Below are positions 1 to 64,000 of a DNA stretch of 64,000 bases, piece after piece. Source of the stretch: Bacteroidia bacterium (GTDB lineage: Bacteria; Bacteroidota; Bacteroidia; B-17B0; Aurantibacillaceae); assembly GCA_016787445.1 (NCBI GenBank), contig JAEUTQ010000055.1:1-64000 (forward strand). Reading direction: 5' to 3'. The notes beneath the pieces are model-generated. The model ran no database searches, was not told the origin of the DNA, and saw only the letters and a program-made list of their open reading frames with translations. A program made the position numbers and the translations under genes. The first letter of the stretch is position 1, and each line of letters starts with the position of its first letter.

Positions 1-119
1 CCTTCGATACGGTTCACCTGATTATCCAATTCGGCAGCATATACTTTATCGATTGCAGACAGGAAGGTAAGTCCGGCTGTAGCCCCTGCACTTTTAAGAA
101 AAAAATCGCGACGGTTCAT
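1..119 (-). CDS. Partial Tat-exported protein, N-terminus only
   Basis: Only the first 39 codons are in the window; the gene runs off the left edge. The minus-strand start at 119 gives a protein beginning MNRRDFFLKSAGATAGLTFL. This is a twin-arginine signal (RRDFF), a hydrophobic stretch and a probable cleavage region near SAIDKVYAAE. Such leaders carry folded, often cofactor-containing enzymes across the inner membrane through the Tat system. In Bacteroidota, RRDFFLKS-type leaders are common on Gfo/Idh-type oxidoreductases and sugar-phosphate isomerase-like enzymes, but the mature domain is outside the window, so the function is unknown. The export signal is seen; the enzyme class is a guess. 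Confidence 0.75.
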   Translation of the reverse strand, partial: MNRRDFFLKSAGATAGLTFLSAIDKVYAAELDNQVNRIE

Positions 120-252
120 AGGATTAATTTTAATAAAGATATATAAATAATAGGAATCCTATAGCGGCTTTTAGGGATAATTAGCTGTGATTTGAACAAA
201 AAAGCTTTAAAAAAATATTTTTGTTTATTTTAAAAACTAACGATTATTATTT

Positions 253-260
253 TACCTTTA
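253..260 (+). promoter_or_regulatory. Candidate -7 box TACCTTTA for the gene at 301
   Basis: TACCTTTA fits the Bacteroidota -7 consensus TAnnTTTG except for the last base. It lies 40 bp upstream of the start codon in an otherwise A+T-rich 181-bp gap. No -33 TTTG sits at the usual spacing; the nearest TTTTTG is about 29 bp upstream, so this is a weak call. Confidence 0.35.
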
Positions 261-300
261 TTATAACTAATTTATTGTATAATTTAATTTAAAAAAACGC

Positions 301-1278
301 ATGAAAAAATTATTTACTCTTATTTCTGCACTAAGTTTAACAGCGATTTCGGTAGCGCAACCGTTAGTTAACCAATCACAATTAATTAACTTCCCTGGTG
401 GAGGTTCTGGTGGAGCGAACGCTTCAGCAACTCAAACTGTAATCGGCCATACACTTTATGGTTCAGGAAACCAAACCAGTGCTAACAACTGGATGGCAGA
501 GAAAATTGTTGTACCTGCTTCAGGTTGGACAGTTGACTCATTAATCGTTTATGGTTACCAAACAGGTTCAACTACAGTTTCTACATTTACTGCATTAAAC
601 GCTTTCATTAGTGCTGACAGCAGTAATTTACCTGGTTATACACCGGTATTAGGAAGCAGAACTGTTAGCTCTCTTATCGGAACAAACTGGTCTGGAATTT
701 ATCGTACTCCTGGCGACGATGCTGCTTCATTAATGAATACTCAACGTCCAATTATGCGATTAAAATCAAGCATTTCAGGTAACTTAACTGCAGGCACATA
801 TTGGATTGTTTGGAATACAGCAGGTACAGGTGCTTCTGGACCATGGTGTCCTCCTGTAACTATTTTAAACCAAGCTACAACAGGAAATGCTATGCAGTTT
901 TTAGGAACTTCTTCAACATGGACTACCATGGTGAGTGGTGGATTTAACCAAGGTGCACCTTTCATCTTACATGGAAAAATCACTACATCTGTAAAAGAAA
1001 CAGTGGCAGCAGCAAACGAAATCAGCATTGCTCCTAGTCCATTTGTTAGCAGCGCAAACGTTAACATCAATTTAGCTGAAAACGCCGGTGTTACTTTAAG
1101 CGATTTAAGCTTTGAAATGTATGATGTAACAGGTAAGTTGGTTATGCAAAACAGCAACATCAACAACAGCACATTCACTATTGAACGTGGTGATTTAAGT
1201 GCAGGTACTTATACTTACAAAGTATCTAACAAATCGAATGGTACTGCTTTAAAAACAGGAAAAGTAGCTATTCAGTAA
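301..1278 (+). CDS. Exported protein with T9SS type A sorting domain
   Basis: A 325-residue secreted protein. Residues 1-19 form a signal peptide ending SVAQ. The middle (about 20-235) is rich in Gly, Ser, Thr and Asn, looks beta-structured, and matches no family I recognise. The last 80 residues (from about 240) have the type A C-terminal sorting pattern: a short IAPSPF strand, a YDVTGKLV strand, L-S-A-G-T-Y-T-Y-K-V and a final KTGKVAIQ. By family knowledge this domain directs passage through the type IX secretion system and attachment to the cell surface or release. It is followed at once by a strong terminator, so it is probably monocistronic. Role unknown. Confidence 0.85.
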   Translation: MKKLFTLISALSLTAISVAQPLVNQSQLINFPGGGSGGANASATQTVIGHTLYGSGNQTSANNWMAEKIVVPASGWTVDSLIVYGYQTGSTTVSTFTALNAFISADSSNLPGYTPVLGSRTVSSLIGTNWSGIYRTPGDDAASLMNTQRPIMRLKSSISGNLTAGTYWIVWNTAGTGASGPWCPPVTILNQATTGNAMQFLGTSSTWTTMVSGGFNQGAPFILHGKITTSVKETVAAANEISIAPSPFVSSANVNINLAENAGVTLSDLSFEMYDVTGKLVMQNSNINNSTFTIERGDLSAGTYTYKVSNKSNGTALKTGKVAIQ

Positions 1279-1297
1279 TCATCTGATTAAATAAAAC

Positions 1298-1330
1298 AAA
1301 AAAGCCTCCCGATTTTCGGGAGGCTTTTTT
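1298..1330 (+). terminator. Rho-independent terminator
   Basis: A perfect 15-bp inverted repeat (AAAAAAGCCTCCCGA and its complement) around a TTT loop, followed by the T-run within the arm. It lies 20 bp after the stop of the T9SS gene and directly abuts the next gene's promoter box (TATCTTTA at 1333-1340). Confidence 0.93.
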
Positions 1331-1345
1331 GTTATCTTTACAATC

Positions 1346-1969
1346 ATGCTTATTCGTCTGAATAACGAAAACCCCGATTCAAAAACACTTTCTCAAATTG
1401 CAACGTGTTTAAAGAATGGCGGCATCATCATTTATCCAACGGATACAGTATACGCTTTAGGGTGTGACATCACACAAAACAAAGCACTTGAAAGAATTTG
1501 CAAACTCAAAAATATAAAACCCGAAAAATCAAAATTCGCATTTGTTTGCAGTGATCTAAGCCATTTATCGGAATTCAGCAAACCGATTCCTAACCACATT
1601 TTTCGAATCATGAAGAAGGCATTGCCCGGACCTTACACCTTTATTTTGGAAGCGAATAGCAATGTGCCAAAAATGATTAAACAAGAACGAAAAACCGTTG
1701 GCATTCGTGTACCTGATAATATTATCTGCCGCGAAATCATCAATACCTTAGGTAATCCGATAATTTCAACCAGCCTCGTGGATACCACAGATGATATACT
1801 CGAATATTTTTCCGACCCTGAAATGATACATCAACAATATGGCGATATGGTAGATATGGTTATTGATGGCGGACACGGAAACATCTATGCGTCGACCGTT
1901 ATAGACTGCTCAAAACCCGAAATTGAAGTGATACGCGAAGGTTTGGGAAGTTTGGACGTGTTGGATTAA
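1346..1969 (+). CDS. YciO-type Sua5/YrdC family protein
   Basis: A 207-residue single-domain YrdC-fold protein. The YPTDTVYALGCD motif (residues 30-41), the KSKFAFVCSDLSHLSEFS stretch, PGPYTFILEA, the KTVGIRVPDN loop and the NPIISTSL motif match the Sua5/YrdC/YciO superfamily, and E. coli YciO over its full length. Family members make L-threonylcarbamoyl-AMP from threonine, bicarbonate and ATP for t6A37 tRNA modification. The YciO branch is related, but its in-cell role is less certain. The start lies 5 nt after a TATCTTTA -7-like box, so the transcript may be nearly leaderless. The 3' end overlaps the convergent downstream gene by 4 bp. Confidence 0.88.
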   Translation: MLIRLNNENPDSKTLSQIATCLKNGGIIIYPTDTVYALGCDITQNKALERICKLKNIKPEKSKFAFVCSDLSHLSEFSKPIPNHIFRIMKKALPGPYTFILEANSNVPKMIKQERKTVGIRVPDNIICREIINTLGNPIISTSLVDTTDDILEYFSDPEMIHQQYGDMVDMVIDGGHGNIYASTVIDCSKPEIEVIREGLGSLDVLD

Positions 1970-4146
1970 TCTTTAATTACCTTAGCCATACCCACGCTTT
2001 CATCTTGGTGAGTGACATGGACAAAATAAACTCCTTCATATAAATCACCGAGATTAAGCTCAACACTCTTACTTGATAACACAACTGAATAAACAGTCTG
2101 CCCTAATGTATTCCTAAGTTCAAGCTTTTTTATTAGTTTTTTGGAACTTAAATACACTTTGTCTTTAACAGGATTTGGATAAACTTCTACTTCATTTGTC
2201 AAATTAACTTCTTTAATCCCGGCTAATTGCACCAGTTTATTTTTCGTTTGATTGGTTGCAATAGGCTCATTAAAATCAAAATAATTATGTGCTCTATTTT
2301 TAATTACAGTATTTACAGGCACACCTGATTTCAATTTGATTTTATACCTAACGTGACCATGACTTCCGGGTTCATTACTATTTGAGTCTGGAAGATTTAT
2401 TCCTTTAAAATAAAAAAATGTTACCCCATTCGAATTATCAACCTGTGATTGCACTGGGAAACTTGAACCTAAAATCTCTAAGGTCGACCAATCAAGATTC
2501 GTATCTAAGGTATCAACGGAAATAACATTTATCGCTGATGAAGTTCCTACATTTTGAAAATTGATGGTATACTGTAATTCTTGAACACCAATAGGAATAT
2601 CACCATTTGGTTGAATTCCCGGAGCGTAACATAATTTATTATTAGGATCAAAAGGTGTTCCAATAGACCAAGAGGCAACCGAGTTGTTATTCGGTAGATT
2701 GAAATCGACAGAAGGCTGAGCAATTGCGTAATTATTGTATTGTGTGCCAATGGCAACAGTATTCACAACTTGCGCTTGTAATTTAAATTCTTGAAAAAAC
2801 ACAGTGTTAAAATCAGGAATATTCCAAACCAATGTATCACCAGTTGGAGCACTTATAATATTATCAGGAAGTGGAGTTGGAGCAATTACACTCTGATAAA
2901 TGAAATACTTATCCAAAACAGCTTTAAACTTTCCCGGATTAACTGGAACCGATGAAGGACAAACAGAAGTTAAATAATTTATAAATTGAAATCGAGGGTA
3001 ACACACTTGACCAGCCGCCGTATTGCCTGCTACCAATAGAGGATTTGATGAAACATCTACGAAGAGAGGAGCTTTGTATCCTAACGACAAGCTATTTGTG
3101 GTTCCCGGCGGTAAAACAATTGTATTCGTAGAAGAAGGACAAGGTGTAAAGCTTGGTGTAACTGAGTAACTGGTGAAGGAATATGAAGATGATGCATTTA
3201 ATCCGAAAAACGAAAAATTACCTACAAAATCCGGAGATGCTTGTAAACTTTGTGTTGCTGAAAATAATTTTGCCATAATACCTCCTGTGACAAATCCATC
3301 TCCTCCGCTTAAATTACAATTGTTATCACAATCATTATAAAATTTACCACTTACCTTGACGCATGGAATAGAAATTAATTGCTCCTTATGATCTATAAAT
3401 GAAAGTGGGTGATTATATATAAGTGAAGATTTTAGACTTAGAGTATGCTGACCCAAAGCACTTATATTTGACGGAAGTACAGATTGAATATTTAGATAAT
3501 TATTATAGTTTGTAACATATTCAAAACAAGAGCTTTTTGTTCCGTTTAAATAATTAGCTCCCACACCTCCACTTGTAGTAAAGCTGTCATAAAGAACGCC
3601 GTCTAGATATAAACTATAAGTCCTAGTGGATGCTAATGAATTACACGTATATTTATTAACGAAGTTCATATTGAAAAAAACAGAATCATTACCAATATTG
3701 AAACAAACTTTAGTAGGACTTGGGCCATCATTACCATTCAATGTTGTATTCCCAACCTGACCCAAACTCGTTAGCGGTAAATAATTTGTCACCGAATAAG
3801 ATAAATTAGAATAGGCAGGGCACGTAGAGTTATAGCTAATCGTTGGATAAAAAGTATTACTAAGTATGCTTAAACTGTTATTAGCAGGCACCGATGGATT
3901 ATTTACTGCCAATGTCCAGCCGCAAATTCCCATGCTGGTAGCTGTCTGGGTAGTTGCTGATATATCTTTGTATTGAAGTTCTAATTGATTAGCAATGTTA
4001 TAAACCAAAGTATCACCGGCATCATAATTGCAGTTGTTATTTGCATCAATATAAAACTGAAAAGTAACTCCACTAACTTGTGATCTTACCGAAAATGAAA
4101 TAATTGCCAAAAAAATAAGCAAACCTAGTCTCGATTTATTTATCAT
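1966..4146 (-). CDS. Large surface protein, T9SS type A sorting domain
   Basis: A 726-residue secreted protein. I chose the ATG at 4146, which gives MINKSRLGLLIFLAIISF, a good signal peptide ending VRSQ; the upstream in-frame ATG at 4188 would only add hydrophobic residues. The body holds Cys/Asn-rich beta segments such as FYNDCDNNCNLSGGDG, resembling bacterial Ig-like or SdrD B-like modules. Around residues 520-650 is the conserved block YTINFQNVGTSSAINV ... PDSNSNEPGSHGHVRYKIK ... NYFDFNEPI, widespread near the C-terminus of Bacteroidota surface proteins (DUF7619-like). The end is a type A sorting domain (EVYPNPVKDKVYLSS ... YEGVYFVHV). Probably a cell-surface adhesin or structural protein; ligand unknown. 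Confidence 0.85.
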   Translation of the reverse strand: MINKSRLGLLIFLAIISFSVRSQVSGVTFQFYIDANNNCNYDAGDTLVYNIANQLELQYKDISATTQTATSMGICGWTLAVNNPSVPANNSLSILSNTFYPTISYNSTCPAYSNLSYSVTNYLPLTSLGQVGNTTLNGNDGPSPTKVCFNIGNDSVFFNMNFVNKYTCNSLASTRTYSLYLDGVLYDSFTTSGGVGANYLNGTKSSCFEYVTNYNNYLNIQSVLPSNISALGQHTLSLKSSLIYNHPLSFIDHKEQLISIPCVKVSGKFYNDCDNNCNLSGGDGFVTGGIMAKLFSATQSLQASPDFVGNFSFFGLNASSSYSFTSYSVTPSFTPCPSSTNTIVLPPGTTNSLSLGYKAPLFVDVSSNPLLVAGNTAAGQVCYPRFQFINYLTSVCPSSVPVNPGKFKAVLDKYFIYQSVIAPTPLPDNIISAPTGDTLVWNIPDFNTVFFQEFKLQAQVVNTVAIGTQYNNYAIAQPSVDFNLPNNNSVASWSIGTPFDPNNKLCYAPGIQPNGDIPIGVQELQYTINFQNVGTSSAINVISVDTLDTNLDWSTLEILGSSFPVQSQVDNSNGVTFFYFKGINLPDSNSNEPGSHGHVRYKIKLKSGVPVNTVIKNRAHNYFDFNEPIATNQTKNKLVQLAGIKEVNLTNEVEVYPNPVKDKVYLSSKKLIKKLELRNTLGQTVYSVVLSSKSVELNLGDLYEGVYFVHVTHQDESVGMAKVIKD

Positions 4147-4243
4147 ACCAAAAAGATTAAGTATAATAAATATAGTAAAAAAAATCAATATAAACTAAGT
4201 GATTTAGTAATTTGATAACAGCCTAAAAACAGTTTATAAAAGC

Positions 4244-4663
4244 CTATCGCTTCAAAAAATACTCAATCGCTAAATCGTAGCTTTTCAATCCGAAACCTGA
4301 AATGCTTCCTGCGCAATTTTTACCTAAATAGGAAACGTGACGGTAATCTTCACGCGCAAAAATATTACTGATGTGTACTTCCACCACGGGGGCTTTCACG
4401 GCTTTCACGGCATCCGCAATGGCTACCGAAGTATGCGTATATCCGCCGGCATTTAAAATAATACCGTCGTATAAAAATCCTTTTTCCTGAATCTCGTTTA
4501 TTAATTCGCCCTCTACATTATTTTGATAATACTCCAGCTCAATCTGAGGATACTTTTCCTTCAACTCTTCAAAATAATCATCAAAGGTTTTATTACCATA
4601 AACCTCTTTCTCTCTTATCCCTAAAAGATTTAAATTTGGTCCGTTAATTATGATTAACTTCAT
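4244..4663 (-). CDS. aroQ: Type II 3-dehydroquinate dehydratase
   Basis: A 139-residue cytoplasmic enzyme of the shikimate pathway that dehydrates 3-dehydroquinate to 3-dehydroshikimate. The signature NGPNLNLLGIREKEVYG contains the expected Arg17 and Tyr22. NAGGYTHTSVAIADA and VEVHISN (His97, the usual general acid) complete the active site. The length is standard for the dodecameric type II enzyme. It is divergent from xerD with 34 bp between starts. No other shikimate gene is nearby. Confidence 0.97.
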   Translation of the reverse strand: MKLIIINGPNLNLLGIREKEVYGNKTFDDYFEELKEKYPQIELEYYQNNVEGELINEIQEKGFLYDGIILNAGGYTHTSVAIADAVKAVKAPVVEVHISNIFAREDYRHVSYLGKNCAGSISGFGLKSYDLAIEYFLKR

Positions 4664-4697
4664 ACTGTAATTTTCGTTATAAAAATACGTAAATAAA

Positions 4698-5606
4698 TTG
4701 AGTAACTGGTCATCTTATAAAACACGTTTTAAGCAATACCTTCAATTGGAGCGTTCCCTCTCTAAAAACTCTATTGAAGCCTATGCCGATGACTTGAATA
4801 AACTCGAACTGTTCTCTCAAACAGAATTAAATAATTTATCACCGCTTCAGCTCAATTTAAAAAACTTACAAGCCTTTGTAAAATACATTTCTGAAATGGG
4901 ATTTACCCCCACTTCTCAGGCACGCATTATTTCGGGTATTAAAACCTTTTACAAGTTTCTTCTCCTCGAAAATGAATTGAAGCAAAGTCCGGCCGAATTA
5001 CTGGAAGCACCCAAAACAACCCGCAAGCTTCCTGTTTTTTTAAGCATTGAAGAAATTGATAAACTCATCGCGCAAATTGATCGCAGCAGTCCCGAAGGAG
5101 AAAGAAACATCACGCTTTTAGAAACCATGTACGGGTGCGGTTTGCGGGTGAGTGAATTGGTAACTTTAAAAATTAGCGACCTACACCTCAACGAAGATTA
5201 CATAAAAGTAACAGGTAAAGGAAGTAAAGAAAGACTAGTGCCCATTGGCAAAACAGCGAAAAAACTTTTACTGAATTACATCAACAATGTGCGTGTGCAT
5301 TTACCGGTTAAAAAAAATGCCGGTGATTTCATTTTCCTGAATCGTCGTGGTTCCCCACTTTCACGTGTGATGGTTTTTTACATCATTAAAGACTTAGCCG
5401 ATAAAGCCGGTATCAAGAAGAAGATGAGTCCGCATACCTTCCGCCATTCGTTTGCCACCCATTTAGTGGAAGGTGGCGCCGATTTAAGAGCTGTTCAGGA
5501 AATGCTGGGCCATGAAAGTATTACTACAACCGAAATTTATACGCATCTCGACAGACAATATTTGAGGGATAATATTCTGAGTTATCATCCGCGTAATAAA
5601 AAGTAA
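4698..5606 (+). CDS. xerD: Tyrosine recombinase XerD
   Basis: A 302-residue tyrosine recombinase, the usual Xer length. The N-terminal SAM-like core-binding domain begins YLQLERSLSKNSIEAY. The catalytic set is complete: Arg150 (CGLRVSEL), Lys174, His246 and Arg249 (HTFRH), His272 (GHESITTTEIY) and Tyr281. By family knowledge it acts with XerC at dif to resolve chromosome dimers. The start is TTG at 4698; the next in-frame ATG would remove most of the N-terminal domain. The ordinary neighbours (aroQ, ispH) and absence of att repeats argue for the housekeeping enzyme rather than a mobile-element integrase, although XerC and XerD are hard to separate by eye. Confidence 0.92.
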   Translation: MSNWSSYKTRFKQYLQLERSLSKNSIEAYADDLNKLELFSQTELNNLSPLQLNLKNLQAFVKYISEMGFTPTSQARIISGIKTFYKFLLLENELKQSPAELLEAPKTTRKLPVFLSIEEIDKLIAQIDRSSPEGERNITLLETMYGCGLRVSELVTLKISDLHLNEDYIKVTGKGSKERLVPIGKTAKKLLLNYINNVRVHLPVKKNAGDFIFLNRRGSPLSRVMVFYIIKDLADKAGIKKKMSPHTFRHSFATHLVEGGADLRAVQEMLGHESITTTEIYTHLDRQYLRDNILSYHPRNKK

Positions 5607-5632
5607 AAGTTTAAGAACAAAATCAGGTTTCC

Positions 5633-5666
5633 TTTGTCTCATTACCAAAATATATGAGTAAATTTA
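5633..5666 (+). promoter_or_regulatory. Promoter of ispH
   Basis: TTTG at 5633-5636 and TAAATTTA (followed by G) at 5659-5666 are 22 bp apart, matching the Bacteroidota -33/-7 arrangement. The ATG of ispH begins 5 nt after the -7 box, so transcription would start at or within the codon region: a leaderless or nearly leaderless mRNA. Confidence 0.6.
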
Positions 5667-5670
5667 GCCT

Positions 5671-6906
5671 ATGAAAACCTTCAATGTTCCTGAGTTTTAC
5701 CGCAGTCCGATTATTTCGGCTGTAAAAACCTATCGTAAAACCCAGGACCCACGCAAGAAAGATAATTCACCCACTATTCTTGATTTTGGTCCCGTTAAAT
5801 ATTACATAGCGCGACATTTTGGTTTTTGTTATGGTGTAGAAAACGCCATTGAAATTGCTTTTAAAGCTTTGGATGAAAATCCGGGGAAAAGAATTTTCTT
5901 ACTCAGTCAAATGATACACAATCCGGAAGTAAATAAAGACCTTACTGAGAGAGGTGTTTTATTTTTACAGGATACACATGGCGAGCAATTGATTCCATTT
6001 GATACAGTCACGGCGAATGACGTTGTAATCATTCCTGCTTTTGGAGCACCACTTAATATTTTGGAGTTGCTTGAGAAAAAAGGAATTCAAACAGAGAAGT
6101 ATAATACGACTTGTCCTTTTGTGGAAAGAGTTTGGAAAAAATCCGAGCAAATCGGAAAAACCAATCACACTATAATTATTCACGGTAAATACAATCACGA
6201 AGAAACGCGCTCTACATTTTCAAGAAGCAGTGTGCACAGTAAAGCTGTTGTTGTTCGTGATTTAGAAGAAGCGAAAGTTTTAGCTTCCTTCATATTAGAA
6301 AATAAAAGTCAGGCTGATTTTGAAAAAACATTCAGTGGCAAATTTTCTGAAGGATTTGATATCAAAAAAGATTTTGAAAAAGTAGGTGTTATTAATCAAA
6401 CAACCATGCTGGCTTCCGAAACTGAGGAAATTGCCAATTATTTTAAATCGGTAATGGAAGAGAAATATAGTGTGAGTGAAATTAAAAATCATTTTGCGGA
6501 CACGCATGATACTTTATGTTACGCCACCAATGAAAATCAGGATGCGACTTACGGCTTAATGAAATCGGATGCGGATTTAGCGATTGTAATAGGCGGCTAT
6601 AATAGCAGCAACACTTCACATTTGGTGGAGCTGCTGGAGAAAAAATTCCCAACCTATTTTATTTCATCTGCAAAAGAAATTGAAAGCAACACACGCATTC
6701 ATCATTTCGATTACCCGAATAAAAAGCACCTCAGCACCGAAAACTTTTTACCATCTCAAACACCGCTTAAAATAATTATTACCAGCGGTGCTTCTTGTCC
6801 GGATTCTTTGCTCGACGAAGTCATGCATAAAATTAATTCTTATTACAGCGGTGTGAAGTCAGTGCAGGAAATGTTGAGCGTCATTAGCACCATCCACTTA
6901 TCTTAA
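5671..6906 (+). CDS. ispH: 4-hydroxy-3-methylbut-2-enyl diphosphate reductase
   Basis: A 411-residue IspH/LytB, the last enzyme of the MEP isoprenoid pathway, reducing HMBPP to IPP and DMAPP. The three [4Fe-4S] ligand cysteines are visible: Cys53 (GFCYGVENA), Cys148 (NTTCPFVERVW) and Cys283 (DTLCYATNENQ). Also present are LLSQMIHNPEV, the GGYNSSNTSHLVEL loop and a C-terminal SGASCPDSLLDEV. The protein is about 90 residues longer than E. coli IspH, with an N-terminal extension and an insert near residues 200-235, as in the long Bacteroidota form. The next gene starts 5 nt after its stop, so the two are probably co-transcribed. Confidence 0.97.
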   Translation: MKTFNVPEFYRSPIISAVKTYRKTQDPRKKDNSPTILDFGPVKYYIARHFGFCYGVENAIEIAFKALDENPGKRIFLLSQMIHNPEVNKDLTERGVLFLQDTHGEQLIPFDTVTANDVVIIPAFGAPLNILELLEKKGIQTEKYNTTCPFVERVWKKSEQIGKTNHTIIIHGKYNHEETRSTFSRSSVHSKAVVVRDLEEAKVLASFILENKSQADFEKTFSGKFSEGFDIKKDFEKVGVINQTTMLASETEEIANYFKSVMEEKYSVSEIKNHFADTHDTLCYATNENQDATYGLMKSDADLAIVIGGYNSSNTSHLVELLEKKFPTYFISSAKEIESNTRIHHFDYPNKKHLSTENFLPSQTPLKIIITSGASCPDSLLDEVMHKINSYYSGVKSVQEMLSVISTIHLS

Positions 6907-6911
6907 AAAAC

Positions 6912-7715
6912 ATGAAACTGAATTTAACGCGCCCTTTGGCATTTATTGATTTGGAAACTACAGGTGTGAATGTGGCCAGTGATCGAATAGTTGAAATTTG
7001 CATTTTAAAAGTGAATACCGATAATAGTACGGAAGTTAAAACCATGCGTATCAATCCGGGAATGCCTATTCCTGAAGCCTCATCGCGTATTCATAAAATT
7101 TACGATAACGACGTAAAAGATTGTCCCGCGTTTAAACAAGTAGCTGCACAACTCGCGAATTTTATTGGTAATGCCGATATAGCAGGATACAACTCGAACA
7201 AATTTGATGTGCCTTTACTGCTTGAAGAATTTTTGCGCGCAGAGGTTGACTTTGATTTATCGAACCGCCGGTTAATAGATGTGCAGAATATTTTTCACAT
7301 CATGGAACCGCGCACATTGGCTGCTGCGTATAAATTTTATTGCGATAAAACAATAGAAAACGCGCACAGTGCAGAGGCTGATATAAAAGCAACATACGAA
7401 GTATTTTTAGCACAACTCAAAAAATACGAAAACACAGAAGTAACCGACGCGAAAGGCAATTTAGTTAAGCCTGTAAAAAACGACATGCAAGCATTAAGTG
7501 AACTGACCGCTAAAACAAAAAATGCAGACTTAGCAGGCAGAATAATTTTCAATGACGCCGGTGTTGAAGTTTTTGCATTCGGAAAACATAAAGACAAACC
7601 GGTTGTAGAAGTTTTTGAAAAAGAACCTTCGTATTACAGTTGGATGATGAATGGTGATTTTCCGCTGTACACCAAAAAAATCATAACGCAGATACGGTTA
7701 CGTATGAAGAAATAA
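6912..7715 (+). CDS. DnaQ-like 3'-5' exonuclease with C-terminal DUF3820-like domain
   Basis: A 267-residue DEDDh exonuclease. The metal ligands are Asp13 and Glu15 (FIDLETTG, Exo I), Asp99 (YNSNKFDVPLL, Exo II), and His152 and Asp157 (HSAEADIKATYEV, Exo III). Residues 215-267 (FAFGKHKDKPVVEVFEKEP ... WMMNGDFPL) form a second small domain like DUF3820, found fused to exonucleases in Bacteroidota. The family covers DNA polymerase III epsilon-like proofreading and RNase T-like trimming; there is no clamp-binding motif I can identify. It lies directly behind ispH. Activity is well supported; the substrate is not. Confidence 0.9.
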   Translation: MKLNLTRPLAFIDLETTGVNVASDRIVEICILKVNTDNSTEVKTMRINPGMPIPEASSRIHKIYDNDVKDCPAFKQVAAQLANFIGNADIAGYNSNKFDVPLLLEEFLRAEVDFDLSNRRLIDVQNIFHIMEPRTLAAAYKFYCDKTIENAHSAEADIKATYEVFLAQLKKYENTEVTDAKGNLVKPVKNDMQALSELTAKTKNADLAGRIIFNDAGVEVFAFGKHKDKPVVEVFEKEPSYYSWMMNGDFPLYTKKIITQIRLRMKK

Positions 7716-7856
7716 GCTGCCTAAAATTTTAGATTTAGCTGTATTTCATAGATTCACATTCCAATTCCGACCACTTATTAAGTCAAACCACGCTTTGGCA
7801 TGTTTCTTGCTTGCTTTTTACGGTGCTTTTTCTATATTTACTGTAAGCCTTTTATT

Positions 7857-10800
7857 TTGAGATTTGTAAAATACATACTTCTATTATTTTGCATTGCATT
7901 CACGCTTAATCTACGATCCCAAACTTATTGGGCACATGCCAGCGGTGGAAATAATGTAGACGAGGCAATGGATGTTGTGCATGATGCTTCAGGTAACATT
8001 TACAGTACAGGATATTTCACAAACAATGCATCATTCGGTTCATTTTCATTAAATAGTACAAGTTCCGGAATTCCGGATGGATATATTTATAAGTCCAATG
8101 CGTTTGGTCAAATTCAATGGATACAAAAATTTGGAGGTAACGGATCAGACCGTGGTTTATCCATTCGTGTCGACAATTCAGGCAACACCTACATTTGCGG
8201 TTATTATTACGGTACAGCAACATTTGGCACTTTTACGCTTTCATCTGTAAGCGCATCACAAGATGTTTTCATTGCTAAAATTGATCCTTCCGGTAACTTT
8301 TTATGGGTTCGTTCGTGTGGTGGCAACATGACGGATATTCCCAGTGCACTTGCTATCGACAATAATAACGATGTAATTGTAACAGGGTCTTATCAAGGCG
8401 TAGCCGTTTTCGGAACTACTACATTCACAAGTATTAATAATCCTTCAACCAGTATTCCGTCGTATGATGTGTTTACTGTTAAATATTCCACCACCGGAAA
8501 TTTCTTATGGGCAAAAGACGGAAATGCTAAATATACCGACAGAGGATTGGATGTTGTGACAGATGCGTTTGGTGATATTTATGTATGCGGTCAGTTTTCT
8601 GATACGATACTTTTTGACAACGTTCATAATAATCAAATTATGAATGCCGTTTTTTTGATTAAGTACACATCGGCCGGAAATGAAGTTTGGTTAAGAAAAG
8701 CAAGTGCTACCAGTTCTATTGCCTATGCCCTCGCGGTAAACAGTGCGAACGAAGTTTATATGGCCGGTGATTTTACCGGAACTATGGGGTTTTACGGAAC
8801 AACAAATAATTTTCTAACGGGGAATTATGCCAACCGTATTTTCCTCGTCAAGTATGATAAAAACGGAACCTATCTTATTGGCCAATCCAGCAGCTCTAAA
8901 AATTATTTATCGGCCAGAAATCTCGCCATAGATAATATAGGGAATGCCTACATCATTGGTGAATTTGGCTGTACCTTAAATGATTTTGCAGATGCAACTG
9001 CACAGGGATTATTTAACAGCGTTGGATACGCTGATATTTTCGTTGCCAAATATTTATCCGGTAATTTCACACGTGATTGGATGCGTCAGATTGGAGGACC
9101 CGCAAAAGATGAAGCTCATGGTATAACATTAATCGCAAACGACGTTCCTGTTATCGCCGGGAGTTACGAGAGAAAGTTAAGCTATCCAATGAAGAATACA
9201 CCTTTTACCACTTATACTGTTTTTCCTTCTACAAAAAACCTTTCCAATTTAGCTTACTATCAATCTTCTTTTTATTGCACTAATTCATTTTATAGCGATT
9301 ATATGAGCATCAGCAGTACGGGCTTTTGTGATGCTTTCGTAGGCAAGATTTTTGATTTATCATTAGAGCCCTATGATTACTATATCAGAGGAATAAGTGG
9401 TTGTAATCGCAGTTTTATTAAGAGTTGTATTAGCACCAGCTCAATTAGTGCTTGTATGGATACAATTAAATATTGCGGACAAGGTAAAATAAGTTGCAAT
9501 ACTAATACAGGAGATCAGGGCACAATCGGACCTTATCATAAATTTCTATGGAGCAATGGAGACACAACACAAACCACTTTTCAATGGATAACCAGTTCGG
9601 GTTACTACCATGTTAACGTTACTACCATGGATGGATGCTATAACAGCAAAGACACTGTTTATGTTGAAATAAATCCCAAACCCACTTCGCCACACATAAC
9701 AGATACTAAAGGATTCAATTTTAAAAAATATCCTGCCACCAATAAAATTAAAATGTGCCATCCTGATACAGTAAAAATCACAGGTGGGGATATTAAAGGA
9801 AATAGTTTTGTTTGGACTGCATTGTCGGGTGGTCCGTTTCTCTCATCACCCGACTCAAGTATTATCACTAACAAGGGTGGATTATATCAATTAATGGTTA
9901 CCACACCTAAAGGATGTTCTGCAATAACAACTGTAAGTGTTCAACTGGACTCTATTAAACTTATTAAACCGAAGATTAATCTTCCTGATACAGTAGTTAT
10001 GTGCTGTGGAACTTCTACAATTGTTAATCTATATGACAGCATATCCAATCCTATTGGCAATAACAATTGTATAGGAATCATTGATACTTTAAAATGGTAT
10101 GTTACACCGGCAGGTGCGACGATGGGCACATTAAATAACTGTAATAAACCGGAAGATGGTATATTCAATACATGTAACACCGGAACATATACTATAACGG
10201 CTATTATAAAAATTAATAATTTATGTGGGGTTCAAACTTATACTGCAACTAAAGTAGTTTATGCAAAAATAAATCCCAAACCACCAGTTACCTTAACTTA
10301 TAGTGGGCCAACGCAATTTTGTCCTGGCGATAGTATTAAAGTAATCATTAATCATAACAATCCCATTCAATGGAATATATTTGGATCTATTAACGCTTCA
10401 AATCAAACAAAAGATACTGTTTGGATAAAAATTCCGGGGTTTTATCAAATTACATCTACAAGTACTTCCTCTGCAGGCTGTACAACAACCAATTTTTTAA
10501 ATCTGAATTTTACAGTTAAACCAAATCCATTTCTTAGTGTTTTCCCAAAATTAATTTGCCCGAATGATTCTGTTAAGATAACATGTAATACCAGCGGTGC
10601 TGTAAACTATCAATGGATTGGCCCAGGTGGACCTATTTCCGGTAATACGCAATTTATTTACGTAAAAACTCCCGGCTTTTATCATTGCATAGTTACAGAT
10701 GCGACGGGTTGTGTTTTAACTTCAAACACTGTTGAAGTAAAAGTATACAATACACCTTACCTCATGGCAAATCCTTCAAGTATATTTTGTTTGGGTGGCT

Positions 10801-12638
10801 CAACCGTTTTAAAAGTAATAACCAACGACTCCACACTGATTCAATGGTTGCCTCCACTTTGGGGAGGTGGAACAGTAAAAACTGTGACTGCAACAGGTGT
10901 TTATAGTGTAAATGTTACTGCTTGCGGAATTACTACGACCTGTACGTTGGCTGTTGTTGCGTCGGCCGCCGTTGCCAATATCACGGCAAGCACAACAGTT
11001 ATTTGTCCTGGAGATTCGGTGAAACTAATCGCAAATAGCGGCATGGCAGGATATAACTGGCAACCTGTAAATAGTTTCGACCCATCCATATATGTTAGTG
11101 CTTCCGGTATTTATACATTAACAACTACTGACGCGAATGGTTGTACAAAATCTGCCACCATTGCTATCACACAAAATACCAATGTAGCGCAGCCTGTGAC
11201 AACAAATAGCATTTCCATTTGCGCCGGAAATTCTGCAACGCTTACTGCCACAGGAACCGGTACAGTTAATTGGTACTATCAGTCTTTAACCGGCGGACTC
11301 ATAACCAGCGGACCAACTTACATCACACCATTACTGTATAAAGACACCGTGTTTTATGTCAGCAATAATGTTGGAGGATGTAATAGTATTCGCGTTCCGG
11401 TTAATATTAAAATAATTCCTGCCTCTATTAAACCTGCGATATCTGTAAACTCACCTATTTGCTTAAATGATACGATAAAATTAAATTCAAGCTTTGCGGC
11501 GGGCGCTACTTATCATTGGAGTGGTCCAAACGGCTTTACTTCTTCTAATCAAAATCCAATAATTGTAAATAGCAGCACACTTCATGCTGGAATCTATCAA
11601 CTCTTTTTAACAGGCGGTTCTTGTACAAGCCCGGTTTCGGTAATCAATGTCAATATTATTGCGCCCATTAAACCAATTGCCACACAAAGTCAATCATTAT
11701 GTATTGGAGATACCATTACATTATCAGCCAATTCTAGTAATTCACCTGTTACTTACAACTGGTCGGGACCGTTAAGTTTTAGTTCTTCCAATGCCAACAA
11801 CAGTATACTAAATGCAACCGTCAATCACAGTGGGGTTTATTCTGTTTATACGACCTACCAAAATTGCAAGAGCGACACTACCTCTATTAATGTTTTAGTG
11901 AGTCCTGCCGTTAATGTAAACTCTTACCTGTTAGGTTCTCCTTGCGCCGGAGATTCCATCATTCTATATGCCGACACTGTAAGTGGAGTCAGCTATAATT
12001 GGAGTGGTCCTCTAGGCTTTACATCCAATAACAATCCTGTGATTATTAGCCCTACGACGTTTGCGAATTCAGGAGTGTATAATTTTTATGTAAATAATAA
12101 CGGATGTAAATCTTCATACTCAAGCTTCTCCATAAATATCAATCCTTCACCAATTATTTCACTAGGTAACGACACAACCATTTGTTTGTTTTATCCGCTT
12201 ACGTATTCTGTAAGTAACTTTCCGTATGTATTATGGAGCGACTCTACACAAAACACATCCTTTAATGTTCCTTTTAATACAAGCGGGCAATACTGGGTAA
12301 CGGTGGTTGATGCTAACGGTTGTTCGGCCTCCGACACAGTAAATGTGAATTATGTAAATTGTGAAGCTATTGTTGCGCCAAATGTTTTTACGCCAAATGG
12401 TGACGGCGTAAATGATATTTTCTTTTTGAAAGGCAATTACCTGCAAAGAAAAATAATTGACATTTATGACAGATGGGGAACACTTGTGTTTGAAGATTTA
12501 AAAGGTGACAAGGGTTGGGATGGGAAAAACTTTAGTGGTAATGAATGTTCTGATGGTACTTACTTTTTTGTAGCAATTGTTGTATTGATTGACGGCAAAC
12601 AGAGTCAGATTAGCGGATATATACAACTCTATCGTTAA
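7857..12638 (+). CDS. Giant surface protein, T9SS type B (gliding-motility) domain
   Basis: About 1593 residues. I place the start at TTG 7857, which gives RFVKYILLLFCIAFTLNLRS as signal peptide; an in-frame ATG at 7800 would put 19 extra residues before it. The N-terminal third carries SBBP-like beta-propeller repeats (DASGNIYSTGYF, DNSGNTYICGYYYG, DAFGDIYVCGQF, each with a nearby WVR/WLR). The middle holds repeated Ig/PKD-like domains with paired cysteines and the recurring ICLGDTI/CPGDSVKI and YNWSGPLGFTSSN motifs. The end is the gliding-motility-associated domain: VFTPNGDGVNDIF, IYDRWGTLVFE, GWDGKNF and DGTYFFVAIV. By family this is a T9SS type B substrate, a likely adhesin or surface matrix protein. 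It meets the convergent next gene with a 4-bp overlap. Confidence 0.9.
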   Translation: MRFVKYILLLFCIAFTLNLRSQTYWAHASGGNNVDEAMDVVHDASGNIYSTGYFTNNASFGSFSLNSTSSGIPDGYIYKSNAFGQIQWIQKFGGNGSDRGLSIRVDNSGNTYICGYYYGTATFGTFTLSSVSASQDVFIAKIDPSGNFLWVRSCGGNMTDIPSALAIDNNNDVIVTGSYQGVAVFGTTTFTSINNPSTSIPSYDVFTVKYSTTGNFLWAKDGNAKYTDRGLDVVTDAFGDIYVCGQFSDTILFDNVHNNQIMNAVFLIKYTSAGNEVWLRKASATSSIAYALAVNSANEVYMAGDFTGTMGFYGTTNNFLTGNYANRIFLVKYDKNGTYLIGQSSSSKNYLSARNLAIDNIGNAYIIGEFGCTLNDFADATAQGLFNSVGYADIFVAKYLSGNFTRDWMRQIGGPAKDEAHGITLIANDVPVIAGSYERKLSYPMKNTPFTTYTVFPSTKNLSNLAYYQSSFYCTNSFYSDYMSISSTGFCDAFVGKIFDLSLEPYDYYIRGISGCNRSFIKSCISTSSISACMDTIKYCGQGKISCNTNTGDQGTIGPYHKFLWSNGDTTQTTFQWITSSGYYHVNVTTMDGCYNSKDTVYVEINPKPTSPHITDTKGFNFKKYPATNKIKMCHPDTVKITGGDIKGNSFVWTALSGGPFLSSPDSSIITNKGGLYQLMVTTPKGCSAITTVSVQLDSIKLIKPKINLPDTVVMCCGTSTIVNLYDSISNPIGNNNCIGIIDTLKWYVTPAGATMGTLNNCNKPEDGIFNTCNTGTYTITAIIKINNLCGVQTYTATKVVYAKINPKPPVTLTYSGPTQFCPGDSIKVIINHNNPIQWNIFGSINASNQTKDTVWIKIPGFYQITSTSTSSAGCTTTNFLNLNFTVKPNPFLSVFPKLICPNDSVKITCNTSGAVNYQWIGPGGPISGNTQFIYVKTPGFYHCIVTDATGCVLTSNTVEVKVYNTPYLMANPSSIFCLGGSTVLKVITNDSTLIQWLPPLWGGGTVKTVTATGVYSVNVTACGITTTCTLAVVASAAVANITASTTVICPGDSVKLIANSGMAGYNWQPVNSFDPSIYVSASGIYTLTTTDANGCTKSATIAITQNTNVAQPVTTNSISICAGNSATLTATGTGTVNWYYQSLTGGLITSGPTYITPLLYKDTVFYVSNNVGGCNSIRVPVNIKIIPASIKPAISVNSPICLNDTIKLNSSFAAGATYHWSGPNGFTSSNQNPIIVNSSTLHAGIYQLFLTGGSCTSPVSVINVNIIAPIKPIATQSQSLCIGDTITLSANSSNSPVTYNWSGPLSFSSSNANNSILNATVNHSGVYSVYTTYQNCKSDTTSINVLVSPAVNVNSYLLGSPCAGDSIILYADTVSGVSYNWSGPLGFTSNNNPVIISPTTFANSGVYNFYVNNNGCKSSYSSFSININPSPIISLGNDTTICLFYPLTYSVSNFPYVLWSDSTQNTSFNVPFNTSGQYWVTVVDANGCSASDTVNVNYVNCEAIVAPNVFTPNGDGVNDIFFLKGNYLQRKIIDIYDRWGTLVFEDLKGDKGWDGKNFSGNECSDGTYFFVAIVVLIDGKQSQISGYIQLYR

Positions 12639-13468
12639 TCCTTCAGATAAGAAACCGTTACATTAAAGTCGGCACCGCCACCTTTTACCCTTCTCCAATA
12701 ACCAAATACTTTCGTTTTGCAATAAGAAGGCGTATTCACAGATCCTGCAAAACAAAATTTAGTAGCGTCCATTTTCTCTTCCAAACATTCTAAGCTGATG
12801 AAAAAATCATCATCCGTTGTGATATAGTAATCCTTTAAATCTACCGTGACTATCCCCTGCTTCACATTGGTTTTAAAAATAACCGGACGTTTTAAAAAAG
12901 ACTGATACGGATAGCCCTTGGGTGACACCGCATAAAACATCAGTCGGAATTTTATCGAATCTTCAAATGTATTTTTAATGATGTAAAAGCTAAAGTTTTC
13001 GATGTATACCGATTGTCCTTTTTTGTTTCCGGCTAAAATGGCCGCTTGAGAGCCTAGCCAATTTTCATCTTCTGTTACAAATGCAGTGCAGTTTCGGATA
13101 CTGTATTTAGTAGTTCCTAAAACCTTTCGTTTTACAATTTTTGCTTTAATGTCAACCGTATTTAAGTTAACGATTAAAGGTTTTAGAGAAATAACTTTAT
13201 TGGTGAATCCCTTCATATCGGGTTTTGCAAAAGTTGCAGATTCATAACCAATGGCGGAAATTTTGAGAGTGTCTTTATCGGTTAGGTAAGGTAGTTTTAA
13301 TATGAAGAAGCCATCGGCGTTACTGAGTGTTCCGTAATGTTTACCCGAAATTCCAATTGATGCATAAGGAATCGGTAATCCCGATTTTTCCTCTGTAATT
13401 TTTCCGCTCAGCACAACTTGTGCCTGAAGTTGAACGAATAAAAAACTAAGAAAAATAAAACGCAACAT
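12635..13468 (-). CDS. Exported carboxypeptidase-regulatory-like domain protein, copy 2
   Basis: 277 residues from the ATG at 13468 (MLRFIFLSFLFVQLQAQ is a signal peptide); the longer reading from 13513 would overlap the upstream gene. Residues about 18-100 form a carboxypeptidase-D-regulatory-like beta-sandwich (GKITEEKSGLPIPYASIGI ... GFFILKL ... LKISAIGYES). The remaining 170 residues are unassigned but shared with the upstream gene (ENFSFYIIKN, PVIFKTNVKQG, TTDDDFFISLECLE). It starts one base after that gene's stop, so the pair is a tandem duplication and almost certainly one transcript. No catalytic motif is visible; a structural or envelope role is possible. Confidence 0.8.
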   Translation of the reverse strand: MLRFIFLSFLFVQLQAQVVLSGKITEEKSGLPIPYASIGISGKHYGTLSNADGFFILKLPYLTDKDTLKISAIGYESATFAKPDMKGFTNKVISLKPLIVNLNTVDIKAKIVKRKVLGTTKYSIRNCTAFVTEDENWLGSQAAILAGNKKGQSVYIENFSFYIIKNTFEDSIKFRLMFYAVSPKGYPYQSFLKRPVIFKTNVKQGIVTVDLKDYYITTDDDFFISLECLEEKMDATKFCFAGSVNTPSYCKTKVFGYWRRVKGGGADFNVTVSYLKD

Positions 13469-13469
13469 T

Positions 13470-14306
13470 CTATTTCTGATAGGTGACAGTGACATTAAAA
13501 TCAATTCCGCCAAACGGTATTTTCATCCAATCCATAAATGTGGCAGCTTTCATATAACACGGACCGCTCACCGAACCGGAAAAACATAATTTCTCTTTAT
13601 CAATTTCATCTTCCAAACACTCCAGACTCATAAAAAAATCATCATCTGTATTTATGAATAAATGTTTTAGGTTAACCGATACAACGCCTTCTTTCACCAT
13701 GGTTTTAAAAATAATTGGCTTACGTAAAATATTCTCGCCCGGTAAACCATTTTTATCTTCTTTGTAAAAATTTAAGCGGAAGGTTAATGAATCTTTGTAG
13801 AGATTTTTTACGATGTAAAAATTAAAATTCTCAAGAAAAACCAATCGCCCCTTCTTGTTATTCGCTTTAATGGAAATCTCTGCACCTTTGTAATTCCCCT
13901 CTGCACCTGTAAACGATAAACAGATTCCGGTATTGTAATTTTTATTCCCTAGTACTTTCGTAATGGTCTTTTTCGGCTTCACTTTGACTTCACTCAATTG
14001 CACCGAGGCTGAAGGCAAATAAATAGTTTCGTTAGAGAAATTTTTAGCCACCTTCATGGAGATTTTTTTACCGTCGTATCCAATGGCGGTAATTTTTAAA
14101 GTATCGGTCTCCGTAAAGGCGCCTACCTTTAATTCGAATACTCCATTTTCGTCACATACGGTTCCATAAGCTTTACCTTTTATACCAATACTTGCAAAAG
14201 GTATTGGTTCTTTCGTGCTAATATCCGCTACTTTACCTTTAATTATGATTTGGCCTGATGCCGAAACAGAAATTAAAATGAGAAATAATTGAAATAATCT
14301 TTTCAT
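13470..14306 (-). CDS. Exported carboxypeptidase-regulatory-like domain protein, copy 1
   Basis: 278 residues starting MKRLFQLFLILISVSASGQ, a clear signal peptide; an ATG two codons upstream is also possible. The domain order is the same as its downstream paralogue: a regulatory-like beta-sandwich (GKVADISTKEPIPFASIGI ... LKITAIGYDG), then a conserved C-terminal region (LENFNFYIVKN, PIIFKTMVKEGVVSVNLKH, NTDDDFFMSLECLE). The two proteins are roughly half identical by eye. It is first in a two-gene unit and divergent from the ABC-F gene. Function unknown. Confidence 0.8.
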   Translation of the reverse strand: MKRLFQLFLILISVSASGQIIIKGKVADISTKEPIPFASIGIKGKAYGTVCDENGVFELKVGAFTETDTLKITAIGYDGKKISMKVAKNFSNETIYLPSASVQLSEVKVKPKKTITKVLGNKNYNTGICLSFTGAEGNYKGAEISIKANNKKGRLVFLENFNFYIVKNLYKDSLTFRLNFYKEDKNGLPGENILRKPIIFKTMVKEGVVSVNLKHLFINTDDDFFMSLECLEDEIDKEKLCFSGSVSGPCYMKAATFMDWMKIPFGGIDFNVTVTYQK

Positions 14307-14359
14307 AAACAATAATTAAAGGTTGAATTTACACATATTTTAGTTTATTCAGCTATTAA

Positions 14360-16021
<1,662 letters not shown>

Positions 16022-16111
16022 CCGGTAATTGACAAAGCGCGGTTGATACACTGCAAATGTTATTGGTTTTTTATAGGATATCCTGTTTAATTTTATGTAA
16101 GATTGAAAACA

Positions 16112-16531
16112 ATGAAAAACTTACTCATTACTTTGCTCGCTTTGGCTTTTTCGATGCCTGTGTTTTCGCAGGAAGTAGAAAAAATAAAAATCAAGAAAGA
16201 AGATCCTTTTTTTAAAGCTGAATTTGACTACACCAATTACAAAGTCATTGCATTAGACAAATACGGCAATCCCTACGAAAAGGCCATAAAAAGTTTCGTT
16301 ATCACATTTCAGGATACAGATGGTCATTTTCAAAGTAAAGTAGTTGGCAATGAATTTCCGGATAAGACCGTAAAGTATTTAAAGAAAAGAACCAAAGCCA
16401 CAAATTTATGCTTAAAAGAAATTGTGGCGGAAGATGAAGAAGGACATCAGCAGAAACTACCCGATGCGTGCGGGATTTTGATTTATCCCGATTGCAAAAA
16501 CTGTGATCCGAATAAAAAGAAGAAGCATTAA
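16112..16531 (+). CDS. Small exported protein of unknown function
   Basis: 139 residues from the ATG at 16112 (MKNLLITLLALAFSMPVFSQ is a signal peptide); a TTG three codons upstream is possible. The mature protein is charged, begins EVEKIKIKKEDPFFKAEF, and ends with a short Cys pair and a lysine tail (YPDCKNCDPNKKKKH). I recognise no family. It would be periplasmic or surface-associated. Its last 15 codons plus 32 nt of downstream sequence are repeated 141 bp further on, evidence that a second copy once existed. Confidence 0.7.
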   Translation: MKNLLITLLALAFSMPVFSQEVEKIKIKKEDPFFKAEFDYTNYKVIALDKYGNPYEKAIKSFVITFQDTDGHFQSKVVGNEFPDKTVKYLKKRTKATNLCLKEIVAEDEEGHQQKLPDACGILIYPDCKNCDPNKKKKH

Positions 16532-16561
16532 TTTCTTTAATTTATCAATGGAATAAATCGC
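16482..16561 (+). repeat. 80-bp direct repeat, copy 1 (gene 3' end)
   Basis: The last codons of the small exported gene, its stop and 30 downstream bases. It matches 16623-16702 with 6 mismatches in 80 positions by my own alignment. Confidence 0.9.
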
Positions 16562-16585
16562 TCTCACACAGACCGGCTCCTCGCT

Positions 16586-16608
16586 AAAAATATCCACTGG
16601 ATATTTTT
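16586..16608. other. Inverted repeat between the two direct repeats
   Basis: AAAAATATCC and its complement flank the trinucleotide ACT, followed by more T residues to 16610. It could act as a weak terminator for the upstream gene or be part of the sequence brought in with the duplication. The arms are A+T-rich, so the call is tentative. Confidence 0.45.
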
Positions 16609-16622
16609 TTTACGCTCGGCCC

Positions 16623-16672
16623 TTTATCCAGACTGTAAAAACTGCGATCCGAATAAAAAGAAGAAGCATTAA
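16623..16672 (+). pseudogene. 3'-terminal remnant of a duplicate of the 16112 gene
   Basis: This stretch encodes YPDCKNCDPNKKKKH and a stop, identical in protein to the end of the gene at 16112-16531. The four coding differences are all synonymous third-position changes (CCC/CCA, GAT/GAC, TGC/TGT, TGT/TGC). There is no start codon or homologous upstream part, so it is a remnant. The synonymous-only pattern suggests it came from a paralogue once under protein-level selection. Confidence 0.75.
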
Positions 16673-16702
16673 TTTATTTAATTTCTCAATGGAATAAATC
16701 GC
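16623..16702 (+). repeat. 80-bp direct repeat, copy 2
   Basis: Second copy of 16482-16561, offset by 141 bp. It includes the remnant coding tail and the downstream sequence ending AATGGAATAAATCGC. Confidence 0.9.
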
Positions 16703-16712
16703 GCCATCATGC

Positions 16713-17111
16713 TTATAAGTCAAGCGATTTTAACCATAGTATAGCGGCCTCCGTATTATTAAAAATTTTGGTAGGCACCAATGGCTTATGAAAATTGATA
16801 TAAAAATTGGCAATTATTTTTTGCGGTAAATTATTTACAACATACGCTTCCGCTAAAGTATACTCAACTGCTTCTGGTGATGCCGCAAAATCCCGTGCAG
16901 CCGATGTAGCTGTAGTTTGTTTACCGGCAACGTTTAAAATCAGAACCTTTTTGCCTCCTGATATTTCTTTGGTTGCTTGCAACAATTCCTTGGCTTCTTT
17001 CACATCCAGCTCGATATGATCACCAAATTCCAACACAACAATACCATCTTCCCGCATCCAAACCTTGGAGTGTGTAAGTTGTATTTGTTTTGGTAGACTC
17101 ATTGTTTTCAT
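16713..17111 (-). CDS. SpoIIAA/STAS-like small protein, third of three
   Basis: 132 residues from the ATG at 17111. That start overlaps the upstream gene's stop as ATGA, the usual layout for translational coupling, which is why I prefer it to the one at 17132. No signal peptide; cytoplasmic. The pattern is alternating beta/alpha: a strand GIVVLEFGD, a KVLILNVAG strand followed by a Ser/Thr-rich loop (TTATSAARDFAASPEA), then NFYINFHKPLVPTKIF and a final helix ILWLKSL. The VPTKxF ... A..WL ending resembles SpoIIAA-like/STAS proteins (DUF7793-like in Bacteroidota, from memory). Possible substrate of the nearby SpoIIE phosphatases; this is inference. Confidence 0.7.
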   Translation of the reverse strand: MKTMSLPKQIQLTHSKVWMREDGIVVLEFGDHIELDVKEAKELLQATKEISGGKKVLILNVAGKQTTATSAARDFAASPEAVEYTLAEAYVVNNLPQKIIANFYINFHKPLVPTKIFNNTEAAILWLKSLDL

Positions 17112-17488
17112 TTCATTAAACTCCTTAACCACTCTTCACCTTTTTTCTTATCTGTAAAAAATTTTGTTGGCACTTCGGGGCGATTAATTTTTATATACAG
17201 GTTACCAAGAATTTTCATGGCAAGCTCATTACTAAATAAAGCAACCGCCGACAAGTGTGTGCTAAACTTTTGTGAGGCCACCGCATCGCGGGTTTCTTTT
17301 GGTACTTGGAAAAACTCTTCGCCACCTAATAACACATAAAACTTTTTTCCCGGATAAGTTTCCTCGGCTTGTTGCTTCGATAACCAAACATCCTGTTCCT
17401 TTAAAACCGTATCCTTTTTTACAATGAACTCCAAAAACAAATCATCGTATATGGACATTGTATAAATATCGTTCTCAAATTTCTTCAT
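17108..17488 (-). CDS. SpoIIAA/STAS-like small protein, second of three
   Basis: 126 residues, cytoplasmic, paralogous to both neighbours. Shared features are KKFYVLLGGEEFF (central strand), KETRDAVAS (the helix start that carries R-D/E in all three), NLYIKINRPEVPTKFF and a terminal EEWLRSL helix. The candidate loop after the central strand is FQVPKETRDAVASQKFS; whether any Ser or Thr there is phosphorylated cannot be seen. It begins 7 nt after the stop of the first gene and overlaps the next by 4 nt, so the three form an operon. Confidence 0.72.
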   Translation of the reverse strand: MKKFENDIYTMSIYDDLFLEFIVKKDTVLKEQDVWLSKQQAEETYPGKKFYVLLGGEEFFQVPKETRDAVASQKFSTHLSAVALFSNELAMKILGNLYIKINRPEVPTKFFTDKKKGEEWLRSLMK

Positions 17489-17495
17489 TTAAACT

Positions 17496-17876
17496 TTACT
17501 TTAAAAACGTTTCCAGCCATTTAACGGCTTCCTTTCGCTTTGTAAAGTATTTTGTTGGGACTTTCGGACGGTTAATTTTTATATATAGCTTTCCTAAAAT
17601 TTTATACGCCAACTTATCGCTGCAAAAAGCAATGGCCCCATGATGTGTTGGATGTTCAGGCGATGCTCCTAATTCGCGTGCTTCACGGGTTGTGTAAAAA
17701 GTACCTTCTGCTTCAAGTAAAATATATGCCTTCTTTTCTTTTAATACTTCAGTAATGAACTTTTTTGAATCGAGTATATCAGTGGTGTCAAATACTGCGT
17801 TATTTTTAATCACTAATTCAACAAACCCATTTTTATGGACAGACAACTTAATGGTGTTTGTTTCAAATTGCTTCAT
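17496..17876 (-). CDS. SpoIIAA/STAS-like small protein, first of three
   Basis: 126 residues from the ATG at 17876 (MKQFETNTIKLS); a TTG three codons upstream is a less likely start. Same fold pattern as its two downstream paralogues: FVELVIKNN strand, KKAYILLEAEGTFYTTREA, GASPEHPTHHGAIAF, then LYIKINRPKVPTKYF and VKWLETF. It is closest to the second copy. It is the first gene of the operon. A TATATTTA -7-like box lies upstream at 17925-17932 (minus strand) without a clear -33 element. The family assignment rests on pattern, not on a search. Confidence 0.72.
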   Translation of the reverse strand: MKQFETNTIKLSVHKNGFVELVIKNNAVFDTTDILDSKKFITEVLKEKKAYILLEAEGTFYTTREARELGASPEHPTHHGAIAFCSDKLAYKILGKLYIKINRPKVPTKYFTKRKEAVKWLETFLK

Positions 17877-18113
17877 ATCGACCAATTATGATTTTAACAA
17901 GATGAAACCTATTAAATCATACGATAAATATAAGGTTCTAAATCAGATTAGAAAAGGAAAAAATAGAAAAATACTAAGCCATGTGAGAAATTTATTATTC
18001 TTAATTATTTAACATTCAAATCTTTACGAAGAGAACCGACTTTTTTATTGGAACTAAGGTGAAATTTACGGCCGACCTACTATTTACAACAAAGGTTTTT
18101 GTTACACCACTAA

Positions 18114-18139
18114 CAAAAAAGGTAAGCCTAAGCTTACCT
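18114..18139 (-). terminator. Rho-independent terminator of the S24 repressor gene
   Basis: Read on the minus strand, AGGTAAGC, loop TTAG, GCTTACCT, then a run of T. It sits 38 bp after the stop of the gene at 18177-18959. Confidence 0.85.
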
Positions 18140-18176
18140 GTTCCGTGATTCTAATAAAAGTGTTTTGTAAAGGATA

Positions 18177-18959
18177 TTAATTAGGCTTGCTAATTTTTTT
18201 GATTTGCTCAATCTCAATTTTTAATCCGCGTAACATATTCATGATGCTATCGAGATTTAATTCTTCGTCTTTATAATCGCCTATATTAATGCTGCACGTG
18301 TATTCCCACAATTCTAAAACCTCATCGAGCCTTACTTTGTACGGCTGATACATTTTATTATCGGAATGCAACTCTACCGTTCCTTCTTTCTTGTTTACAT
18401 TATGCAAACGCTTATAACTTAAACCATCGTCTTTCGTCACAACAATGTAAGTGTTGCCATCTTTCATATCATCCAAACGCTCGAGGTATTTGCCAATTAC
18501 AAAAGAACCATCTTTTAACGGCGGCATCGAATCGCCCTTAATAGGAAAGGCGCGGTGTTTGCCCACCGGAAGGAAAGGCAACTTCATGCGCGGTAAACGC
18601 TCAATGTAATCCGGATCGGAATAACCACGTAAATAACCCGCCGAGGCTTTTACCGGAATTAATTCAATCATATCATCGCCTTCGTTATCGATAATCACCG
18701 GAAATAAAATTCGGTTCTTACCAATTTTCATGAGTGCATCCGGATTGGTTTTTTTCAAATCGCCTTTAATAAGCGCATCAATGGCAATATGAAAATACTC
18801 TGATAATTTTATCAGTAAATCAATTGGTGGCTCGTTTCTCCCCTCTTCGTACCCGCCAATTCGTGAACGGGTTACCTCCAACTCATCGGCCATTTGCTCC
18901 TGCGATAAGCCCTTTAGCTGACGCAGGTACTTAATGTTGTTGGCTATCTTATTAATCAT
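18177..18959 (-). CDS. LexA/CI-like repressor: XRE HTH plus S24 peptidase
   Basis: 260 residues. The N-terminal XRE helix-turn-helix spans about 5-60 (IKYLRQLKGLSQEQMADELE ... RSRIGGYEEGRNEPP). The C-terminal S24 domain has an Ala107-Gly108 candidate cleavage site (KASAGYLRGY), nucleophile Ser144 (KGDSMPPLKDG) and general-base Lys183 (SYKRL). The spacings (36 and 39 residues) are close to those of LexA, so self-cleavage under stress is plausible. The last 40 residues form a helix of unknown role. The gene is divergent from the SpoIIE operon, and its promoter contains two dyads. Likely autoregulated; it may also control the phosphatase operon (inference). Confidence 0.9.
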   Translation of the reverse strand: MINKIANNIKYLRQLKGLSQEQMADELEVTRSRIGGYEEGRNEPPIDLLIKLSEYFHIAIDALIKGDLKKTNPDALMKIGKNRILFPVIIDNEGDDMIELIPVKASAGYLRGYSDPDYIERLPRMKLPFLPVGKHRAFPIKGDSMPPLKDGSFVIGKYLERLDDMKDGNTYIVVTKDDGLSYKRLHNVNKKEGTVELHSDNKMYQPYKVRLDEVLELWEYTCSINIGDYKDEELNLDSIMNMLRGLKIEIEQIKKISKPN

Positions 18960-18963
18960 ATTA

Positions 18964-18999
18964 CTACGTTTTGTAGCACAAATATACTACAAATTATAG
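18964..18999. promoter_or_regulatory. Paired operator dyads CTAC-N5-RTAG
   Basis: Two 13-bp dyads, CTACGTTTTGTAG at 18964-18976 and CTACAAATTATAG at 18987-18999, start 23 bp apart, about two helical turns. One lies between the -7 box and the start codon, the other between the -33 and -7 boxes of the repressor promoter. This is the classic layout for an autoregulatory CI/LexA-like operator. Binding by the adjacent repressor is inferred. Confidence 0.65.
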
Positions 19000-19010
19000 T
19001 TATTTCAAAA
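18979..19010 (-). promoter_or_regulatory. Promoter of the S24 repressor gene
   Basis: On the minus strand, TTTTG (19010-19006), a 19-bp spacer and TATATTTG (18986-18979), an exact match to the Bacteroidota consensus TTTG-N19-TAnnTTTG. The start codon is 20 bp downstream. The two dyads flank the -7 element. Confidence 0.8.
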
Positions 19011-19046
19011 TCCCCCTATAAATACATATATTCGTTTAAGCGATTT

Positions 19047-21149
19047 ATGCCCAAACACCTTATACTTTTACTCGTTTACTTCTTTTTTGGAAGCTCCGGA
19101 CTGTTCGCGCAAAACAGAACTGTTGACTCACTCAAAAAAGCCCTTAATATTTCGAAAAACGACACCAACAAGGTTAAATTATTAAATGCCCTTTCCTACG
19201 AGGTTTATGTGAGCACCGAAAAATCGACCGACGAAGTAAAAAACTATATCGATTCGGCCATAGCGCTTTCCGAAAAATTGAATTACCTGAAAGGAAATTT
19301 ACGCGCCCGATTTAATGCAGGTAACATATTTAGCAACACAGGAAAAAACGATATCGCCAAAAAATACCTGAACGACGCTTTGCCTTTATGCGAGAAATTA
19401 AAAAGCGACGATGATTTTTTTAGAATACTCAATACACTTGGCAAATGCTATAACGAAGAAGGTAATTATAAACAAGGTGCCGAATATTATTACAAAGCGC
19501 TACACTATGCCGAAAAAACAACTAACAAACGATTTCTGGCTACTTCTTACAATTCATTGGGAAATATTTTCAGCACACAAAAAGAATACGCTAAAGCTAT
19601 TCATTACTTTTCAAAAGCCTTACGGTATAATACGGAGGCCGACGATAAACTCAAAATGTCTTTTAACTATTTAAACCTTGGTAATACTTACTCCAGCTTA
19701 AATCGGTACGACTCTGCAATATACTTTTATAACAAAGCGCTCGGTATTCAAACCAAACAAAAAAACATTGTCGGACAAGCTTACAGCTATAACAACATCG
19801 GATTTATTTACTTTAAAAAAAATGAACCCTCGGCCGCATTAGATTATTATAAACGGGCCTATGCCATTGCTAAATCTTCGGAAGATGCCGACTTATACTC
19901 TTCCGTTTTACTCCGCATGGGCTCGGCCTATCTTAAAATGAATAATATTGAAGAAGCCCTGAAATATTACACAGAAGCGGAAGATTACACGCGAAAAGCA
20001 AAATGGACTTCAGAACTCTCCGAAGCATTGGCCGGCTTATCTAAAATTTATCGCCTGAAAGCCGATTATAAAAAAGCGCTGGACTATTATACCGAACATA
20101 AGGTCATAAAAGACTCTATGAATAATGCAGAGGTAGGAAAAAAATTATCTTCACTCGAATACAACTATCAAATTGAGCAGGATAAAAAAATTACCGAACT
20201 CGAAAATGAAAAAACCAGATTGAAACACGAAGAAGAAGTAAACCGACAGCGCATCATCATTTGGAGTATTTCCATTTTCTTACTCGTGGTATTTGTACTT
20301 TCCATTTTTATTTACAAAGCCTACAAACAAAAAGAAGCGGCTAACAAAATCATCAGTTCGCAAAAAAGCGAAATGGAAAAACAAAAAAACATTGTAGAAG
20401 AAAAACAAAAAGAAATTCTTGATTCTATTAATTATGCCAAACGCATTCAATACGCCCTTCTCGCCCACTCCGATTTTTTGCAAACGGCCCTTCCGCAACA
20501 TTTCATTTTATTTAAACCAAAGGATATTGTAAGCGGCGACTTTTACTGGGCTATCGAACACAATCATTTAATTTATGTGGCAGTTTGCGATTGTACCGGA
20601 CATGGCGTACCCGGTGCGTTTATGAGTGTACTTAACATTGGTTTCCTTAACGAAGCCATCAAAGAAAAAAACATTACACAACCCAACGAGATCTTTAACT
20701 ATGTACGCAAAAAATTAATCGAAAATCTTTCACAAGAAGAACAAAAAGACGGTATGGACGGCGTATTGATTTGTATCGACAAGCAAAATAAAAAAATAAA
20801 TTATAGTGCCGCCAATAATGCGCCCGTATTCATCAACAATCATACACTTCAGGAATTAGATAAAGATAAAATGCCGGTAGGAAAAGGTATCATCGAAAAA
20901 CCATTTACACTTTACAGCTTCAACTACAAGGAAGGCGATATGCTTTATATTTACACCGATGGTTATGCCGATCAGTTTGGCGGACCCAAAGGAAAAAAAT
21001 TCAAATACCGTCAGTTAAATGACTTACTTTTAAAACTGCATTCGCAAACAGCATTACAACAAAGAAATGAACTCGAACAAACCATTGCATCCTGGAAAGG
21101 GGAATTGGAACAAGTGGATGATTTATGTATAATGGGAATAAAATTTTAA
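19047..21149 (+). CDS. Membrane TPR sensor with SpoIIE-type PP2C phosphatase
   Basis: 700 residues. A signal peptide (1-21) precedes a periplasmic TPR array with an exact 40-residue period (LGK131, LGN171, LGN211, IGF251, MGS291). A coiled coil, one membrane helix (about 403-423) and a second coiled coil ending DSINYAKRIQYALL follow. The cytoplasmic phosphatase (about 480-700) has the PP2C metal aspartates in SGDFYW (Asp498), CDCTGHG (Asp515), TDGYADQFGG (Asp638) and VDDLC (691-692). By family it would remove phosphate from Ser/Thr of a STAS-like anti-anti-sigma factor. First of three genes with gaps of 4 and 1 nt. Confidence 0.9.
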   Translation: MPKHLILLLVYFFFGSSGLFAQNRTVDSLKKALNISKNDTNKVKLLNALSYEVYVSTEKSTDEVKNYIDSAIALSEKLNYLKGNLRARFNAGNIFSNTGKNDIAKKYLNDALPLCEKLKSDDDFFRILNTLGKCYNEEGNYKQGAEYYYKALHYAEKTTNKRFLATSYNSLGNIFSTQKEYAKAIHYFSKALRYNTEADDKLKMSFNYLNLGNTYSSLNRYDSAIYFYNKALGIQTKQKNIVGQAYSYNNIGFIYFKKNEPSAALDYYKRAYAIAKSSEDADLYSSVLLRMGSAYLKMNNIEEALKYYTEAEDYTRKAKWTSELSEALAGLSKIYRLKADYKKALDYYTEHKVIKDSMNNAEVGKKLSSLEYNYQIEQDKKITELENEKTRLKHEEEVNRQRIIIWSISIFLLVVFVLSIFIYKAYKQKEAANKIISSQKSEMEKQKNIVEEKQKEILDSINYAKRIQYALLAHSDFLQTALPQHFILFKPKDIVSGDFYWAIEHNHLIYVAVCDCTGHGVPGAFMSVLNIGFLNEAIKEKNITQPNEIFNYVRKKLIENLSQEEQKDGMDGVLICIDKQNKKINYSAANNAPVFINNHTLQELDKDKMPVGKGIIEKPFTLYSFNYKEGDMLYIYTDGYADQFGGPKGKKFKYRQLNDLLLKLHSQTALQQRNELEQTIASWKGELEQVDDLCIMGIKF

Positions 21150-21153
21150 GGGC

Positions 21154-22497
21154 TTGAAAAAACTTTTTATACGCATTACTGAAATTGGCATTCGTCCCGA
21201 AATGCCGGAAGAAATTAAAGAGCAAGTAAAACTCGTGAATGGAATCAGCTTTTTAGGTGTGCCCATTAGTGTTTTATTTGTACTGCTATTCGGTATAACC
21301 GGACATTTTTATATTGCCCTTACATTTATTGGCGGTTTAATCATTTTTTCATTGCCATTTTTGCTCATTAAAACCATGGGCTTAAATGCGGCCCGTAATT
21401 TTGTGTGTGCGATGGCTCCTGTTGTATTTGGCACTGCATCGGTAGTGAGTGGAAAAGACACCGGTTTCTTTCTCGGATTTTTAGTGATCTCCGTTCCGCC
21501 TATCATCGTTTACCCAAAATCGAAACAAGCACTCGCGTATATTATTTTATGTGTTCTATTACTCGCGCTTTCCATTGTAGGCAATGTATTTATTAAACCC
21601 ATCGATACCGTACCCTTTGCGATGGCAATATTTTTGTTTAATCTTTTCATTGTTCTAACCACAAGTATCGGCATTGTGTTTTTATTTAAACTCGAGTTAA
21701 ATGAAGGTCGCGAAAAACTCGCCGAAAAAAATAAAGAAATCACCGACAGCATTAACTACGCCAAAAGAATTCAGTCGGCTTACATGCCATCACCCGAAGT
21801 ATTTCATCGCGCGTTTAGCAATGCCTTTTTATTCTTTAAACCAAAAGACATAGTAAGCGGCGATTTCTATTGGTTTTTTGCCGTACAAAAAGAAAGCACT
21901 AAAAATTATGTTCGCTTTTGTGCGGTAGCTGATTGTACCGGACACGGCGTACCCGGCGCCCTCATGAGTGTGATTTGCTGTAATGCTTTAAATGAAGCGG
22001 TGGTAAACAATAAAATTCATGATACGGAAAAAATACTGGATGAAACACGAAGGTTGGTAAAACAGAATTTAAAAAGCGCGGGTACCGGACAAAAAGATGG
22101 AATGGATATTGCGCTCATAAAAATAGATGATGATACGCATGAACTTTGGTATTCGGGAGCCAACAATCCGGCGTGGATATTAAAAGGAAATGAAGTACTG
22201 GAATTAAAAGCCGATAAACAGCCCATAGGTGCGCATACCAACGAAAAAGAATTTACGTCACAGTATGTACAGCTAAATAAAGATGATATTATTTATTTGT
22301 TCAGTGATGGTTATGCTGATCAATTTGGCGGACCCAAAGGAAAAAAATTCAAGTACAAACAATTGAGTGAATTGCTGCAATCTAATAAACATAAGTCCAT
22401 GCAGGATCAACATAAGCTATTAGAAGAAACATTACATCACTGGAAAGGCAGTTTAGAACAAACCGACGATGTGTGTGTAATTGGAATAAAGATATAA
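21154..22497 (+). CDS. Six-helix membrane SpoIIE-type PP2C phosphatase
   Basis: 447 residues starting at TTG 21154, 4 nt after the preceding stop. Instead of TPRs it has about six membrane helices (roughly 31-50, 54-72, 84-99, 103-120, 127-146, 155-178) with very short loops, so any signal is probably sensed in the membrane. A short coiled coil and DSINYAKRIQSAYMP lead into the phosphatase domain: SGDFYWFF, ADCTGHGVPGALMS, KDGMDIAL, YSGANNPAW, SDGYADQFGGPKGKKFK and TDDVCVIGIKI. All metal aspartates are present. Output is as for its neighbours; the stimulus is unknown. Confidence 0.9.
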   Translation: MKKLFIRITEIGIRPEMPEEIKEQVKLVNGISFLGVPISVLFVLLFGITGHFYIALTFIGGLIIFSLPFLLIKTMGLNAARNFVCAMAPVVFGTASVVSGKDTGFFLGFLVISVPPIIVYPKSKQALAYIILCVLLLALSIVGNVFIKPIDTVPFAMAIFLFNLFIVLTTSIGIVFLFKLELNEGREKLAEKNKEITDSINYAKRIQSAYMPSPEVFHRAFSNAFLFFKPKDIVSGDFYWFFAVQKESTKNYVRFCAVADCTGHGVPGALMSVICCNALNEAVVNNKIHDTEKILDETRRLVKQNLKSAGTGQKDGMDIALIKIDDDTHELWYSGANNPAWILKGNEVLELKADKQPIGAHTNEKEFTSQYVQLNKDDIIYLFSDGYADQFGGPKGKKFKYKQLSELLQSNKHKSMQDQHKLLEETLHHWKGSLEQTDDVCVIGIKI

Positions 22498-22498
22498 A

Positions 22499-24619
22499 GT
22501 GAACTTAAAAAAAATACTCCTTAGCATTTGCGCGCAATTCATTTTGCTTGGTTTCATCATGGCCCAAAAATCAACTTTGGATTCATTAAAAGAAGAGTTG
22601 AAAAAACCCATGCACGATACTTTAAAATTTAAAGTGTTGTATGATGTGTGTCATCAGTTCTATATCTCCTCGGCAAATGAATCGGACAACTACCGAAAGC
22701 AACTCTTACAATTAAGTCATGCGATTAATAAAACTTATCATTTAGCACGAGCGTATGAAATGAATGGCTTATTGTGGACCATGCTCAACAATAACGATAG
22801 CGCCTTACATTATTTGAATAAGGCTTTGGTGTTTGCTGAAAAAGGAAAACACGACATGCAAATTGCCGACATATACGACGCTTATGGTTCGGTGTATGAG
22901 ATTGCCGGTGATTACGATCTCGCGCTCGAAAAACATTTAAAAGCCCTCAACATTCACGAAAAAGCACAAGATAAAACAGGAATGGCCAATTCCTACAAAT
23001 ACATCGGACGCATTTTTGGCATTCAGCAAAAATTCACACAAGCCCTCTCCTACTTTAATAAATCGAAAGAAATAGATAAAGAAACCAATAACATTTATGC
23101 ATACGGACAATCCATTAACAATGCCGGAATATGTTTACTGAATCTGAATAAAATTGATTCGGCTATATTATGCCTTAACGAATCCATCAAAGCGAAAACA
23201 CAAACCGGTAATAAAAAAGGATTAATTAGCACTTACTCGTATTTAGTGGACGCGTATTTAAAAATCAACGACACAAAAAATGCAATCAATACATCACTCA
23301 CCTTAACAAAATTAGCTGAAGAGTTAAACAACAACCTTGCATTAGCCGCGGCCTACGAAAAAACAGGTGAAGTGTATTCGGCCATTAAGCGTCCTATTAT
23401 TGCAAAATCCAATTATATAAAAGCCCTTCAAAATTATACCATAGCGCAAAAGAAAGAAGGCATTATGAATTCGCATCTGAATTTAAGTAAAGAATATAAA
23501 AAATTAGGCGTGCTCGATTCGTCGCTACATCATTTAAATGAATACGTGGTTTTAAAGGACTCCCTCTTTACCGAAAACAATACCAAATCCATCAGTGAGA
23601 TGGAAGCCAAATATCAAAATCAGAAAAAAGAATTGGAAATTTCTATGTTACAGAAAAACAAACAAATTGCCGATTATGAAATTTCAAAACAAAAAACCTT
23701 CCGTAATTTTTTATTGGTCATAGCCATATTAGTTTTTGTAACGGTGATTGTATTGTTTAAAGCTTATTCCAATAAAAAAATCGTGAATAAACAGCTCACC
23801 TTAAAAAATACAGAAATTGAAAATCAGAAAGAGATTATAGAAATAAAACAAAAGGGTATTACCGACTCCATCAATTATGCCCTACGTATTCAGGAAGCGT
23901 TGTTACCAAGCAAGGAAATGAAACAAACACTGTTTCCGGAATCATTTGTGTTACTATTACCAAAAGACATTGTGAGTGGCGATTTTTATTGGTACTCCGA
24001 AAAAAACGGAAAGAAAATTATTACTGCGGTGGATTGTACCGGACATGGCGTACCCGGTGCCTTTATGAGTATGATAGGCGTTACGTTTTTAAATGAAATT
24101 ATTAACGAGCGCGGCATTACAAAACCATCCGACATATTAGGCGAATTACGTGATCGTGTAAAAACCTCCTTAAAACAAAAAGGATTAGATGGTGAGAGCA
24201 GAGATGGTATGGACATGGCCATTGTATCCTTCAATAAAGATTTTACCGAAGTAGAATATGCCGGTGCCAATAATCCACTTTGGATATTTAGAAGAGAAAA
24301 TAACAACGTAAAAATTCTAGAATTTGCGCCCGATAAAAGACCTATAGGTTATTTTAAAGGACAAGGTTTGCCATTTACCAATCAAACTATTTCTTTACAA
24401 AAAGGCGATACACTTTACATTTTCAGCGATGGTTATGCCGATCAATTTGGCGGACCAAAAGGAAAAAAATTCAAATACAAGCAAATTAAAGAAATTCTGG
24501 CCGAGATAAATCACCTGCCTATGCACGCGCAAGAAGAGCATTTATTAAAACGCTTTGTAGAATGGCGCGGCAATTTAGAGCAGATTGATGACGTATGTAT
24601 TATCGGTATTTCTGTTTGA
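22499..24619 (+). CDS. Membrane TPR sensor with SpoIIE-type PP2C phosphatase
   Basis: 706 residues, GTG start one base after the preceding stop. Signal peptide 1-22, TPR array on a 40-residue period (YGS130, IGR170, AGI210, LVD250, TGE290), membrane helix about 402-420, coiled coil and DSINYALRIQEALLP. The PP2C core carries Asp495 (SGDFYW), Asp512 (VDCTGHG), Asp644 (SDGYADQFGG) and Asp697-698 (IDDVC). Same architecture as the gene at 19047 but clearly diverged in the sensor, so the three genes of this operon probably read different inputs and share an output. Confidence 0.9.
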   Translation: MNLKKILLSICAQFILLGFIMAQKSTLDSLKEELKKPMHDTLKFKVLYDVCHQFYISSANESDNYRKQLLQLSHAINKTYHLARAYEMNGLLWTMLNNNDSALHYLNKALVFAEKGKHDMQIADIYDAYGSVYEIAGDYDLALEKHLKALNIHEKAQDKTGMANSYKYIGRIFGIQQKFTQALSYFNKSKEIDKETNNIYAYGQSINNAGICLLNLNKIDSAILCLNESIKAKTQTGNKKGLISTYSYLVDAYLKINDTKNAINTSLTLTKLAEELNNNLALAAAYEKTGEVYSAIKRPIIAKSNYIKALQNYTIAQKKEGIMNSHLNLSKEYKKLGVLDSSLHHLNEYVVLKDSLFTENNTKSISEMEAKYQNQKKELEISMLQKNKQIADYEISKQKTFRNFLLVIAILVFVTVIVLFKAYSNKKIVNKQLTLKNTEIENQKEIIEIKQKGITDSINYALRIQEALLPSKEMKQTLFPESFVLLLPKDIVSGDFYWYSEKNGKKIITAVDCTGHGVPGAFMSMIGVTFLNEIINERGITKPSDILGELRDRVKTSLKQKGLDGESRDGMDMAIVSFNKDFTEVEYAGANNPLWIFRRENNNVKILEFAPDKRPIGYFKGQGLPFTNQTISLQKGDTLYIFSDGYADQFGGPKGKKFKYKQIKEILAEINHLPMHAQEEHLLKRFVEWRGNLEQIDDVCIIGISV

Positions 24620-24835
24620 TACAATTAAAGAAATTTTCGAAGCCCATAGATTAAAGGCAATAACATGCCTAAGTTATGTGATGAAATTCCGTTTGTAGTT
24701 GCGAACAATTAATTCTCACTTCTTATTTTAATTCCTTCTGATTGCATCAAATTTAATTTTTTATCTTCCTCAAACAATTTTCATCATTAACCTCTGAAAC
24801 CCTTGCTGCGTAAGGCTTCCGTAGAATTTTTATAT

Positions 24836-24855
24836 CGTTTACAAACGTTTACAAA
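24836..24855 (+). repeat. Tandem 10-bp repeat CGTTTACAAA x2
   Basis: Two perfect head-to-tail copies, about 55 bp upstream of the -7 box of the ssb gene. Their position would suit an activator or operator site, but no such protein is known here. Confidence 0.6.
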
Positions 24856-24909
24856 CACTTTCTTCCGTGTTTAATCGTTTAAAATACGACTCCCGTTTTT
24901 TTGCCAACA

Positions 24910-24917
24910 TACCTTTG
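24910..24917 (+). promoter_or_regulatory. Candidate -7 box TACCTTTG for the ssb pair
   Basis: A perfect match to TAnnTTTG, 120 bp upstream of the first ssb start. No clear TTTG is found at the -33 spacing. If used, the mRNA would have a leader of about 115 nt carrying the hairpin at 25003-25020. Confidence 0.45.
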
Positions 24918-25002
24918 TCCTCGTCAAAACCAAACAAGCGTTGCAACGAAATTGAGTAGAGACGAAAAAAATAAAAAACAATAATTAATAAACGTAAAAC
25001 CC

Positions 25003-25020
25003 GCCCGGAATAAAACGGGC
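25003..25020. other. Hairpin GCCCG-N8-CGGGC in the ssb leader
   Basis: A 5-bp G+C stem around GAATAAAA, ending 17 bp before the ssb start codon, followed by an A-run. It could affect translation start, or act as a weak terminator on the minus strand. Confidence 0.4.
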
Positions 25021-25037
25021 ACAAAAAAACAAAGAGT

Positions 25038-25370
25038 ATGAATTCAATTAAAAACCGCGTACAGTTAACAGGAAATTTAGGTGCAATGCCCGAAGTAAAA
25101 AACTTAGAGAACGGAAATAAAGTAGCGCGATTTTCGGTAGCCACTTCGGAAGATTATTTAAACAAGAAAGGCGATAAAATTACCACCACGCAATGGCATA
25201 ACATTGTAGCCTGGGGCAAACTCGCCGGTATTGCCGAGCAAGTCTTAAAAAAAGGTGAGCAAGTGATCATCGACGGGAAATTAAGTACCCGCAGTTACAC
25301 GGCTAAAGACGGCAGCAAACGTTACATCACTGAAATCGTGGCACAAGAACTTTTAGTGAATAAAAAATAA
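25038..25370 (+). CDS. ssb: Short single-stranded DNA-binding protein, first copy
   Basis: 110 residues, essentially one OB fold: VQLTGNLGAMPEVK, NGNKVARFSVATSE, TTQWHNIVAWGKLAG, KKGEQVIIDGKLSTRSY and a final TEIVAQELLVNKK. It coats single-stranded DNA during replication and repair. It lacks the long linker and acidic DDxPF tail that recruit partner proteins in the usual 150-180-residue SSB. It is therefore probably an accessory or stress-induced SSB rather than the replication SSB. A paralogue follows 131 bp downstream. Confidence 0.93.
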   Translation: MNSIKNRVQLTGNLGAMPEVKNLENGNKVARFSVATSEDYLNKKGDKITTTQWHNIVAWGKLAGIAEQVLKKGEQVIIDGKLSTRSYTAKDGSKRYITEIVAQELLVNKK

Positions 25371-25387
25371 AGCGTGAGGAGTTGGGA

Positions 25388-25437
25388 GTTCGTAGTTGGG
25401 AGATGGTTGAAGATAAATAAGAAGAAAGACTACGAAC
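25388..25437. other. Long-loop inverted repeat between the ssb genes
   Basis: GTTCGTAGT (25388-25396) and its complement (25429-25437) with a 32-nt loop. It lies in G+T-rich sequence of the AGTTGGGAG type often seen in Bacteroidota intergenic DNA. Confidence 0.45.
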
Positions 25438-25453
25438 CCTCCTACTCACAAAA

Positions 25454-25491
25454 AACATCAAACAAGAAACATCAAACAAGAAACATTAAAC
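25454..25491 (+). repeat. Tandem 14-bp repeat AACATCAAACAAGA, 2.7 copies
   Basis: Two perfect units (25454-25467, 25468-25481) and a partial third (AACATTAAAC), ending 10 bp before the second ssb start. It is purine-rich and likely unstructured. Confidence 0.8.
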
Positions 25492-25501
25492 ATTATATAC
25501 C

Positions 25502-25837
25502 ATGAACGCAATTAAAAATAAAGTACAGTTAATCGGCAATTTAGGCTCAGCACCGGAAGTAAAAGATTTAGATAACGGCAACAAAGTAGCACGCTTCTCA
25601 TTAGCTACTTCCGAGTACTATGTCAACAAAAAAGGCGAAAAAGTAAATGAAACCCAATGGCACAACATTGTGATTTGGGGAAAGCTCGCCGATGTAGCAG
25701 GACGCTACTTACAAAAAGGCTCACAGGTAGTGATTGAAGGTAAACTCAGTAACCGCAATTACACCGACAAAGAAGGCGCCAAAAAATACTTTACCGAAAT
25801 AGTGGCGAATGAAATGCTGATGTTGGATAAGAAGTAG
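25502..25837 (+). CDS. ssb: Short single-stranded DNA-binding protein, second copy
   Basis: 111 residues, about two thirds identical to the first copy by eye, and again only an OB fold: VQLIGNLGSAPEVK, NGNKVARFSLATSE, TQWHNIVIWGKLAD, KGSQVVIEGKLSNRNY, TEIVANEMLMLDKK. No acidic tail. The two genes are a tandem duplication in the same orientation and may share a transcript. The final 32 coding bases and the following 8 bp are repeated at 31407-31446. Confidence 0.92.
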   Translation: MNAIKNKVQLIGNLGSAPEVKDLDNGNKVARFSLATSEYYVNKKGEKVNETQWHNIVIWGKLADVAGRYLQKGSQVVIEGKLSNRNYTDKEGAKKYFTEIVANEMLMLDKK

Positions 25838-25845
25838 TGTGCAGT
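25806..25845 (+). repeat. 40-bp repeat, copy A (end of second ssb)
   Basis: Identical over 40 bp to 31407-31446; this copy carries the genuine C-terminal codons and stop of the ssb gene. Confidence 0.9.
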
Positions 25846-25861
25846 AGAATCCTCGGTAAAT

Positions 25862-25893
25862 AAAAATCCCTCTCATAACGAGAGGGATTTTTT
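25862..25893. terminator. Bidirectional terminator between ssb and the convergent gene
   Basis: 13-bp perfect stem AAAAATCCCTCTC with loop ATAAC, flanked by A and T runs, so it can act on both strands. It terminates the ssb pair and the convergent T9SS gene. Confidence 0.92.
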
Positions 25894-25954
25894 GTTTTAT
25901 GCTTTTTTAAGGGTTGTGAACCCGCAGTAAGTATATTTTACTTAACACCCATTT

Positions 25955-28282
25955 TTAGCGGGTAATAATTAATTTACGACACATGGTTTTGTATTCAGAC
26001 TCTACTTTTACTAAATACACCCCGTTGGTTAATGCCGAAACATCATAAGTTTGTGTATCTGTATCCAAATCAAATTGCATCAAAGTCTTCCCTAAAATAT
26101 CTGTTATTATGACTTTACTCTTCTCTTCCGGATATTTTAATTGCAGCGTGATTTGTTTTGTTGCAGGGTTTGGATAAATTTCAAAATTGTTCTGAATTTT
26201 TTCTTTCTCACCAATTAAGGTTGGCGATTGAATTTTATACTTCAACACACCCATTGATTTTCGTTTTAAGGTTTGCTTTTTCCCGTTTACAGTTGTTACT
26301 GTATAAGTTGTCATTGGATCATTAGGGAACAACTTGGTGAAGTTAGGACCGGTTTTATAATATTTACTATGCTCATACATGGTGCCATAACCTCCGGTTG
26401 AATAATTATTTTTAACCGAGAAATACTCACGATAAATACCGGTGGTATCAAATACTTTGCCCGTTAATTTCAAACTATCCGCATTAATAATTTGATCGCT
26501 GTTGGTAGCATTGATGTAATAAATATAGATGTGTGAGTTGGTTTGATTTACAAAAGAATAAAATCTTAAATTCTGTGCAGCCGGAAAATTAGTAGATTGA
26601 TTATCGACCCACCTTAACGAATCGAGTGAAATGTGCCGCGTGAGTTTAGTGGCCCAATACGCCATGCGCCTTACATTACCTGAAGTCGCGTCATAATTTC
26701 CATCACCTACAGCCCCGCTGCCGTTACGCCGACTTATAACAGCATTGTTAACGGTAGCAACGCCATTAAACAAAGTACTGTATTGTAAAAAATCACTCGC
26801 GCCCGGTATTTTCCAATTGGTTGCATACATAGCCATGCGCCAACCCATGGTGAGCACCGCCTGATTAAATGTATTCGCGAAAATATTAGTTGTATCATCT
26901 TCCCCTTCGTGGAAATTCCATTCGGTGGTCCATATTTTTTTATTATTAGTAGCATTCAAACTCAAACTCGAGGCATAGGTAGCCATCAATTGGTTCACAT
27001 AACCTGAATCAATCCATTTAAACGATTCTTTTAACTGACAATCGAACGACTCGCGTAAAGTATCATCATCGGGTAAAGGATAATACGCATAGGGGTGATT
27101 AAAATTAGTACTAGCTGTGGTATGCGCTCTTAAATAATTTTTATACTCTTTTGGTGAAGCACTCGCGTTATACAAACAATTGACACAAGTATTCGTCGGA
27201 CTCTCAATCGCATTACCCCAATACTTTTCATCGTAATAATTATGCGTTACATAGGCGTCAAATACCGGCACCGAAAGTGTGGAGCTGTTACTGGTTAAAG
27301 TAACCGTAATGTTTGCATTGTTTCGCGACACATGCGCTTGATTCCAGGCATTAAAGCGTGGATCGGAAGCACTGCCCATGTTACAACCATAATAAGCATA
27401 CGACAATGGAGCCGCCGGAAAACCAATTTTCATAGTGGGAAAATTAGATTTTATTTTTGAAATGAAATCGCCTTTGGTGGCAATGCAACCTGTGTAAGTC
27501 GTAGGTGAAGCCATACCGCGTACATAATAATAAAACTGATCACCCGAATTAGGATCCGGAAACAAATCGTCATTTTTTTTGCCCCATGATTCGTTCGATA
27601 ATTCGATGCCCACCACATTTACCGGTGTAATAGAATTAGACGTTAATTGAGTTAGCGTTTTAATTAAATCATCGGGTGTACCCGAAAAAATATTGGCCAC
27701 ATAAATCACGTTCACCTTCTCGCCGGGTTGCAAACTATCTTCAATGCGTTTAATGTGTTGTTTAAACAAGGTGAGATAGCTGGATGTAATTTGCGTTTGT
27801 TGCTTCCTATAATTATTATACCAGGTAGTAAGTTCGGCGGTGTAGGTAGATGCAATATTTGTGTTACTGAAAATTGCCGGCACCGAGGCATTAATATTTA
27901 ATGTGGGAGTTGATACGTCAAAAGCGGCAGGCACCACATAAGGTGTAAAGGGCGGTGTGGTGAGCGGATTTGAACTCGCATTGTAGCGATCGGCTAAATA
28001 TGCTGCTACTTTAGAAAAGCAAATGCCATAGCCCAGCGAATCGAAATTCATAAAATAATTATCGGCATCGCCGGCCGAAGGAAAACGTATGACGCGTGGT
28101 TTTAAATTCACCACATTATCGAAGCAAGTGGCATCGGTACAGGTATTATAAAAATTAACGTAACACATACCATGATGCTCTGCATTTATAGGGCGCACAC
28201 TATTAAACGTAATTTTTTGCGCCATGACTCTGTTGGTAAAGCACACTGCTATACATAAACAAACGAGGATGATTTTTTTCAT
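25955..28282 (-). CDS. Secreted glycosidase-like protein (clan GH-A type) with T9SS domain
   Basis: 775 residues. Signal peptide 1-21 (ends VMAQ). Residues about 25-480 look like a TIM-barrel glycoside hydrolase. The motif VVGIELSNESW places Glu231 as acid/base after Asn230, and KIWTTEWNFHEG places Glu454 as nucleophile, the NE...E arrangement of clan GH-A; PRVIRFPSAG and DAYVTHNYYDE also fit. A beta domain follows, then a type A sorting domain (EIYPNPATKQITLQL ... LTNGVYLVKVE). By inference a secreted polysaccharide-degrading enzyme (arabinofuranosidase- or GH79-like); family and substrate are not settled. No SusC/SusD pair is adjacent. Confidence 0.75.
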   Translation of the reverse strand: MKKIILVCLCIAVCFTNRVMAQKITFNSVRPINAEHHGMCYVNFYNTCTDATCFDNVVNLKPRVIRFPSAGDADNYFMNFDSLGYGICFSKVAAYLADRYNASSNPLTTPPFTPYVVPAAFDVSTPTLNINASVPAIFSNTNIASTYTAELTTWYNNYRKQQTQITSSYLTLFKQHIKRIEDSLQPGEKVNVIYVANIFSGTPDDLIKTLTQLTSNSITPVNVVGIELSNESWGKKNDDLFPDPNSGDQFYYYVRGMASPTTYTGCIATKGDFISKIKSNFPTMKIGFPAAPLSYAYYGCNMGSASDPRFNAWNQAHVSRNNANITVTLTSNSSTLSVPVFDAYVTHNYYDEKYWGNAIESPTNTCVNCLYNASASPKEYKNYLRAHTTASTNFNHPYAYYPLPDDDTLRESFDCQLKESFKWIDSGYVNQLMATYASSLSLNATNNKKIWTTEWNFHEGEDDTTNIFANTFNQAVLTMGWRMAMYATNWKIPGASDFLQYSTLFNGVATVNNAVISRRNGSGAVGDGNYDATSGNVRRMAYWATKLTRHISLDSLRWVDNQSTNFPAAQNLRFYSFVNQTNSHIYIYYINATNSDQIINADSLKLTGKVFDTTGIYREYFSVKNNYSTGGYGTMYEHSKYYKTGPNFTKLFPNDPMTTYTVTTVNGKKQTLKRKSMGVLKYKIQSPTLIGEKEKIQNNFEIYPNPATKQITLQLKYPEEKSKVIITDILGKTLMQFDLDTDTQTYDVSALTNGVYLVKVESEYKTMCRKLIITR

Positions 28283-28353
28283 ACACCTAAAATAACAAAA
28301 TACCCCGAACCTGCAATAAAATTTGCCGGCCTTAACATTTTACTGCGTTAAAT

Positions 28354-28385
28354 AAAAATCCCTCTCGTTATGAGAGGGATTTTTT
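28354..28385. terminator. Terminator-like hairpin upstream of the glycosidase-like gene
   Basis: Same 13-bp stem as the hairpin at 25862-25893, but with loop GTTAT, the reverse complement of ATAAC. It lies between two minus-strand genes, before the promoter region of the 25955-28282 gene. Confidence 0.85.
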
Positions 28386-28405
28386 GTGTAATTAAACACA
28401 CACAC

Positions 28406-28437
28406 AAAAAACCCGAATCTTTTGATCCGGGTTTTTT
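28406..28437 (-). terminator. Terminator of the gene at 28441
   Basis: AAAAAACCCG-ATC stem with one mismatch, TTTT loop and T-run on the minus strand, beginning 4 bp after the stop. Confidence 0.9.
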
Positions 28438-28440
28438 GTT

Positions 28441-31185
28441 TTAATGCTTGATGAATTTTTTTGTGATGTGTGTGTCTCCAATTTGGAAACTCATCACATA
28501 TAATCCGGATGCTAATCCCGAAACATTTATTTCTGCTTCATTAGCGTTTACAGCTACTACTTGAACTAAACGTCCTTCGGCATTGTAAATTTTTACTTCA
28601 GCAATTTTATCTTCACTCTTACTGCTTAAGAATAAAGAATAGGCCGTTGGATTCGGATAAAGTTTATAAATGTTCTCATATTTATAATCTTCTAATCCGG
28701 TTACCAACTGAATTGGTGTGCTGGTAGTATTAGTTACGATTGGCGAATTAAAATCGAAATATATAAAAGCTGTGTTTTTAATCACATCTCCTAAAGTAGC
28801 AGTTGATTTTGGCTTGATGCGATACGACACAAAACCATGACTACCCGGTTCATTTACGTTGCTATCCGGCAATAAGATATTATAAAACTTAAAATCAATA
28901 ATGTTCGCATTGATATCAATTAATACTGGTTTGCTTGATGCTACAAATTGGAAAGTAGATAAATCAAGGAAATTGCTAATGGTATCTTTAATGATAACTG
29001 TGAAAGCTGTATCGGTTCCGGTATTCTGGAAATTAATGGTGTAATCCAAATAATTTCCTGCACTCACAAAAGATGGTGTAATATTTCCTTCCGGATTTAC
29101 TCTCTTATCATTTGGATCGTAAGAACCGGTTACTGTTACATTGGCTGTATCTGAATTATCAATTGGGGTTAAATCCAAAGGATCGCTGGCATACACATAC
29201 GATTTAGCTTTTGTTCCCAGTGTTGCTGTATTTGATAACGAATATGTAAATATATACTTATTAATCATCGTTGGATTTAAATTGGTATAAGAATAATTTA
29301 CTGTATTAGAAGAAACGCTGAGCGGTGCCGGTGTGCTGCTGATTACGCTGATACTCGGACTCAAAACCATCGTCATGGTTCCTGATTTCACAGTAGTACC
29401 AACATTGGTTAAATTTAAAAATCCTGTTCCTACAAAACCCGGACGCATTTGTCCCATCGTGATTTTTACTTTTAAATCGTTTTGATTGGGAATAGGTTTA
29501 AAGAAATAATGATTCGCCGAATCGATTTGTCCGGTTACCGTAAACGTAGATACATACGACAATGGACTTCCTACTGTATAATACAGAGGTGGTGTTCCAG
29601 CTAAAGAAGTTGTATAAGTACCCACATTCACCGGAATTTTATACGAACCATTTGAATACGCTACAAATGAATTGGTAGCACTGCTCGCCAATAAATTGGA
29701 TTGATAATTTATATCCCCCGCATCCCACACATTATTACTATTCATATCATAAAAGGTACGACCTGTAATGAGTGAAGCGCTATCGGCATAGGTGGCCACA
29801 AAATTATACGCGTTAGTTGGAACACCTGTTAATGTATAATTACCAATGATAACAGTATTACCTAACACACCGGTGATTTGCGCGCGACCACCGGAAGCGG
29901 CAATATCATTTACATTTAAGGTAGAGAATCCCAAATAACACACTGCACCTTTGGCGGGATTTCCGTTTAAGTCAGACTCAATCACAAAACAAGGATTGCT
30001 GGTAGGCGTACCCGGCGTCATGGTTAAGGAATAATTTAAAATCAAAGTATTAATGGTATTAGTAGTAACCGAACTTTCGGTACCACCTGAAATATAAATT
30101 TTATTATTATCGCGTGCTGCCGCGAAGAAACGGTTGTTTCCATTTCCATATTTTTTAAGCCACACCCAATTACCCGCGTTATCAATTTTCGCATAGTAAA
30201 TAGACGTAATGCCCCATGCGGCGTTAATGGTTGTTGAAGCCATGGCCATGGTGCTTGTAAACGTACCCAATAAAAGTGCATCGTTACCAACGGAGATGAC
30301 TTCATTCTTCATCACATATCCATTCGGAATGGCTTTAGCCCAAGCGAAACTACCCGCGTTGTTTACTTTACAAATAAAATCTTGCGGATTTGAAATAGGT
30401 GTAGTAAAAGTACCGGCAGCACCAAAACCAATAGAACCACGGTAGCCTCCCGATATAAAAATATCATTGTTCGCCGCCATGCTGATACTTGGTTGAAACA
30501 AATTACTATTAGCGACAGCAAATGCTTCGGCATTGAGCCAATTACCGTTATTATCCATAATAGCATAAAAACCACAACCGGTAGTTGCACTGATAACGGA
30601 AGCACCAACCGTTAAAGAAGGAATACTTTTAATTGGCGATAAAATAGCAATGCGATTTGTACCATTTCCGGTAATGCCGTAGAAGGGCGCACTGGTAGAT
30701 GAACTTGGAAAAGTTTTTAAGGCACGCGACCAAATAACCGCGCCGCTCGGATCGTACTTAATAACAAATGTACTGAAGCCATTTACATTCGATAAAGGAA
30801 ATGGATTACAATTAAGCGTGGTTGCATTTAAACTATCGCCGAAAAAACCGGTGACATAAATATTATTGGCATTATCGGTGTACATACCTTGTATGTAAGT
30901 GAGTCTACCGCAGGTTAGCGTTTTACCCCAAACATAATTTCTGGCTGCATCTCGCTTAATGAATAAAGCGCTAACGGTGCCTGAAGCATTAAAAATATTT
31001 CCATCTACATTAAGCGTACCCGTGTATGAGCCGCCGTAAATAACATTATTAAAAGCATCGGTAGTGACATACGACCAACCTCCGGCGGTGGTGTTACCTT
31101 GCCCGACTTTGTAGGCATCCATCCAATGTTGTGCCTGTGTATTTAAACATACAAGGGCCAAGAGCGATAATAAAATCTTTTTCAT
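28441..31185 (-). CDS. Large surface protein, propeller-like N-terminus, T9SS type A
   Basis: 914 residues with signal peptide MKKILLSLLALVCLNTQAQ. The N-terminal half has SBBP-like repeats (TDAFNNVIYGGSYTG, TDNANNIYVTGFFGD, NNDIFISGGYRG, DNNKIYISGG). Near residue 480 is a FYDMNSNNVWDAGD calcium-loop-like SdrD B-type module. About 700-830 holds the conserved block YTINFQNTGTDTAFTV ... LPDSNVNEPGSHGFVSYRIK ... IYFDFNSPIVTNTT, shared with the gene at 1966. It ends in a type A sorting domain (KLYPNPTAYSLFLSS ... LASGLYVMSF). A cell-surface adhesion or matrix role is likely; the ligand is unknown. Confidence 0.87.
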   Translation of the reverse strand: MKKILLSLLALVCLNTQAQHWMDAYKVGQGNTTAGGWSYVTTDAFNNVIYGGSYTGTLNVDGNIFNASGTVSALFIKRDAARNYVWGKTLTCGRLTYIQGMYTDNANNIYVTGFFGDSLNATTLNCNPFPLSNVNGFSTFVIKYDPSGAVIWSRALKTFPSSSTSAPFYGITGNGTNRIAILSPIKSIPSLTVGASVISATTGCGFYAIMDNNGNWLNAEAFAVANSNLFQPSISMAANNDIFISGGYRGSIGFGAAGTFTTPISNPQDFICKVNNAGSFAWAKAIPNGYVMKNEVISVGNDALLLGTFTSTMAMASTTINAAWGITSIYYAKIDNAGNWVWLKKYGNGNNRFFAAARDNNKIYISGGTESSVTTNTINTLILNYSLTMTPGTPTSNPCFVIESDLNGNPAKGAVCYLGFSTLNVNDIAASGGRAQITGVLGNTVIIGNYTLTGVPTNAYNFVATYADSASLITGRTFYDMNSNNVWDAGDINYQSNLLASSATNSFVAYSNGSYKIPVNVGTYTTSLAGTPPLYYTVGSPLSYVSTFTVTGQIDSANHYFFKPIPNQNDLKVKITMGQMRPGFVGTGFLNLTNVGTTVKSGTMTMVLSPSISVISSTPAPLSVSSNTVNYSYTNLNPTMINKYIFTYSLSNTATLGTKAKSYVYASDPLDLTPIDNSDTANVTVTGSYDPNDKRVNPEGNITPSFVSAGNYLDYTINFQNTGTDTAFTVIIKDTISNFLDLSTFQFVASSKPVLIDINANIIDFKFYNILLPDSNVNEPGSHGFVSYRIKPKSTATLGDVIKNTAFIYFDFNSPIVTNTTSTPIQLVTGLEDYKYENIYKLYPNPTAYSLFLSSKSEDKIAEVKIYNAEGRLVQVVAVNANEAEINVSGLASGLYVMSFQIGDTHITKKFIKH

Positions 31186-31406
31186 ATTGACATTTTAGTT
31201 GACACAATATAAATTTAAAATAAAACTTAAATCATATGACTCACTAATTTTTGTACTCGTCTCACTCAATAAAAAAGCGAAAAACATTTTCTTTGCGTTT
31301 ACATGAATTTTTTATCGCATTAGCTTGATTTATTGTCAACCTACAAAAAACATGTTACAACATATGTACATAAGGGAAAATTAAAGCACACTTAGCGAAA
31401 AACCGA

Positions 31407-31446
31407 CGAATGAAATGCTGATGTTGGATAAGAAGTAGTGTGCAGT
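31407..31446 (+). repeat. 40-bp repeat, copy B (orphan ssb tail)
   Basis: Identical to 25806-25845. In the same frame it reads NEMLMLDKK and a stop, but nothing upstream resembles ssb. The similarity continues loosely afterwards (GAACTTCGGTAAA against GAATCCTCGGTAAA). Confidence 0.88.
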
Positions 31447-31461
31447 TGAACTTCGGTAAAC

Positions 31462-31497
31462 AAAAAAGCCCCCTCGATTTAATCAAGGGGGCTTTTG
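31462..31497 (-). terminator. Terminator of the gene at 31513
   Basis: AAAAGCCCCCT stem with an inner GATT/AATC pairing and a T-run on the minus strand, 16 bp after the stop. Confidence 0.9.
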
Positions 31498-31512
31498 CTT
31501 TAATAATTAATT

Positions 31513-34251
31513 CTACTTAGTTACAACTATTTTCTTGAAAGATTTTCCTAAATCATTTTTTAAGAAATAAATTCCTGAGCGTAATCCTACAACTTCAATT
31601 AACTCATCATTGTCTCTTTGTTTTTCAAACTTATATACAACTTGACCTAATTGATTAATGATTTCATATTTGCCAGGAATAGCTGTCTGAATATTGAAAT
31701 CACCATTAGATGGATTAGGGAATACAGAAAAATCTTTTGATTCAGTCGGTAATTCGTTCACCGCTGTGGTATTCATTACAGGACAGATAATCAAATCGAA
31801 TCGTGGAGTTGAAGTAGTGTCAGAAATTGTAAAGGTATATGCACCAGCCATTAAATCATGTGTTACATTTAATAAATTATCTTTTAGTGATAAGCAGAAT
31901 CCTGCAGGCATGTTTACAAAATCGAATGCACTAATCGAAAAAGTACCGGAAGTCATAACTTTTGCCAATAATGGTACTGTATAACCAGTAGTAGCAGAAG
32001 TTGCTAAACTATTTATAGCGTAATCAATACCGCCTAAACGGGTTGACAAACTGGTAAATTGCGAATATGGAGTTGAGTAACCTAAATAAGCAGGCACTTC
32101 AAATAATTTCTTTGTATCGTAATCTTCATAACCAGAGTTTGAATTTGGATGGAAATGCATCACTGTTTCATCATAATCAATACCGGAAGTATTTTTTAAT
32201 TTTAATCTGAAGTAAGATAAGTAGTCAAAAACGTCAGGTACCGGAGCAGGTTCAATTGTATCTCCACTACTTGCAGTAATTTGCTCCAATTTTAATAACT
32301 GATTAGCCCCTGTGTTATTATTACATTTAGCGCGCTCAGTGAAAACAAGCGTTGCGTTTGAATTCGCTTCAACAAAAAAGCCTTGCCCCATCGGTATTAC
32401 ATTATTCGCTCCTGAACCTGAAGGAGTAGTTATACCCGTTTGTCCGTTAAATGAAGAGGTTAATCCTAAGTCAGCATTGTAAATATGCATTGAAGCACCA
32501 AAGTTTGTAGAGTTAGAACCAATAGCTCTCACATTGTTCCATTTTATAGGACATGCATACGGGTTTGCAACTAAATTATTTCCCGGGAAAGCTGAACCAG
32601 GAGTGTTTGTACAACCTACATTCACAGTACCCATTACAGCCGGACCATTAACAGTCCAGGATAAATCAGAGGTTGAAGTTAATCCGTTTCCTAAAAACAC
32701 CCATGCACCACGACCAGGTGTTAATGGATCAGTAGAATTTGCTGTAACATATTCTGTTCCTCCATTACCCGGTTCATTATAGAATACGAATGAAGCAAAA
32801 GGTCCGCCGGCCGTTGTAGTTCCATTTGTACAACCATTACAAGTCATCGGTATCTGTCCATCCCAACTTCCAACAGTTAATCCTGTTACCCCGCTGGCAC
32901 CTAAATTTGTCCAATCGGTCAATCCACCAGGTGCGAATGTCTGAACACGAATATTCCCTTGAATATGTGCATTAGTTGCAAGGGTTCCAGCGCCAATTGT
33001 AGAGATACGAGCTTTTAGTGTATTAGTTGAAGGAAGGAATAATACTCTACCATTGGTATTAATTTTTCCATTCGGACCAGCAAACTTAATAGAATCAAGC
33101 ACAGTTAAATCTACACCTGCTAGAGTAACGGTAGAATTATTACTACTACGTAATACTGAACCAATTGTAAATGATGTTGTAGACCCGGTTACGCTTTGAG
33201 TAGCAGTGGTGCCATCAAAATGAATACCACTCTGTGAAGTAGTATTAAATGTGCCATTTAATGTCAAATTACGCGATACTTCAATCCAATTTCGGTTGCC
33301 CATCGATACAGTGGCGCCAGTTTGAATGGTTAAATTATGGAATTTAGCACGTCTTGATATTGTTGCAGGAGCAGCAGTATGAGTAGTGATGGCTCCATTT
33401 GCACCAAAAAAGTTAACAGTTGAGGTTCCGGCAGCTGATAAATTTCCACTTTGAATGTTATTCCAGGTTCCGGTTAAACTAATATGACCGGTCATTACAG
33501 GAACTGTTGTTGTTGAAAAAGTAATATTTGCTAATTGATTACGGCCTGCAGCAGCAGCACCGGTAATAGTTACAGTATTTGTAATTACAAATGTAGCTGT
33601 ATTAGTTGCGCCAGGCGAAGCAATACTAGTACCGCCAATCGTTAATCCATTTTGAATATTAATACTTCCTTGATAAGCATAAACACGAGACCCACCAGCT
33701 AAGTTAAGAGTGTTAGTTGTTACTCCTGTTCCGAAATTCATAGTACGTAATGTGGCGGATGCAGGAAAAGTAATTGAAGTGATTCTAAGTTCATTGAAGG
33801 TAAGGGTACCACTAATATTAATAGTAACGCCCCCAAACAAAGAAAATTCAACTATACCTGAATTATGAGTAAATGTTCCACCAGTTCTGGTAAAATTACC
33901 ACCCATTAATAAAGTTTGGTCAGTAGAAATGAATGTTCCACTTGCCATACTAAAATCACCAGCAATTACAGGACTTGAACTTAATCCATTAATTGTTCCC
34001 GTATAACCTGCATTAATTGAAAAATTTTGGATGTCAATGTCCATATCCAAATCACAATTTTTAGACGAAGTTCCGTCAAAAACAACATCATCTCCGGTTG
34101 TAGGAACAACGCTACCAGTCCAGTTTGCGGCTTCTGAGAAATTATTTGTAGCTCCGGCACCATTCCAAACAATTGTGGATTGTCCGAAGGCCAGAGACGC
34201 TAACATGATTAGAAAAAGAGAAAATAACCCTTTGGTAAAGTTTTTATTCAT
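31513..34251 (-). CDS. Large beta-rich surface protein, T9SS type A
   Basis: 912 residues from the ATG at 34251 (MNKNFTKGLFSLFLIMLASL signal peptide ending AFGQ); a start six codons upstream only lengthens the N-terminus. The first module, STIVWNGAGATNNFSEAANW ... TGDDVVFDG, and the following Thr/Asn/Gly-rich repeats (TLTFNELRIT, NLTLNGTFNTTSQ, TVTLAGVDLTVLD) suggest a right-handed beta-helix or filamentous stalk. A more globular domain (about 440-820) follows, then a type A sorting domain (SVFPNPSNGDFNIQ ... LRSGIYFLKND). It has its own promoter and terminator. No catalytic motif seen; probably an adhesin or matrix component. Confidence 0.85.
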   Translation of the reverse strand: MNKNFTKGLFSLFLIMLASLAFGQSTIVWNGAGATNNFSEAANWTGSVVPTTGDDVVFDGTSSKNCDLDMDIDIQNFSINAGYTGTINGLSSSPVIAGDFSMASGTFISTDQTLLMGGNFTRTGGTFTHNSGIVEFSLFGGVTINISGTLTFNELRITSITFPASATLRTMNFGTGVTTNTLNLAGGSRVYAYQGSINIQNGLTIGGTSIASPGATNTATFVITNTVTITGAAAAGRNQLANITFSTTTVPVMTGHISLTGTWNNIQSGNLSAAGTSTVNFFGANGAITTHTAAPATISRRAKFHNLTIQTGATVSMGNRNWIEVSRNLTLNGTFNTTSQSGIHFDGTTATQSVTGSTTSFTIGSVLRSSNNSTVTLAGVDLTVLDSIKFAGPNGKINTNGRVLFLPSTNTLKARISTIGAGTLATNAHIQGNIRVQTFAPGGLTDWTNLGASGVTGLTVGSWDGQIPMTCNGCTNGTTTAGGPFASFVFYNEPGNGGTEYVTANSTDPLTPGRGAWVFLGNGLTSTSDLSWTVNGPAVMGTVNVGCTNTPGSAFPGNNLVANPYACPIKWNNVRAIGSNSTNFGASMHIYNADLGLTSSFNGQTGITTPSGSGANNVIPMGQGFFVEANSNATLVFTERAKCNNNTGANQLLKLEQITASSGDTIEPAPVPDVFDYLSYFRLKLKNTSGIDYDETVMHFHPNSNSGYEDYDTKKLFEVPAYLGYSTPYSQFTSLSTRLGGIDYAINSLATSATTGYTVPLLAKVMTSGTFSISAFDFVNMPAGFCLSLKDNLLNVTHDLMAGAYTFTISDTTSTPRFDLIICPVMNTTAVNELPTESKDFSVFPNPSNGDFNIQTAIPGKYEIINQLGQVVYKFEKQRDNDELIEVVGLRSGIYFLKNDLGKSFKKIVVTK

Positions 34252-34275
34252 GGTTGAATGTTTTAACATTATACG

Positions 34276-34309
34276 TAAAAATATGCAATTTGGTTAGTAT
34301 TTCAAAAAA
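34276..34309 (-). promoter_or_regulatory. Promoter of the gene at 31513-34251
   Basis: On the minus strand TTTTTTG (34309-34303), a 19-bp spacer and TATTTTTA (34283-34276). This agrees with TTTG-N19-TAnnTTTR; the start codon is 25 bp downstream. Confidence 0.7.
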
Positions 34310-34446
34310 GGATTTTTAGAAATTAGAACCACTTCGACAAAAAACTCATTTTAAACGACCATTATCATCTAAATTTTTAGTTAAAAAACCTCGTCGAAAT
34401 CACAAAGCTTATAATATTTTGGTAAATTAGCCGTTTTTTGAAATTA

Positions 34447-36816
34447 ATGAATCTCTCTAAATCACAACCATATAGCCGTTTCGCCTTTGTGGCGGCCTTT
34501 ACCTTTTTGTTACAACTTGTCTTTGCTCAAACCGGATCTGTTCGAGGATTCGTTTACAATAAATCCGATGGGGAAGCCGTACCTTTCAGTAATGTATATT
34601 TTAAGGGTACTACGATTGGCGCTAATACCGATCTCAACGGATTTTTCTCAATTACTAAAGTTCCTCCGGGAAAATACACACTCTTAATTACTAATCTGGA
34701 TTTTGATACCATCACAGAAGATATAACCATTACAGCCGGTGAAATTCTTTCCAAAAAATATTATTGTACCAAAGGCGGTATCAAATTAAAGGAAGTTGAA
34801 ATCAGCGCCGAAAAAGCAGAGAAAATCGAAAATACAACGGTTGCCGTACAAAAAATCGATCCAACTATTATTGCCAAATTACCTAGTGTAGGTGAACCTG
34901 ATTTGGCTCAATACTTACAGGTTTTACCGGGTGTTGTTTTCACCGGCGACCAGGGCGGACAGCTCTATATTCGCGGGGGATTACCGGTGCAAAATAAAGT
35001 ATTAATGGATGGCATGCAGATTTACAACCCCTTCCACTCTATCGGTTTGTTCTCTGTTTTTGACAACGATATCATGAAAAACGCGGATGTTTATTCAGCA
35101 GGATTTAACGCCGAATATGGCGGAAGAACTTCTTCAGTGATGGATATTACTACCCGTGACGGAAATAAAAAACGTTTAAGCGGTAAAGTAGCTGCCTCAA
35201 CTTTTGCGGCTAAAATGGTACTCGAAGGGCCTTTTGTAAAATTAAAAGAAGATGGTAAAGGAAGTGCTTCATTTATTGTTTCTGCTAAACATTCTTACCT
35301 TCCTCAAACCTCAAAAAGTTTATACAGATACGCGAATAAAGACGGGCTACCTTTTTACTTCACTGATATCTATGGTAAAGCCTCAATAAATGCTACAAAC
35401 GGAAGTAAAATAAGCGTTTTTGGATTTAATTTTAATGACAAAGTAGATTACCCTGATATCGCAACCTATAACTGGACTTCTACAGGCGCGGGTTCTAATT
35501 TTGTATTAATTCCATCCGGTTCTAATCTTTTGATTGAAGGTGTATTTGCATTTTCGAATTACAACATCGGTTATCAAAATCCAAAAATTGAAACAGACTC
35601 GAAAAAAAGTGGTGTTAGCGGATTCAATGGTGGTTTTAATTTCATTCGTTTTGTTGGTAGAAGCGAAGTTAAATTTGGTTTTGAAGGCATTATCACGAAC
35701 ACAACCTATCAATTACAAAATCCTTTCTTTACAAAAGTTACCGCAGAAAGATCTACAACTGATATTTCCGGATACGTAAAGTATAAATACGTTGATCAAA
35801 AAAAGCGTTTCATTTTTGAACCCGGATTCCGCTTGATGTATTACGCTTCCTTAAATGTATTTTCTCCTGAACCGCGCGCAAGTTTAAAAATTAATTTTAC
35901 GCCTAAAATCCGTTTCAAAGGTGCGGCCGGTTTATACAGCCAAACTCTCATGAGTGCTAGTTCAGACAGAGATGTAGTGAATTTATTCTACGGTTTCATT
36001 AATGCGCCGGAAAATCAACAAATGCCTTCTACCTATCTAGACAAGGATGGTAAAACACAAAAGGTGAATTCTTCCGTTCAAAGAGCAAATCATGTAGTGG
36101 CGGGATTTGAATTCGATATCATGAAATACATAGATTTAAACATTGAAGTTTATCAGAAGAATTTTAATCAGGTTATTAATACAAATCGCGATAAGTTGTT
36201 TGACGATACTCCTGAAAATGCTAGTAAGCCGGACGCGCTTAAAAAAGATTACGTAGTTGAACAAGGGCGCGCGCGAGGTTTTGATGTGGTTTTAAAATTT
36301 GAATACAAACGCTTTTATTTATGGAGCGTTTACTCTCTTACGCTCAACGATCGCTGGCAAGGTAACACCGCAACAGGAGCCATCCTTAATTATCCTCCCA
36401 ACTTCGATCGCCGACACAATGTTAACTTAGTGGGTTCTTATACATTTGGTAAAAAACGGAATTTTGAAGTGAATGTGCGTTGGAATTATGGTTCTCCGTT
36501 CCCTACCACGCCAACGCAAGGATATTATCCTGCTATTAACTTTAATAACAATCTTAATTATAATTACACAACCTCAAATGCAGAGCTTGGTTATTTACCG
36601 GGTGATTTAAACTCAGTTCGTTTGCCGGATTATCACCGTTTAGATATTGGATTTAAGTACCGTTATAACTGGACAGAAAAAGTAATATTAGAAATAAGCG
36701 GAGGCGCAACAAATGCTTATAATCGCGAGAATATTTTTTATGTTAATCGCTTTACTTTCGAACGTATTAATCAATTACCGATACTACCGAACCTTAACTT
36801 AAGCCTTAGCTTTTAA
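34447..36816 (+). CDS. TonB-dependent receptor with carboxypeptidase-regulatory-like domain
   Basis: 789 residues from the ATG at 34447; a TTG three codons earlier is possible. A signal peptide ends VFAQ. An N-terminal regulatory-like domain (GFVYNKSDGEAVPFSNVYFK ... GFFSITKVPPGKYTL) is followed by the plug (LPSVGEPDLAQYLQVLPGV, QLYIRGGLPVQNKVLMDGM, NAEYGGRTSSVMDI) and a 22-strand-type barrel ending in the aromatic LNLSLSF. An outer-membrane importer that would use TonB/ExbBD energy. There is no SusD partner next to it, so a siderophore, vitamin or metal complex is more likely than a glycan. The neighbouring cobalamin adenosyltransferase makes a B12 link possible but unproven. Confidence 0.9.
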   Translation: MNLSKSQPYSRFAFVAAFTFLLQLVFAQTGSVRGFVYNKSDGEAVPFSNVYFKGTTIGANTDLNGFFSITKVPPGKYTLLITNLDFDTITEDITITAGEILSKKYYCTKGGIKLKEVEISAEKAEKIENTTVAVQKIDPTIIAKLPSVGEPDLAQYLQVLPGVVFTGDQGGQLYIRGGLPVQNKVLMDGMQIYNPFHSIGLFSVFDNDIMKNADVYSAGFNAEYGGRTSSVMDITTRDGNKKRLSGKVAASTFAAKMVLEGPFVKLKEDGKGSASFIVSAKHSYLPQTSKSLYRYANKDGLPFYFTDIYGKASINATNGSKISVFGFNFNDKVDYPDIATYNWTSTGAGSNFVLIPSGSNLLIEGVFAFSNYNIGYQNPKIETDSKKSGVSGFNGGFNFIRFVGRSEVKFGFEGIITNTTYQLQNPFFTKVTAERSTTDISGYVKYKYVDQKKRFIFEPGFRLMYYASLNVFSPEPRASLKINFTPKIRFKGAAGLYSQTLMSASSDRDVVNLFYGFINAPENQQMPSTYLDKDGKTQKVNSSVQRANHVVAGFEFDIMKYIDLNIEVYQKNFNQVINTNRDKLFDDTPENASKPDALKKDYVVEQGRARGFDVVLKFEYKRFYLWSVYSLTLNDRWQGNTATGAILNYPPNFDRRHNVNLVGSYTFGKKRNFEVNVRWNYGSPFPTTPTQGYYPAINFNNNLNYNYTTSNAELGYLPGDLNSVRLPDYHRLDIGFKYRYNWTEKVILEISGGATNAYNRENIFYVNRFTFERINQLPILPNLNLSLSF

Positions 36817-36846
36817 TTGAAAGGTTTAATCTTTTTTTTACCTTTA
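36817..36846 (+). promoter_or_regulatory. Promoter of the adenosyltransferase gene
   Basis: TTG (36817-36819), 19-bp spacer, TACCTTTA (36839-36846); the ATG begins 5 nt later. It directly abuts the stop codon of the TonB receptor gene. A nearly leaderless transcript is implied. Confidence 0.55.
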
Positions 36847-36850
36847 TTCT

Positions 36851-37408
36851 ATGGCCTTTAAAATCTATACTAAAACCGGCGATAAAGGAGAAACCTCTTT
36901 AATTGGCGGTACACGTTTACCTAAACATCATATCCGAATAGAAGCGTATGGCACCGTGGATGAATTAAATTCATTTCTGGGATTAATTCGCGATAATATA
37001 CAAGAGAAAGAATTGTTTGATTTATTGATTGCGATTCAAGACCGCTTATTCACAATAGGATCTCATTTGGCAAGCGATCCTGAAAAAGATATTAAAATGA
37101 AACTTCCTGAAATAAATGAAGAGGATGTTTTAATTCTTGAGAAAGCCATCGATAAAATGAATGAAACCTTGCCGGAGATGAAAAGTTTTGTTCTTCCCGG
37201 CGGACACACAGTTGTTTCTTATTGTCACGTAGCACGGTGTGTTTGTCGCCGAGCCGAACGCGCCGTTTTAAAACTGGCAGAAAACGAGAAAGTAGAAGAA
37301 ATCATTTATAAGTACCTCAACCGACTTTCGGATTATTTATTTGTTCTCTCACGCAAACTAACTGTTGATTTCAAAGCCAACGAAATTCCCTGGAAACCCA
37401 AAGTGTAA
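36851..37408 (+). CDS. PduO-type cob(I)alamin adenosyltransferase
   Basis: 185 residues, five-helix bundle family. Signature motifs are IYTKTGDKGETSLIGG (ATP-binding N-terminus), the EAYGTVDELNSFLG helix and RCVCRRAERAV, with the RRAE Arg/Glu that contact ATP. The enzyme transfers the 5'-deoxyadenosyl group from ATP to cob(I)alamin, giving coenzyme B12 for mutases or ribonucleotide reductase. The next gene follows after one base, so the two are co-translated. No other cobalamin gene is in the window, which suits salvage rather than synthesis. Confidence 0.95.
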   Translation: MAFKIYTKTGDKGETSLIGGTRLPKHHIRIEAYGTVDELNSFLGLIRDNIQEKELFDLLIAIQDRLFTIGSHLASDPEKDIKMKLPEINEEDVLILEKAIDKMNETLPEMKSFVLPGGHTVVSYCHVARCVCRRAERAVLKLAENEKVEEIIYKYLNRLSDYLFVLSRKLTVDFKANEIPWKPKV

Positions 37409-37409
37409 A

Positions 37410-37820
37410 ATGAAAACACCAAAGGATGTTGTAGAGATGATGATGGCTAAAGATTACTTTAGTCAGTGGTTGGGCATTGAAGTTTTAGAAACAGGTCATG
37501 GCACTTCTAAATTAAAAATGACTGTGAAAAAAGAAATGCTGAACGGCTTTGGTATTGCACATGGCGGCATTACCTACTCCTTAGCTGATAGCGCTTTGGC
37601 CTTTGCCTCTAATTCACATGGAAAAAAAGCAGTCTCCGTTGAAACGTCCATTTCCCATTTAGTTTCTTTACTAGAGGGAGATGAAATCATTGCAGAAGCC
37701 AAAGAAGAAAATTGTTCCAACAAAATTGGTGTATATACTATCAAAGTAACTAAGGCCGTAGATAATTCTGTGGTCGCTCTCTTCAAAGGCACCGTATACC
37801 GCACTTCCAAGGATTGGTAA
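37410..37820 (+). CDS. paaI: PaaI-type hotdog thioesterase
   Basis: 136 residues from the ATG at 37410; a longer reading from 37365 would overlap the upstream gene and add an unrelated N-terminus. It is a single hotdog domain with the family motif MLNGFGIAHGGITYSLADSA, including the conserved Asn and the HGG helix start, then FASNSHGKKAVSVETS. PaaI-type enzymes hydrolyse hydroxyphenylacetyl-CoA and related thioesters, rescuing CoA in aromatic degradation. The rest of a phenylacetate cluster is absent here, although a thiolase and hppD lie within 14 kb. Family is sure; the substrate is not. Confidence 0.88.
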   Translation: MKTPKDVVEMMMAKDYFSQWLGIEVLETGHGTSKLKMTVKKEMLNGFGIAHGGITYSLADSALAFASNSHGKKAVSVETSISHLVSLLEGDEIIAEAKEENCSNKIGVYTIKVTKAVDNSVVALFKGTVYRTSKDW

Positions 37821-37889
37821 ATTTTTGTTAAAGGATTAAACCTTTCTGTTTTCCTGTCGTCCAATCATCAAACCTTAAAAATCATTATT

Positions 37890-38333
37890 ATGAAAAGGCT
37901 TGTGAAAATTTTACCGTTAGTGATTGGATTGCTACTGACTTCATTTACGCTTAACGCACAAAAAAAAGGTGGCAAACATCATCATGCGCATCCGCATAAA
38001 GCGCATCATCACCCACATAAAAAGGTGATAATAAAACCAAGTCCGTTTCGTCCGGCTAAGGTGGTTGTGTATCATCCTTATTGGGGACCAAAACGCGCCA
38101 TTCATCGCCGTTGGGTATTTTTCCCTAAGTATAATATCTATTGGGACAATTGGAGAAACCATTACGTATTTTGGAATGCAGGTGTATGGGTATCACAACC
38201 GGCTCGCCCAACTGTTATCGTGAATATTGATTTGGATAATGAAAAACACCACGAACTAAAGGAGGATGAAGACGATGTGGATGACATTTACAAAACGAAC
38301 GACACACACAAAACAGAATACAAACCAGAATAA
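37890..38333 (+). CDS. Small exported histidine-rich protein
   Basis: 147 residues with a signal peptide (1-23, ending TLNAQ). The first mature segment is very His/Lys-rich (GGKHHHAHPHKAHHHPHKK), followed by VVVYHPYWGPKRAIHRRWVFFP and an aromatic block NIYWDNWRNHYVFWNAGVWV typical of small Bacteroidota envelope proteins. The tail is acidic (ELKEDEDDVDDIYK). The His cluster could bind Zn, Ni or Cu in the periplasm; this is inference from composition. It stands alone with its own terminator. Confidence 0.75.
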   Translation: MKRLVKILPLVIGLLLTSFTLNAQKKGGKHHHAHPHKAHHHPHKKVIIKPSPFRPAKVVVYHPYWGPKRAIHRRWVFFPKYNIYWDNWRNHYVFWNAGVWVSQPARPTVIVNIDLDNEKHHELKEDEDDVDDIYKTNDTHKTEYKPE

Positions 38334-38334
38334 T

Positions 38335-38366
38335 CTGAAACCCCGGGAGCGATTTCGGGGTTTTTA
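38335..38366. terminator. Terminator between convergent genes
   Basis: AAACCCCG and its complement CGGGGTTT around a 10-nt loop, with flanking A and T runs. It serves the His-rich gene and possibly the convergent acyltransferase gene. Confidence 0.85.
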
Positions 38367-38367
38367 A

Positions 38368-39453
38368 TTATTTAACTTTATAATACGGGAAGTACTTTTT
38401 TAATCCGTTTAAAGGCCTTTCCAATAAATAGTAAGAAATGGATGCAAGTAAAACTAAAATAATGGCGTAAAAAATCCAAAAAGTATACTTTAAGCTTGTA
38501 TGAATGTCGAGTTTTACAGCAACATAATTCAGGTAGAGGTCGATTACGAACATATGATAAACATACATACCGTAAGAAATAGAACCAATGTAAACTACTA
38601 TTTTGTTTTCAAGAATGGCTTTAGCTAAATATTTGAAATTAGATTCTGCGCAATTCCCAATAAAAAACGCGGCAAACAGAGCGAATAAGTACTCATCAAA
38701 CATGGGGATTATCCATTTCACTCCTGATTTACTTACACCATAATAAAAAAGAAAATAGACAAAGCCTGAAATGTAGAATAACTCTTTCCGGTTAAAAATA
38801 TTTGGCAGTTTATTATAAAGTCCGCTTTTGAGAAGTGCTATTAATCCTCCCAACGCTAATGGCATCATTAGATTTAAAGTAAAATAAGATGTAAGCATCC
38901 AATTTTCATTCAAAAGCAAAAAACACAATACCCTGGAGATAACAGAGAATATCATTACAACAACCATCAATTTAAAAATCTTACTCCTCCTTATCGTTAA
39001 TATTAAAAGAGGCCAAAATAAATAAAACTGTTCTTCAATAGCCAAGGACCAAAAATGAACAAATTGGCCTGCATCCTTGCATGTAAAAGCTTGGTATAAA
39101 TTGCTGCTAAATGTAAATAACCATGGAGACAATTCATCCACGTTCTTAAAATCAACCAGCTTTAAGAAAATTATCGTTACATAATATACAGGGAAAATTC
39201 TTAAAACCCGCCTGATATAAAAGTTAGTTAAAGCCTCTTTAAGATTAGCCTCACCTGCTTCCACTTTTTGCTTCACATCTAACAAAATGGATGTAATCAG
39301 ATATCCGCTCAGAACAAAAAACAAAATTACACCATGCGACCAAGGAAAACTCTTAACAAACTCGTTAGATGTATCCCAAACTATCCAATGTGCAATAATT
39401 ACACTTACTACCGCAAAAAATCGAACGCCATCGAGTTGTGCTACATACTTCAT
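38368..39453 (-). CDS. Acyltransferase family 3 membrane protein
   Basis: 361 residues, about ten membrane helices, no signal peptide. It begins YVAQLDGVRFFAVVSVIIAH, the usual acyltransferase-3 start with the catalytic His of the first helix. IRRVLRIFPVYYVTI and FWSLAIEEQFYLFWPLLIL are the other two family motifs. OafA/YrhL-like enzymes move acetyl or other acyl groups across the inner membrane onto LPS, exopolysaccharide or peptidoglycan sugars. No glycan gene is adjacent, so the acceptor is unknown. Confidence 0.92.
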   Translation of the reverse strand: MKYVAQLDGVRFFAVVSVIIAHWIVWDTSNEFVKSFPWSHGVILFFVLSGYLITSILLDVKQKVEAGEANLKEALTNFYIRRVLRIFPVYYVTIIFLKLVDFKNVDELSPWLFTFSSNLYQAFTCKDAGQFVHFWSLAIEEQFYLFWPLLILTIRRSKIFKLMVVVMIFSVISRVLCFLLLNENWMLTSYFTLNLMMPLALGGLIALLKSGLYNKLPNIFNRKELFYISGFVYFLFYYGVSKSGVKWIIPMFDEYLFALFAAFFIGNCAESNFKYLAKAILENKIVVYIGSISYGMYVYHMFVIDLYLNYVAVKLDIHTSLKYTFWIFYAIILVLLASISYYLLERPLNGLKKYFPYYKVK

Positions 39454-39506
39454 TAAATTTCAATTTTATAGCTAAAATAAATGGTTAAATAAATGACTTT
39501 AATTTG

Positions 39507-39538
39507 TTTTGTCATTATTTATTAAGAGCCTATCTTTA
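39507..39538 (+). promoter_or_regulatory. Promoter of the thiolase gene
   Basis: TTTTG (39507-39511), 19-bp spacer, TATCTTTA (39531-39538), with the start codon 19 bp downstream. A clean Bacteroidota-type promoter. Confidence 0.7.
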
Positions 39539-39557
39539 TACCACTATCTATTAAGTA

Positions 39558-40763
39558 ATGAAACAAGCCTATATCATAAACGGTGTTCGCACCGCCATCG
39601 GAAATTTCGGAGGAACTTTATCAGTTGTAAGAACTGATGACTTAGCCACTTTTGTATTACAAGAGTTAATTAAAAAAAATCCTTCAGTTGATTGGTCACA
39701 GGTAGGTGATGTTATTTTAGGTTGTGCTAATCAAGCCGGTGAAGATAACCGTAACGTTGCGCGTATGGCCGGTTTAATGGCCGGACTACCCATTACAGTT
39801 CCGGGAGTAACCGTGAACCGTTTATGCGCATCCGGATTAAGCGCAAGTATAGATGCCGCAAGGTACATACAGTTAGGCGACGCTGAGTTAATGATTAGTG
39901 GTGGTGTGGAAAATATGACACGCGGTCCGTGGGTGATGAGTAAAGCAAGTTCTGCTTTTGGTCGCGATCAACAATTATTCGACAGTAGTTTCGGGTGGAG
40001 ATTCATCAACCCAAAAATGAAAGAGTTATTTGGTGTAGATGCCATGGGTGAAACCGCCGAAAATGTAGCTGAGTTACATAAAATCAATCGCGAAGATCAG
40101 GATAAATTTGCATTGTGGAGTCAGCAAAAAGCCGCGAAAGCTGCTGCAGCAGGACGATTCGATAAAGAAATTGTTGCTTTAGATATTCCTCAAAAGAAAG
40201 GCGATCCGATTAAATTTTCAAAAGATGAATTTGCGAAACCAAATACAAATCTCGAAGGTTTACAAAAATTAAAAGCATCGTTTAAAAAAGATGGAACTGT
40301 TACAGCAGGTAACGCTTCCGGTTTAAATGATGGAGCCGCAGCGCTTTTATTAGCCGGAGAAAATGCCATTAAGCAATTTGGATTAAAACCATTGGCGCGT
40401 ATCGTTTCCAGTGCGGTTGTTGGTGTGGAGCCGCGCATTATGGGATTAGGTCCGGTTGAAGCAAGTAATCAAGCTATTAAAAAAGCAGGTCTAACCTGGA
40501 AGGATATTGATATTATTGAATTAAACGAAGCATTTGCAGCGCAAAGTTTAGGTTGTACCCGTCAGTGGAAATTAGATGATAATGATCCTCGCATCAATCC
40601 TAACGGTGGAGCCATTGCTCTCGGACATCCGTTAGGTATGAGTGGTGCACGCATTTTAAATTCAGCGGCTATTGAGTTACAATTGCAAAACAAAAAGTAT
40701 GCTTTGGTAACTATGTGTATTGGTGTTGGACAAGGCTACGCAGCCGTTATAGAAAAGTGCTAA
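39558..40763 (+). CDS. Acetyl-CoA C-acyltransferase (thiolase)
   Basis: 401 residues, standard thiolase length. Nucleophile Cys90 lies in VNRLCASGLSAS, the active-site His in NGGAIALGHPLGMSGARI, and the second Cys in the C-terminal MCIGVGQGYAAVIE. GGVENMTRGPWVMSKA and ELNEAFAAQSLG are typical. It cleaves 3-ketoacyl-CoA with CoA, or condenses acetyl-CoA. The sequence is of the FadA/PcaF type, and beta-oxidation or beta-ketoadipyl-CoA cleavage cannot be distinguished here. No multienzyme FadB partner is adjacent. It ends 13 bp from the convergent ispF. Confidence 0.94.
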   Translation: MKQAYIINGVRTAIGNFGGTLSVVRTDDLATFVLQELIKKNPSVDWSQVGDVILGCANQAGEDNRNVARMAGLMAGLPITVPGVTVNRLCASGLSASIDAARYIQLGDAELMISGGVENMTRGPWVMSKASSAFGRDQQLFDSSFGWRFINPKMKELFGVDAMGETAENVAELHKINREDQDKFALWSQQKAAKAAAAGRFDKEIVALDIPQKKGDPIKFSKDEFAKPNTNLEGLQKLKASFKKDGTVTAGNASGLNDGAAALLLAGENAIKQFGLKPLARIVSSAVVGVEPRIMGLGPVEASNQAIKKAGLTWKDIDIIELNEAFAAQSLGCTRQWKLDDNDPRINPNGGAIALGHPLGMSGARILNSAAIELQLQNKKYALVTMCIGVGQGYAAVIEKC

Positions 40764-40776
40764 ATAATCAGAGGAA

Positions 40777-41259
40777 TTATTTTTTATAAATTAAAGCCAC
40801 AGCGTAAGCGTTTACACCTTCTTGGCGACCCACGTAACCTAATTTTTCATTGGTTGTGGCCTTAATGGAAACTTCGTTGGTACTTACTTTTAAAATTGGA
40901 GCTAAAACAGTTTGCATAGCTGTAATATGTGGATTTATTTTTGGTGCTTCCATACTTAGTGTAGCATCTACGTTGCCCACCGCGTAACCGTTTTCATCTA
41001 ATAAGCGAACCACTTCTTGTAAAAGCAATTTACTATCAGCGCCTTTGTATTTAGGATTTGTATTCGGAAAATGAAAACCAATATCGCGAAGATTAGCAGC
41101 ACCTAACAATGCATCGCAAATGGCGTGTAATAAAACATCTGCGTCGCTGTGGCCAACACATCCTTTATCAAATTCCAATTTAATCCCGCCTAACCACAAT
41201 TCTCTCCCCTCACCTAAAGGATGTACGTCGTAACCAAAACCAACTCTAATGTTAACCAT
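40777..41259 (-). CDS. ispF: 2-C-methyl-D-erythritol 2,4-cyclodiphosphate synthase
   Basis: 160 residues, normal IspF size; a trimeric MEP-pathway enzyme turning CDP-ME-2-phosphate into MEcPP with release of CMP. Zinc ligands are visible: Asp11 and His13 (GYDVHPL) and His45 (DADVLLHAICDALLGA). DIGFHFPNTNPKYKGADS is the substrate loop, and INPH and the KATTNEKLGYVGRQEG end are conserved. It is the second MEP enzyme in the window, 34 kb from ispH. It follows the small lipoprotein gene after 4 bp. Confidence 0.97.
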   Translation of the reverse strand: MVNIRVGFGYDVHPLGEGRELWLGGIKLEFDKGCVGHSDADVLLHAICDALLGAANLRDIGFHFPNTNPKYKGADSKLLLQEVVRLLDENGYAVGNVDATLSMEAPKINPHITAMQTVLAPILKVSTNEVSIKATTNEKLGYVGRQEGVNAYAVALIYKK

Positions 41260-41263
41260 AATT

Positions 41264-41455
41264 TTATTTTAATCCGCAGGTAGTTGCCCCACTTGATAAA
41301 CTTTCGCAATGCTTTTTTGCCTGGCGTTTGGTGCCTTCTGTTTCACCGGCATCGTAACTTCCATTACTATTTGTACACTCACACATGTAAGTTTTTTTAC
41401 AGGATGCCAAAAAGACAACAGTTGTAATGACAATAATTATTTTTTTACTTAGCAT
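41264..41455 (-). CDS. Small lipoprotein
   Basis: 63 residues. A lipobox FLASC at residues 15-19 gives a lipid-anchored mature peptide CKKTYMCECTNSNGSYDAGE with four further cysteines. The ..CECTNSNG..Y pattern is common among tiny Bacteroidota lipoproteins of unknown function. It lies 4 bp upstream of ispF and 22 bp downstream of pgk, so it may be part of the pgk transcript. Confidence 0.78.
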   Translation of the reverse strand: MLSKKIIIVITTVVFLASCKKTYMCECTNSNGSYDAGETEGTKRQAKKHCESLSSGATTCGLK

Positions 41456-41477
41456 GTATTAAAGATAACAAATTATT

Positions 41478-42671
41478 TTATCCTTCTATTGCCTTTACGC
41501 CCGGCAAACTACCTTGTTCGATATACTCTAATAAGGCACCGCCTCCGGTACTTACATAACTCACTTTATCTGCCAAATTATATTTATTAATGGCCGCCAC
41601 GCTATCTCCGCCGCCAATTAAAGTAAAGGCTCCGTTTTTTGTAGCCTCCACAATTGCATTTGCCGCTTGCTTAGTTCCATTTTCGAAACTGCTCATTTCA
41701 AAAACACCCATCGGGCCATTCCATAAAATAGTTTTTGAATTTTTAATGACTTCCCCATTCATCTTCACAGTTTCAGGACCGGCATCCAATCCCATCCATC
41801 CATCAGGGATTTCTGTGATTTTACATTCTTTCTTGTTGGCATCATTCGCGAAATTATCGGCAATAATTGCATCTGTTGGGATGTAAATATTGACGCCCTT
41901 TGCCTTCGCTTTCTCCAATAAAGATTTTGCTATTTCCAAACGATCATCTTCACACAGGGATTTCCCGATTTTTCCTCCCATAGCTTTTACGAATGTAAAT
42001 GCCATACCTCCGCCAATTAAAATATTATTGGCCTTATTCATCAGTTGTTCAATAATTAAAATTTTATCGCTCACTTTCGCACCGCCGATAATGGCTGTGA
42101 AAGGTTTTTCTGCATTATTTAATACTTTATCAATGCTTGCAACTTCTCCAGCCATCACATAACCAAAACACTTAGCACCCTCATTAAAAAACTTAGCGAT
42201 AACAGCCGTTGAAGCATGGGCGCGATGCGCAGTTCCGAAAGCATCATTTACATACACATCACCATGTTTACTTAATTTTTGTGCAAACTCTTCATTACCC
42301 TTTTCTTCTTCCTTATAAAAACGAAGATTCTCTAAAAGTAAAACCTGCCCCGGCTTTAATGCGGCAGACTTTGCAAAGGCATCTGCTCCAACGCAATCAT
42401 CAGCAAACTGCACCTCAACACCCAAGTGTGCCGAAACATTTTTCACAATGTGCTTTAATGAATATTTATTGGTTGGTCCTTCTTTCGGACGACCTAAATG
42501 AGACATGAGCACAATGCTTCCGCCATCTTTCAGAATTTTCTTTAAGGTTGGAATAGCTGCCTTAATACGGGTTTCGTCCGTAACTTCAAATGCATCGTTT
42601 AAAGGCACATTAAAATCTACGCGAATTAATGCGCGTTTGTTTGAGAAATTTATAGAATCAACAGTTTTCAT
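41478..42671 (-). CDS. pgk: Phosphoglycerate kinase
   Basis: 397 residues starting at 42671 ([20 protein letters not shown]); an in-frame ATG at 42803 would add 44 residues outside the family and overlap dut. The glycolytic enzyme makes ATP from 1,3-bisphosphoglycerate. Visible motifs are [19 protein letters not shown], the [10 protein letters not shown] loop, [28 protein letters not shown] and the C-terminal GGGDSVAAI nucleotide loop. Length and motif order are standard. Confidence 0.97.
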
Positions 42672-42708
42672 AGTTAGTATCTGGAATGAGAATTTAAAAA
42701 TAAAAAAA

Positions 42709-43146
42709 TTATTTGGTACCGGTATGACCAAATCCGCCGGCGCCACGTTTTGTTTCTTCGAGTTGCAAAACAGCATACCATTCAATGGTTTCATGACGTG
42801 CAATTACCATTTGAGCAATTCGTTCGCCATCGTTTACCGTGAACTCATTATTAGAAAGATTGACAAGAAGTACCTTTACTTCCCCTCTGTAATCAGCATC
42901 TATGGTGCCGGGAGAATTTAATACGGTAAGTCCGTTTTTAAAGGCTAAGCCGCTTCTCGGACGAATTTGTGCTTCATGTCCTTGAGGAAGTTCAATAAAC
43001 AAACCGGTTGGGATGAGAGCTCTTTCCAAAGGCTTTAATACAATTGGAGAATCGAGATTGGCTCTTAAATCCATACCTGCCGAATGATCGGTTGCATATT
43101 CAGGTAATGGATGTTTTGATTGATTAACGACTTTTACAGTGATCAT
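42709..43146 (-). CDS. dut: dUTP diphosphatase
   Basis: 145 residues, trimeric dUTPase with all five motifs in order: 1 SAGMDLRA, 2 RPRSGLA, 3 [10 protein letters not shown], 4 ERIAQMVI and 5 [10 protein letters not shown]. It hydrolyses dUTP to dUMP and PPi, keeping uracil out of DNA and feeding thymidylate synthesis. Its start overlaps the flippase stop by 4 nt (ATGA), so it is translationally coupled to that gene, an order seen in other Bacteroidota. Confidence 0.97.
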
Positions 43147-44639
43147 GATTGCAATTGGTTTTTGATATTCTTTAAATTGGAAAATTCCAATTTATAAAAC
43201 AACCATGCAAATAGTATTACGAACAAATTATTCAAAATCACCTTTAAAACAATGTTTTCCATAGAGCTATAGGTGAGGGAAATCATATAAAACCCTAAAG
43301 CTAAAACAAGAAAAACCAGCATAGCCCTTAAATTATATTTGATTGGAAAATGTTTTTGCCCCAATATATAAGAAATGATCATCATGGTAGCATAAGCCGC
43401 GAGTGTTGCCCAGGCACAAGCCATGTAACTAAATTTAGGAACAAAAACAACATTAACCACTATCGTTACTACAGCGCCAATGATGGCGATGACAGCACCA
43501 AATCTTGTATTGTTACTTAATTTATACCATATGGATAAATTGTAAACTACACCTAAACACAAATTAGCCAATAATAAAATGGGCACAACACCCAGGCCTA
43601 CTCTGTAATCTTCCCCCACAAAATATTTTATCCAATCGAGGTTCATCATAGTGCCTAAAAAAAGAAAGGCGCAGAATATCACAAAATATTTCATTACAAT
43701 AGCGTACACCTTTTTTGAATTTTTGTCGGCCGACTGGCTAAAGAAAAAAGGTTCTGCAGCAAAACGGAATGCTTGAATGAAAATGGTCATCAGGATAGCA
43801 ATCTTATAACAAGCACTGTAAATACCCTGTGCTACTTGCGCCGCATCTTTATCCTCCGTTAATATCTTAATTAAGATTCTGTCAAAAGTTTCATTCACCA
43901 TTCCTGCTAAACCTAACACAAGCAAAGGCAAAGCATATTTCAGCATAAGCTTGAGAAGTTCGGGATTAAAATGAAAACGGAATGAGGCGAATTGTTTCCC
44001 AAATAAAACCAGTGTCGTGAGATTAGCTATCAGATTTGCGAGAAAGGAATAACCGATACCAATTTGCGGATCGTACATCCCCGCAAAAAAATCACCTGCA
44101 TTATTTTCATAGGCTGTTTTGCAGACTTTAAAATAAAACACATTCAAACCAACATTTATTACCACATTACTTAAGCGCAAAGTGGAAAACCAAATCGCTT
44201 TATTTTCGGAACGCAAGCGAGCAAAGGGAATGACCATGATGGCATCTGTTGCAATAATTAAAACACTCCAGGTTATAAATTGCGGAAGATAGGTACTGTT
44301 AGGCGTAGATAAATATCCGGCAATGGATGAAGAAAAAAGAAGTAGTAGTCCACCCATTACAATGGTACTTGTTATAAGAGAAAACAAAGCTGTATTATAA
44401 ACCTCATCCTTGTTTTCATGCTTTGAATAAAAATTAAAGAAGGCTGTTTCCATTCCGTAGGTAAATACGATATTCAGGAAGGAAATAATAGAAAACATTT
44501 CGCCGTTAATCCCATAATCTGCTGGCGCAAATCCATACGTTAAGAGCGGTGTAAGTAAGTAATTTAAAAAACGCGGCAAAATAGTTCCTAAACCGTAAAT
44601 AACAGTTTGTCCTGCCAGTTTTTTTAATGGATTGCTCAC
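43143..44639 (-). CDS. Polysaccharide flippase (MOP/Wzx-like)
   Basis: 498 residues with about 14 membrane helices. It begins [23 protein letters not shown], typical of the polysaccharide-transport branch of the MOP exporters. It would flip lipid-linked oligosaccharides across the inner membrane for O-antigen or exopolysaccharide assembly. It is coupled to dut downstream and lies 108 bp below rfaE2, which makes an LPS core or O-antigen role attractive. Substrate unknown. Confidence 0.88.
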
Positions 44640-44747
44640 TTAATAATTCTCTTGTTCAATAAAATTAGAGAATAGAAAAACGTGCAAATGTGAATAATGG
44701 TTAAGATATTAACGATAAGTAGTTGGTAGTTGAACCCTCGGAAGCTA

Positions 44748-45263
44748 TTACTTCTTCATCTTTTCAATAAGTCCTGTTGTTGAGAAACCGGCGGTAAGGT
44801 CAATGGTAACGATTTGTCCGCCCTTTGCTCTAACAATATCAGAACCCACAATGTATTTTTTGCTTGAAGAGTTTGTTTCGTTTGCGTCGTAGTCGCCACC
44901 CTTCACCAATACATCCGGCTGAATGAGTTTAATTAACTCATATGGCGTATCCTCGTTAAAAAACACGACATAATCAACCGACTCGAGGGCTGCCACAATA
45001 GTAGCTCGGGTTTCCTCATTATTTATCGGTCTTTCCGGCGATTTATTTTGGCGGCGCACAGAATCATCGGTATTTAAACCCAAAACCAAGACATTGCCTA
45101 AGTCACGGGATTTTGCCAGATATTCTACATGACCGCGGTGTAAAATATCAAAACACCCATTCGTAAATACAATCTTATTATCCTTAAAACGCAATACATT
45201 TAATGCAACTTGTAATTGCTCAGGACTCACAATCTTTTTTGAAAGTTTGTTATGATACAACAT
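44748..45263 (-). CDS. rfaE2: D-glycero-beta-D-manno-heptose 1-phosphate adenylyltransferase
   Basis: 171 residues, a stand-alone nucleotidyltransferase matching the C-terminal half of HldE. Motifs: FTNGCFDILHRGHVEYL (HxGH ATP site), GLNTDDSVRR, RATIVAALESVDYVVFF and VKGGDY, ending GGQIVTIDLTAGFSTT. It activates heptose-1-phosphate with ATP to ADP-heptose for the LPS inner core. The separate kinase half is not in the window. The first 14 bp overlap the 3' end of the upstream flippase-like gene, so they share a transcript. Confidence 0.93.
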   Translation of the reverse strand: MLYHNKLSKKIVSPEQLQVALNVLRFKDNKIVFTNGCFDILHRGHVEYLAKSRDLGNVLVLGLNTDDSVRRQNKSPERPINNEETRATIVAALESVDYVVFFNEDTPYELIKLIQPDVLVKGGDYDANETNSSSKKYIVGSDIVRAKGGQIVTIDLTAGFSTTGLIEKMKK

Positions 45264-46266
45264 GTTTCTTTTTATTTACAATTGGAAGTGCCACCATAAA
45301 AATTAATCCCAGTACGGCTATCATGATAAATTGAGATGTCCAAACTAACCATGGAAATGCAGCGGCCGGTACTATATCAACGCCATAAAACATTAGAATT
45401 TCCATAATGATGATATGATACATACCTAAACCACCCGGCGTAAAAATTATTCCAACTGTTCCGAATAACATTAAGGTTAAGGTTTGTGATTGATTAATTA
45501 AAGCTGTTTCAGGTAATGCTTTTAAACAGAAATAAAGCGAATAAAAATACGCAGCCCAAATCAGTAAACTCAAGACAATAAATCGCCCGGCGTGTTTTAT
45601 ATTACGAATGGATGACAGTCCTTCAACAAAACCTTTAATAACCTTACCGAATTTCCCTTTTAATTTGCTCATTATTTTTTTTCTGAACACAAATAAAACA
45701 ATGGCTCCGCCGCCAACAATAACGAGAAGAGTGATTACTAAAACAGGGCGTTCCATAAGTCCTGAAAATTTATTTCTTAATCCTGAGAAGACATATTTTT
45801 CCAATAAGCCGGCCAATTCAGAAAATTGAAAAACCATGGTAAGCGCGAAGATGATCAGCATTAAAATGGTATCAACAATTCGCTCAGTAATTACGGTTCC
45901 GAATCCAACCTGAAAAGGTACTTTATCGTAACGATCGGTAATCGTTGCTCTGTATAATTCACCCATACGGGGAATAGGCGCATAATTTGAGAAGTAAGCA
46001 ATGAAAACAGCGGCATTCGAATTAAACAATGTTGTTTTGTACCCGAGAGGTTCCAATAAATAATTCCAACGGTACGCGCGCAAAAAATGACTGAAAAAAC
46101 CAATGATAATTGAAATGGCTACCCAAAAATAATTGGCATTTTGAAATGCCAGGAGAATTTCTTCTTTCTTTTCGGCCACCTGACTTAAAGCCAACCAAAC
46201 AAGTAATACACCAAGTCCTAGTAATACAACAATCTGAATAATGGATTTGGTAGTTAGCTTCTTCAA
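45250..46266 (-). CDS. Lysylphosphatidylglycerol synthase TM-region/flippase-like membrane protein
   Basis: 338 residues, about eight membrane helices, of the UPF0104/LPG-synthase N-terminal type. The family pattern SHFLRAYRWNYLLEPLG and the GELYRATI ... FGTVITERIVDT stretch are present, together with the GGLGMYHIIIMEI segment. It lacks the aminoacyl-transferase half of MprF, so it is probably a lipid translocase or lipid-modifying partner. It lies 11 bp below panD and overlaps rfaE2. In Bacteroidota, panD plus this family is a recurring pair. Confidence 0.85.
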   Translation of the reverse strand: MKKLTTKSIIQIVVLLGLGVLLVWLALSQVAEKKEEILLAFQNANYFWVAISIIIGFFSHFLRAYRWNYLLEPLGYKTTLFNSNAAVFIAYFSNYAPIPRMGELYRATITDRYDKVPFQVGFGTVITERIVDTILMLIIFALTMVFQFSELAGLLEKYVFSGLRNKFSGLMERPVLVITLLVIVGGGAIVLFVFRKKIMSKLKGKFGKVIKGFVEGLSSIRNIKHAGRFIVLSLLIWAAYFYSLYFCLKALPETALINQSQTLTLMLFGTVGIIFTPGGLGMYHIIIMEILMFYGVDIVPAAAFPWLVWTSQFIMIAVLGLIFMVALPIVNKKKHVVS

Positions 46267-46277
46267 TGGAAAGAATT

Positions 46278-46631
46278 TTATTTTTTGAGTTTATTGGTAG
46301 CGGTATCCGGAAAAACAACCCATGGTTTAAATGTTTTCGCTTTTTCGAAATCCATGTTGGCGTAAGAAAGAACTAACACCACATCACCCAACTTTACTTT
46401 TAGTGCAGCCGGACCATTGAGACAAATCACACCACTACCACGATCACCTTTCAGCACGTAAGTGATAAAACGTTCGCCGTTGTTCTTATTAAGAATATGA
46501 ACCTGCTCATTTTCGATCAAATTAGCAGCATCCATTAAATCTTCATCAATTGTTATACTACCTATATAATCCAGCTCAGCCTGAGTAACCGTAACACCGT
46601 GAAGCTTAGATTTTAGCACCTGTATTTCCAT
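46278..46631 (-). CDS. panD: Aspartate 1-decarboxylase
   Basis: 117 residues. The zymogen cleaves itself at Gly24-Ser25 ([11 protein letters not shown]) to form the pyruvoyl cofactor, then decarboxylates aspartate to beta-alanine for pantothenate and CoA. The N-terminal [20 protein letters not shown] and the later [16 protein letters not shown] and [13 protein letters not shown] are typical. The intergenic region to the divergent gene at 46720 is 88 bp. Confidence 0.97.
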
Positions 46632-46677
46632 AGCCCTGCAAAGGTATAACTATTTCATTAAATATTAGGTTAGTTTA

Positions 46678-46709
46678 TTGGCAAAAACCTGTCGATTTTG
46701 TTATTTTTG
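46678..46709 (+). promoter_or_regulatory. Promoter of the gene at 46720
   Basis: TTG (46678-46680), 21-bp spacer, TATTTTTG (46702-46709), a full match to the -7 consensus. It explains why an apparent upstream TTG start at 46678 is unlikely: that TTG is the -33 element. Confidence 0.7.
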
Positions 46710-46719
46710 GTTAAGCAAA

Positions 46720-47250
46720 TTGAGAAAAGTCTTTTTTATATTCATAACCCTTATAATTACAGTCCTTATAACAGGCAACTACTTTATTTATAAGCAGGTT
46801 ACTAAGGCTCATAAGAAGGAATTCAAAGCCTTTATCCGCTCACGTTATGCTAAAACGCAAACAATTTCCATATCTCCCAGCGAGCTTTTTTCGAATAATT
46901 CGCGTATCTCCTGGCTAGATAACAACAAGGAAATTTTAATGAATGATGTCATGTATGATATTATTTCGTTTAAAAGCGAAGGAGTAAAAGTGGTGCTGAC
47001 TGTAGTTGAAGATACGCATGAAAAAGAATTGATGAATAAATACAAAGACCAATTTGATGCTGTTTATTCCACCTCTTCAGGCAAAAAGCAAAATTCCCTT
47101 GCCAAAGATTTCTTCGCTTTTAAATATCTTGGAAACAAATTTATTTCCGTAGTAATACCGGAATCAGAACTTAATCATGCTATTGAATTTTCATCAAAAA
47201 CAATCGAAGGCTTTACTTCCTACTCTACTCCACCTCCGGATTTTGTATAA
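46720..47250 (+). CDS. Membrane-anchored protein next to a TonB receptor
   Basis: 176 residues, TTG start at 46720, giving MRKVFFIFITLIITVLITGN: an uncleaved membrane anchor or signal peptide, then a soluble domain. The segment SWLDNNKEILMNDVMYDIIS resembles a motif in small Bacteroidota proteins found beside TonB-dependent receptors, and the tail is Ser/Pro-rich (YSTPPPDF). No enzyme motif. The neighbouring receptor gene starts 41 bp downstream, so the two are probably one unit: a periplasmic or envelope accessory to metal or heme uptake (inference). Confidence 0.7.
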   Translation: MRKVFFIFITLIITVLITGNYFIYKQVTKAHKKEFKAFIRSRYAKTQTISISPSELFSNNSRISWLDNNKEILMNDVMYDIISFKSEGVKVVLTVVEDTHEKELMNKYKDQFDAVYSTSSGKKQNSLAKDFFAFKYLGNKFISVVIPESELNHAIEFSSKTIEGFTSYSTPPPDFV

Positions 47251-47291
47251 ATGATTTTTTATTGAATTATTTATAACACTAATCTATTTAA

Positions 47292-49733
47292 ATGAAAAAA
47301 ATTATTCTTGTGCTATGCGCACTCATGTGCAGTATGGCCTATTCACAATCTATTAAGGTTATTGATGAAGTAACGCGTCAGCCTATTCCCGGTGTGGTGC
47401 TTTATTGTAACCAGGGAAATAATAATTGCTCAACTAATGCGAACGGAAATGCTGATATTTCCACTCTTACAGCGTGCGACACCATCATAACCCAACACAT
47501 TAGCTATAAGCAAAAACGCATTTTACTCTCTCAATTAAAAGAGAAAAATTACACCATAGAACTAAGTGAAACTAAAATATCATTGAATGAAATTACCGTT
47601 GCAGCTAATCGTTGGGAAGAGAAGAAATCTGAAAATCCGATTAGGATGGAGAAAATGAAAAAGAAAGAAATTGACTTTCAAAATCCACAAACCACAGCCG
47701 ACTTATTAGGAGCAGGAACTAATGTTTACATTCAGAAAAGTCAACAAGCCGGAGGCTCCCCAATGTTAAGAGGATTCGCCACCAATCGTGTGATGTTGGT
47801 TATTGATGGCATAAGAATGAACAATGCCATTTTTCGTTCCGGTAATGTTCAAAATGTAATTGCATTAGATGCAAATGCTATCGGTGAAGCAGAGGTGTTA
47901 TTTGGACCGGGCGCTGTTATGTACGGCAGCGATGCTATTGGGGGCGTAATGGATTTCCATACACTCAGCGCAAAACTTTCAGATACATCTAAATTAAAAG
48001 TGAGTGGTAATGCCATGGCGCGTTTCTCAACGGCAAACAAAGAAAATACAGGCCACATGGATTTAAACTTTGGATTAAAACGTATAGCCTTTCTTACATC
48101 GTTTTCTTATTCTCAATACGATGATTTATATGCAGGCACCAATGGCGGCGATTCCGTTTACTTACGTCATTTCTATCAGGAAGTAAAATCCAATAAAGAC
48201 ACTCAAGTAGTTAATATAGATCCTTCCCTTCAGGTCAATTCAAAATACAAGCAATTTAATTTCATGCAGAAAATCGCCTTCACTGCTAGCGAAAAATTAA
48301 AAATCGACTATGCTTTTCATTATTCAAAAAGCAGTGATGCACCGCGCTACGACCGCTTAATTACAGATGCTAATTCGGATGGCACTCTTGATTTTTCGGA
48401 ATGGTATTATGGTCCGCAGATTTGGCATATGCAACGTCTTGCATTTCACCATGCCGGTAACACGAAGGCTTACACAAATCTGAGAGTGATTGCCGCCTAC
48501 CAATATTTTGAAGAAAGTCGGCATGATCGTCGATTTAATGCCAGCGGTAATGTTAACAGTAGTGCTGCACGATTAAGACATCAATATGAGAAACTGGATG
48601 CCTATTCACTAAACATCGACTTGGATAAAAAGATTTCAGAAAAAACTCAACTATTTTATGGCGCCGAATATGTTCTAAATTATGTACAGTCAGTAGCGAA
48701 TCGTGTAAATGTTTATTCAGGTACGGAACAAAAAATAAATTCACGTTATCCGAATGGCAGTACATGGCAAACGGCAGGTGTATACATAAATGCCAAACAC
48801 AGATTGAGTGAGAAGTTTATTATTAATGCCGGGCTACGCTATAGCTATTACTCTATCGTGGCTAAATTCGATACCACTTTATTTCCTTATCCTTTAACGC
48901 AAGCTAAAATGAATAACGGAGCCTTAAATGGAAGTTTAGGATTTGTTTACATGCCTATGAAAAACTGGCAACTCTATCTAAACACATCAACCGGATTCAG
49001 ATCACCGAACATTGATGATATAGGAAAAGTATTCGATTCACAACCCGGAATTGTTGTTGTACCTAATCCAACATTAAAGCCTGAATATGCCTACAGCGCC
49101 GACATAGGAACTGCATTCACCATTGGCAATGTTTTGAAAATGGATGCTTCGTTTTATTACACTTATCTCACAAATGCATTGGTAAGACGACCTTTCAATT
49201 TAAATGGCAAAGACAGCATTGATTACAACGGACAAATGAGTCAGGTTCAAGCTTTACAGAACACCGGTCATGCATTTGTATATGGCATACAAAGTAACAC
49301 GGAAGTGTATTTTGGTTACGGGCTTAGTCTTTTAAATAGTATTACCTGGCAAAACGGACAGGAATATAACGGCGATAGTTCAGCTTATTATCCATTATCG
49401 CATACCACACCGCTGTTTGGTAAAATACAATTATCGTATGCGCGAAAAAAAATAAGAACCAGTTTTTATGTGAATTATAATGGAGAAATGAAGTACGAAG
49501 ATTTACCCTTAAGTGAACGGAATGAACCCTATGTTTATGCAAGAACTGATGATGGAAAACCATATGTTCCTTCGTGGTATACGCTTAATTTTAAATTAGG
49601 TATTTATTTTAATAAACGAGCTTCATTAAATTTTGGCGTAGAAAATATTGCAGATGTACTTTACCGGCCATATGCTTCCGGTATTTCGGCACCGGGACGG
49701 AATTTTTATCTTAGTTTACGTTTAAAGTTATAG
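47292..49733 (+). CDS. TonB-dependent receptor, heme/iron type
   Basis: 813 residues with signal peptide MKKIILVLCALMCSMAYSQ. A short carboxypeptidase-regulatory-like domain (30-105) is followed by the plug: TTADLLGAGTNVYIQKSQQA, GGSPMLRGFATNRVMLVIDG, FGPGAVMYGSDAIGGVMDF. A beta-barrel ends RNFYLSLRLKL. The plug wording (LRGFATNRVML, GIRMNNAIFRSG) is that of the hemoglobin/transferrin/lactoferrin receptor group. It would import heme or an iron complex using TonB energy. No hemophore gene is adjacent; the small anchored protein upstream may be its partner. Confidence 0.9.
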   Translation: MKKIILVLCALMCSMAYSQSIKVIDEVTRQPIPGVVLYCNQGNNNCSTNANGNADISTLTACDTIITQHISYKQKRILLSQLKEKNYTIELSETKISLNEITVAANRWEEKKSENPIRMEKMKKKEIDFQNPQTTADLLGAGTNVYIQKSQQAGGSPMLRGFATNRVMLVIDGIRMNNAIFRSGNVQNVIALDANAIGEAEVLFGPGAVMYGSDAIGGVMDFHTLSAKLSDTSKLKVSGNAMARFSTANKENTGHMDLNFGLKRIAFLTSFSYSQYDDLYAGTNGGDSVYLRHFYQEVKSNKDTQVVNIDPSLQVNSKYKQFNFMQKIAFTASEKLKIDYAFHYSKSSDAPRYDRLITDANSDGTLDFSEWYYGPQIWHMQRLAFHHAGNTKAYTNLRVIAAYQYFEESRHDRRFNASGNVNSSAARLRHQYEKLDAYSLNIDLDKKISEKTQLFYGAEYVLNYVQSVANRVNVYSGTEQKINSRYPNGSTWQTAGVYINAKHRLSEKFIINAGLRYSYYSIVAKFDTTLFPYPLTQAKMNNGALNGSLGFVYMPMKNWQLYLNTSTGFRSPNIDDIGKVFDSQPGIVVVPNPTLKPEYAYSADIGTAFTIGNVLKMDASFYYTYLTNALVRRPFNLNGKDSIDYNGQMSQVQALQNTGHAFVYGIQSNTEVYFGYGLSLLNSITWQNGQEYNGDSSAYYPLSHTTPLFGKIQLSYARKKIRTSFYVNYNGEMKYEDLPLSERNEPYVYARTDDGKPYVPSWYTLNFKLGIYFNKRASLNFGVENIADVLYRPYASGISAPGRNFYLSLRLKL

Positions 49734-49737
49734 AAAC

Positions 49738-49770
49738 AAAAAAGCCATCCGTTAAAGGATGGCTTTTTTT
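49738..49770. terminator. Bidirectional terminator
   Basis: 13-bp stem AAAAAAGCCATCC with loop GTTAAA and flanking A and T runs. It overlaps the stop codon of the convergent bestrophin gene by two bases and terminates both genes. Confidence 0.92.
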
Positions 49771-50638
49771 ATGAGGGATAAATTTCGTTAAGTCCTGCTT
49801 TTATTTTCTCTGAAATTTCCTGTGTTGGCAAATCATTAGCGTCATCACCAAAAGGATCCTCTACCTCTTCGGAGATTAATTCGATTGAAGCGAACGCGTA
49901 AAAAATGAGCATGACAACAGGAATGGCCCAATACTTAAAATCGATTGAGAAAGCAATAGGCATCGTAATAACATAAATGAAAATTATTTTCTTCAAAAAC
50001 ATGCTGTATGAAAAAGGAATCGGTGTATTCTTGACGCGTTCACAGGCACCGGTAATGTCTAATAAAGATTGTAATTCAGCATTAACGAACAGCATTCTTT
50101 CATCACTAATAACACCTTGCTTTCTTAATTTCTCAATATGCTTCATAATTAATCCCGCAACATAGTTTGGCTTATGACTTCTCTTGTCAAACTCTTCGCG
50201 ATTGAATCCTTCAAAATCAGTAATATCTTTAAACTGCTTGGTATCTTTTAAATGATCCTTTAAAGAAAATACAAAAGTGATGATTAAATTTTTTAAATAA
50301 ATTTTATCCTTGCGGTGTTCCTCCGGTATAATACTATCCAGTTTCACCATTAAATTGCGCGTATTATTTACGAGCGCTCCCCAATGCTTTCTTCCTTCCC
50401 ACCAACGATCGTAAGCCGAATTAATCCGAAACACCAATAACATAGACAATACAAAACCAAGTATCTGATGAAAAATGGTGGAGCTTTTAAACGTAACATG
50501 ATGCGTAACTTCATAATACACCAAACCGCCGGTTAAAGCGCCCAATAAAAGCATGTTTGGTAACAAAATTCGAAACGTATCACTCTTGTGAAACTGAAAA
50601 ATTAATTTAAACCAGTCTTTAGGGTTGTATGTAATCAT
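49769..50638 (-). CDS. Bestrophin/RFP-TM family channel
   Basis: 289 residues. N-terminal KDWFKLIFQFHKSDTFRILL, two hydrophobic helices, LSMLLVFRINSAYDRWWEGR and a long cytoplasmic helical region identify the UPF0187/bestrophin family. The FRxNxAYxRWWEGR motif is conserved. Bacterial members are pentameric channels; some conduct cations and others anions. No obvious operon partner. Membrane location is sure, ion selectivity is not. Confidence 0.92.
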   Translation of the reverse strand: MITYNPKDWFKLIFQFHKSDTFRILLPNMLLLGALTGGLVYYEVTHHVTFKSSTIFHQILGFVLSMLLVFRINSAYDRWWEGRKHWGALVNNTRNLMVKLDSIIPEEHRKDKIYLKNLIITFVFSLKDHLKDTKQFKDITDFEGFNREEFDKRSHKPNYVAGLIMKHIEKLRKQGVISDERMLFVNAELQSLLDITGACERVKNTPIPFSYSMFLKKIIFIYVITMPIAFSIDFKYWAIPVVMLIFYAFASIELISEEVEDPFGDDANDLPTQEISEKIKAGLNEIYPS

Positions 50639-50700
50639 ATTCTAAAAATAAAAAGGGAAATTGAATTACCAATTTCCCTTTAGCATTAATTATTGACTTA

Positions 50701-51861
50701 TTATAAAGTACCTCTTAAGGCTTGTTCACGCTCTATCGATTCAAATAAAGCCTTAAAGTTTCCGGCTCCAAATCCTTTAGCGCCCATACGCTGAATGATT
50801 TCAAAAAATAAAGTCGGACGATCTTCAACAGGCTTTGTGAAAATTTGTAATAAATAGCCCTCTTCATCGGCATCTACAAGAATTGATAATTTCTGTAATT
50901 CTTTAATATCTTCCTTCATCATGTCTTTATGAACACCTAAACGTTGCGGAATTTCATCGTAATAAGCTTGAGGTGGAGGAGGTAAAAATTCTACCCCGCG
51001 CGCTTTTAATTCAGCTACCGTTTTAATGATATCATCCGTAGCAACGGCGATATGCTGCACTCCTGAATCTTCATAAAAATCCAAATACTCTTCGATTTGT
51101 GATTTCTTCTTTCCTTTTGCAGGCTCGTTAATCGGGAACTTAATACGGCCGTTACCATTACTCATTACCTTACTCATTAAGGCAGAGTATTCGGTATGGA
51201 TTTGCTTATCGTCAAATGATAAAAAGTTGACAAAGCCCATTACATCCTCGTACCATTTTACCCAGGTGTTCATTTGATTCCACCCTACGTTACCTACCAT
51301 ATGGTCAATAAATTTCAAGCCAACCGGCGTTGGGTTGTAATCACTCTTCCATTCTTTAAATCCTGGTAAAAAAGTGCCTTTATAATTTTTACGTTCTACG
51401 AACATATGTACAGTTTCTCCGTATGTATAAATACCTGAACGCACAACCTCGCCGTGTTCATCCTTCTCAACGGTTGGCTCCATAAAAGGTTTTGCTCCAC
51501 GCTTGGTTGTTTCTTCAAATGCTTTGCGCGCATCTTCCACCCATAAAGCTACTACTTTCACACCATCGCCGTGCTTTTTTACATGTTCGCCAATTGGAGA
51601 TTTACTGTTAAGTGCTGTTGTTAATACTAAACGAATTTTATCTTGCTTTAACACGTATGATACGCTCTCACGATTTCCTGTTTCCAATCCTGAATATGCA
51701 TGCGACTGAAAACCGAAAGCGGTTTTATAAAAGTGAGCCGATTGTTTTGCGTTACCTACGTAGAATTCTACGTAATCAGTTCCTAAGAGCGGAAGAAAAT
51801 CCTGAGCTCCTTCAAATATTTTTTCTAAACCGTATTCTACGCTTTTTACTTCTTTTGCCAT
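50701..51861 (-). CDS. hppD: 4-hydroxyphenylpyruvate dioxygenase
   Basis: 386 residues with the two vicinal-oxygen-chelate halves. Iron ligands His187 (FIDHMVGNVG), His270 (GVQHIAVATDDI) and Glu354 (FFEIIQRMG) are in place, as is the C-terminal AKGFGAGNFKALFESIEREQ helix. It turns 4-hydroxyphenylpyruvate into homogentisate in tyrosine degradation. Homogentisate dioxygenase and fumarylacetoacetase are not in the window. A small open frame of unknown meaning lies 60 bp upstream. Confidence 0.97.
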   Translation of the reverse strand: MAKEVKSVEYGLEKIFEGAQDFLPLLGTDYVEFYVGNAKQSAHFYKTAFGFQSHAYSGLETGNRESVSYVLKQDKIRLVLTTALNSKSPIGEHVKKHGDGVKVVALWVEDARKAFEETTKRGAKPFMEPTVEKDEHGEVVRSGIYTYGETVHMFVERKNYKGTFLPGFKEWKSDYNPTPVGLKFIDHMVGNVGWNQMNTWVKWYEDVMGFVNFLSFDDKQIHTEYSALMSKVMSNGNGRIKFPINEPAKGKKKSQIEEYLDFYEDSGVQHIAVATDDIIKTVAELKARGVEFLPPPPQAYYDEIPQRLGVHKDMMKEDIKELQKLSILVDADEEGYLLQIFTKPVEDRPTLFFEIIQRMGAKGFGAGNFKALFESIEREQALRGTL

Positions 51862-51920
51862 TTTAATTTTTTGTTTAATGATTGTTTAATGAATGAATAA
51901 ATTATTTACTGAAAAATAAT

Positions 51921-51986
51921 TTAATTAGACCATTGAGCCATGTGCTGAGCCTGTGTGGCCGGAGATATCGTATTGACTTCAAACAT
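51921..51986 (-). CDS. Possible 21-residue small ORF upstream of hppD
   Basis: An ATG at 51986 opens a frame of 21 codons (starts MFEVNTISPATQ, ends HMAQWSN) closed by TAA. It ends 60 bp before hppD. Codon use looks normal and the peptide has no hydrophobic signal. There is no tyrosine or phenylalanine cluster, so it is not an obvious attenuation leader. It could be a regulatory uORF, a microprotein or chance. Confidence 0.3.
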   Translation of the reverse strand: MFEVNTISPATQAQHMAQWSN

Positions 51987-52012
51987 TGTTGCTAAAGTAC
52001 TAAAAAAAGAGT

Positions 52013-54841
52013 CTACTGTCCAGCTCCAGAGGGCTTTTTAGCCTCATTTTTATAATACTTTTTAATATTATAGGTTAATATTAACATGAAATAGCGCTGT
52101 AAAATGTTGGTTTGGGTATCCTCAATATACGTTTCGGTGATATTTCGCTGAATGCTCTGATTTTGATTTAAAACATCGAATACAAACAAACGAATATCGG
52201 CACTGTTATCTTTTAAGAATTTATAGCCAATAGCGCCATTCAATAATGAAATATTCTGATTAAATCCATCCGACAAGCCCGTATAAATCTGATTATTATA
52301 TTCGGCTGTGAAAACTAAACCCTTCCACGGATTTAAATTCAATTTGACTCTGGAAGTTTGATTGAGGTATTCTGAGTTTAAATCTGATTGCAAGGAATTA
52401 GTCACAATATTGTAAGCCGAGTTAGAAGAAATGGTAAAGTCAACCTTCTCGCTAATATTACTACTAATCACTAAACCAAATGATGGCGCTGTTGTGTTGG
52501 AGTAATTTACTTGCTTATTGATTAAGGCAGGGACATTGTTATAATTACATCCCGCGTTAATGTTGATGTTCGACTTTAATTTCTTTACAGCAAACGAGTA
52601 ATTAAAGAAAAAACGCAAGTTGTAATAATTATCTAAATTCTCCGGACGGGTTATTTGCGAACCCTTAGCTAAGAAAACATTATTATAAACTGTCGTATCA
52701 TTATTCGCGATGATAGTGCTGTTCCCAATGTAATTTTGCGTGTAGGTACCACCAAGCATTATAAAAAGGGAAGTTGATTTGAGCGTATTCACACCCGTAT
52801 ATCGCATGAATAAATTATTTTGAAAATTCTGCTTTAAATCAGGATTACCGGTTGAAAGCTGAAGATTGTTAGAGTTATTGATTACATCTTGTAATTGATC
52901 AATACTTGGTGGAGTGTTACTGGTTCGATAGTTAATTCTGAAATTATCGTTTTTATTAAATTTATATTGGTACTGCGCATTCGGCAATAACGATTGAAAA
53001 GTTCGTTTCCCTTCAAATTGAGAGGGGAAAGTTTGTTCCTTATTTAATTCGGCCTGTTGGGCATTTAGGCCCAGAGAAAAATTATACTTCTCTTCATTAA
53101 AGCGGTAATTCACACCGGCAGAATGCGCCATATATGTATTACTAAATACGTTCGACAATAAAGAGTCTGTTTCGGAAAAAGAATAATCTGCTTGGTTTCG
53201 GTTGTAGGTGTTCTTTTTCGAATCAGAAAAATTGTACGTCAAAATATAGTTGGCAGATAAAAATCCTTTTTTACCTAATGGCTCTGTAAAGGTGATATTG
53301 CTTGTTGAATTAAATCCTGCTTTATCTAATACGGATTTTTGATCGATGCTATCGGTATAAATGGAATCCGTATAATAACGGTTATAGGTTTCCAGGCGAC
53401 TTCCGCCTGTATTCGCATTATAACTTGGATTTAAATCGAGAGAAACAGTTCTCCCTTTTTTTGCAAATGAATGACGGTATAGAACAGGAAAAGCAATATT
53501 GTAACCGGATAAATTAGTACGATAGGAATTATCGATATCGCTTATTGTAGTAGTAGCCGAATTAATGCCTGATAACTGATTTTTACCATTATTAATTTGC
53601 AAAGAAATTTTAGGTTGTAAAATGAAACTGTTGAGAGAATCTGGCTTCAATTCCAATCTGAAATTTAAGCGATGGTTATCGTTGTTTGTTTTAGCATCAC
53701 TATTCTCTGCATACGATAAACCGTTATTGCCGCCCAAAACATATTGTCGCAACAAATCAGTTTCGGCAATATTTTCGGTTCGGTTATAGAAATACGCTCC
53801 GGAAAAGTTTGCTTTTTTTCCCCAACTATCGGAATAGTTTAAACCAAGCGCATAGGTAGTGATAATTCCATTCTTCACATCCACTAAAAAACTTTCCGCG
53901 CTATTTTGAGAGCCGCCTCTTCCACTACCACCTCTTCCGCCGCCACCAAAATTTCTCCTGCTATTATTTCCGCCACTGCTGCTCATGACACCTAATAAAT
54001 CTTCGGTTGAGAAATTTTGTTCATTGATATTGTTTGTCATGGCCAATACCGTAAAGCGTTGTTTGTCTTTAAATCGATTGATTACACCACCGCCTTTGTA
54101 TTTGTCCTGATAACCATAACCACCATATACCTTTCCAAAAACACCGTTTCTGAACTGAGCCTTTGTAACAATATTGATCGTTTTACTTGTATTACCATCA
54201 TCAAAGCCGGTGAATTGCGCCTGATCACTTCTCTTGTCAAACACCTGAACTTTTTCTATCACTTCTGCCGGTAAATTTTTCAACACCGAATTAGGATCAT
54301 CACCAAAAAATGGTTTACCATCTACCAATACTTGTTTCACATCTTCGCCTTGTGCTTGTACTTTCCCATCCACCACTGTTACACCCGGCATCTTTGTAAT
54401 CAAATCCTCAGCATTCGCGTCTTTATTTGTTTTAAAAGCTTTTGAATTATAACTTGTGGTGTCACCGTTTTGGGTGGCCATTACAGCCTGCGTTTCAACG
54501 TTTACTTCCTGCAATTTTTTTGCACCGGTACGCAGCTGAATTGCATCCAAAGTCAAATTATCATTTACTGAAACAGATTTAAAATAATCGTTATAACCGA
54601 GATAAGATACTTTTAAAATATAATTCTTAGGCCTTACATTTTCGATTACAAACAACCCGCTTTCATTACTGGTAGTGCCTTTAATAAAGGAAGAATCTTT
54701 TGGATTTAACAAAATAACGGAAGCGCCAATAACCGGAGATTTGTCCTTTTCAAATAAACTGCCCTTTACAGAATAACTCTGTGCCAGCGTCACAAATGAA
54801 AATAAGAAAATAAAGGTAAGGGTATAGAACAACCTTGGCAC
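52013..54841 (-). CDS. Outer-membrane beta-barrel protein, TonB-receptor-like
   Basis: About 942 residues from GTG 54841 (VPRLFYTLTFIFLFSFVTLA signal peptide); TTG 54880 and TTG 54832 are alternatives. A carboxypeptidase-regulatory-like domain (GSLFEKDKSPVIGASVILL ... GLFVIENVRPKNYIL) precedes a plug (KMPGVTVVDGKVQAQGEDVK, QVLVDGKPFFGDDP, TKAQFRNGVFGKVYGGYG), then a Gly/Arg-rich loop (NFGGGGRGGSGRGG) and a barrel rich in FxINYR/Y strands (OMP_b-brl_3-like). No SusD. It begins about 14 nt after the stop of the six-GAF phosphatase gene, so it is probably in the same transcript. Whether it imports a ligand or is structural is unknown. Confidence 0.85.
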   Translation of the reverse strand: MPRLFYTLTFIFLFSFVTLAQSYSVKGSLFEKDKSPVIGASVILLNPKDSSFIKGTTSNESGLFVIENVRPKNYILKVSYLGYNDYFKSVSVNDNLTLDAIQLRTGAKKLQEVNVETQAVMATQNGDTTSYNSKAFKTNKDANAEDLITKMPGVTVVDGKVQAQGEDVKQVLVDGKPFFGDDPNSVLKNLPAEVIEKVQVFDKRSDQAQFTGFDDGNTSKTINIVTKAQFRNGVFGKVYGGYGYQDKYKGGGVINRFKDKQRFTVLAMTNNINEQNFSTEDLLGVMSSSGGNNSRRNFGGGGRGGSGRGGSQNSAESFLVDVKNGIITTYALGLNYSDSWGKKANFSGAYFYNRTENIAETDLLRQYVLGGNNGLSYAENSDAKTNNDNHRLNFRLELKPDSLNSFILQPKISLQINNGKNQLSGINSATTTISDIDNSYRTNLSGYNIAFPVLYRHSFAKKGRTVSLDLNPSYNANTGGSRLETYNRYYTDSIYTDSIDQKSVLDKAGFNSTSNITFTEPLGKKGFLSANYILTYNFSDSKKNTYNRNQADYSFSETDSLLSNVFSNTYMAHSAGVNYRFNEEKYNFSLGLNAQQAELNKEQTFPSQFEGKRTFQSLLPNAQYQYKFNKNDNFRINYRTSNTPPSIDQLQDVINNSNNLQLSTGNPDLKQNFQNNLFMRYTGVNTLKSTSLFIMLGGTYTQNYIGNSTIIANNDTTVYNNVFLAKGSQITRPENLDNYYNLRFFFNYSFAVKKLKSNININAGCNYNNVPALINKQVNYSNTTAPSFGLVISSNISEKVDFTISSNSAYNIVTNSLQSDLNSEYLNQTSRVKLNLNPWKGLVFTAEYNNQIYTGLSDGFNQNISLLNGAIGYKFLKDNSADIRLFVFDVLNQNQSIQRNITETYIEDTQTNILQRYFMLILTYNIKKYYKNEAKKPSGAGQ

Positions 54842-54855
54842 GACTGAAAAGAGAA

Positions 54856-57800
54856 TTAAATTTTTACACCGATTACACAAACGTCATCAACCTGTTCGTG
54901 TTTACCTCTCCAACTTACAAAAGCTTCTTCTAATAAATCGTGTTGGTCTTTCATTGGCATGTGTGCTATGGTTTGAATCAACTTTTGTAGTTTCTTAAAC
55001 TTGAATTTTTTTCCATTCTCACCACCAAACTGATCCGCATAACCATCTGTTAACACGTAAACCTGATCACCTTTTTGCAATTGAATGACGTTATCATTAA
55101 ATACTTTGTTTCCGGTTAAGTATCCGCCAATAGAGTGCTTACTTGGTTTGTATTCGATTAACTCTCCATCGCGAATTAATAATAGCGGTCGGTGGGCACC
55201 GGCAAATTGCATAATCATTTGGCTAGGATGATACGCGCAAAGAGCAATATCCATACCATCGTTCGAAGAGTGATCAGAACTCTTATTCAACATGGCACGT
55301 AAACGCTCGTCTAATACTGTAAGCGCGTGAGCCGGTGTAGTTACGTTTTGATCCTTGATAACTTGATTCATCAAATCGTTACAAATTAACGACATGAAAG
55401 CGCCCGGCACACCATGACCGGTACAATCCGCAGCGGCGAATACTGTTACATTATTCTTAAATACTTCTATCCAATAGAAATCACCACTAACGATGTCTTT
55501 AGGCCGGTAGTACACAAAACTTTCAGCAAATGCAGTAGTTAATAAATCAGTATCCGGCATTAATGCCAATTGAATTTTCTTAGCGTAACGAATACTATCG
55601 GTGATATCTTTATTCTTCTCTTCGATAATCGCTTTTTGCTCGAACACTTCTGCTGTACGCTCTTTCACTTTCTCCTCGAGATTTTCGTAAAGTGCGGCAT
55701 TATCCAAAGCAATTCCTATGGATATAGCTAAACTCTTTAAAATATTTAAATGATATTCAGTATAGGCGTTTACTTCAAAACTTTGCACAGTTAAAACGCC
55801 AATCACAATTTCCTTAGAATATATTGGTAAATATATGATAGAGGCTGAGTCCTTTCCTGAAACCGGCGCTTGAATACCTTTAATATAATTAACGTATTCT
55901 ACAGCGTAATTATTAATGAAAATTTCTCGCCTATTAGTAAATGAAATAGCCGCGAGTCGATTTGGATCATTAGCCGGATAACCGAAATCATCCATCAATT
56001 GATCATTCTCTACAAAACCTTTAAACTCCAAGAAACCATTTGAAGGATTAAACATCCCGATTCCAAAACAATCCGCACGTAAAAGTTTATTTACATTCTT
56101 ATAAACTTTTGAAATAATAGTTTCAACAGAGAGAGAAGAGCTTATATCTTCAGCAATTTCGCTCAGTAACTTAGTGTCGTTATAATTCTTTTCAATTTCC
56201 TTGGTTCGCTCCTCAACACGCTCTTCCATGTTTTCATATAAAGAAGCGTTATCTAAAGCAATGCCGATGTGAACCGCTAGGTTTTGAAGAATATTTAAAT
56301 GGTAATCGGAATAAGAATGTGTTTTAAAACTTTGCACAGATAATACACCAAGTTTTTTATCCTTTCCGTAAATAGGAAGGAAAATCATGGAAAGCGTATC
56401 ATCGCCAACCGCTGCAACATAATCTTGCTTAATATATTTTGTATGTTCAACCGGATAATCGTTAATCAATAATTCCTTCTCATTGTTGAAACACCATACA
56501 CCAATCGTATCATCGCTTAAAGAATAAGAAAAGTCATCCAGTTTTTTACCACGCTCCATTGTTCCTGTAAACACTAAGCGCTGTTTTTCCTCGCTATATA
56601 AACCAATCGCAAACACGGAAGCATCCATTAATGTATTTACATTCGAGTATACCTTTTCTATTACCTCATCTACAGATAAAGTAGACGTGATATCTTTACC
56701 AATTTGTCCAAGTAAACGCGTATTCTCGTAGGTCTTTTCAATTTCCTCTTTTTGTTTCACTACTTCCAGAGTTCGCTCCTTTACTTTCTCCTCCATGTTT
56801 TCATAAAGAGAAGCATTTTCGAGGGCAATGGCTATATAAGAAGCAAGAGTTTTCAAAATATCAAGATGATGCTCCCTATAAGCAAATTTCTCAAAACTCT
56901 GAATAGTTACTACACCGAGTACTCTCTCCTGCATCATAATGGGGTAGAAAATTAACGAGTGTGGCATATCACCACTTACAACCTTAATTTGCTTTACGTA
57001 CTTTTTATATTCGTTAAGATTATCGTTCAGGAATATTTCCTTTTTGTTTTTAATACACCAAACCGAATAATTATCATCATCATCCATTGACACGGAAGCA
57101 ACACTGTGATACTTTTCTCCGCGTTCAATACCATATTTGTACTCTACAACATTCTTTTCAGGATGGTATAAGCGAATACCAAAACAATCGGCATTCATGA
57201 GTTGATTAACGTAGTAATGTAACTTGTCAAAAATCTCCTCGAAATTTAAAGTAGAAGTAATCTGCTGACCAATTTCACTTAATAATTTACTGGTTTGATA
57301 AGCTTTTTCAATTTCCTCCTTTTGAACGACAACCTCCTTCGTTCTTTCGGCAATTACTTTTTCTTGTTGTTCATACAAGGCTGCATTATCGAGAGCAATA
57401 GCCATATATACAGCTAAACTCTTTAAAAGTTGCATGTGATAGTCGCTGTACGCATCACGTTCAAAACTTTGTACAGTAACAACACCAATACGTTTATCCT
57501 TTTGTGTAATCGGAACGTATATAATACACTCCGGATTTTCACCGGCCTTTGCCTGATAATCTGTTACTTTCTTACTCTTAACGAATTCATCGTTAAAGTT
57601 GTTAATCTTATAATCTTGTTGTGTAGTATAACACCAAACGGCAGGTCGGTCTGTGGAATTTATTGAATAAGCAAAATCAGATAATTTCACACCTTTTTCA
57701 ATCACACCTTTAAACACTAATTGTTTTGAAGCTTCATCATAGATACCAATTCCGAAGGCAGTGGCATCCATTAATTGATTAATGTGCTTATAAACTTTAC

Positions 57801-60111
57801 TGATAATCTCCTCCGTAGAAAAGGTACTTGTTATTTCGCGACCAATCTGACTTAATAACTTGGTATTATCGTTATTCTTTTCAATTTCTTCTTTCTGCTT
57901 CACAACCTCCAGCGTACGCTCTTTTACTTTTTCTTCGAGATTTTCATAAAGAGAAGCGTTTTCAAAAGCAATAGCAATATAACTGGCCAGAGTTCTTAAT
58001 GTATCCAGATGATGTTCTTTGTATGCGTTTCTTTCGAAGCTTTGGATGGTGATAGCACCCAACACTTTCTCGCCATACATTATCGGATAGAAGATTAAGG
58101 AATGGGTAAGATCGCCACTAATTACATTAATTTGCTTAACATATTTAGTATGCTCCTTAATATTATCATTAATGAATATTTCTTTTTTGTTTTTGATACA
58201 CCATACCGAGAAGTTATTATCGTTGTCCATCGACACGGTATCAACGGTATTACATTTAACACCTTTTTCGATGCTGAATTTATATTCAACTAAATTTTTA
58301 TCGGGGTGATAAATATCGATGCCGAAAACAGTAGCATCCATTAATCGGTTTACGTAACTGTAAAGCTTATCAAAAATCTCCTCGAAATTTAATGTTGATG
58401 TAATTTCACGGCCTACTTCACTTAATAGCTTATTATTTTGATAAGCTTTTTCAATTTCTTCCTTTTGTGAGATTACCTCGCGTGTACGGGCAAAAATAGT
58501 TTTCTCTTGCAATTCATAAATCTGCGCATTATCAAGCGCTATTGCCGCGTAAGATGCAAGATTGCGTAAAATGTTTAAATGATATTGTGAATATGAATTT
58601 GCGTTAAAGCTTTGTACCGTTATAACCCCTACTGTATTACCTCGAACATTGAGCGGTAAATAAATAATTGAACTAACAGCCTTTCCAAAAGATGGGGCTA
58701 CATAATTTTTAAAATAGAGGTGATATTCCTTACTGAAATCATTAATAACGATTTCGCGTTTGTTAACAAAACAATTTACCGTTAGTTTTTCGGTATCCTT
58801 TACATCGTAGGTAAGGTCTTTGAATTTTTCATCCCCTTCTATGTAGAGAGGGAAAATCACTTGCTGCTTTTTAGCATCAAACAATCCGATACCAAAACCG
58901 GCAGCATCCATTAAATTGTTGACACTGTCATAAACCGTTTCTACAATTTCAGCAACAGTATGCTGTGAAATAATTTGGTGTCCGATTTCGCTAATCAAAA
59001 CAAGATTGTTGGAGTAACTCTCAAGTTCTTTCGCTTTTTCTTCCAGCAATAATTTCTCGGCTTGTGATTGCAACATTTTGTGTTGCATCTCAACACTCTT
59101 TACGAGCTGATTTGTTTTCTCGTTACGAACTTCTTCGCGTGTGGATTGAAATATTTTATAATACTTAATCGCTAAATCCAATTTGCCGGATTTTTCAAAA
59201 GCTTCGGCTAACTTTTCACTGGCTTTGTAAACGCCTTCTTTAGAATGAATTTTTTGTGATAATTCGAAAGATTGCTCTAAAAACTTTACGCCCTCCGCTA
59301 AATCACCCTTTTCGATATACAACACACCAATGTTGTACAGTGTAATAATTTCTCCTGCCTTAAATCCAAGTTCGCGACGTAAATTCAGACTTTCATTAAA
59401 TTTATCAAGTGCATCCTGATATTTTTTTGTTGCCGAATACGTGCGGCCCAAACCATCCAGAGCAAATGCCGCAACTTGCTTATTTCCTGTAGTTGCGCAG
59501 ATAGATGCACATTTGTTATAATGCTCAAGTGCTAACTCGTACTTTTTTAAATTGTGATAGGTCTCTCCTAATCCATCCAATACCTTCACGTAAATTTCTT
59601 TATCGTTATGTTTAAGACAAAGCTTTTGACTTTCCAGTAAAACTTCAAGTGATTTATCGTTTTTCTCGATGGAGTAATAAACTGTTCCCAATCCATTTAA
59701 TCCATCCGCCATTCCCATTTCATCACCAATCTGATTATTGATGCTATAACATTCGTTGTAATATTTTATGGCTGAATCGTAATCGGAAAGGTATCGGAAG
59801 TTAGCGCCTACATAATAATAAGTTTCGGCTTCATTCTTTTTGTCACCAAGTTCATTGAAGATAGCAATGGCCTCAAATAAAGTCGTGAGCGCTTCCTCAT
59901 TTTTAGAAATCCAAACTTGTGAAGTGCCAAGTGTTTTTAAAGCATGTGCAATTCCGCGCTTGTAATCGATTTCTTTGGATTTTGTAAGTGCTTCAGTACT
60001 TAACTCTATGGCCTTATACGCATCCTTTCGGTTTAGCGACCAAGCTTTTGAATTCAACTCATCAATTGCGAGCGTATCTATTTGTACTAAAGTATCTTGC
60101 ATTACAATCAT
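54856..60111 (-). CDS. Cytoplasmic TPR / six-GAF / SpoIIE phosphatase
   Basis: 1751 residues, no signal peptide or membrane helix. Residues 50-330 are TPRs on an exact 40-residue period (LGT61, VGA101, LGT141, LGE181, LGR221, IGV261). Six GAF domains follow at about 383-530, 572-722, 762-912, 952-1102, 1142-1292 and 1323-1474, each joined by a coiled-coil linker of the ERTxEVVxQKEEIEK type. A final helix DSIRYAKKIQLALMP leads to a PP2C domain with SGDFYW, ADCTGHG, TDGYADQFGG and VDDVC. GAF domains commonly bind small molecules or mediate dimerisation; none shows a cysteine I can assign to a chromophore. The ATG at 60102 is an alternative start. Confidence 0.92.
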   Translation of the reverse strand: MIVMQDTLVQIDTLAIDELNSKAWSLNRKDAYKAIELSTEALTKSKEIDYKRGIAHALKTLGTSQVWISKNEEALTTLFEAIAIFNELGDKKNEAETYYYVGANFRYLSDYDSAIKYYNECYSINNQIGDEMGMADGLNGLGTVYYSIEKNDKSLEVLLESQKLCLKHNDKEIYVKVLDGLGETYHNLKKYELALEHYNKCASICATTGNKQVAAFALDGLGRTYSATKKYQDALDKFNESLNLRRELGFKAGEIITLYNIGVLYIEKGDLAEGVKFLEQSFELSQKIHSKEGVYKASEKLAEAFEKSGKLDLAIKYYKIFQSTREEVRNEKTNQLVKSVEMQHKMLQSQAEKLLLEEKAKELESYSNNLVLISEIGHQIISQHTVAEIVETVYDSVNNLMDAAGFGIGLFDAKKQQVIFPLYIEGDEKFKDLTYDVKDTEKLTVNCFVNKREIVINDFSKEYHLYFKNYVAPSFGKAVSSIIYLPLNVRGNTVGVITVQSFNANSYSQYHLNILRNLASYAAIALDNAQIYELQEKTIFARTREVISQKEEIEKAYQNNKLLSEVGREITSTLNFEEIFDKLYSYVNRLMDATVFGIDIYHPDKNLVEYKFSIEKGVKCNTVDTVSMDNDNNFSVWCIKNKKEIFINDNIKEHTKYVKQINVISGDLTHSLIFYPIMYGEKVLGAITIQSFERNAYKEHHLDTLRTLASYIAIAFENASLYENLEEKVKERTLEVVKQKEEIEKNNDNTKLLSQIGREITSTFSTEEIISKVYKHINQLMDATAFGIGIYDEASKQLVFKGVIEKGVKLSDFAYSINSTDRPAVWCYTTQQDYKINNFNDEFVKSKKVTDYQAKAGENPECIIYVPITQKDKRIGVVTVQSFERDAYSDYHMQLLKSLAVYMAIALDNAALYEQQEKVIAERTKEVVVQKEEIEKAYQTSKLLSEIGQQITSTLNFEEIFDKLHYYVNQLMNADCFGIRLYHPEKNVVEYKYGIERGEKYHSVASVSMDDDDNYSVWCIKNKKEIFLNDNLNEYKKYVKQIKVVSGDMPHSLIFYPIMMQERVLGVVTIQSFEKFAYREHHLDILKTLASYIAIALENASLYENMEEKVKERTLEVVKQKEEIEKTYENTRLLGQIGKDITSTLSVDEVIEKVYSNVNTLMDASVFAIGLYSEEKQRLVFTGTMERGKKLDDFSYSLSDDTIGVWCFNNEKELLINDYPVEHTKYIKQDYVAAVGDDTLSMIFLPIYGKDKKLGVLSVQSFKTHSYSDYHLNILQNLAVHIGIALDNASLYENMEERVEERTKEIEKNYNDTKLLSEIAEDISSSLSVETIISKVYKNVNKLLRADCFGIGMFNPSNGFLEFKGFVENDQLMDDFGYPANDPNRLAAISFTNRREIFINNYAVEYVNYIKGIQAPVSGKDSASIIYLPIYSKEIVIGVLTVQSFEVNAYTEYHLNILKSLAISIGIALDNAALYENLEEKVKERTAEVFEQKAIIEEKNKDITDSIRYAKKIQLALMPDTDLLTTAFAESFVYYRPKDIVSGDFYWIEVFKNNVTVFAAADCTGHGVPGAFMSLICNDLMNQVIKDQNVTTPAHALTVLDERLRAMLNKSSDHSSNDGMDIALCAYHPSQMIMQFAGAHRPLLLIRDGELIEYKPSKHSIGGYLTGNKVFNDNVIQLQKGDQVYVLTDGYADQFGGENGKKFKFKKLQKLIQTIAHMPMKDQHDLLEEAFVSWRGKHEQVDDVCVIGVKI
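55612..58998 (-). repeat. Six coding repeats of about 570 bp (GAF plus coiled coil)
   Basis: Equivalent residues (MDA/MNA/LRA before the central strand) recur at about 401, 591, 781, 972, 1162 and 1345, a period of 190-191 residues that shortens at the last unit. Units 2 and 4 are most alike (both contain SVWCIKNKKEIF and HSLIFYPIM). This suggests that a two-unit block was duplicated. Confidence 0.88.
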
Positions 60112-60218
60112 GTAAGATACAATATTTATCTAAAAAGTCCAGCGTCTTAAATTGATTTAAAACACTGTATTTCAAATACTTAATTATTCGTCTGTTAAAA
60201 AGGATGTTACGCCACTAA

Positions 60219-62363
60219 TCATAGTACCAATCCCGCAATACACACATCATCTACTTGCTCGAGTGAGCCACGCCATTTTTCGAAAGTATTATTCAAAATT
60301 TCTTTCTTCTCATTAGAAGATTTATGGTTAATCTCTGTAATTAATTGCTCTAATTGCTTATGCTTGAATTTTTTTCCTTTTTCGCCGCCAAATTGATCAG
60401 CATAACCATCGGTAAATAAATACAAACGATCACCCTTTGAATAGGATATGTTGTGTGTTGTAAAATCATCTTTCCTTTCTCCAATACCTATCGGCATTTT
60501 ATCGCCGGGTAATTCTAAAGCACCGTTTGAAGTCATGAGTAAAGGTTTATTATTGGCAGCAGCGTAAGAAATTTCGCCCGAAACCTTATCTACGCAAATT
60601 AAAACTCCATCCATTCCGTCCTTTTGCGCTTCCGCCGACATATTAGAAATTAATTTAGCGCGAACATAATTAAATATATCCCCGGGTTTCTCAATGCCCT
60701 TCTCTACAATTGCTTCATTTAATAAAGAAGCATTCAGCAAACTCATAAATGCTCCGGGAACACCGTGCCCCGTACTATCACACACCGCAAAATAAAAACG
60801 GCTTTCCTTTTTCGTTGCCCAATAGAAATCACCACTCACAATATCTTTGGGTTTGTATAAAATGAAATAATCATTAAGCTCCTGATTCAAAAATGCATCA
60901 TGTGCCAATAAAGTTTTCTGAATTTTTTTTGCGTACTGAATAGAATCAACTATTTCCTTTTGTTTTTCCTCCACCAATGTTTTTTGCTTCTCAATAATTT
61001 GCTTTTGCTCTTGAGAAATTTTATAGCGGCTGTACATGAAAGCTGCAAACACAATTACAAGAAGTAAACCTCCATACAAAAAATACCTACGGGTTTTTTC
61101 GTTTTTCAACTCTGCCTGAATTAATATTTTTTGCTCGTGAGCGCGTAAACTATCAGCGGCAGCTTTTTTAGTGTAATCAAATTCGAATTGCTTTTGCGCT
61201 ATTTCACGAATACGTTCAGCACTGTTTAAAGTATCACGAATTGAAATGAAACGCTCAAAATAAGGTAATGCCTTTGCGGGATTTTTAAGAGCCGTATGCG
61301 CGTAGTACAAACATTTACACGCATCACGGATTTCACCATCCGATTGAATTTTCTCAGCAATCGTCAAGCTATTTTCACACAGTGTTACGCCTTTGGCAGG
61401 ATCACCCAATTTAATGGCACAGTTTCCTAAACCCATTAAAGCAACTGCTTCATTTCTTTGTTCTCCAATTTCACGCGCCAAATTTAATGCCTCCGAAAAA
61501 TATTTCACTGCGTTGTTGAAATGAGCCGTTACTTCTTCTTTAGGTTTATTTTCGCGTTCTGCTGTATATCCGAACTCCGCATTTAAGCTGCCTAAGCTCA
61601 CCAAAGAAAGCACGATTCCATCCTTCTCTCCAATTTCCTTCCTTAAGTCGAGTGATTTTAACTGATAGATTAATGAAATTTTTAAATCACCTTTTTCCTG
61701 ATAAAGATTACTGATGTTACTGTAATTGCTGGCCATTCCGGATTTGAAACCCGTCAAGCTATCCATCTGCAAACTCTTGACAAAATATTTAATAGAGTTT
61801 TCATAATTCTTTTGAATGCCATAAATAATTCCAACATTCCCTAAGGCAATTGATTGCGCTTTCTTATCGCCCATTTCCTCTACCACCTTCAAACTTTGAA
61901 AATAAAAATCCAATGCCAATGGATAATCACCTTTATCTAAATAAACATTTCCAATATTATTATAGGTTTTACCCAGTAAAGTTTTTGCAAAAACCTTTAG
62001 CGTTGTGTCTTGTCCGAATATTAATGCTTTCAGCTCAGTAACACTCTCACTATAGTTATCGATAGCTAATTTATATTCTCCCTTCACATAATAACTTAAT
62101 GCAATGTTGTTACGCGCGCCGACTTCAAATTTTTTCAATCCACGCTCCTTACTGAATTGCAGCAACTGATTGGAAAGAATTAATGTGGTATCAGGATTAT
62201 TAAACGCTAAACGACGCGAATAGACATGCATGGCCATAGCGCGAACCGTGTCGTGCTTTGAGGCGTTATTCCATGTTGTGATAAGACTATCCTGACCTTG
62301 CAACTTACTCTCGTTAACAAAAGTCAGAGTTAGAATTAGAAAAATATATTTTAATAATGACAC
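60219..62363 (-). CDS. Membrane TPR sensor with SpoIIE-type PP2C phosphatase
   Basis: 714 residues. Signal peptide (1-24, ending LQGQ), periplasmic TPRs (IALSYYVKGEYKLAIDNY, IGNVYLDKGDYPLALDFY, VGIIYGIQKNYENSIKYF, LGNCAIKLGDPAKGV), one membrane helix about 427-445, coiled coil, DSIQYAKKIQKTLL. The PP2C core has Asp512 (SGDFYW), Asp529 (CDSTGHG, Ser replacing the Cys seen in most paralogues), TDGYADQFGGEKGKKFK and VDDVC. It starts 9 nt after the upstream phosphatase stop (62373), so the two are an operon; a 107-bp gap separates it from the six-GAF gene. Confidence 0.9.
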   Translation of the reverse strand: MSLLKYIFLILTLTFVNESKLQGQDSLITTWNNASKHDTVRAMAMHVYSRRLAFNNPDTTLILSNQLLQFSKERGLKKFEVGARNNIALSYYVKGEYKLAIDNYSESVTELKALIFGQDTTLKVFAKTLLGKTYNNIGNVYLDKGDYPLALDFYFQSLKVVEEMGDKKAQSIALGNVGIIYGIQKNYENSIKYFVKSLQMDSLTGFKSGMASNYSNISNLYQEKGDLKISLIYQLKSLDLRKEIGEKDGIVLSLVSLGSLNAEFGYTAERENKPKEEVTAHFNNAVKYFSEALNLAREIGEQRNEAVALMGLGNCAIKLGDPAKGVTLCENSLTIAEKIQSDGEIRDACKCLYYAHTALKNPAKALPYFERFISIRDTLNSAERIREIAQKQFEFDYTKKAAADSLRAHEQKILIQAELKNEKTRRYFLYGGLLLVIVFAAFMYSRYKISQEQKQIIEKQKTLVEEKQKEIVDSIQYAKKIQKTLLAHDAFLNQELNDYFILYKPKDIVSGDFYWATKKESRFYFAVCDSTGHGVPGAFMSLLNASLLNEAIVEKGIEKPGDIFNYVRAKLISNMSAEAQKDGMDGVLICVDKVSGEISYAAANNKPLLMTSNGALELPGDKMPIGIGERKDDFTTHNISYSKGDRLYLFTDGYADQFGGEKGKKFKHKQLEQLITEINHKSSNEKKEILNNTFEKWRGSLEQVDDVCIAGLVL

Positions 62364-62372
62364 TTTGCAAAT

Positions 62373-64000
62373 TTAGATTTTTACTCCAACAATTGTAACA
62401 TCATCCACCTGCTCCAAATCGCTTTTCCATTTCTCCAGGGAAGTTTGGAGAATGCTTTTTTGAACATCCATTGGAAGTTGAGAATTCTCTAAAATTAATT
62501 CCTTAAGATTTTTGTACTTAAACTTTTTACCTCGCGGACCACCAAACTGGTCGGCAAAACCATCCGTTATGAGGTAAATTGAATCTCCCTTATTTATATT
62601 AATTTCTTGTGTCGTAAATGGTGTATTATGGATAAATTTTCCAACCGGCTGTTTGTCGGCTTTGTATTCCACCAATTGATTGTTTGAAATTACCCAAGCA
62701 GGATTATTTGCCCCGGCCCATTTCAGTTCGGTTATTTGATTTTCTTTATTAAAGGTAATCGCAACTAAAGATATATCCATCCCATCCTTCACTTCACTAC
62801 TACTCTTTTCAAACGTTTCGATAACAAACTCACGAACCTGGTCGAGGATCTTTCCCGGATCTTTCAATTTAAATTCATTGACAGCGCGATTTAGCGCATT
62901 ACTGCAAACCACACTTACCATAGCGCCAGGCACACCATGTCCGGTACAATCAGCTGCAGCTAAAAGCAAAGTATCACCCACTTTATTAAGCCAATAAAAA
63001 TCACCTGCTACAATATCCTTAGGTTGATACAAAATAAATGATTCAGGAAAATAATGGCGTAAACTGGCCAATGGCGGCAATATTGCTTCCTGAATTTTCT
63101 TAGCGTATTCAATAGAGTCAAGAACTTCTTTTTTCTTCTCTTCAATGATGGCTTTTTGGTTCTCCACCTCTCGTTTCTGCTCTGATATAATAATAGTTTT
63201 TTTCTTGTTTTCGCGTAAATTCCTGTATATAACAATAGAAAATATAAAAATGATTAAAAACCCAAGTGTAATTACAACGCTGGTAATTTTTTGCCGTTTT
63301 AATTCAGCTTCCTGTGCCTTTTTCTCCCCTAAAAGTGTAAGTTCCTTTTTATCATGTTCTGCCTTTAGCCTGTCTTCTTTTAATTTACTTTCCAAGTCGG
63401 CAAACTTTTTAATTTGTGGTTTGTTAGTAAGGCTATCATTTAATTGAGTGTGCAGCTTATGGTATTGAAAAGCCTTCTCAAAATTTCTCTTTGTTTCATA
63501 CACTTTATATAAGCGACTATAAACATCAAGCACTAAGGTCAAAAACTGATTTTCCTTCGCGATTTCCAGCGCCATTAAAGAATATTTCTCAGAGTTAATA
63601 AAATCATTCTTAGCAAATGAAATTTCAGACAGATTAATATAAGCTTCAGCTTTTAAACTCGGATCCTCTTCCGGAAATTTTGAATTAATAACCTCATCCA
63701 CGAATACTTTCGCTTTATCGAATTGCTTCATGGAATTATAAACTATTGCTTTACTAAGAGTATTCCGTATTATTTCATATTCATGCTCATTTTTCCCAAT
63801 GGATACATAATACTCACTTGATTTGTCAAAATATTTTAAAGCGTCTTCATATTTATTCTGTTGAAAATACATGTAGGCTATGGATGCTGACGTATAGGCT
63901 TCTTGATAAGGATAGTCTGCCTTTTGAGCATAATCAATCGACTTAAACAAATACTCTTCCGCCTTTTTAAATTCACCTTTAGTTGAATAAATTTCTCCTA
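62373..64000 (-). CDS. TPR / SpoIIE-type PP2C phosphatase, 5' end outside the window
   Basis: The frame is open to the right edge. TPRs (GEIYSTKGEFKKAEEYLFKS, YFQQNKYEDALKYFDKS, FAKNDFINSEKYSLMALEIA) are followed by a coiled coil, one membrane helix (VVITLGFLIIFIFSIVIY), a second coiled coil and DSIEYAKKIQEAILPP. The phosphatase core has AGDFYWL, ADCTGHGVPGAMVS, TDGFADQFGGPRGKKFK and VDDVTIVGVKI; a Thr replaces the Cys after DDV. It is first in a tight operon with the gene at 60219-62363. Signal peptide and first TPRs are not visible. Confidence 0.88.
   Translation of the reverse strand, partial: GEIYSTKGEFKKAEEYLFKSIDYAQKADYPYQEAYTSASIAYMYFQQNKYEDALKYFDKSSEYYVSIGKNEHEYEIIRNTLSKAIVYNSMKQFDKAKVFVDEVINSKFPEEDPSLKAEAYINLSEISFAKNDFINSEKYSLMALEIAKENQFLTLVLDVYSRLYKVYETKRNFEKAFQYHKLHTQLNDSLTNKPQIKKFADLESKLKEDRLKAEHDKKELTLLGEKKAQEAELKRQKITSVVITLGFLIIFIFSIVIYRNLRENKKKTIIISEQKREVENQKAIIEEKKKEVLDSIEYAKKIQEAILPPLASLRHYFPESFILYQPKDIVAGDFYWLNKVGDTLLLAAADCTGHGVPGAMVSVVCSNALNRAVNEFKLKDPGKILDQVREFVIETFEKSSSEVKDGMDISLVAITFNKENQITELKWAGANNPAWVISNNQLVEYKADKQPVGKFIHNTPFTTQEININKGDSIYLITDGFADQFGGPRGKKFKYKNLKELILENSQLPMDVQKSILQTSLEKWKSDLEQVDDVTIVGVKI

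Follow-up and report, generated by a model that had tools for sequence, protein, structure and literature searches.

A TPR-(GAF)6-SpoIIE phosphatase from a Bacteroidia genome, with a sensor array built of heterotypic GAF pairs

Linker-controlled dimers of PPM phosphatases have been modelled, and the tandem-GAF phosphatase RsbZ is among them (PMC12143880). The protein studied here is encoded in the window, i.e., the whole stretch of 64 kb of DNA that was analysed, and it resembles RsbZ of Clostridioides difficile in being soluble and in having N-terminal GAF domains with a coiled-coil linker to the SpoIIE/PPM domain. However, RsbZ has two GAF domains and no TPRs, and no iterated pair array is reported for it in the accessible text (PMC12143880). 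There is also a likeness to RsbU and RsbP of Bacillus subtilis, in which a partner switch is activated by a PPM phosphatase with a helical linker leading into it. Their sensor domains, however, are of other kinds, and two phosphatases serve one RsbV there, compared with about 50 candidates here.

The window gene is located at 54856..60111 on the minus strand, as are all its parts given below; it starts with ATG and encodes 1751 amino acids. Pfam finds TPR_12, six GAF_2 stretches (E 3e-88 over the whole protein) and a single SpoIIE domain at residues 1556-1750, which scores 69.5 bits with PF07228 against a curated cut-off of 25 and is placed by that score in the SpoIIE/PPM family. The TPR region (residues 1-330, 59122..60111) has its sequence relatives in the PDB among the TPRs of LGN/Pins, and its three highest self-match offsets are 40, 80 and 120. 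No transmembrane segment was found in the protein, the maximum Kyte-Doolittle mean over 19 residues being 1.49. An earlier note on this DNA had described a soluble chain of TPRs with a 40-residue period, six GAF domains and one PP2C domain. That description was borne out by these results and by AlphaFold2, in whose model six GAF-like units were found as they were by Pfam profile. The earlier note also knew of no named family with this architecture; neither Pfam nor NCBIfam has one for the full architecture, but the layout is not unique, as 20 of the 53 homologues described below have six GAF domains.

The AlphaFold2 model of residues 335-1505 (20 sequences) contained six separate GAF-like folds and long helices at a mean pLDDT of 79.0; with a pTM of 0.31, the folds are credible and the overall shape is not. 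The first GAF pair (51 sequences, pLDDT 78.6) was modelled as GAF folds on long helices. Several modelled inter-GAF helices were unbroken over about 60 residues, and the entry helix from the TPRs to GAF1 (residues 331-371, 58999..59121) was a single helix in both models. The solved folds nearest to the pair were the tandem GAF-A/GAF-B of PDE5, PDE6, PDE2 and CyaB2, and that nearest to a single GAF was Lcd1 with cAMP. A cyclic nucleotide was ruled out as ligand by the missing NKFDE motif, which is replaced by VQSF....Y..(Y/H)H in five matched window units; the Q and S of the replacement are kept at 95-100% in both of the unit classes defined below. The Cys of a WC motif is conserved, with 88% of the odd and 94% of the even units having it. 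In the window protein it occurs at residues 447, 638, 827, 1019 and 1207, on the helix preceding the IND strand, and is absent from unit 6. This near-invariant Cys may be a site for redox chemistry or for binding of a metal or ligand, or it may be structural.

The six GAF domains start at residues 372, 562, 752, 943, 1133 and 1315, i.e., at steps of 190, 190, 191, 190 and 182. The first four steps agree with the 190-residue clock proposed before, whereas the last is one heptad short. GAF1 (residues 372-529, 58525..58998; Pfam, unit tree, class assignment and AlphaFold2 model), GAF3 (752-910, 57382..57858; unit comparison, tree and class assignment) and GAF5 (1133-1289, 56245..56715; unit alignment) are of the odd class. 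GAF2 (562-719, 57955..58428; unit comparison, tree and class assignment), GAF4 (943-1100, 56812..57285; unit alignment) and GAF6 (1315-1472, 55696..56169; tree, class assignment and Cys check) are of the even class. A self-offset comparison peaked at 381 residues (32% identity) and not at 190 (22%), far above chance offsets, and this was the first hint of a repeat two units long. Identity between units is 39-47% for the GAF domains, with the exception of 71% for units 2 and 4, and 41-96% for the linkers, of which linkers 2 and 4 share 96%. The linkers are therefore more alike than the domains and units 2 and 4 stand out, in agreement with the earlier note. A recent duplication of units 3 and 5 is not supported, since their 47% is equalled by 3-6 and 5-6. 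Free divergence of each GAF is not supported either, as the GAFs keep to two classes that alternate strictly and do not exchange. As these comparisons and those with the homologues below show, the repeat unit is a heterotypic GAF pair and not the single GAF, and the window array consists of three odd-even pairs.

Eight congeneric genomes were searched, the window's own among them, and further homologues came from a family scan (87 genomes, with the identical 87 in an order-level scan), a class scan and a named-genome scan. With duplicates removed, the sample comprised 53 complete TPR-(GAF)n-SpoIIE proteins. The relatives are uncultured Bacteroidota MAGs, with titles that often name sludge, soil or groundwater, and some sequences are from Crocinitomicaceae and Flavobacteriales; nearly all are MAG assemblies, in which repeats are prone to misassembly. 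Among the congeners, one copy is 97% identical and another 62-73% identical, both with six GAFs, and four others have a frame of 1383 aa with four GAFs. A 386-aa glyoxalase-fold protein, which we take to be 4-hydroxyphenylpyruvate dioxygenase, lies downstream and adjoins most of the congeneric orthologues too, and an outer-membrane-type or a bestrophin-like protein adjoins several of them. These shared neighbours indicate a single locus in the genus, with an array of four or six GAFs. Within the searchable literature, no description of a TPR-(GAF)n-SpoIIE homologue was found, and no papers were found on GAF with SpoIIE in Bacteroidetes/Bacteroidota or on even-numbered GAF duplication.

The GAF number n was 2 (11 proteins), 3 (2), 4 (13), 6 (20), 7 (1), 8 (3), 10 (2) and 12 (1). 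It was thus even (2, 4, 6, 8, 10 or 12) in 50 of the 53 homologues, which share descent so that the counts are not independent, and the three odd arrays go back to two single-unit losses. A tree built from the parts outside the repeats (TPR and SpoIIE) required 15 changes of the count, of which just two were by one unit. On a tree of 256 GAF units, from which the seven-GAF L121 was excluded, index parity required 2 changes, as against 86 on average, and never fewer than 73, when labels were permuted within proteins. Relatedness was controlled for by placing control index labels on the same tree, where blocks of two required 37 changes and index mod 3 required 46. The closest unit at another index had the matching parity for 251 of the 256 units, and with leave-one-protein-out assignment each of the 200 steps from one unit to the next alternated between classes in the 50 even-numbered arrays. 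A single clean odd/even split of the unit tree was rejected, because the even units form two clades and the odd units several; the term "two classes" therefore means that parity is kept and not that there are two clades. Parity was likewise rejected as a rule for all GAF-SpoIIE proteins, since L115, L173 and L123 break it and it is partial in other architectures.

Clean two-unit indels were found between related arrays. L094 and L095 correspond at 82-91% in units 1, 2, 3 and 6, with units 4-5 as the additional pair; between L087 and L088 the additional units are 8-9, and L092 versus L106 and L089 versus L090 gave the same pattern. Counts, unit tree and indels among the homologues all point to array growth by pairs, and the two-unit duplication step proposed in the earlier note is in this respect upheld. 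The eight-GAF L089 is the sister of L121 and has counterparts of its seven GAFs in units 1, 3, 4, 5, 6, 7 and 8, which indicates that L121 lost unit 2, and the three-GAF L107 and L111 align to units 1, 2 and 3 of four, which indicates loss of the last unit. The branches with single-unit losses are lengthened (0.40 and 0.42, compared with 0.1-0.18 for their sisters). In the four-GAF relatives, unit 2 is the orthologue of window unit 4 (84% identity) and unit 3 that of window unit 5 (76%). Window unit 6 shares 74% identity with its counterpart, unit 4, in the other congener that has six GAFs, compared with 52% for the last unit of the relatives. The arrays are therefore mosaics, and the duplication in the window array was not one simple event. 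Derivation of the six-GAF window array from the four-GAF form by one copied pair was ruled out, units 6 and 3 having other origins.

Several other loci were recorded during the survey. Directly after the seven-GAF gene of L121 (1077-6872, +), another TPR-GAF gene begins (6899-8584, +) and is cut by the contig end, a tandem gene duplication beside the odd array. In L124 (610-3117, -), a three-GAF SpoIIE protein without TPRs has units 1 and 3 that are 93% identical, apparently through very recent copying two positions apart. L128 (1933-4838, -), the same region as L206, is a two-GAF TPR paralogue with a frame change and in-frame stops, and its genome (G022) also carries an intact six-GAF copy. 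L178 (2-10999, -), from a distant Bacteroidota genome, has five tandem genes, of which the four longer ones encode two GAFs each and no SpoIIE domain.

Even counts could also have arisen by neutral expansion, through unequal crossing-over that needs similar sequence, so that parity would carry no function and the pairs would go back to an ancestral two-GAF start. We regard this explanation as a serious possibility, although not as a probable one. It is in agreement with the likeness of units two apart (mean 0.47, compared with 0.40 at one apart), with the 96% identity of linkers 2 and 4, and with the two-GAF forms present in several families, from which the ancestor may have been a pair. However, beyond a separation of 2, even and odd separations are diverged about equally (0.40-0.41), and homology alone would therefore not guard parity for long. 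Moreover, single-unit losses do occur, but just twice and each time on a lengthened branch, and the lone off-register linker of 210 sits at one such loss.

Linker length was taken by alignment from the last Ala (..ENA) of one GAF to the Gly (..EIG) of the next. The 210 inter-GAF linkers had 38 residues (139), 31 residues (70) or 27 residues (1), i.e., all except one were of exactly two lengths that differ by one heptad, and the sole off-register linker is the first one in L121, where unit 2 was lost. GAF cores in the same chains were 149-155 residues long, without heptad-like steps. After even units 72 of 80 linkers had 38 residues, and after odd units the two lengths were about equally frequent. 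An ERT-like signature ([AEK]RT) was present in 184 of the 210. In the window protein, linkers 1 (58429..58524), 2 (57859..57954), 3 (57286..57381) and 4 (56716..56811) are of the 38-residue type by alignment, and linker 5 (56170..56244) is of the 31-residue type, shorter by exactly one heptad. Linker 1 has the ART variant and the other four have ERT, which as a signature in an inter-domain helix marks the window linkers as S-helices. Of 105 linkers from GAF-SpoIIE proteins of other architectures, 97 were likewise 3 mod 7 and seven were 6 mod 7, which corresponds to a four-residue stutter. Among the non-TPR types, same-class steps were enriched at off-register linkers in a few cases; a link between off-register linkers and repeated classes was not adopted there, being post hoc with few confident cases.

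A conserved coiled-coil register had been claimed earlier, and the restriction of 209 of 210 linkers to 31 or 38 residues, together with the continuous inter-GAF helices in the AlphaFold2 models, supports it more strongly than the sequence reading alone had. A register rule was to be expected, since heptad dependence is already established for the linkers of LOV and phytochrome kinases (PMC6798134). What is new is the strictness of the linker register and its tie to the pair structure.

In the interpretation that we consider somewhat probable, the protein is a soluble sensor phosphatase with a heterotypic GAF-pair array on a parallel dimeric signalling-helix coiled coil and with STAS-directed output. 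Two chains would form a rod, with the GAF pairs (odd then even class) threaded on the parallel coiled coil, and the N-terminal TPRs probably recruit a partner. Ligand in one or more of the GAFs would alter supercoil or helix stability, and the change would travel along the in-register linkers to the S-helix that enters the PP2C domain (residues 1473-1505, 55597..55695, ENLEEKVKERTAEVFEQKAIIEE; helix 1118-1170 in the model). This exit helix would set the dimer/switch state of the PP2C domain. The phosphatase would then remove phosphate from the phosphoserine of the lone STAS anti-anti-sigma-like protein, against one RsbW-like kinase, and arrays would evolve as entire two-GAF cassettes are gained or lost. 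Inter-GAF coiled coils may be antiparallel in prokaryotes (PMC1592074), which counts against the parallel-dimer model.

A strong functional version, which we find doubtful, is that the even count is under selection because each GAF, together with its linker, reverses the coiled coil in phase or handedness. Signal would then pass only with odd/even cassettes and linkers of 3 mod 7, and arrays that lost one GAF may gain a linker stutter that restores phase; the 27-residue linker of L121 (31 minus 4) at the deletion of unit 2 would be an instance. Pairing would be selected in this version and a by-product of recombination under neutral expansion, which we rate as slightly more probable. The GAFs might also be mostly structural spacers, with the array setting the distance from the TPR partner to the phosphatase and ligand sensing being minor. 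The range of array length from 2 to 12 with conserved ends, and the conservation of linkers above domains, would fit such a role. However, many GAF core positions and the Cys are kept in about 90% of the units of both classes, which seems to be more than a spacer needs, and the two classes retain distinct signatures. We consider this explanation unlikely.

Nine motif positions of the SpoIIE/PP2C phosphatase (54859..55596), i.e., six metal-binding Asp and GHG, are intact in the window protein and invariant in all 53 homologues. The genome contains 50 SpoIIE domains, compared with one STAS protein and one RsbW-like kinase candidate, and the 87 family genomes contain 1-95 SpoIIE candidates each with mostly one or two standalone STAS proteins, SpoIIE counts per genome above 32 being candidate counts. 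The RsbV-like STAS protein (L130 1483..1830; C68:43470-43778) has 115 aa and the phospho-acceptor motif YMNSSGL, and the small RsbW-like ATPase (L131 1468..1878; C79:33004-33366) has a clear N box. A STAS protein with a phosphorylatable Ser and an RsbW-like kinase, the components of a partner switch, are thus both present and both unlinked to the window gene. The window itself carries two tandem groups of three SpoIIE phosphatase genes each (19047-24619, +, and 54856-63950, -), mostly TPR-SpoIIE paralogues of about 450-820 aa.

To our knowledge, all experimentally characterised bacterial SpoIIE/RsbU-type enzymes act on STAS domains. The simplest reading of the gene content suggests that a large number of sensor phosphatases feed into a single anti-anti-sigma-like protein. 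It is also conceivable, although rather improbable, that no anti-anti-sigma factor is the target and that this phosphatase belongs to a large set of enzymes whose dedicated substrates are not STAS proteins. Such a division would account for 50 SpoIIE domains beside one STAS protein, and for up to 95 candidates beside mostly one or two in relatives; SpoIIE-type enzymes may have substrates outside the reach of Pfam STAS models, and docking of substrates by PPM enzymes can be very specific (PMC11418112). On the other hand, the catalytic and GHG motifs are canonical, and the characterised enzymes are described as acting on STAS domains (PMC11418112). With STAS-directed output, tens of such phosphatases to one STAS protein would make the fan-in extreme among bacterial partner switches.

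Signal passage through long sensor chains has mostly been inferred from engineered linkers. The homologues form a natural series on one chassis, with 2-12 GAFs, two linker lengths and two alternating classes. With these homologues, and with the few natural rule-breakers that have a linker off register, the coiled-coil register model can be tested on variants that occur in nature.

Among other known systems, SiaA is a membrane protein without GAF domains. The window phosphatase can be aligned with it over 275 residues (NF038263, E 2e-58; PDB 6k4e, E 7e-36), but the SiaA equivalog NF038263 scored 198.6 bits against a cut-off of 700, and on the phosphatase part alone. A heterotypic GAF pair on helices is shared with PDE2, PDE5, PDE6 and the cyanobacterial CyaB2, which differ in having a single pair, the NKFDE motif, and a cyclase or phosphodiesterase output. 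Cyanobacteriochromes are also regularly spaced multi-GAF chains for which heptad-dependent linkers have been proposed in signal integration (PMC6798134); however, they are bilin photoreceptors with other outputs, and no parity rule is mentioned for them in the accessible text of that source. The linkers are like the S-helix, a helix of about 40 residues with an ERT signature between signalling domains (PMC1592074). Inter-GAF helices are treated separately there, as poorly conserved, whereas the inter-GAF helices described here repeatedly carry ERT.
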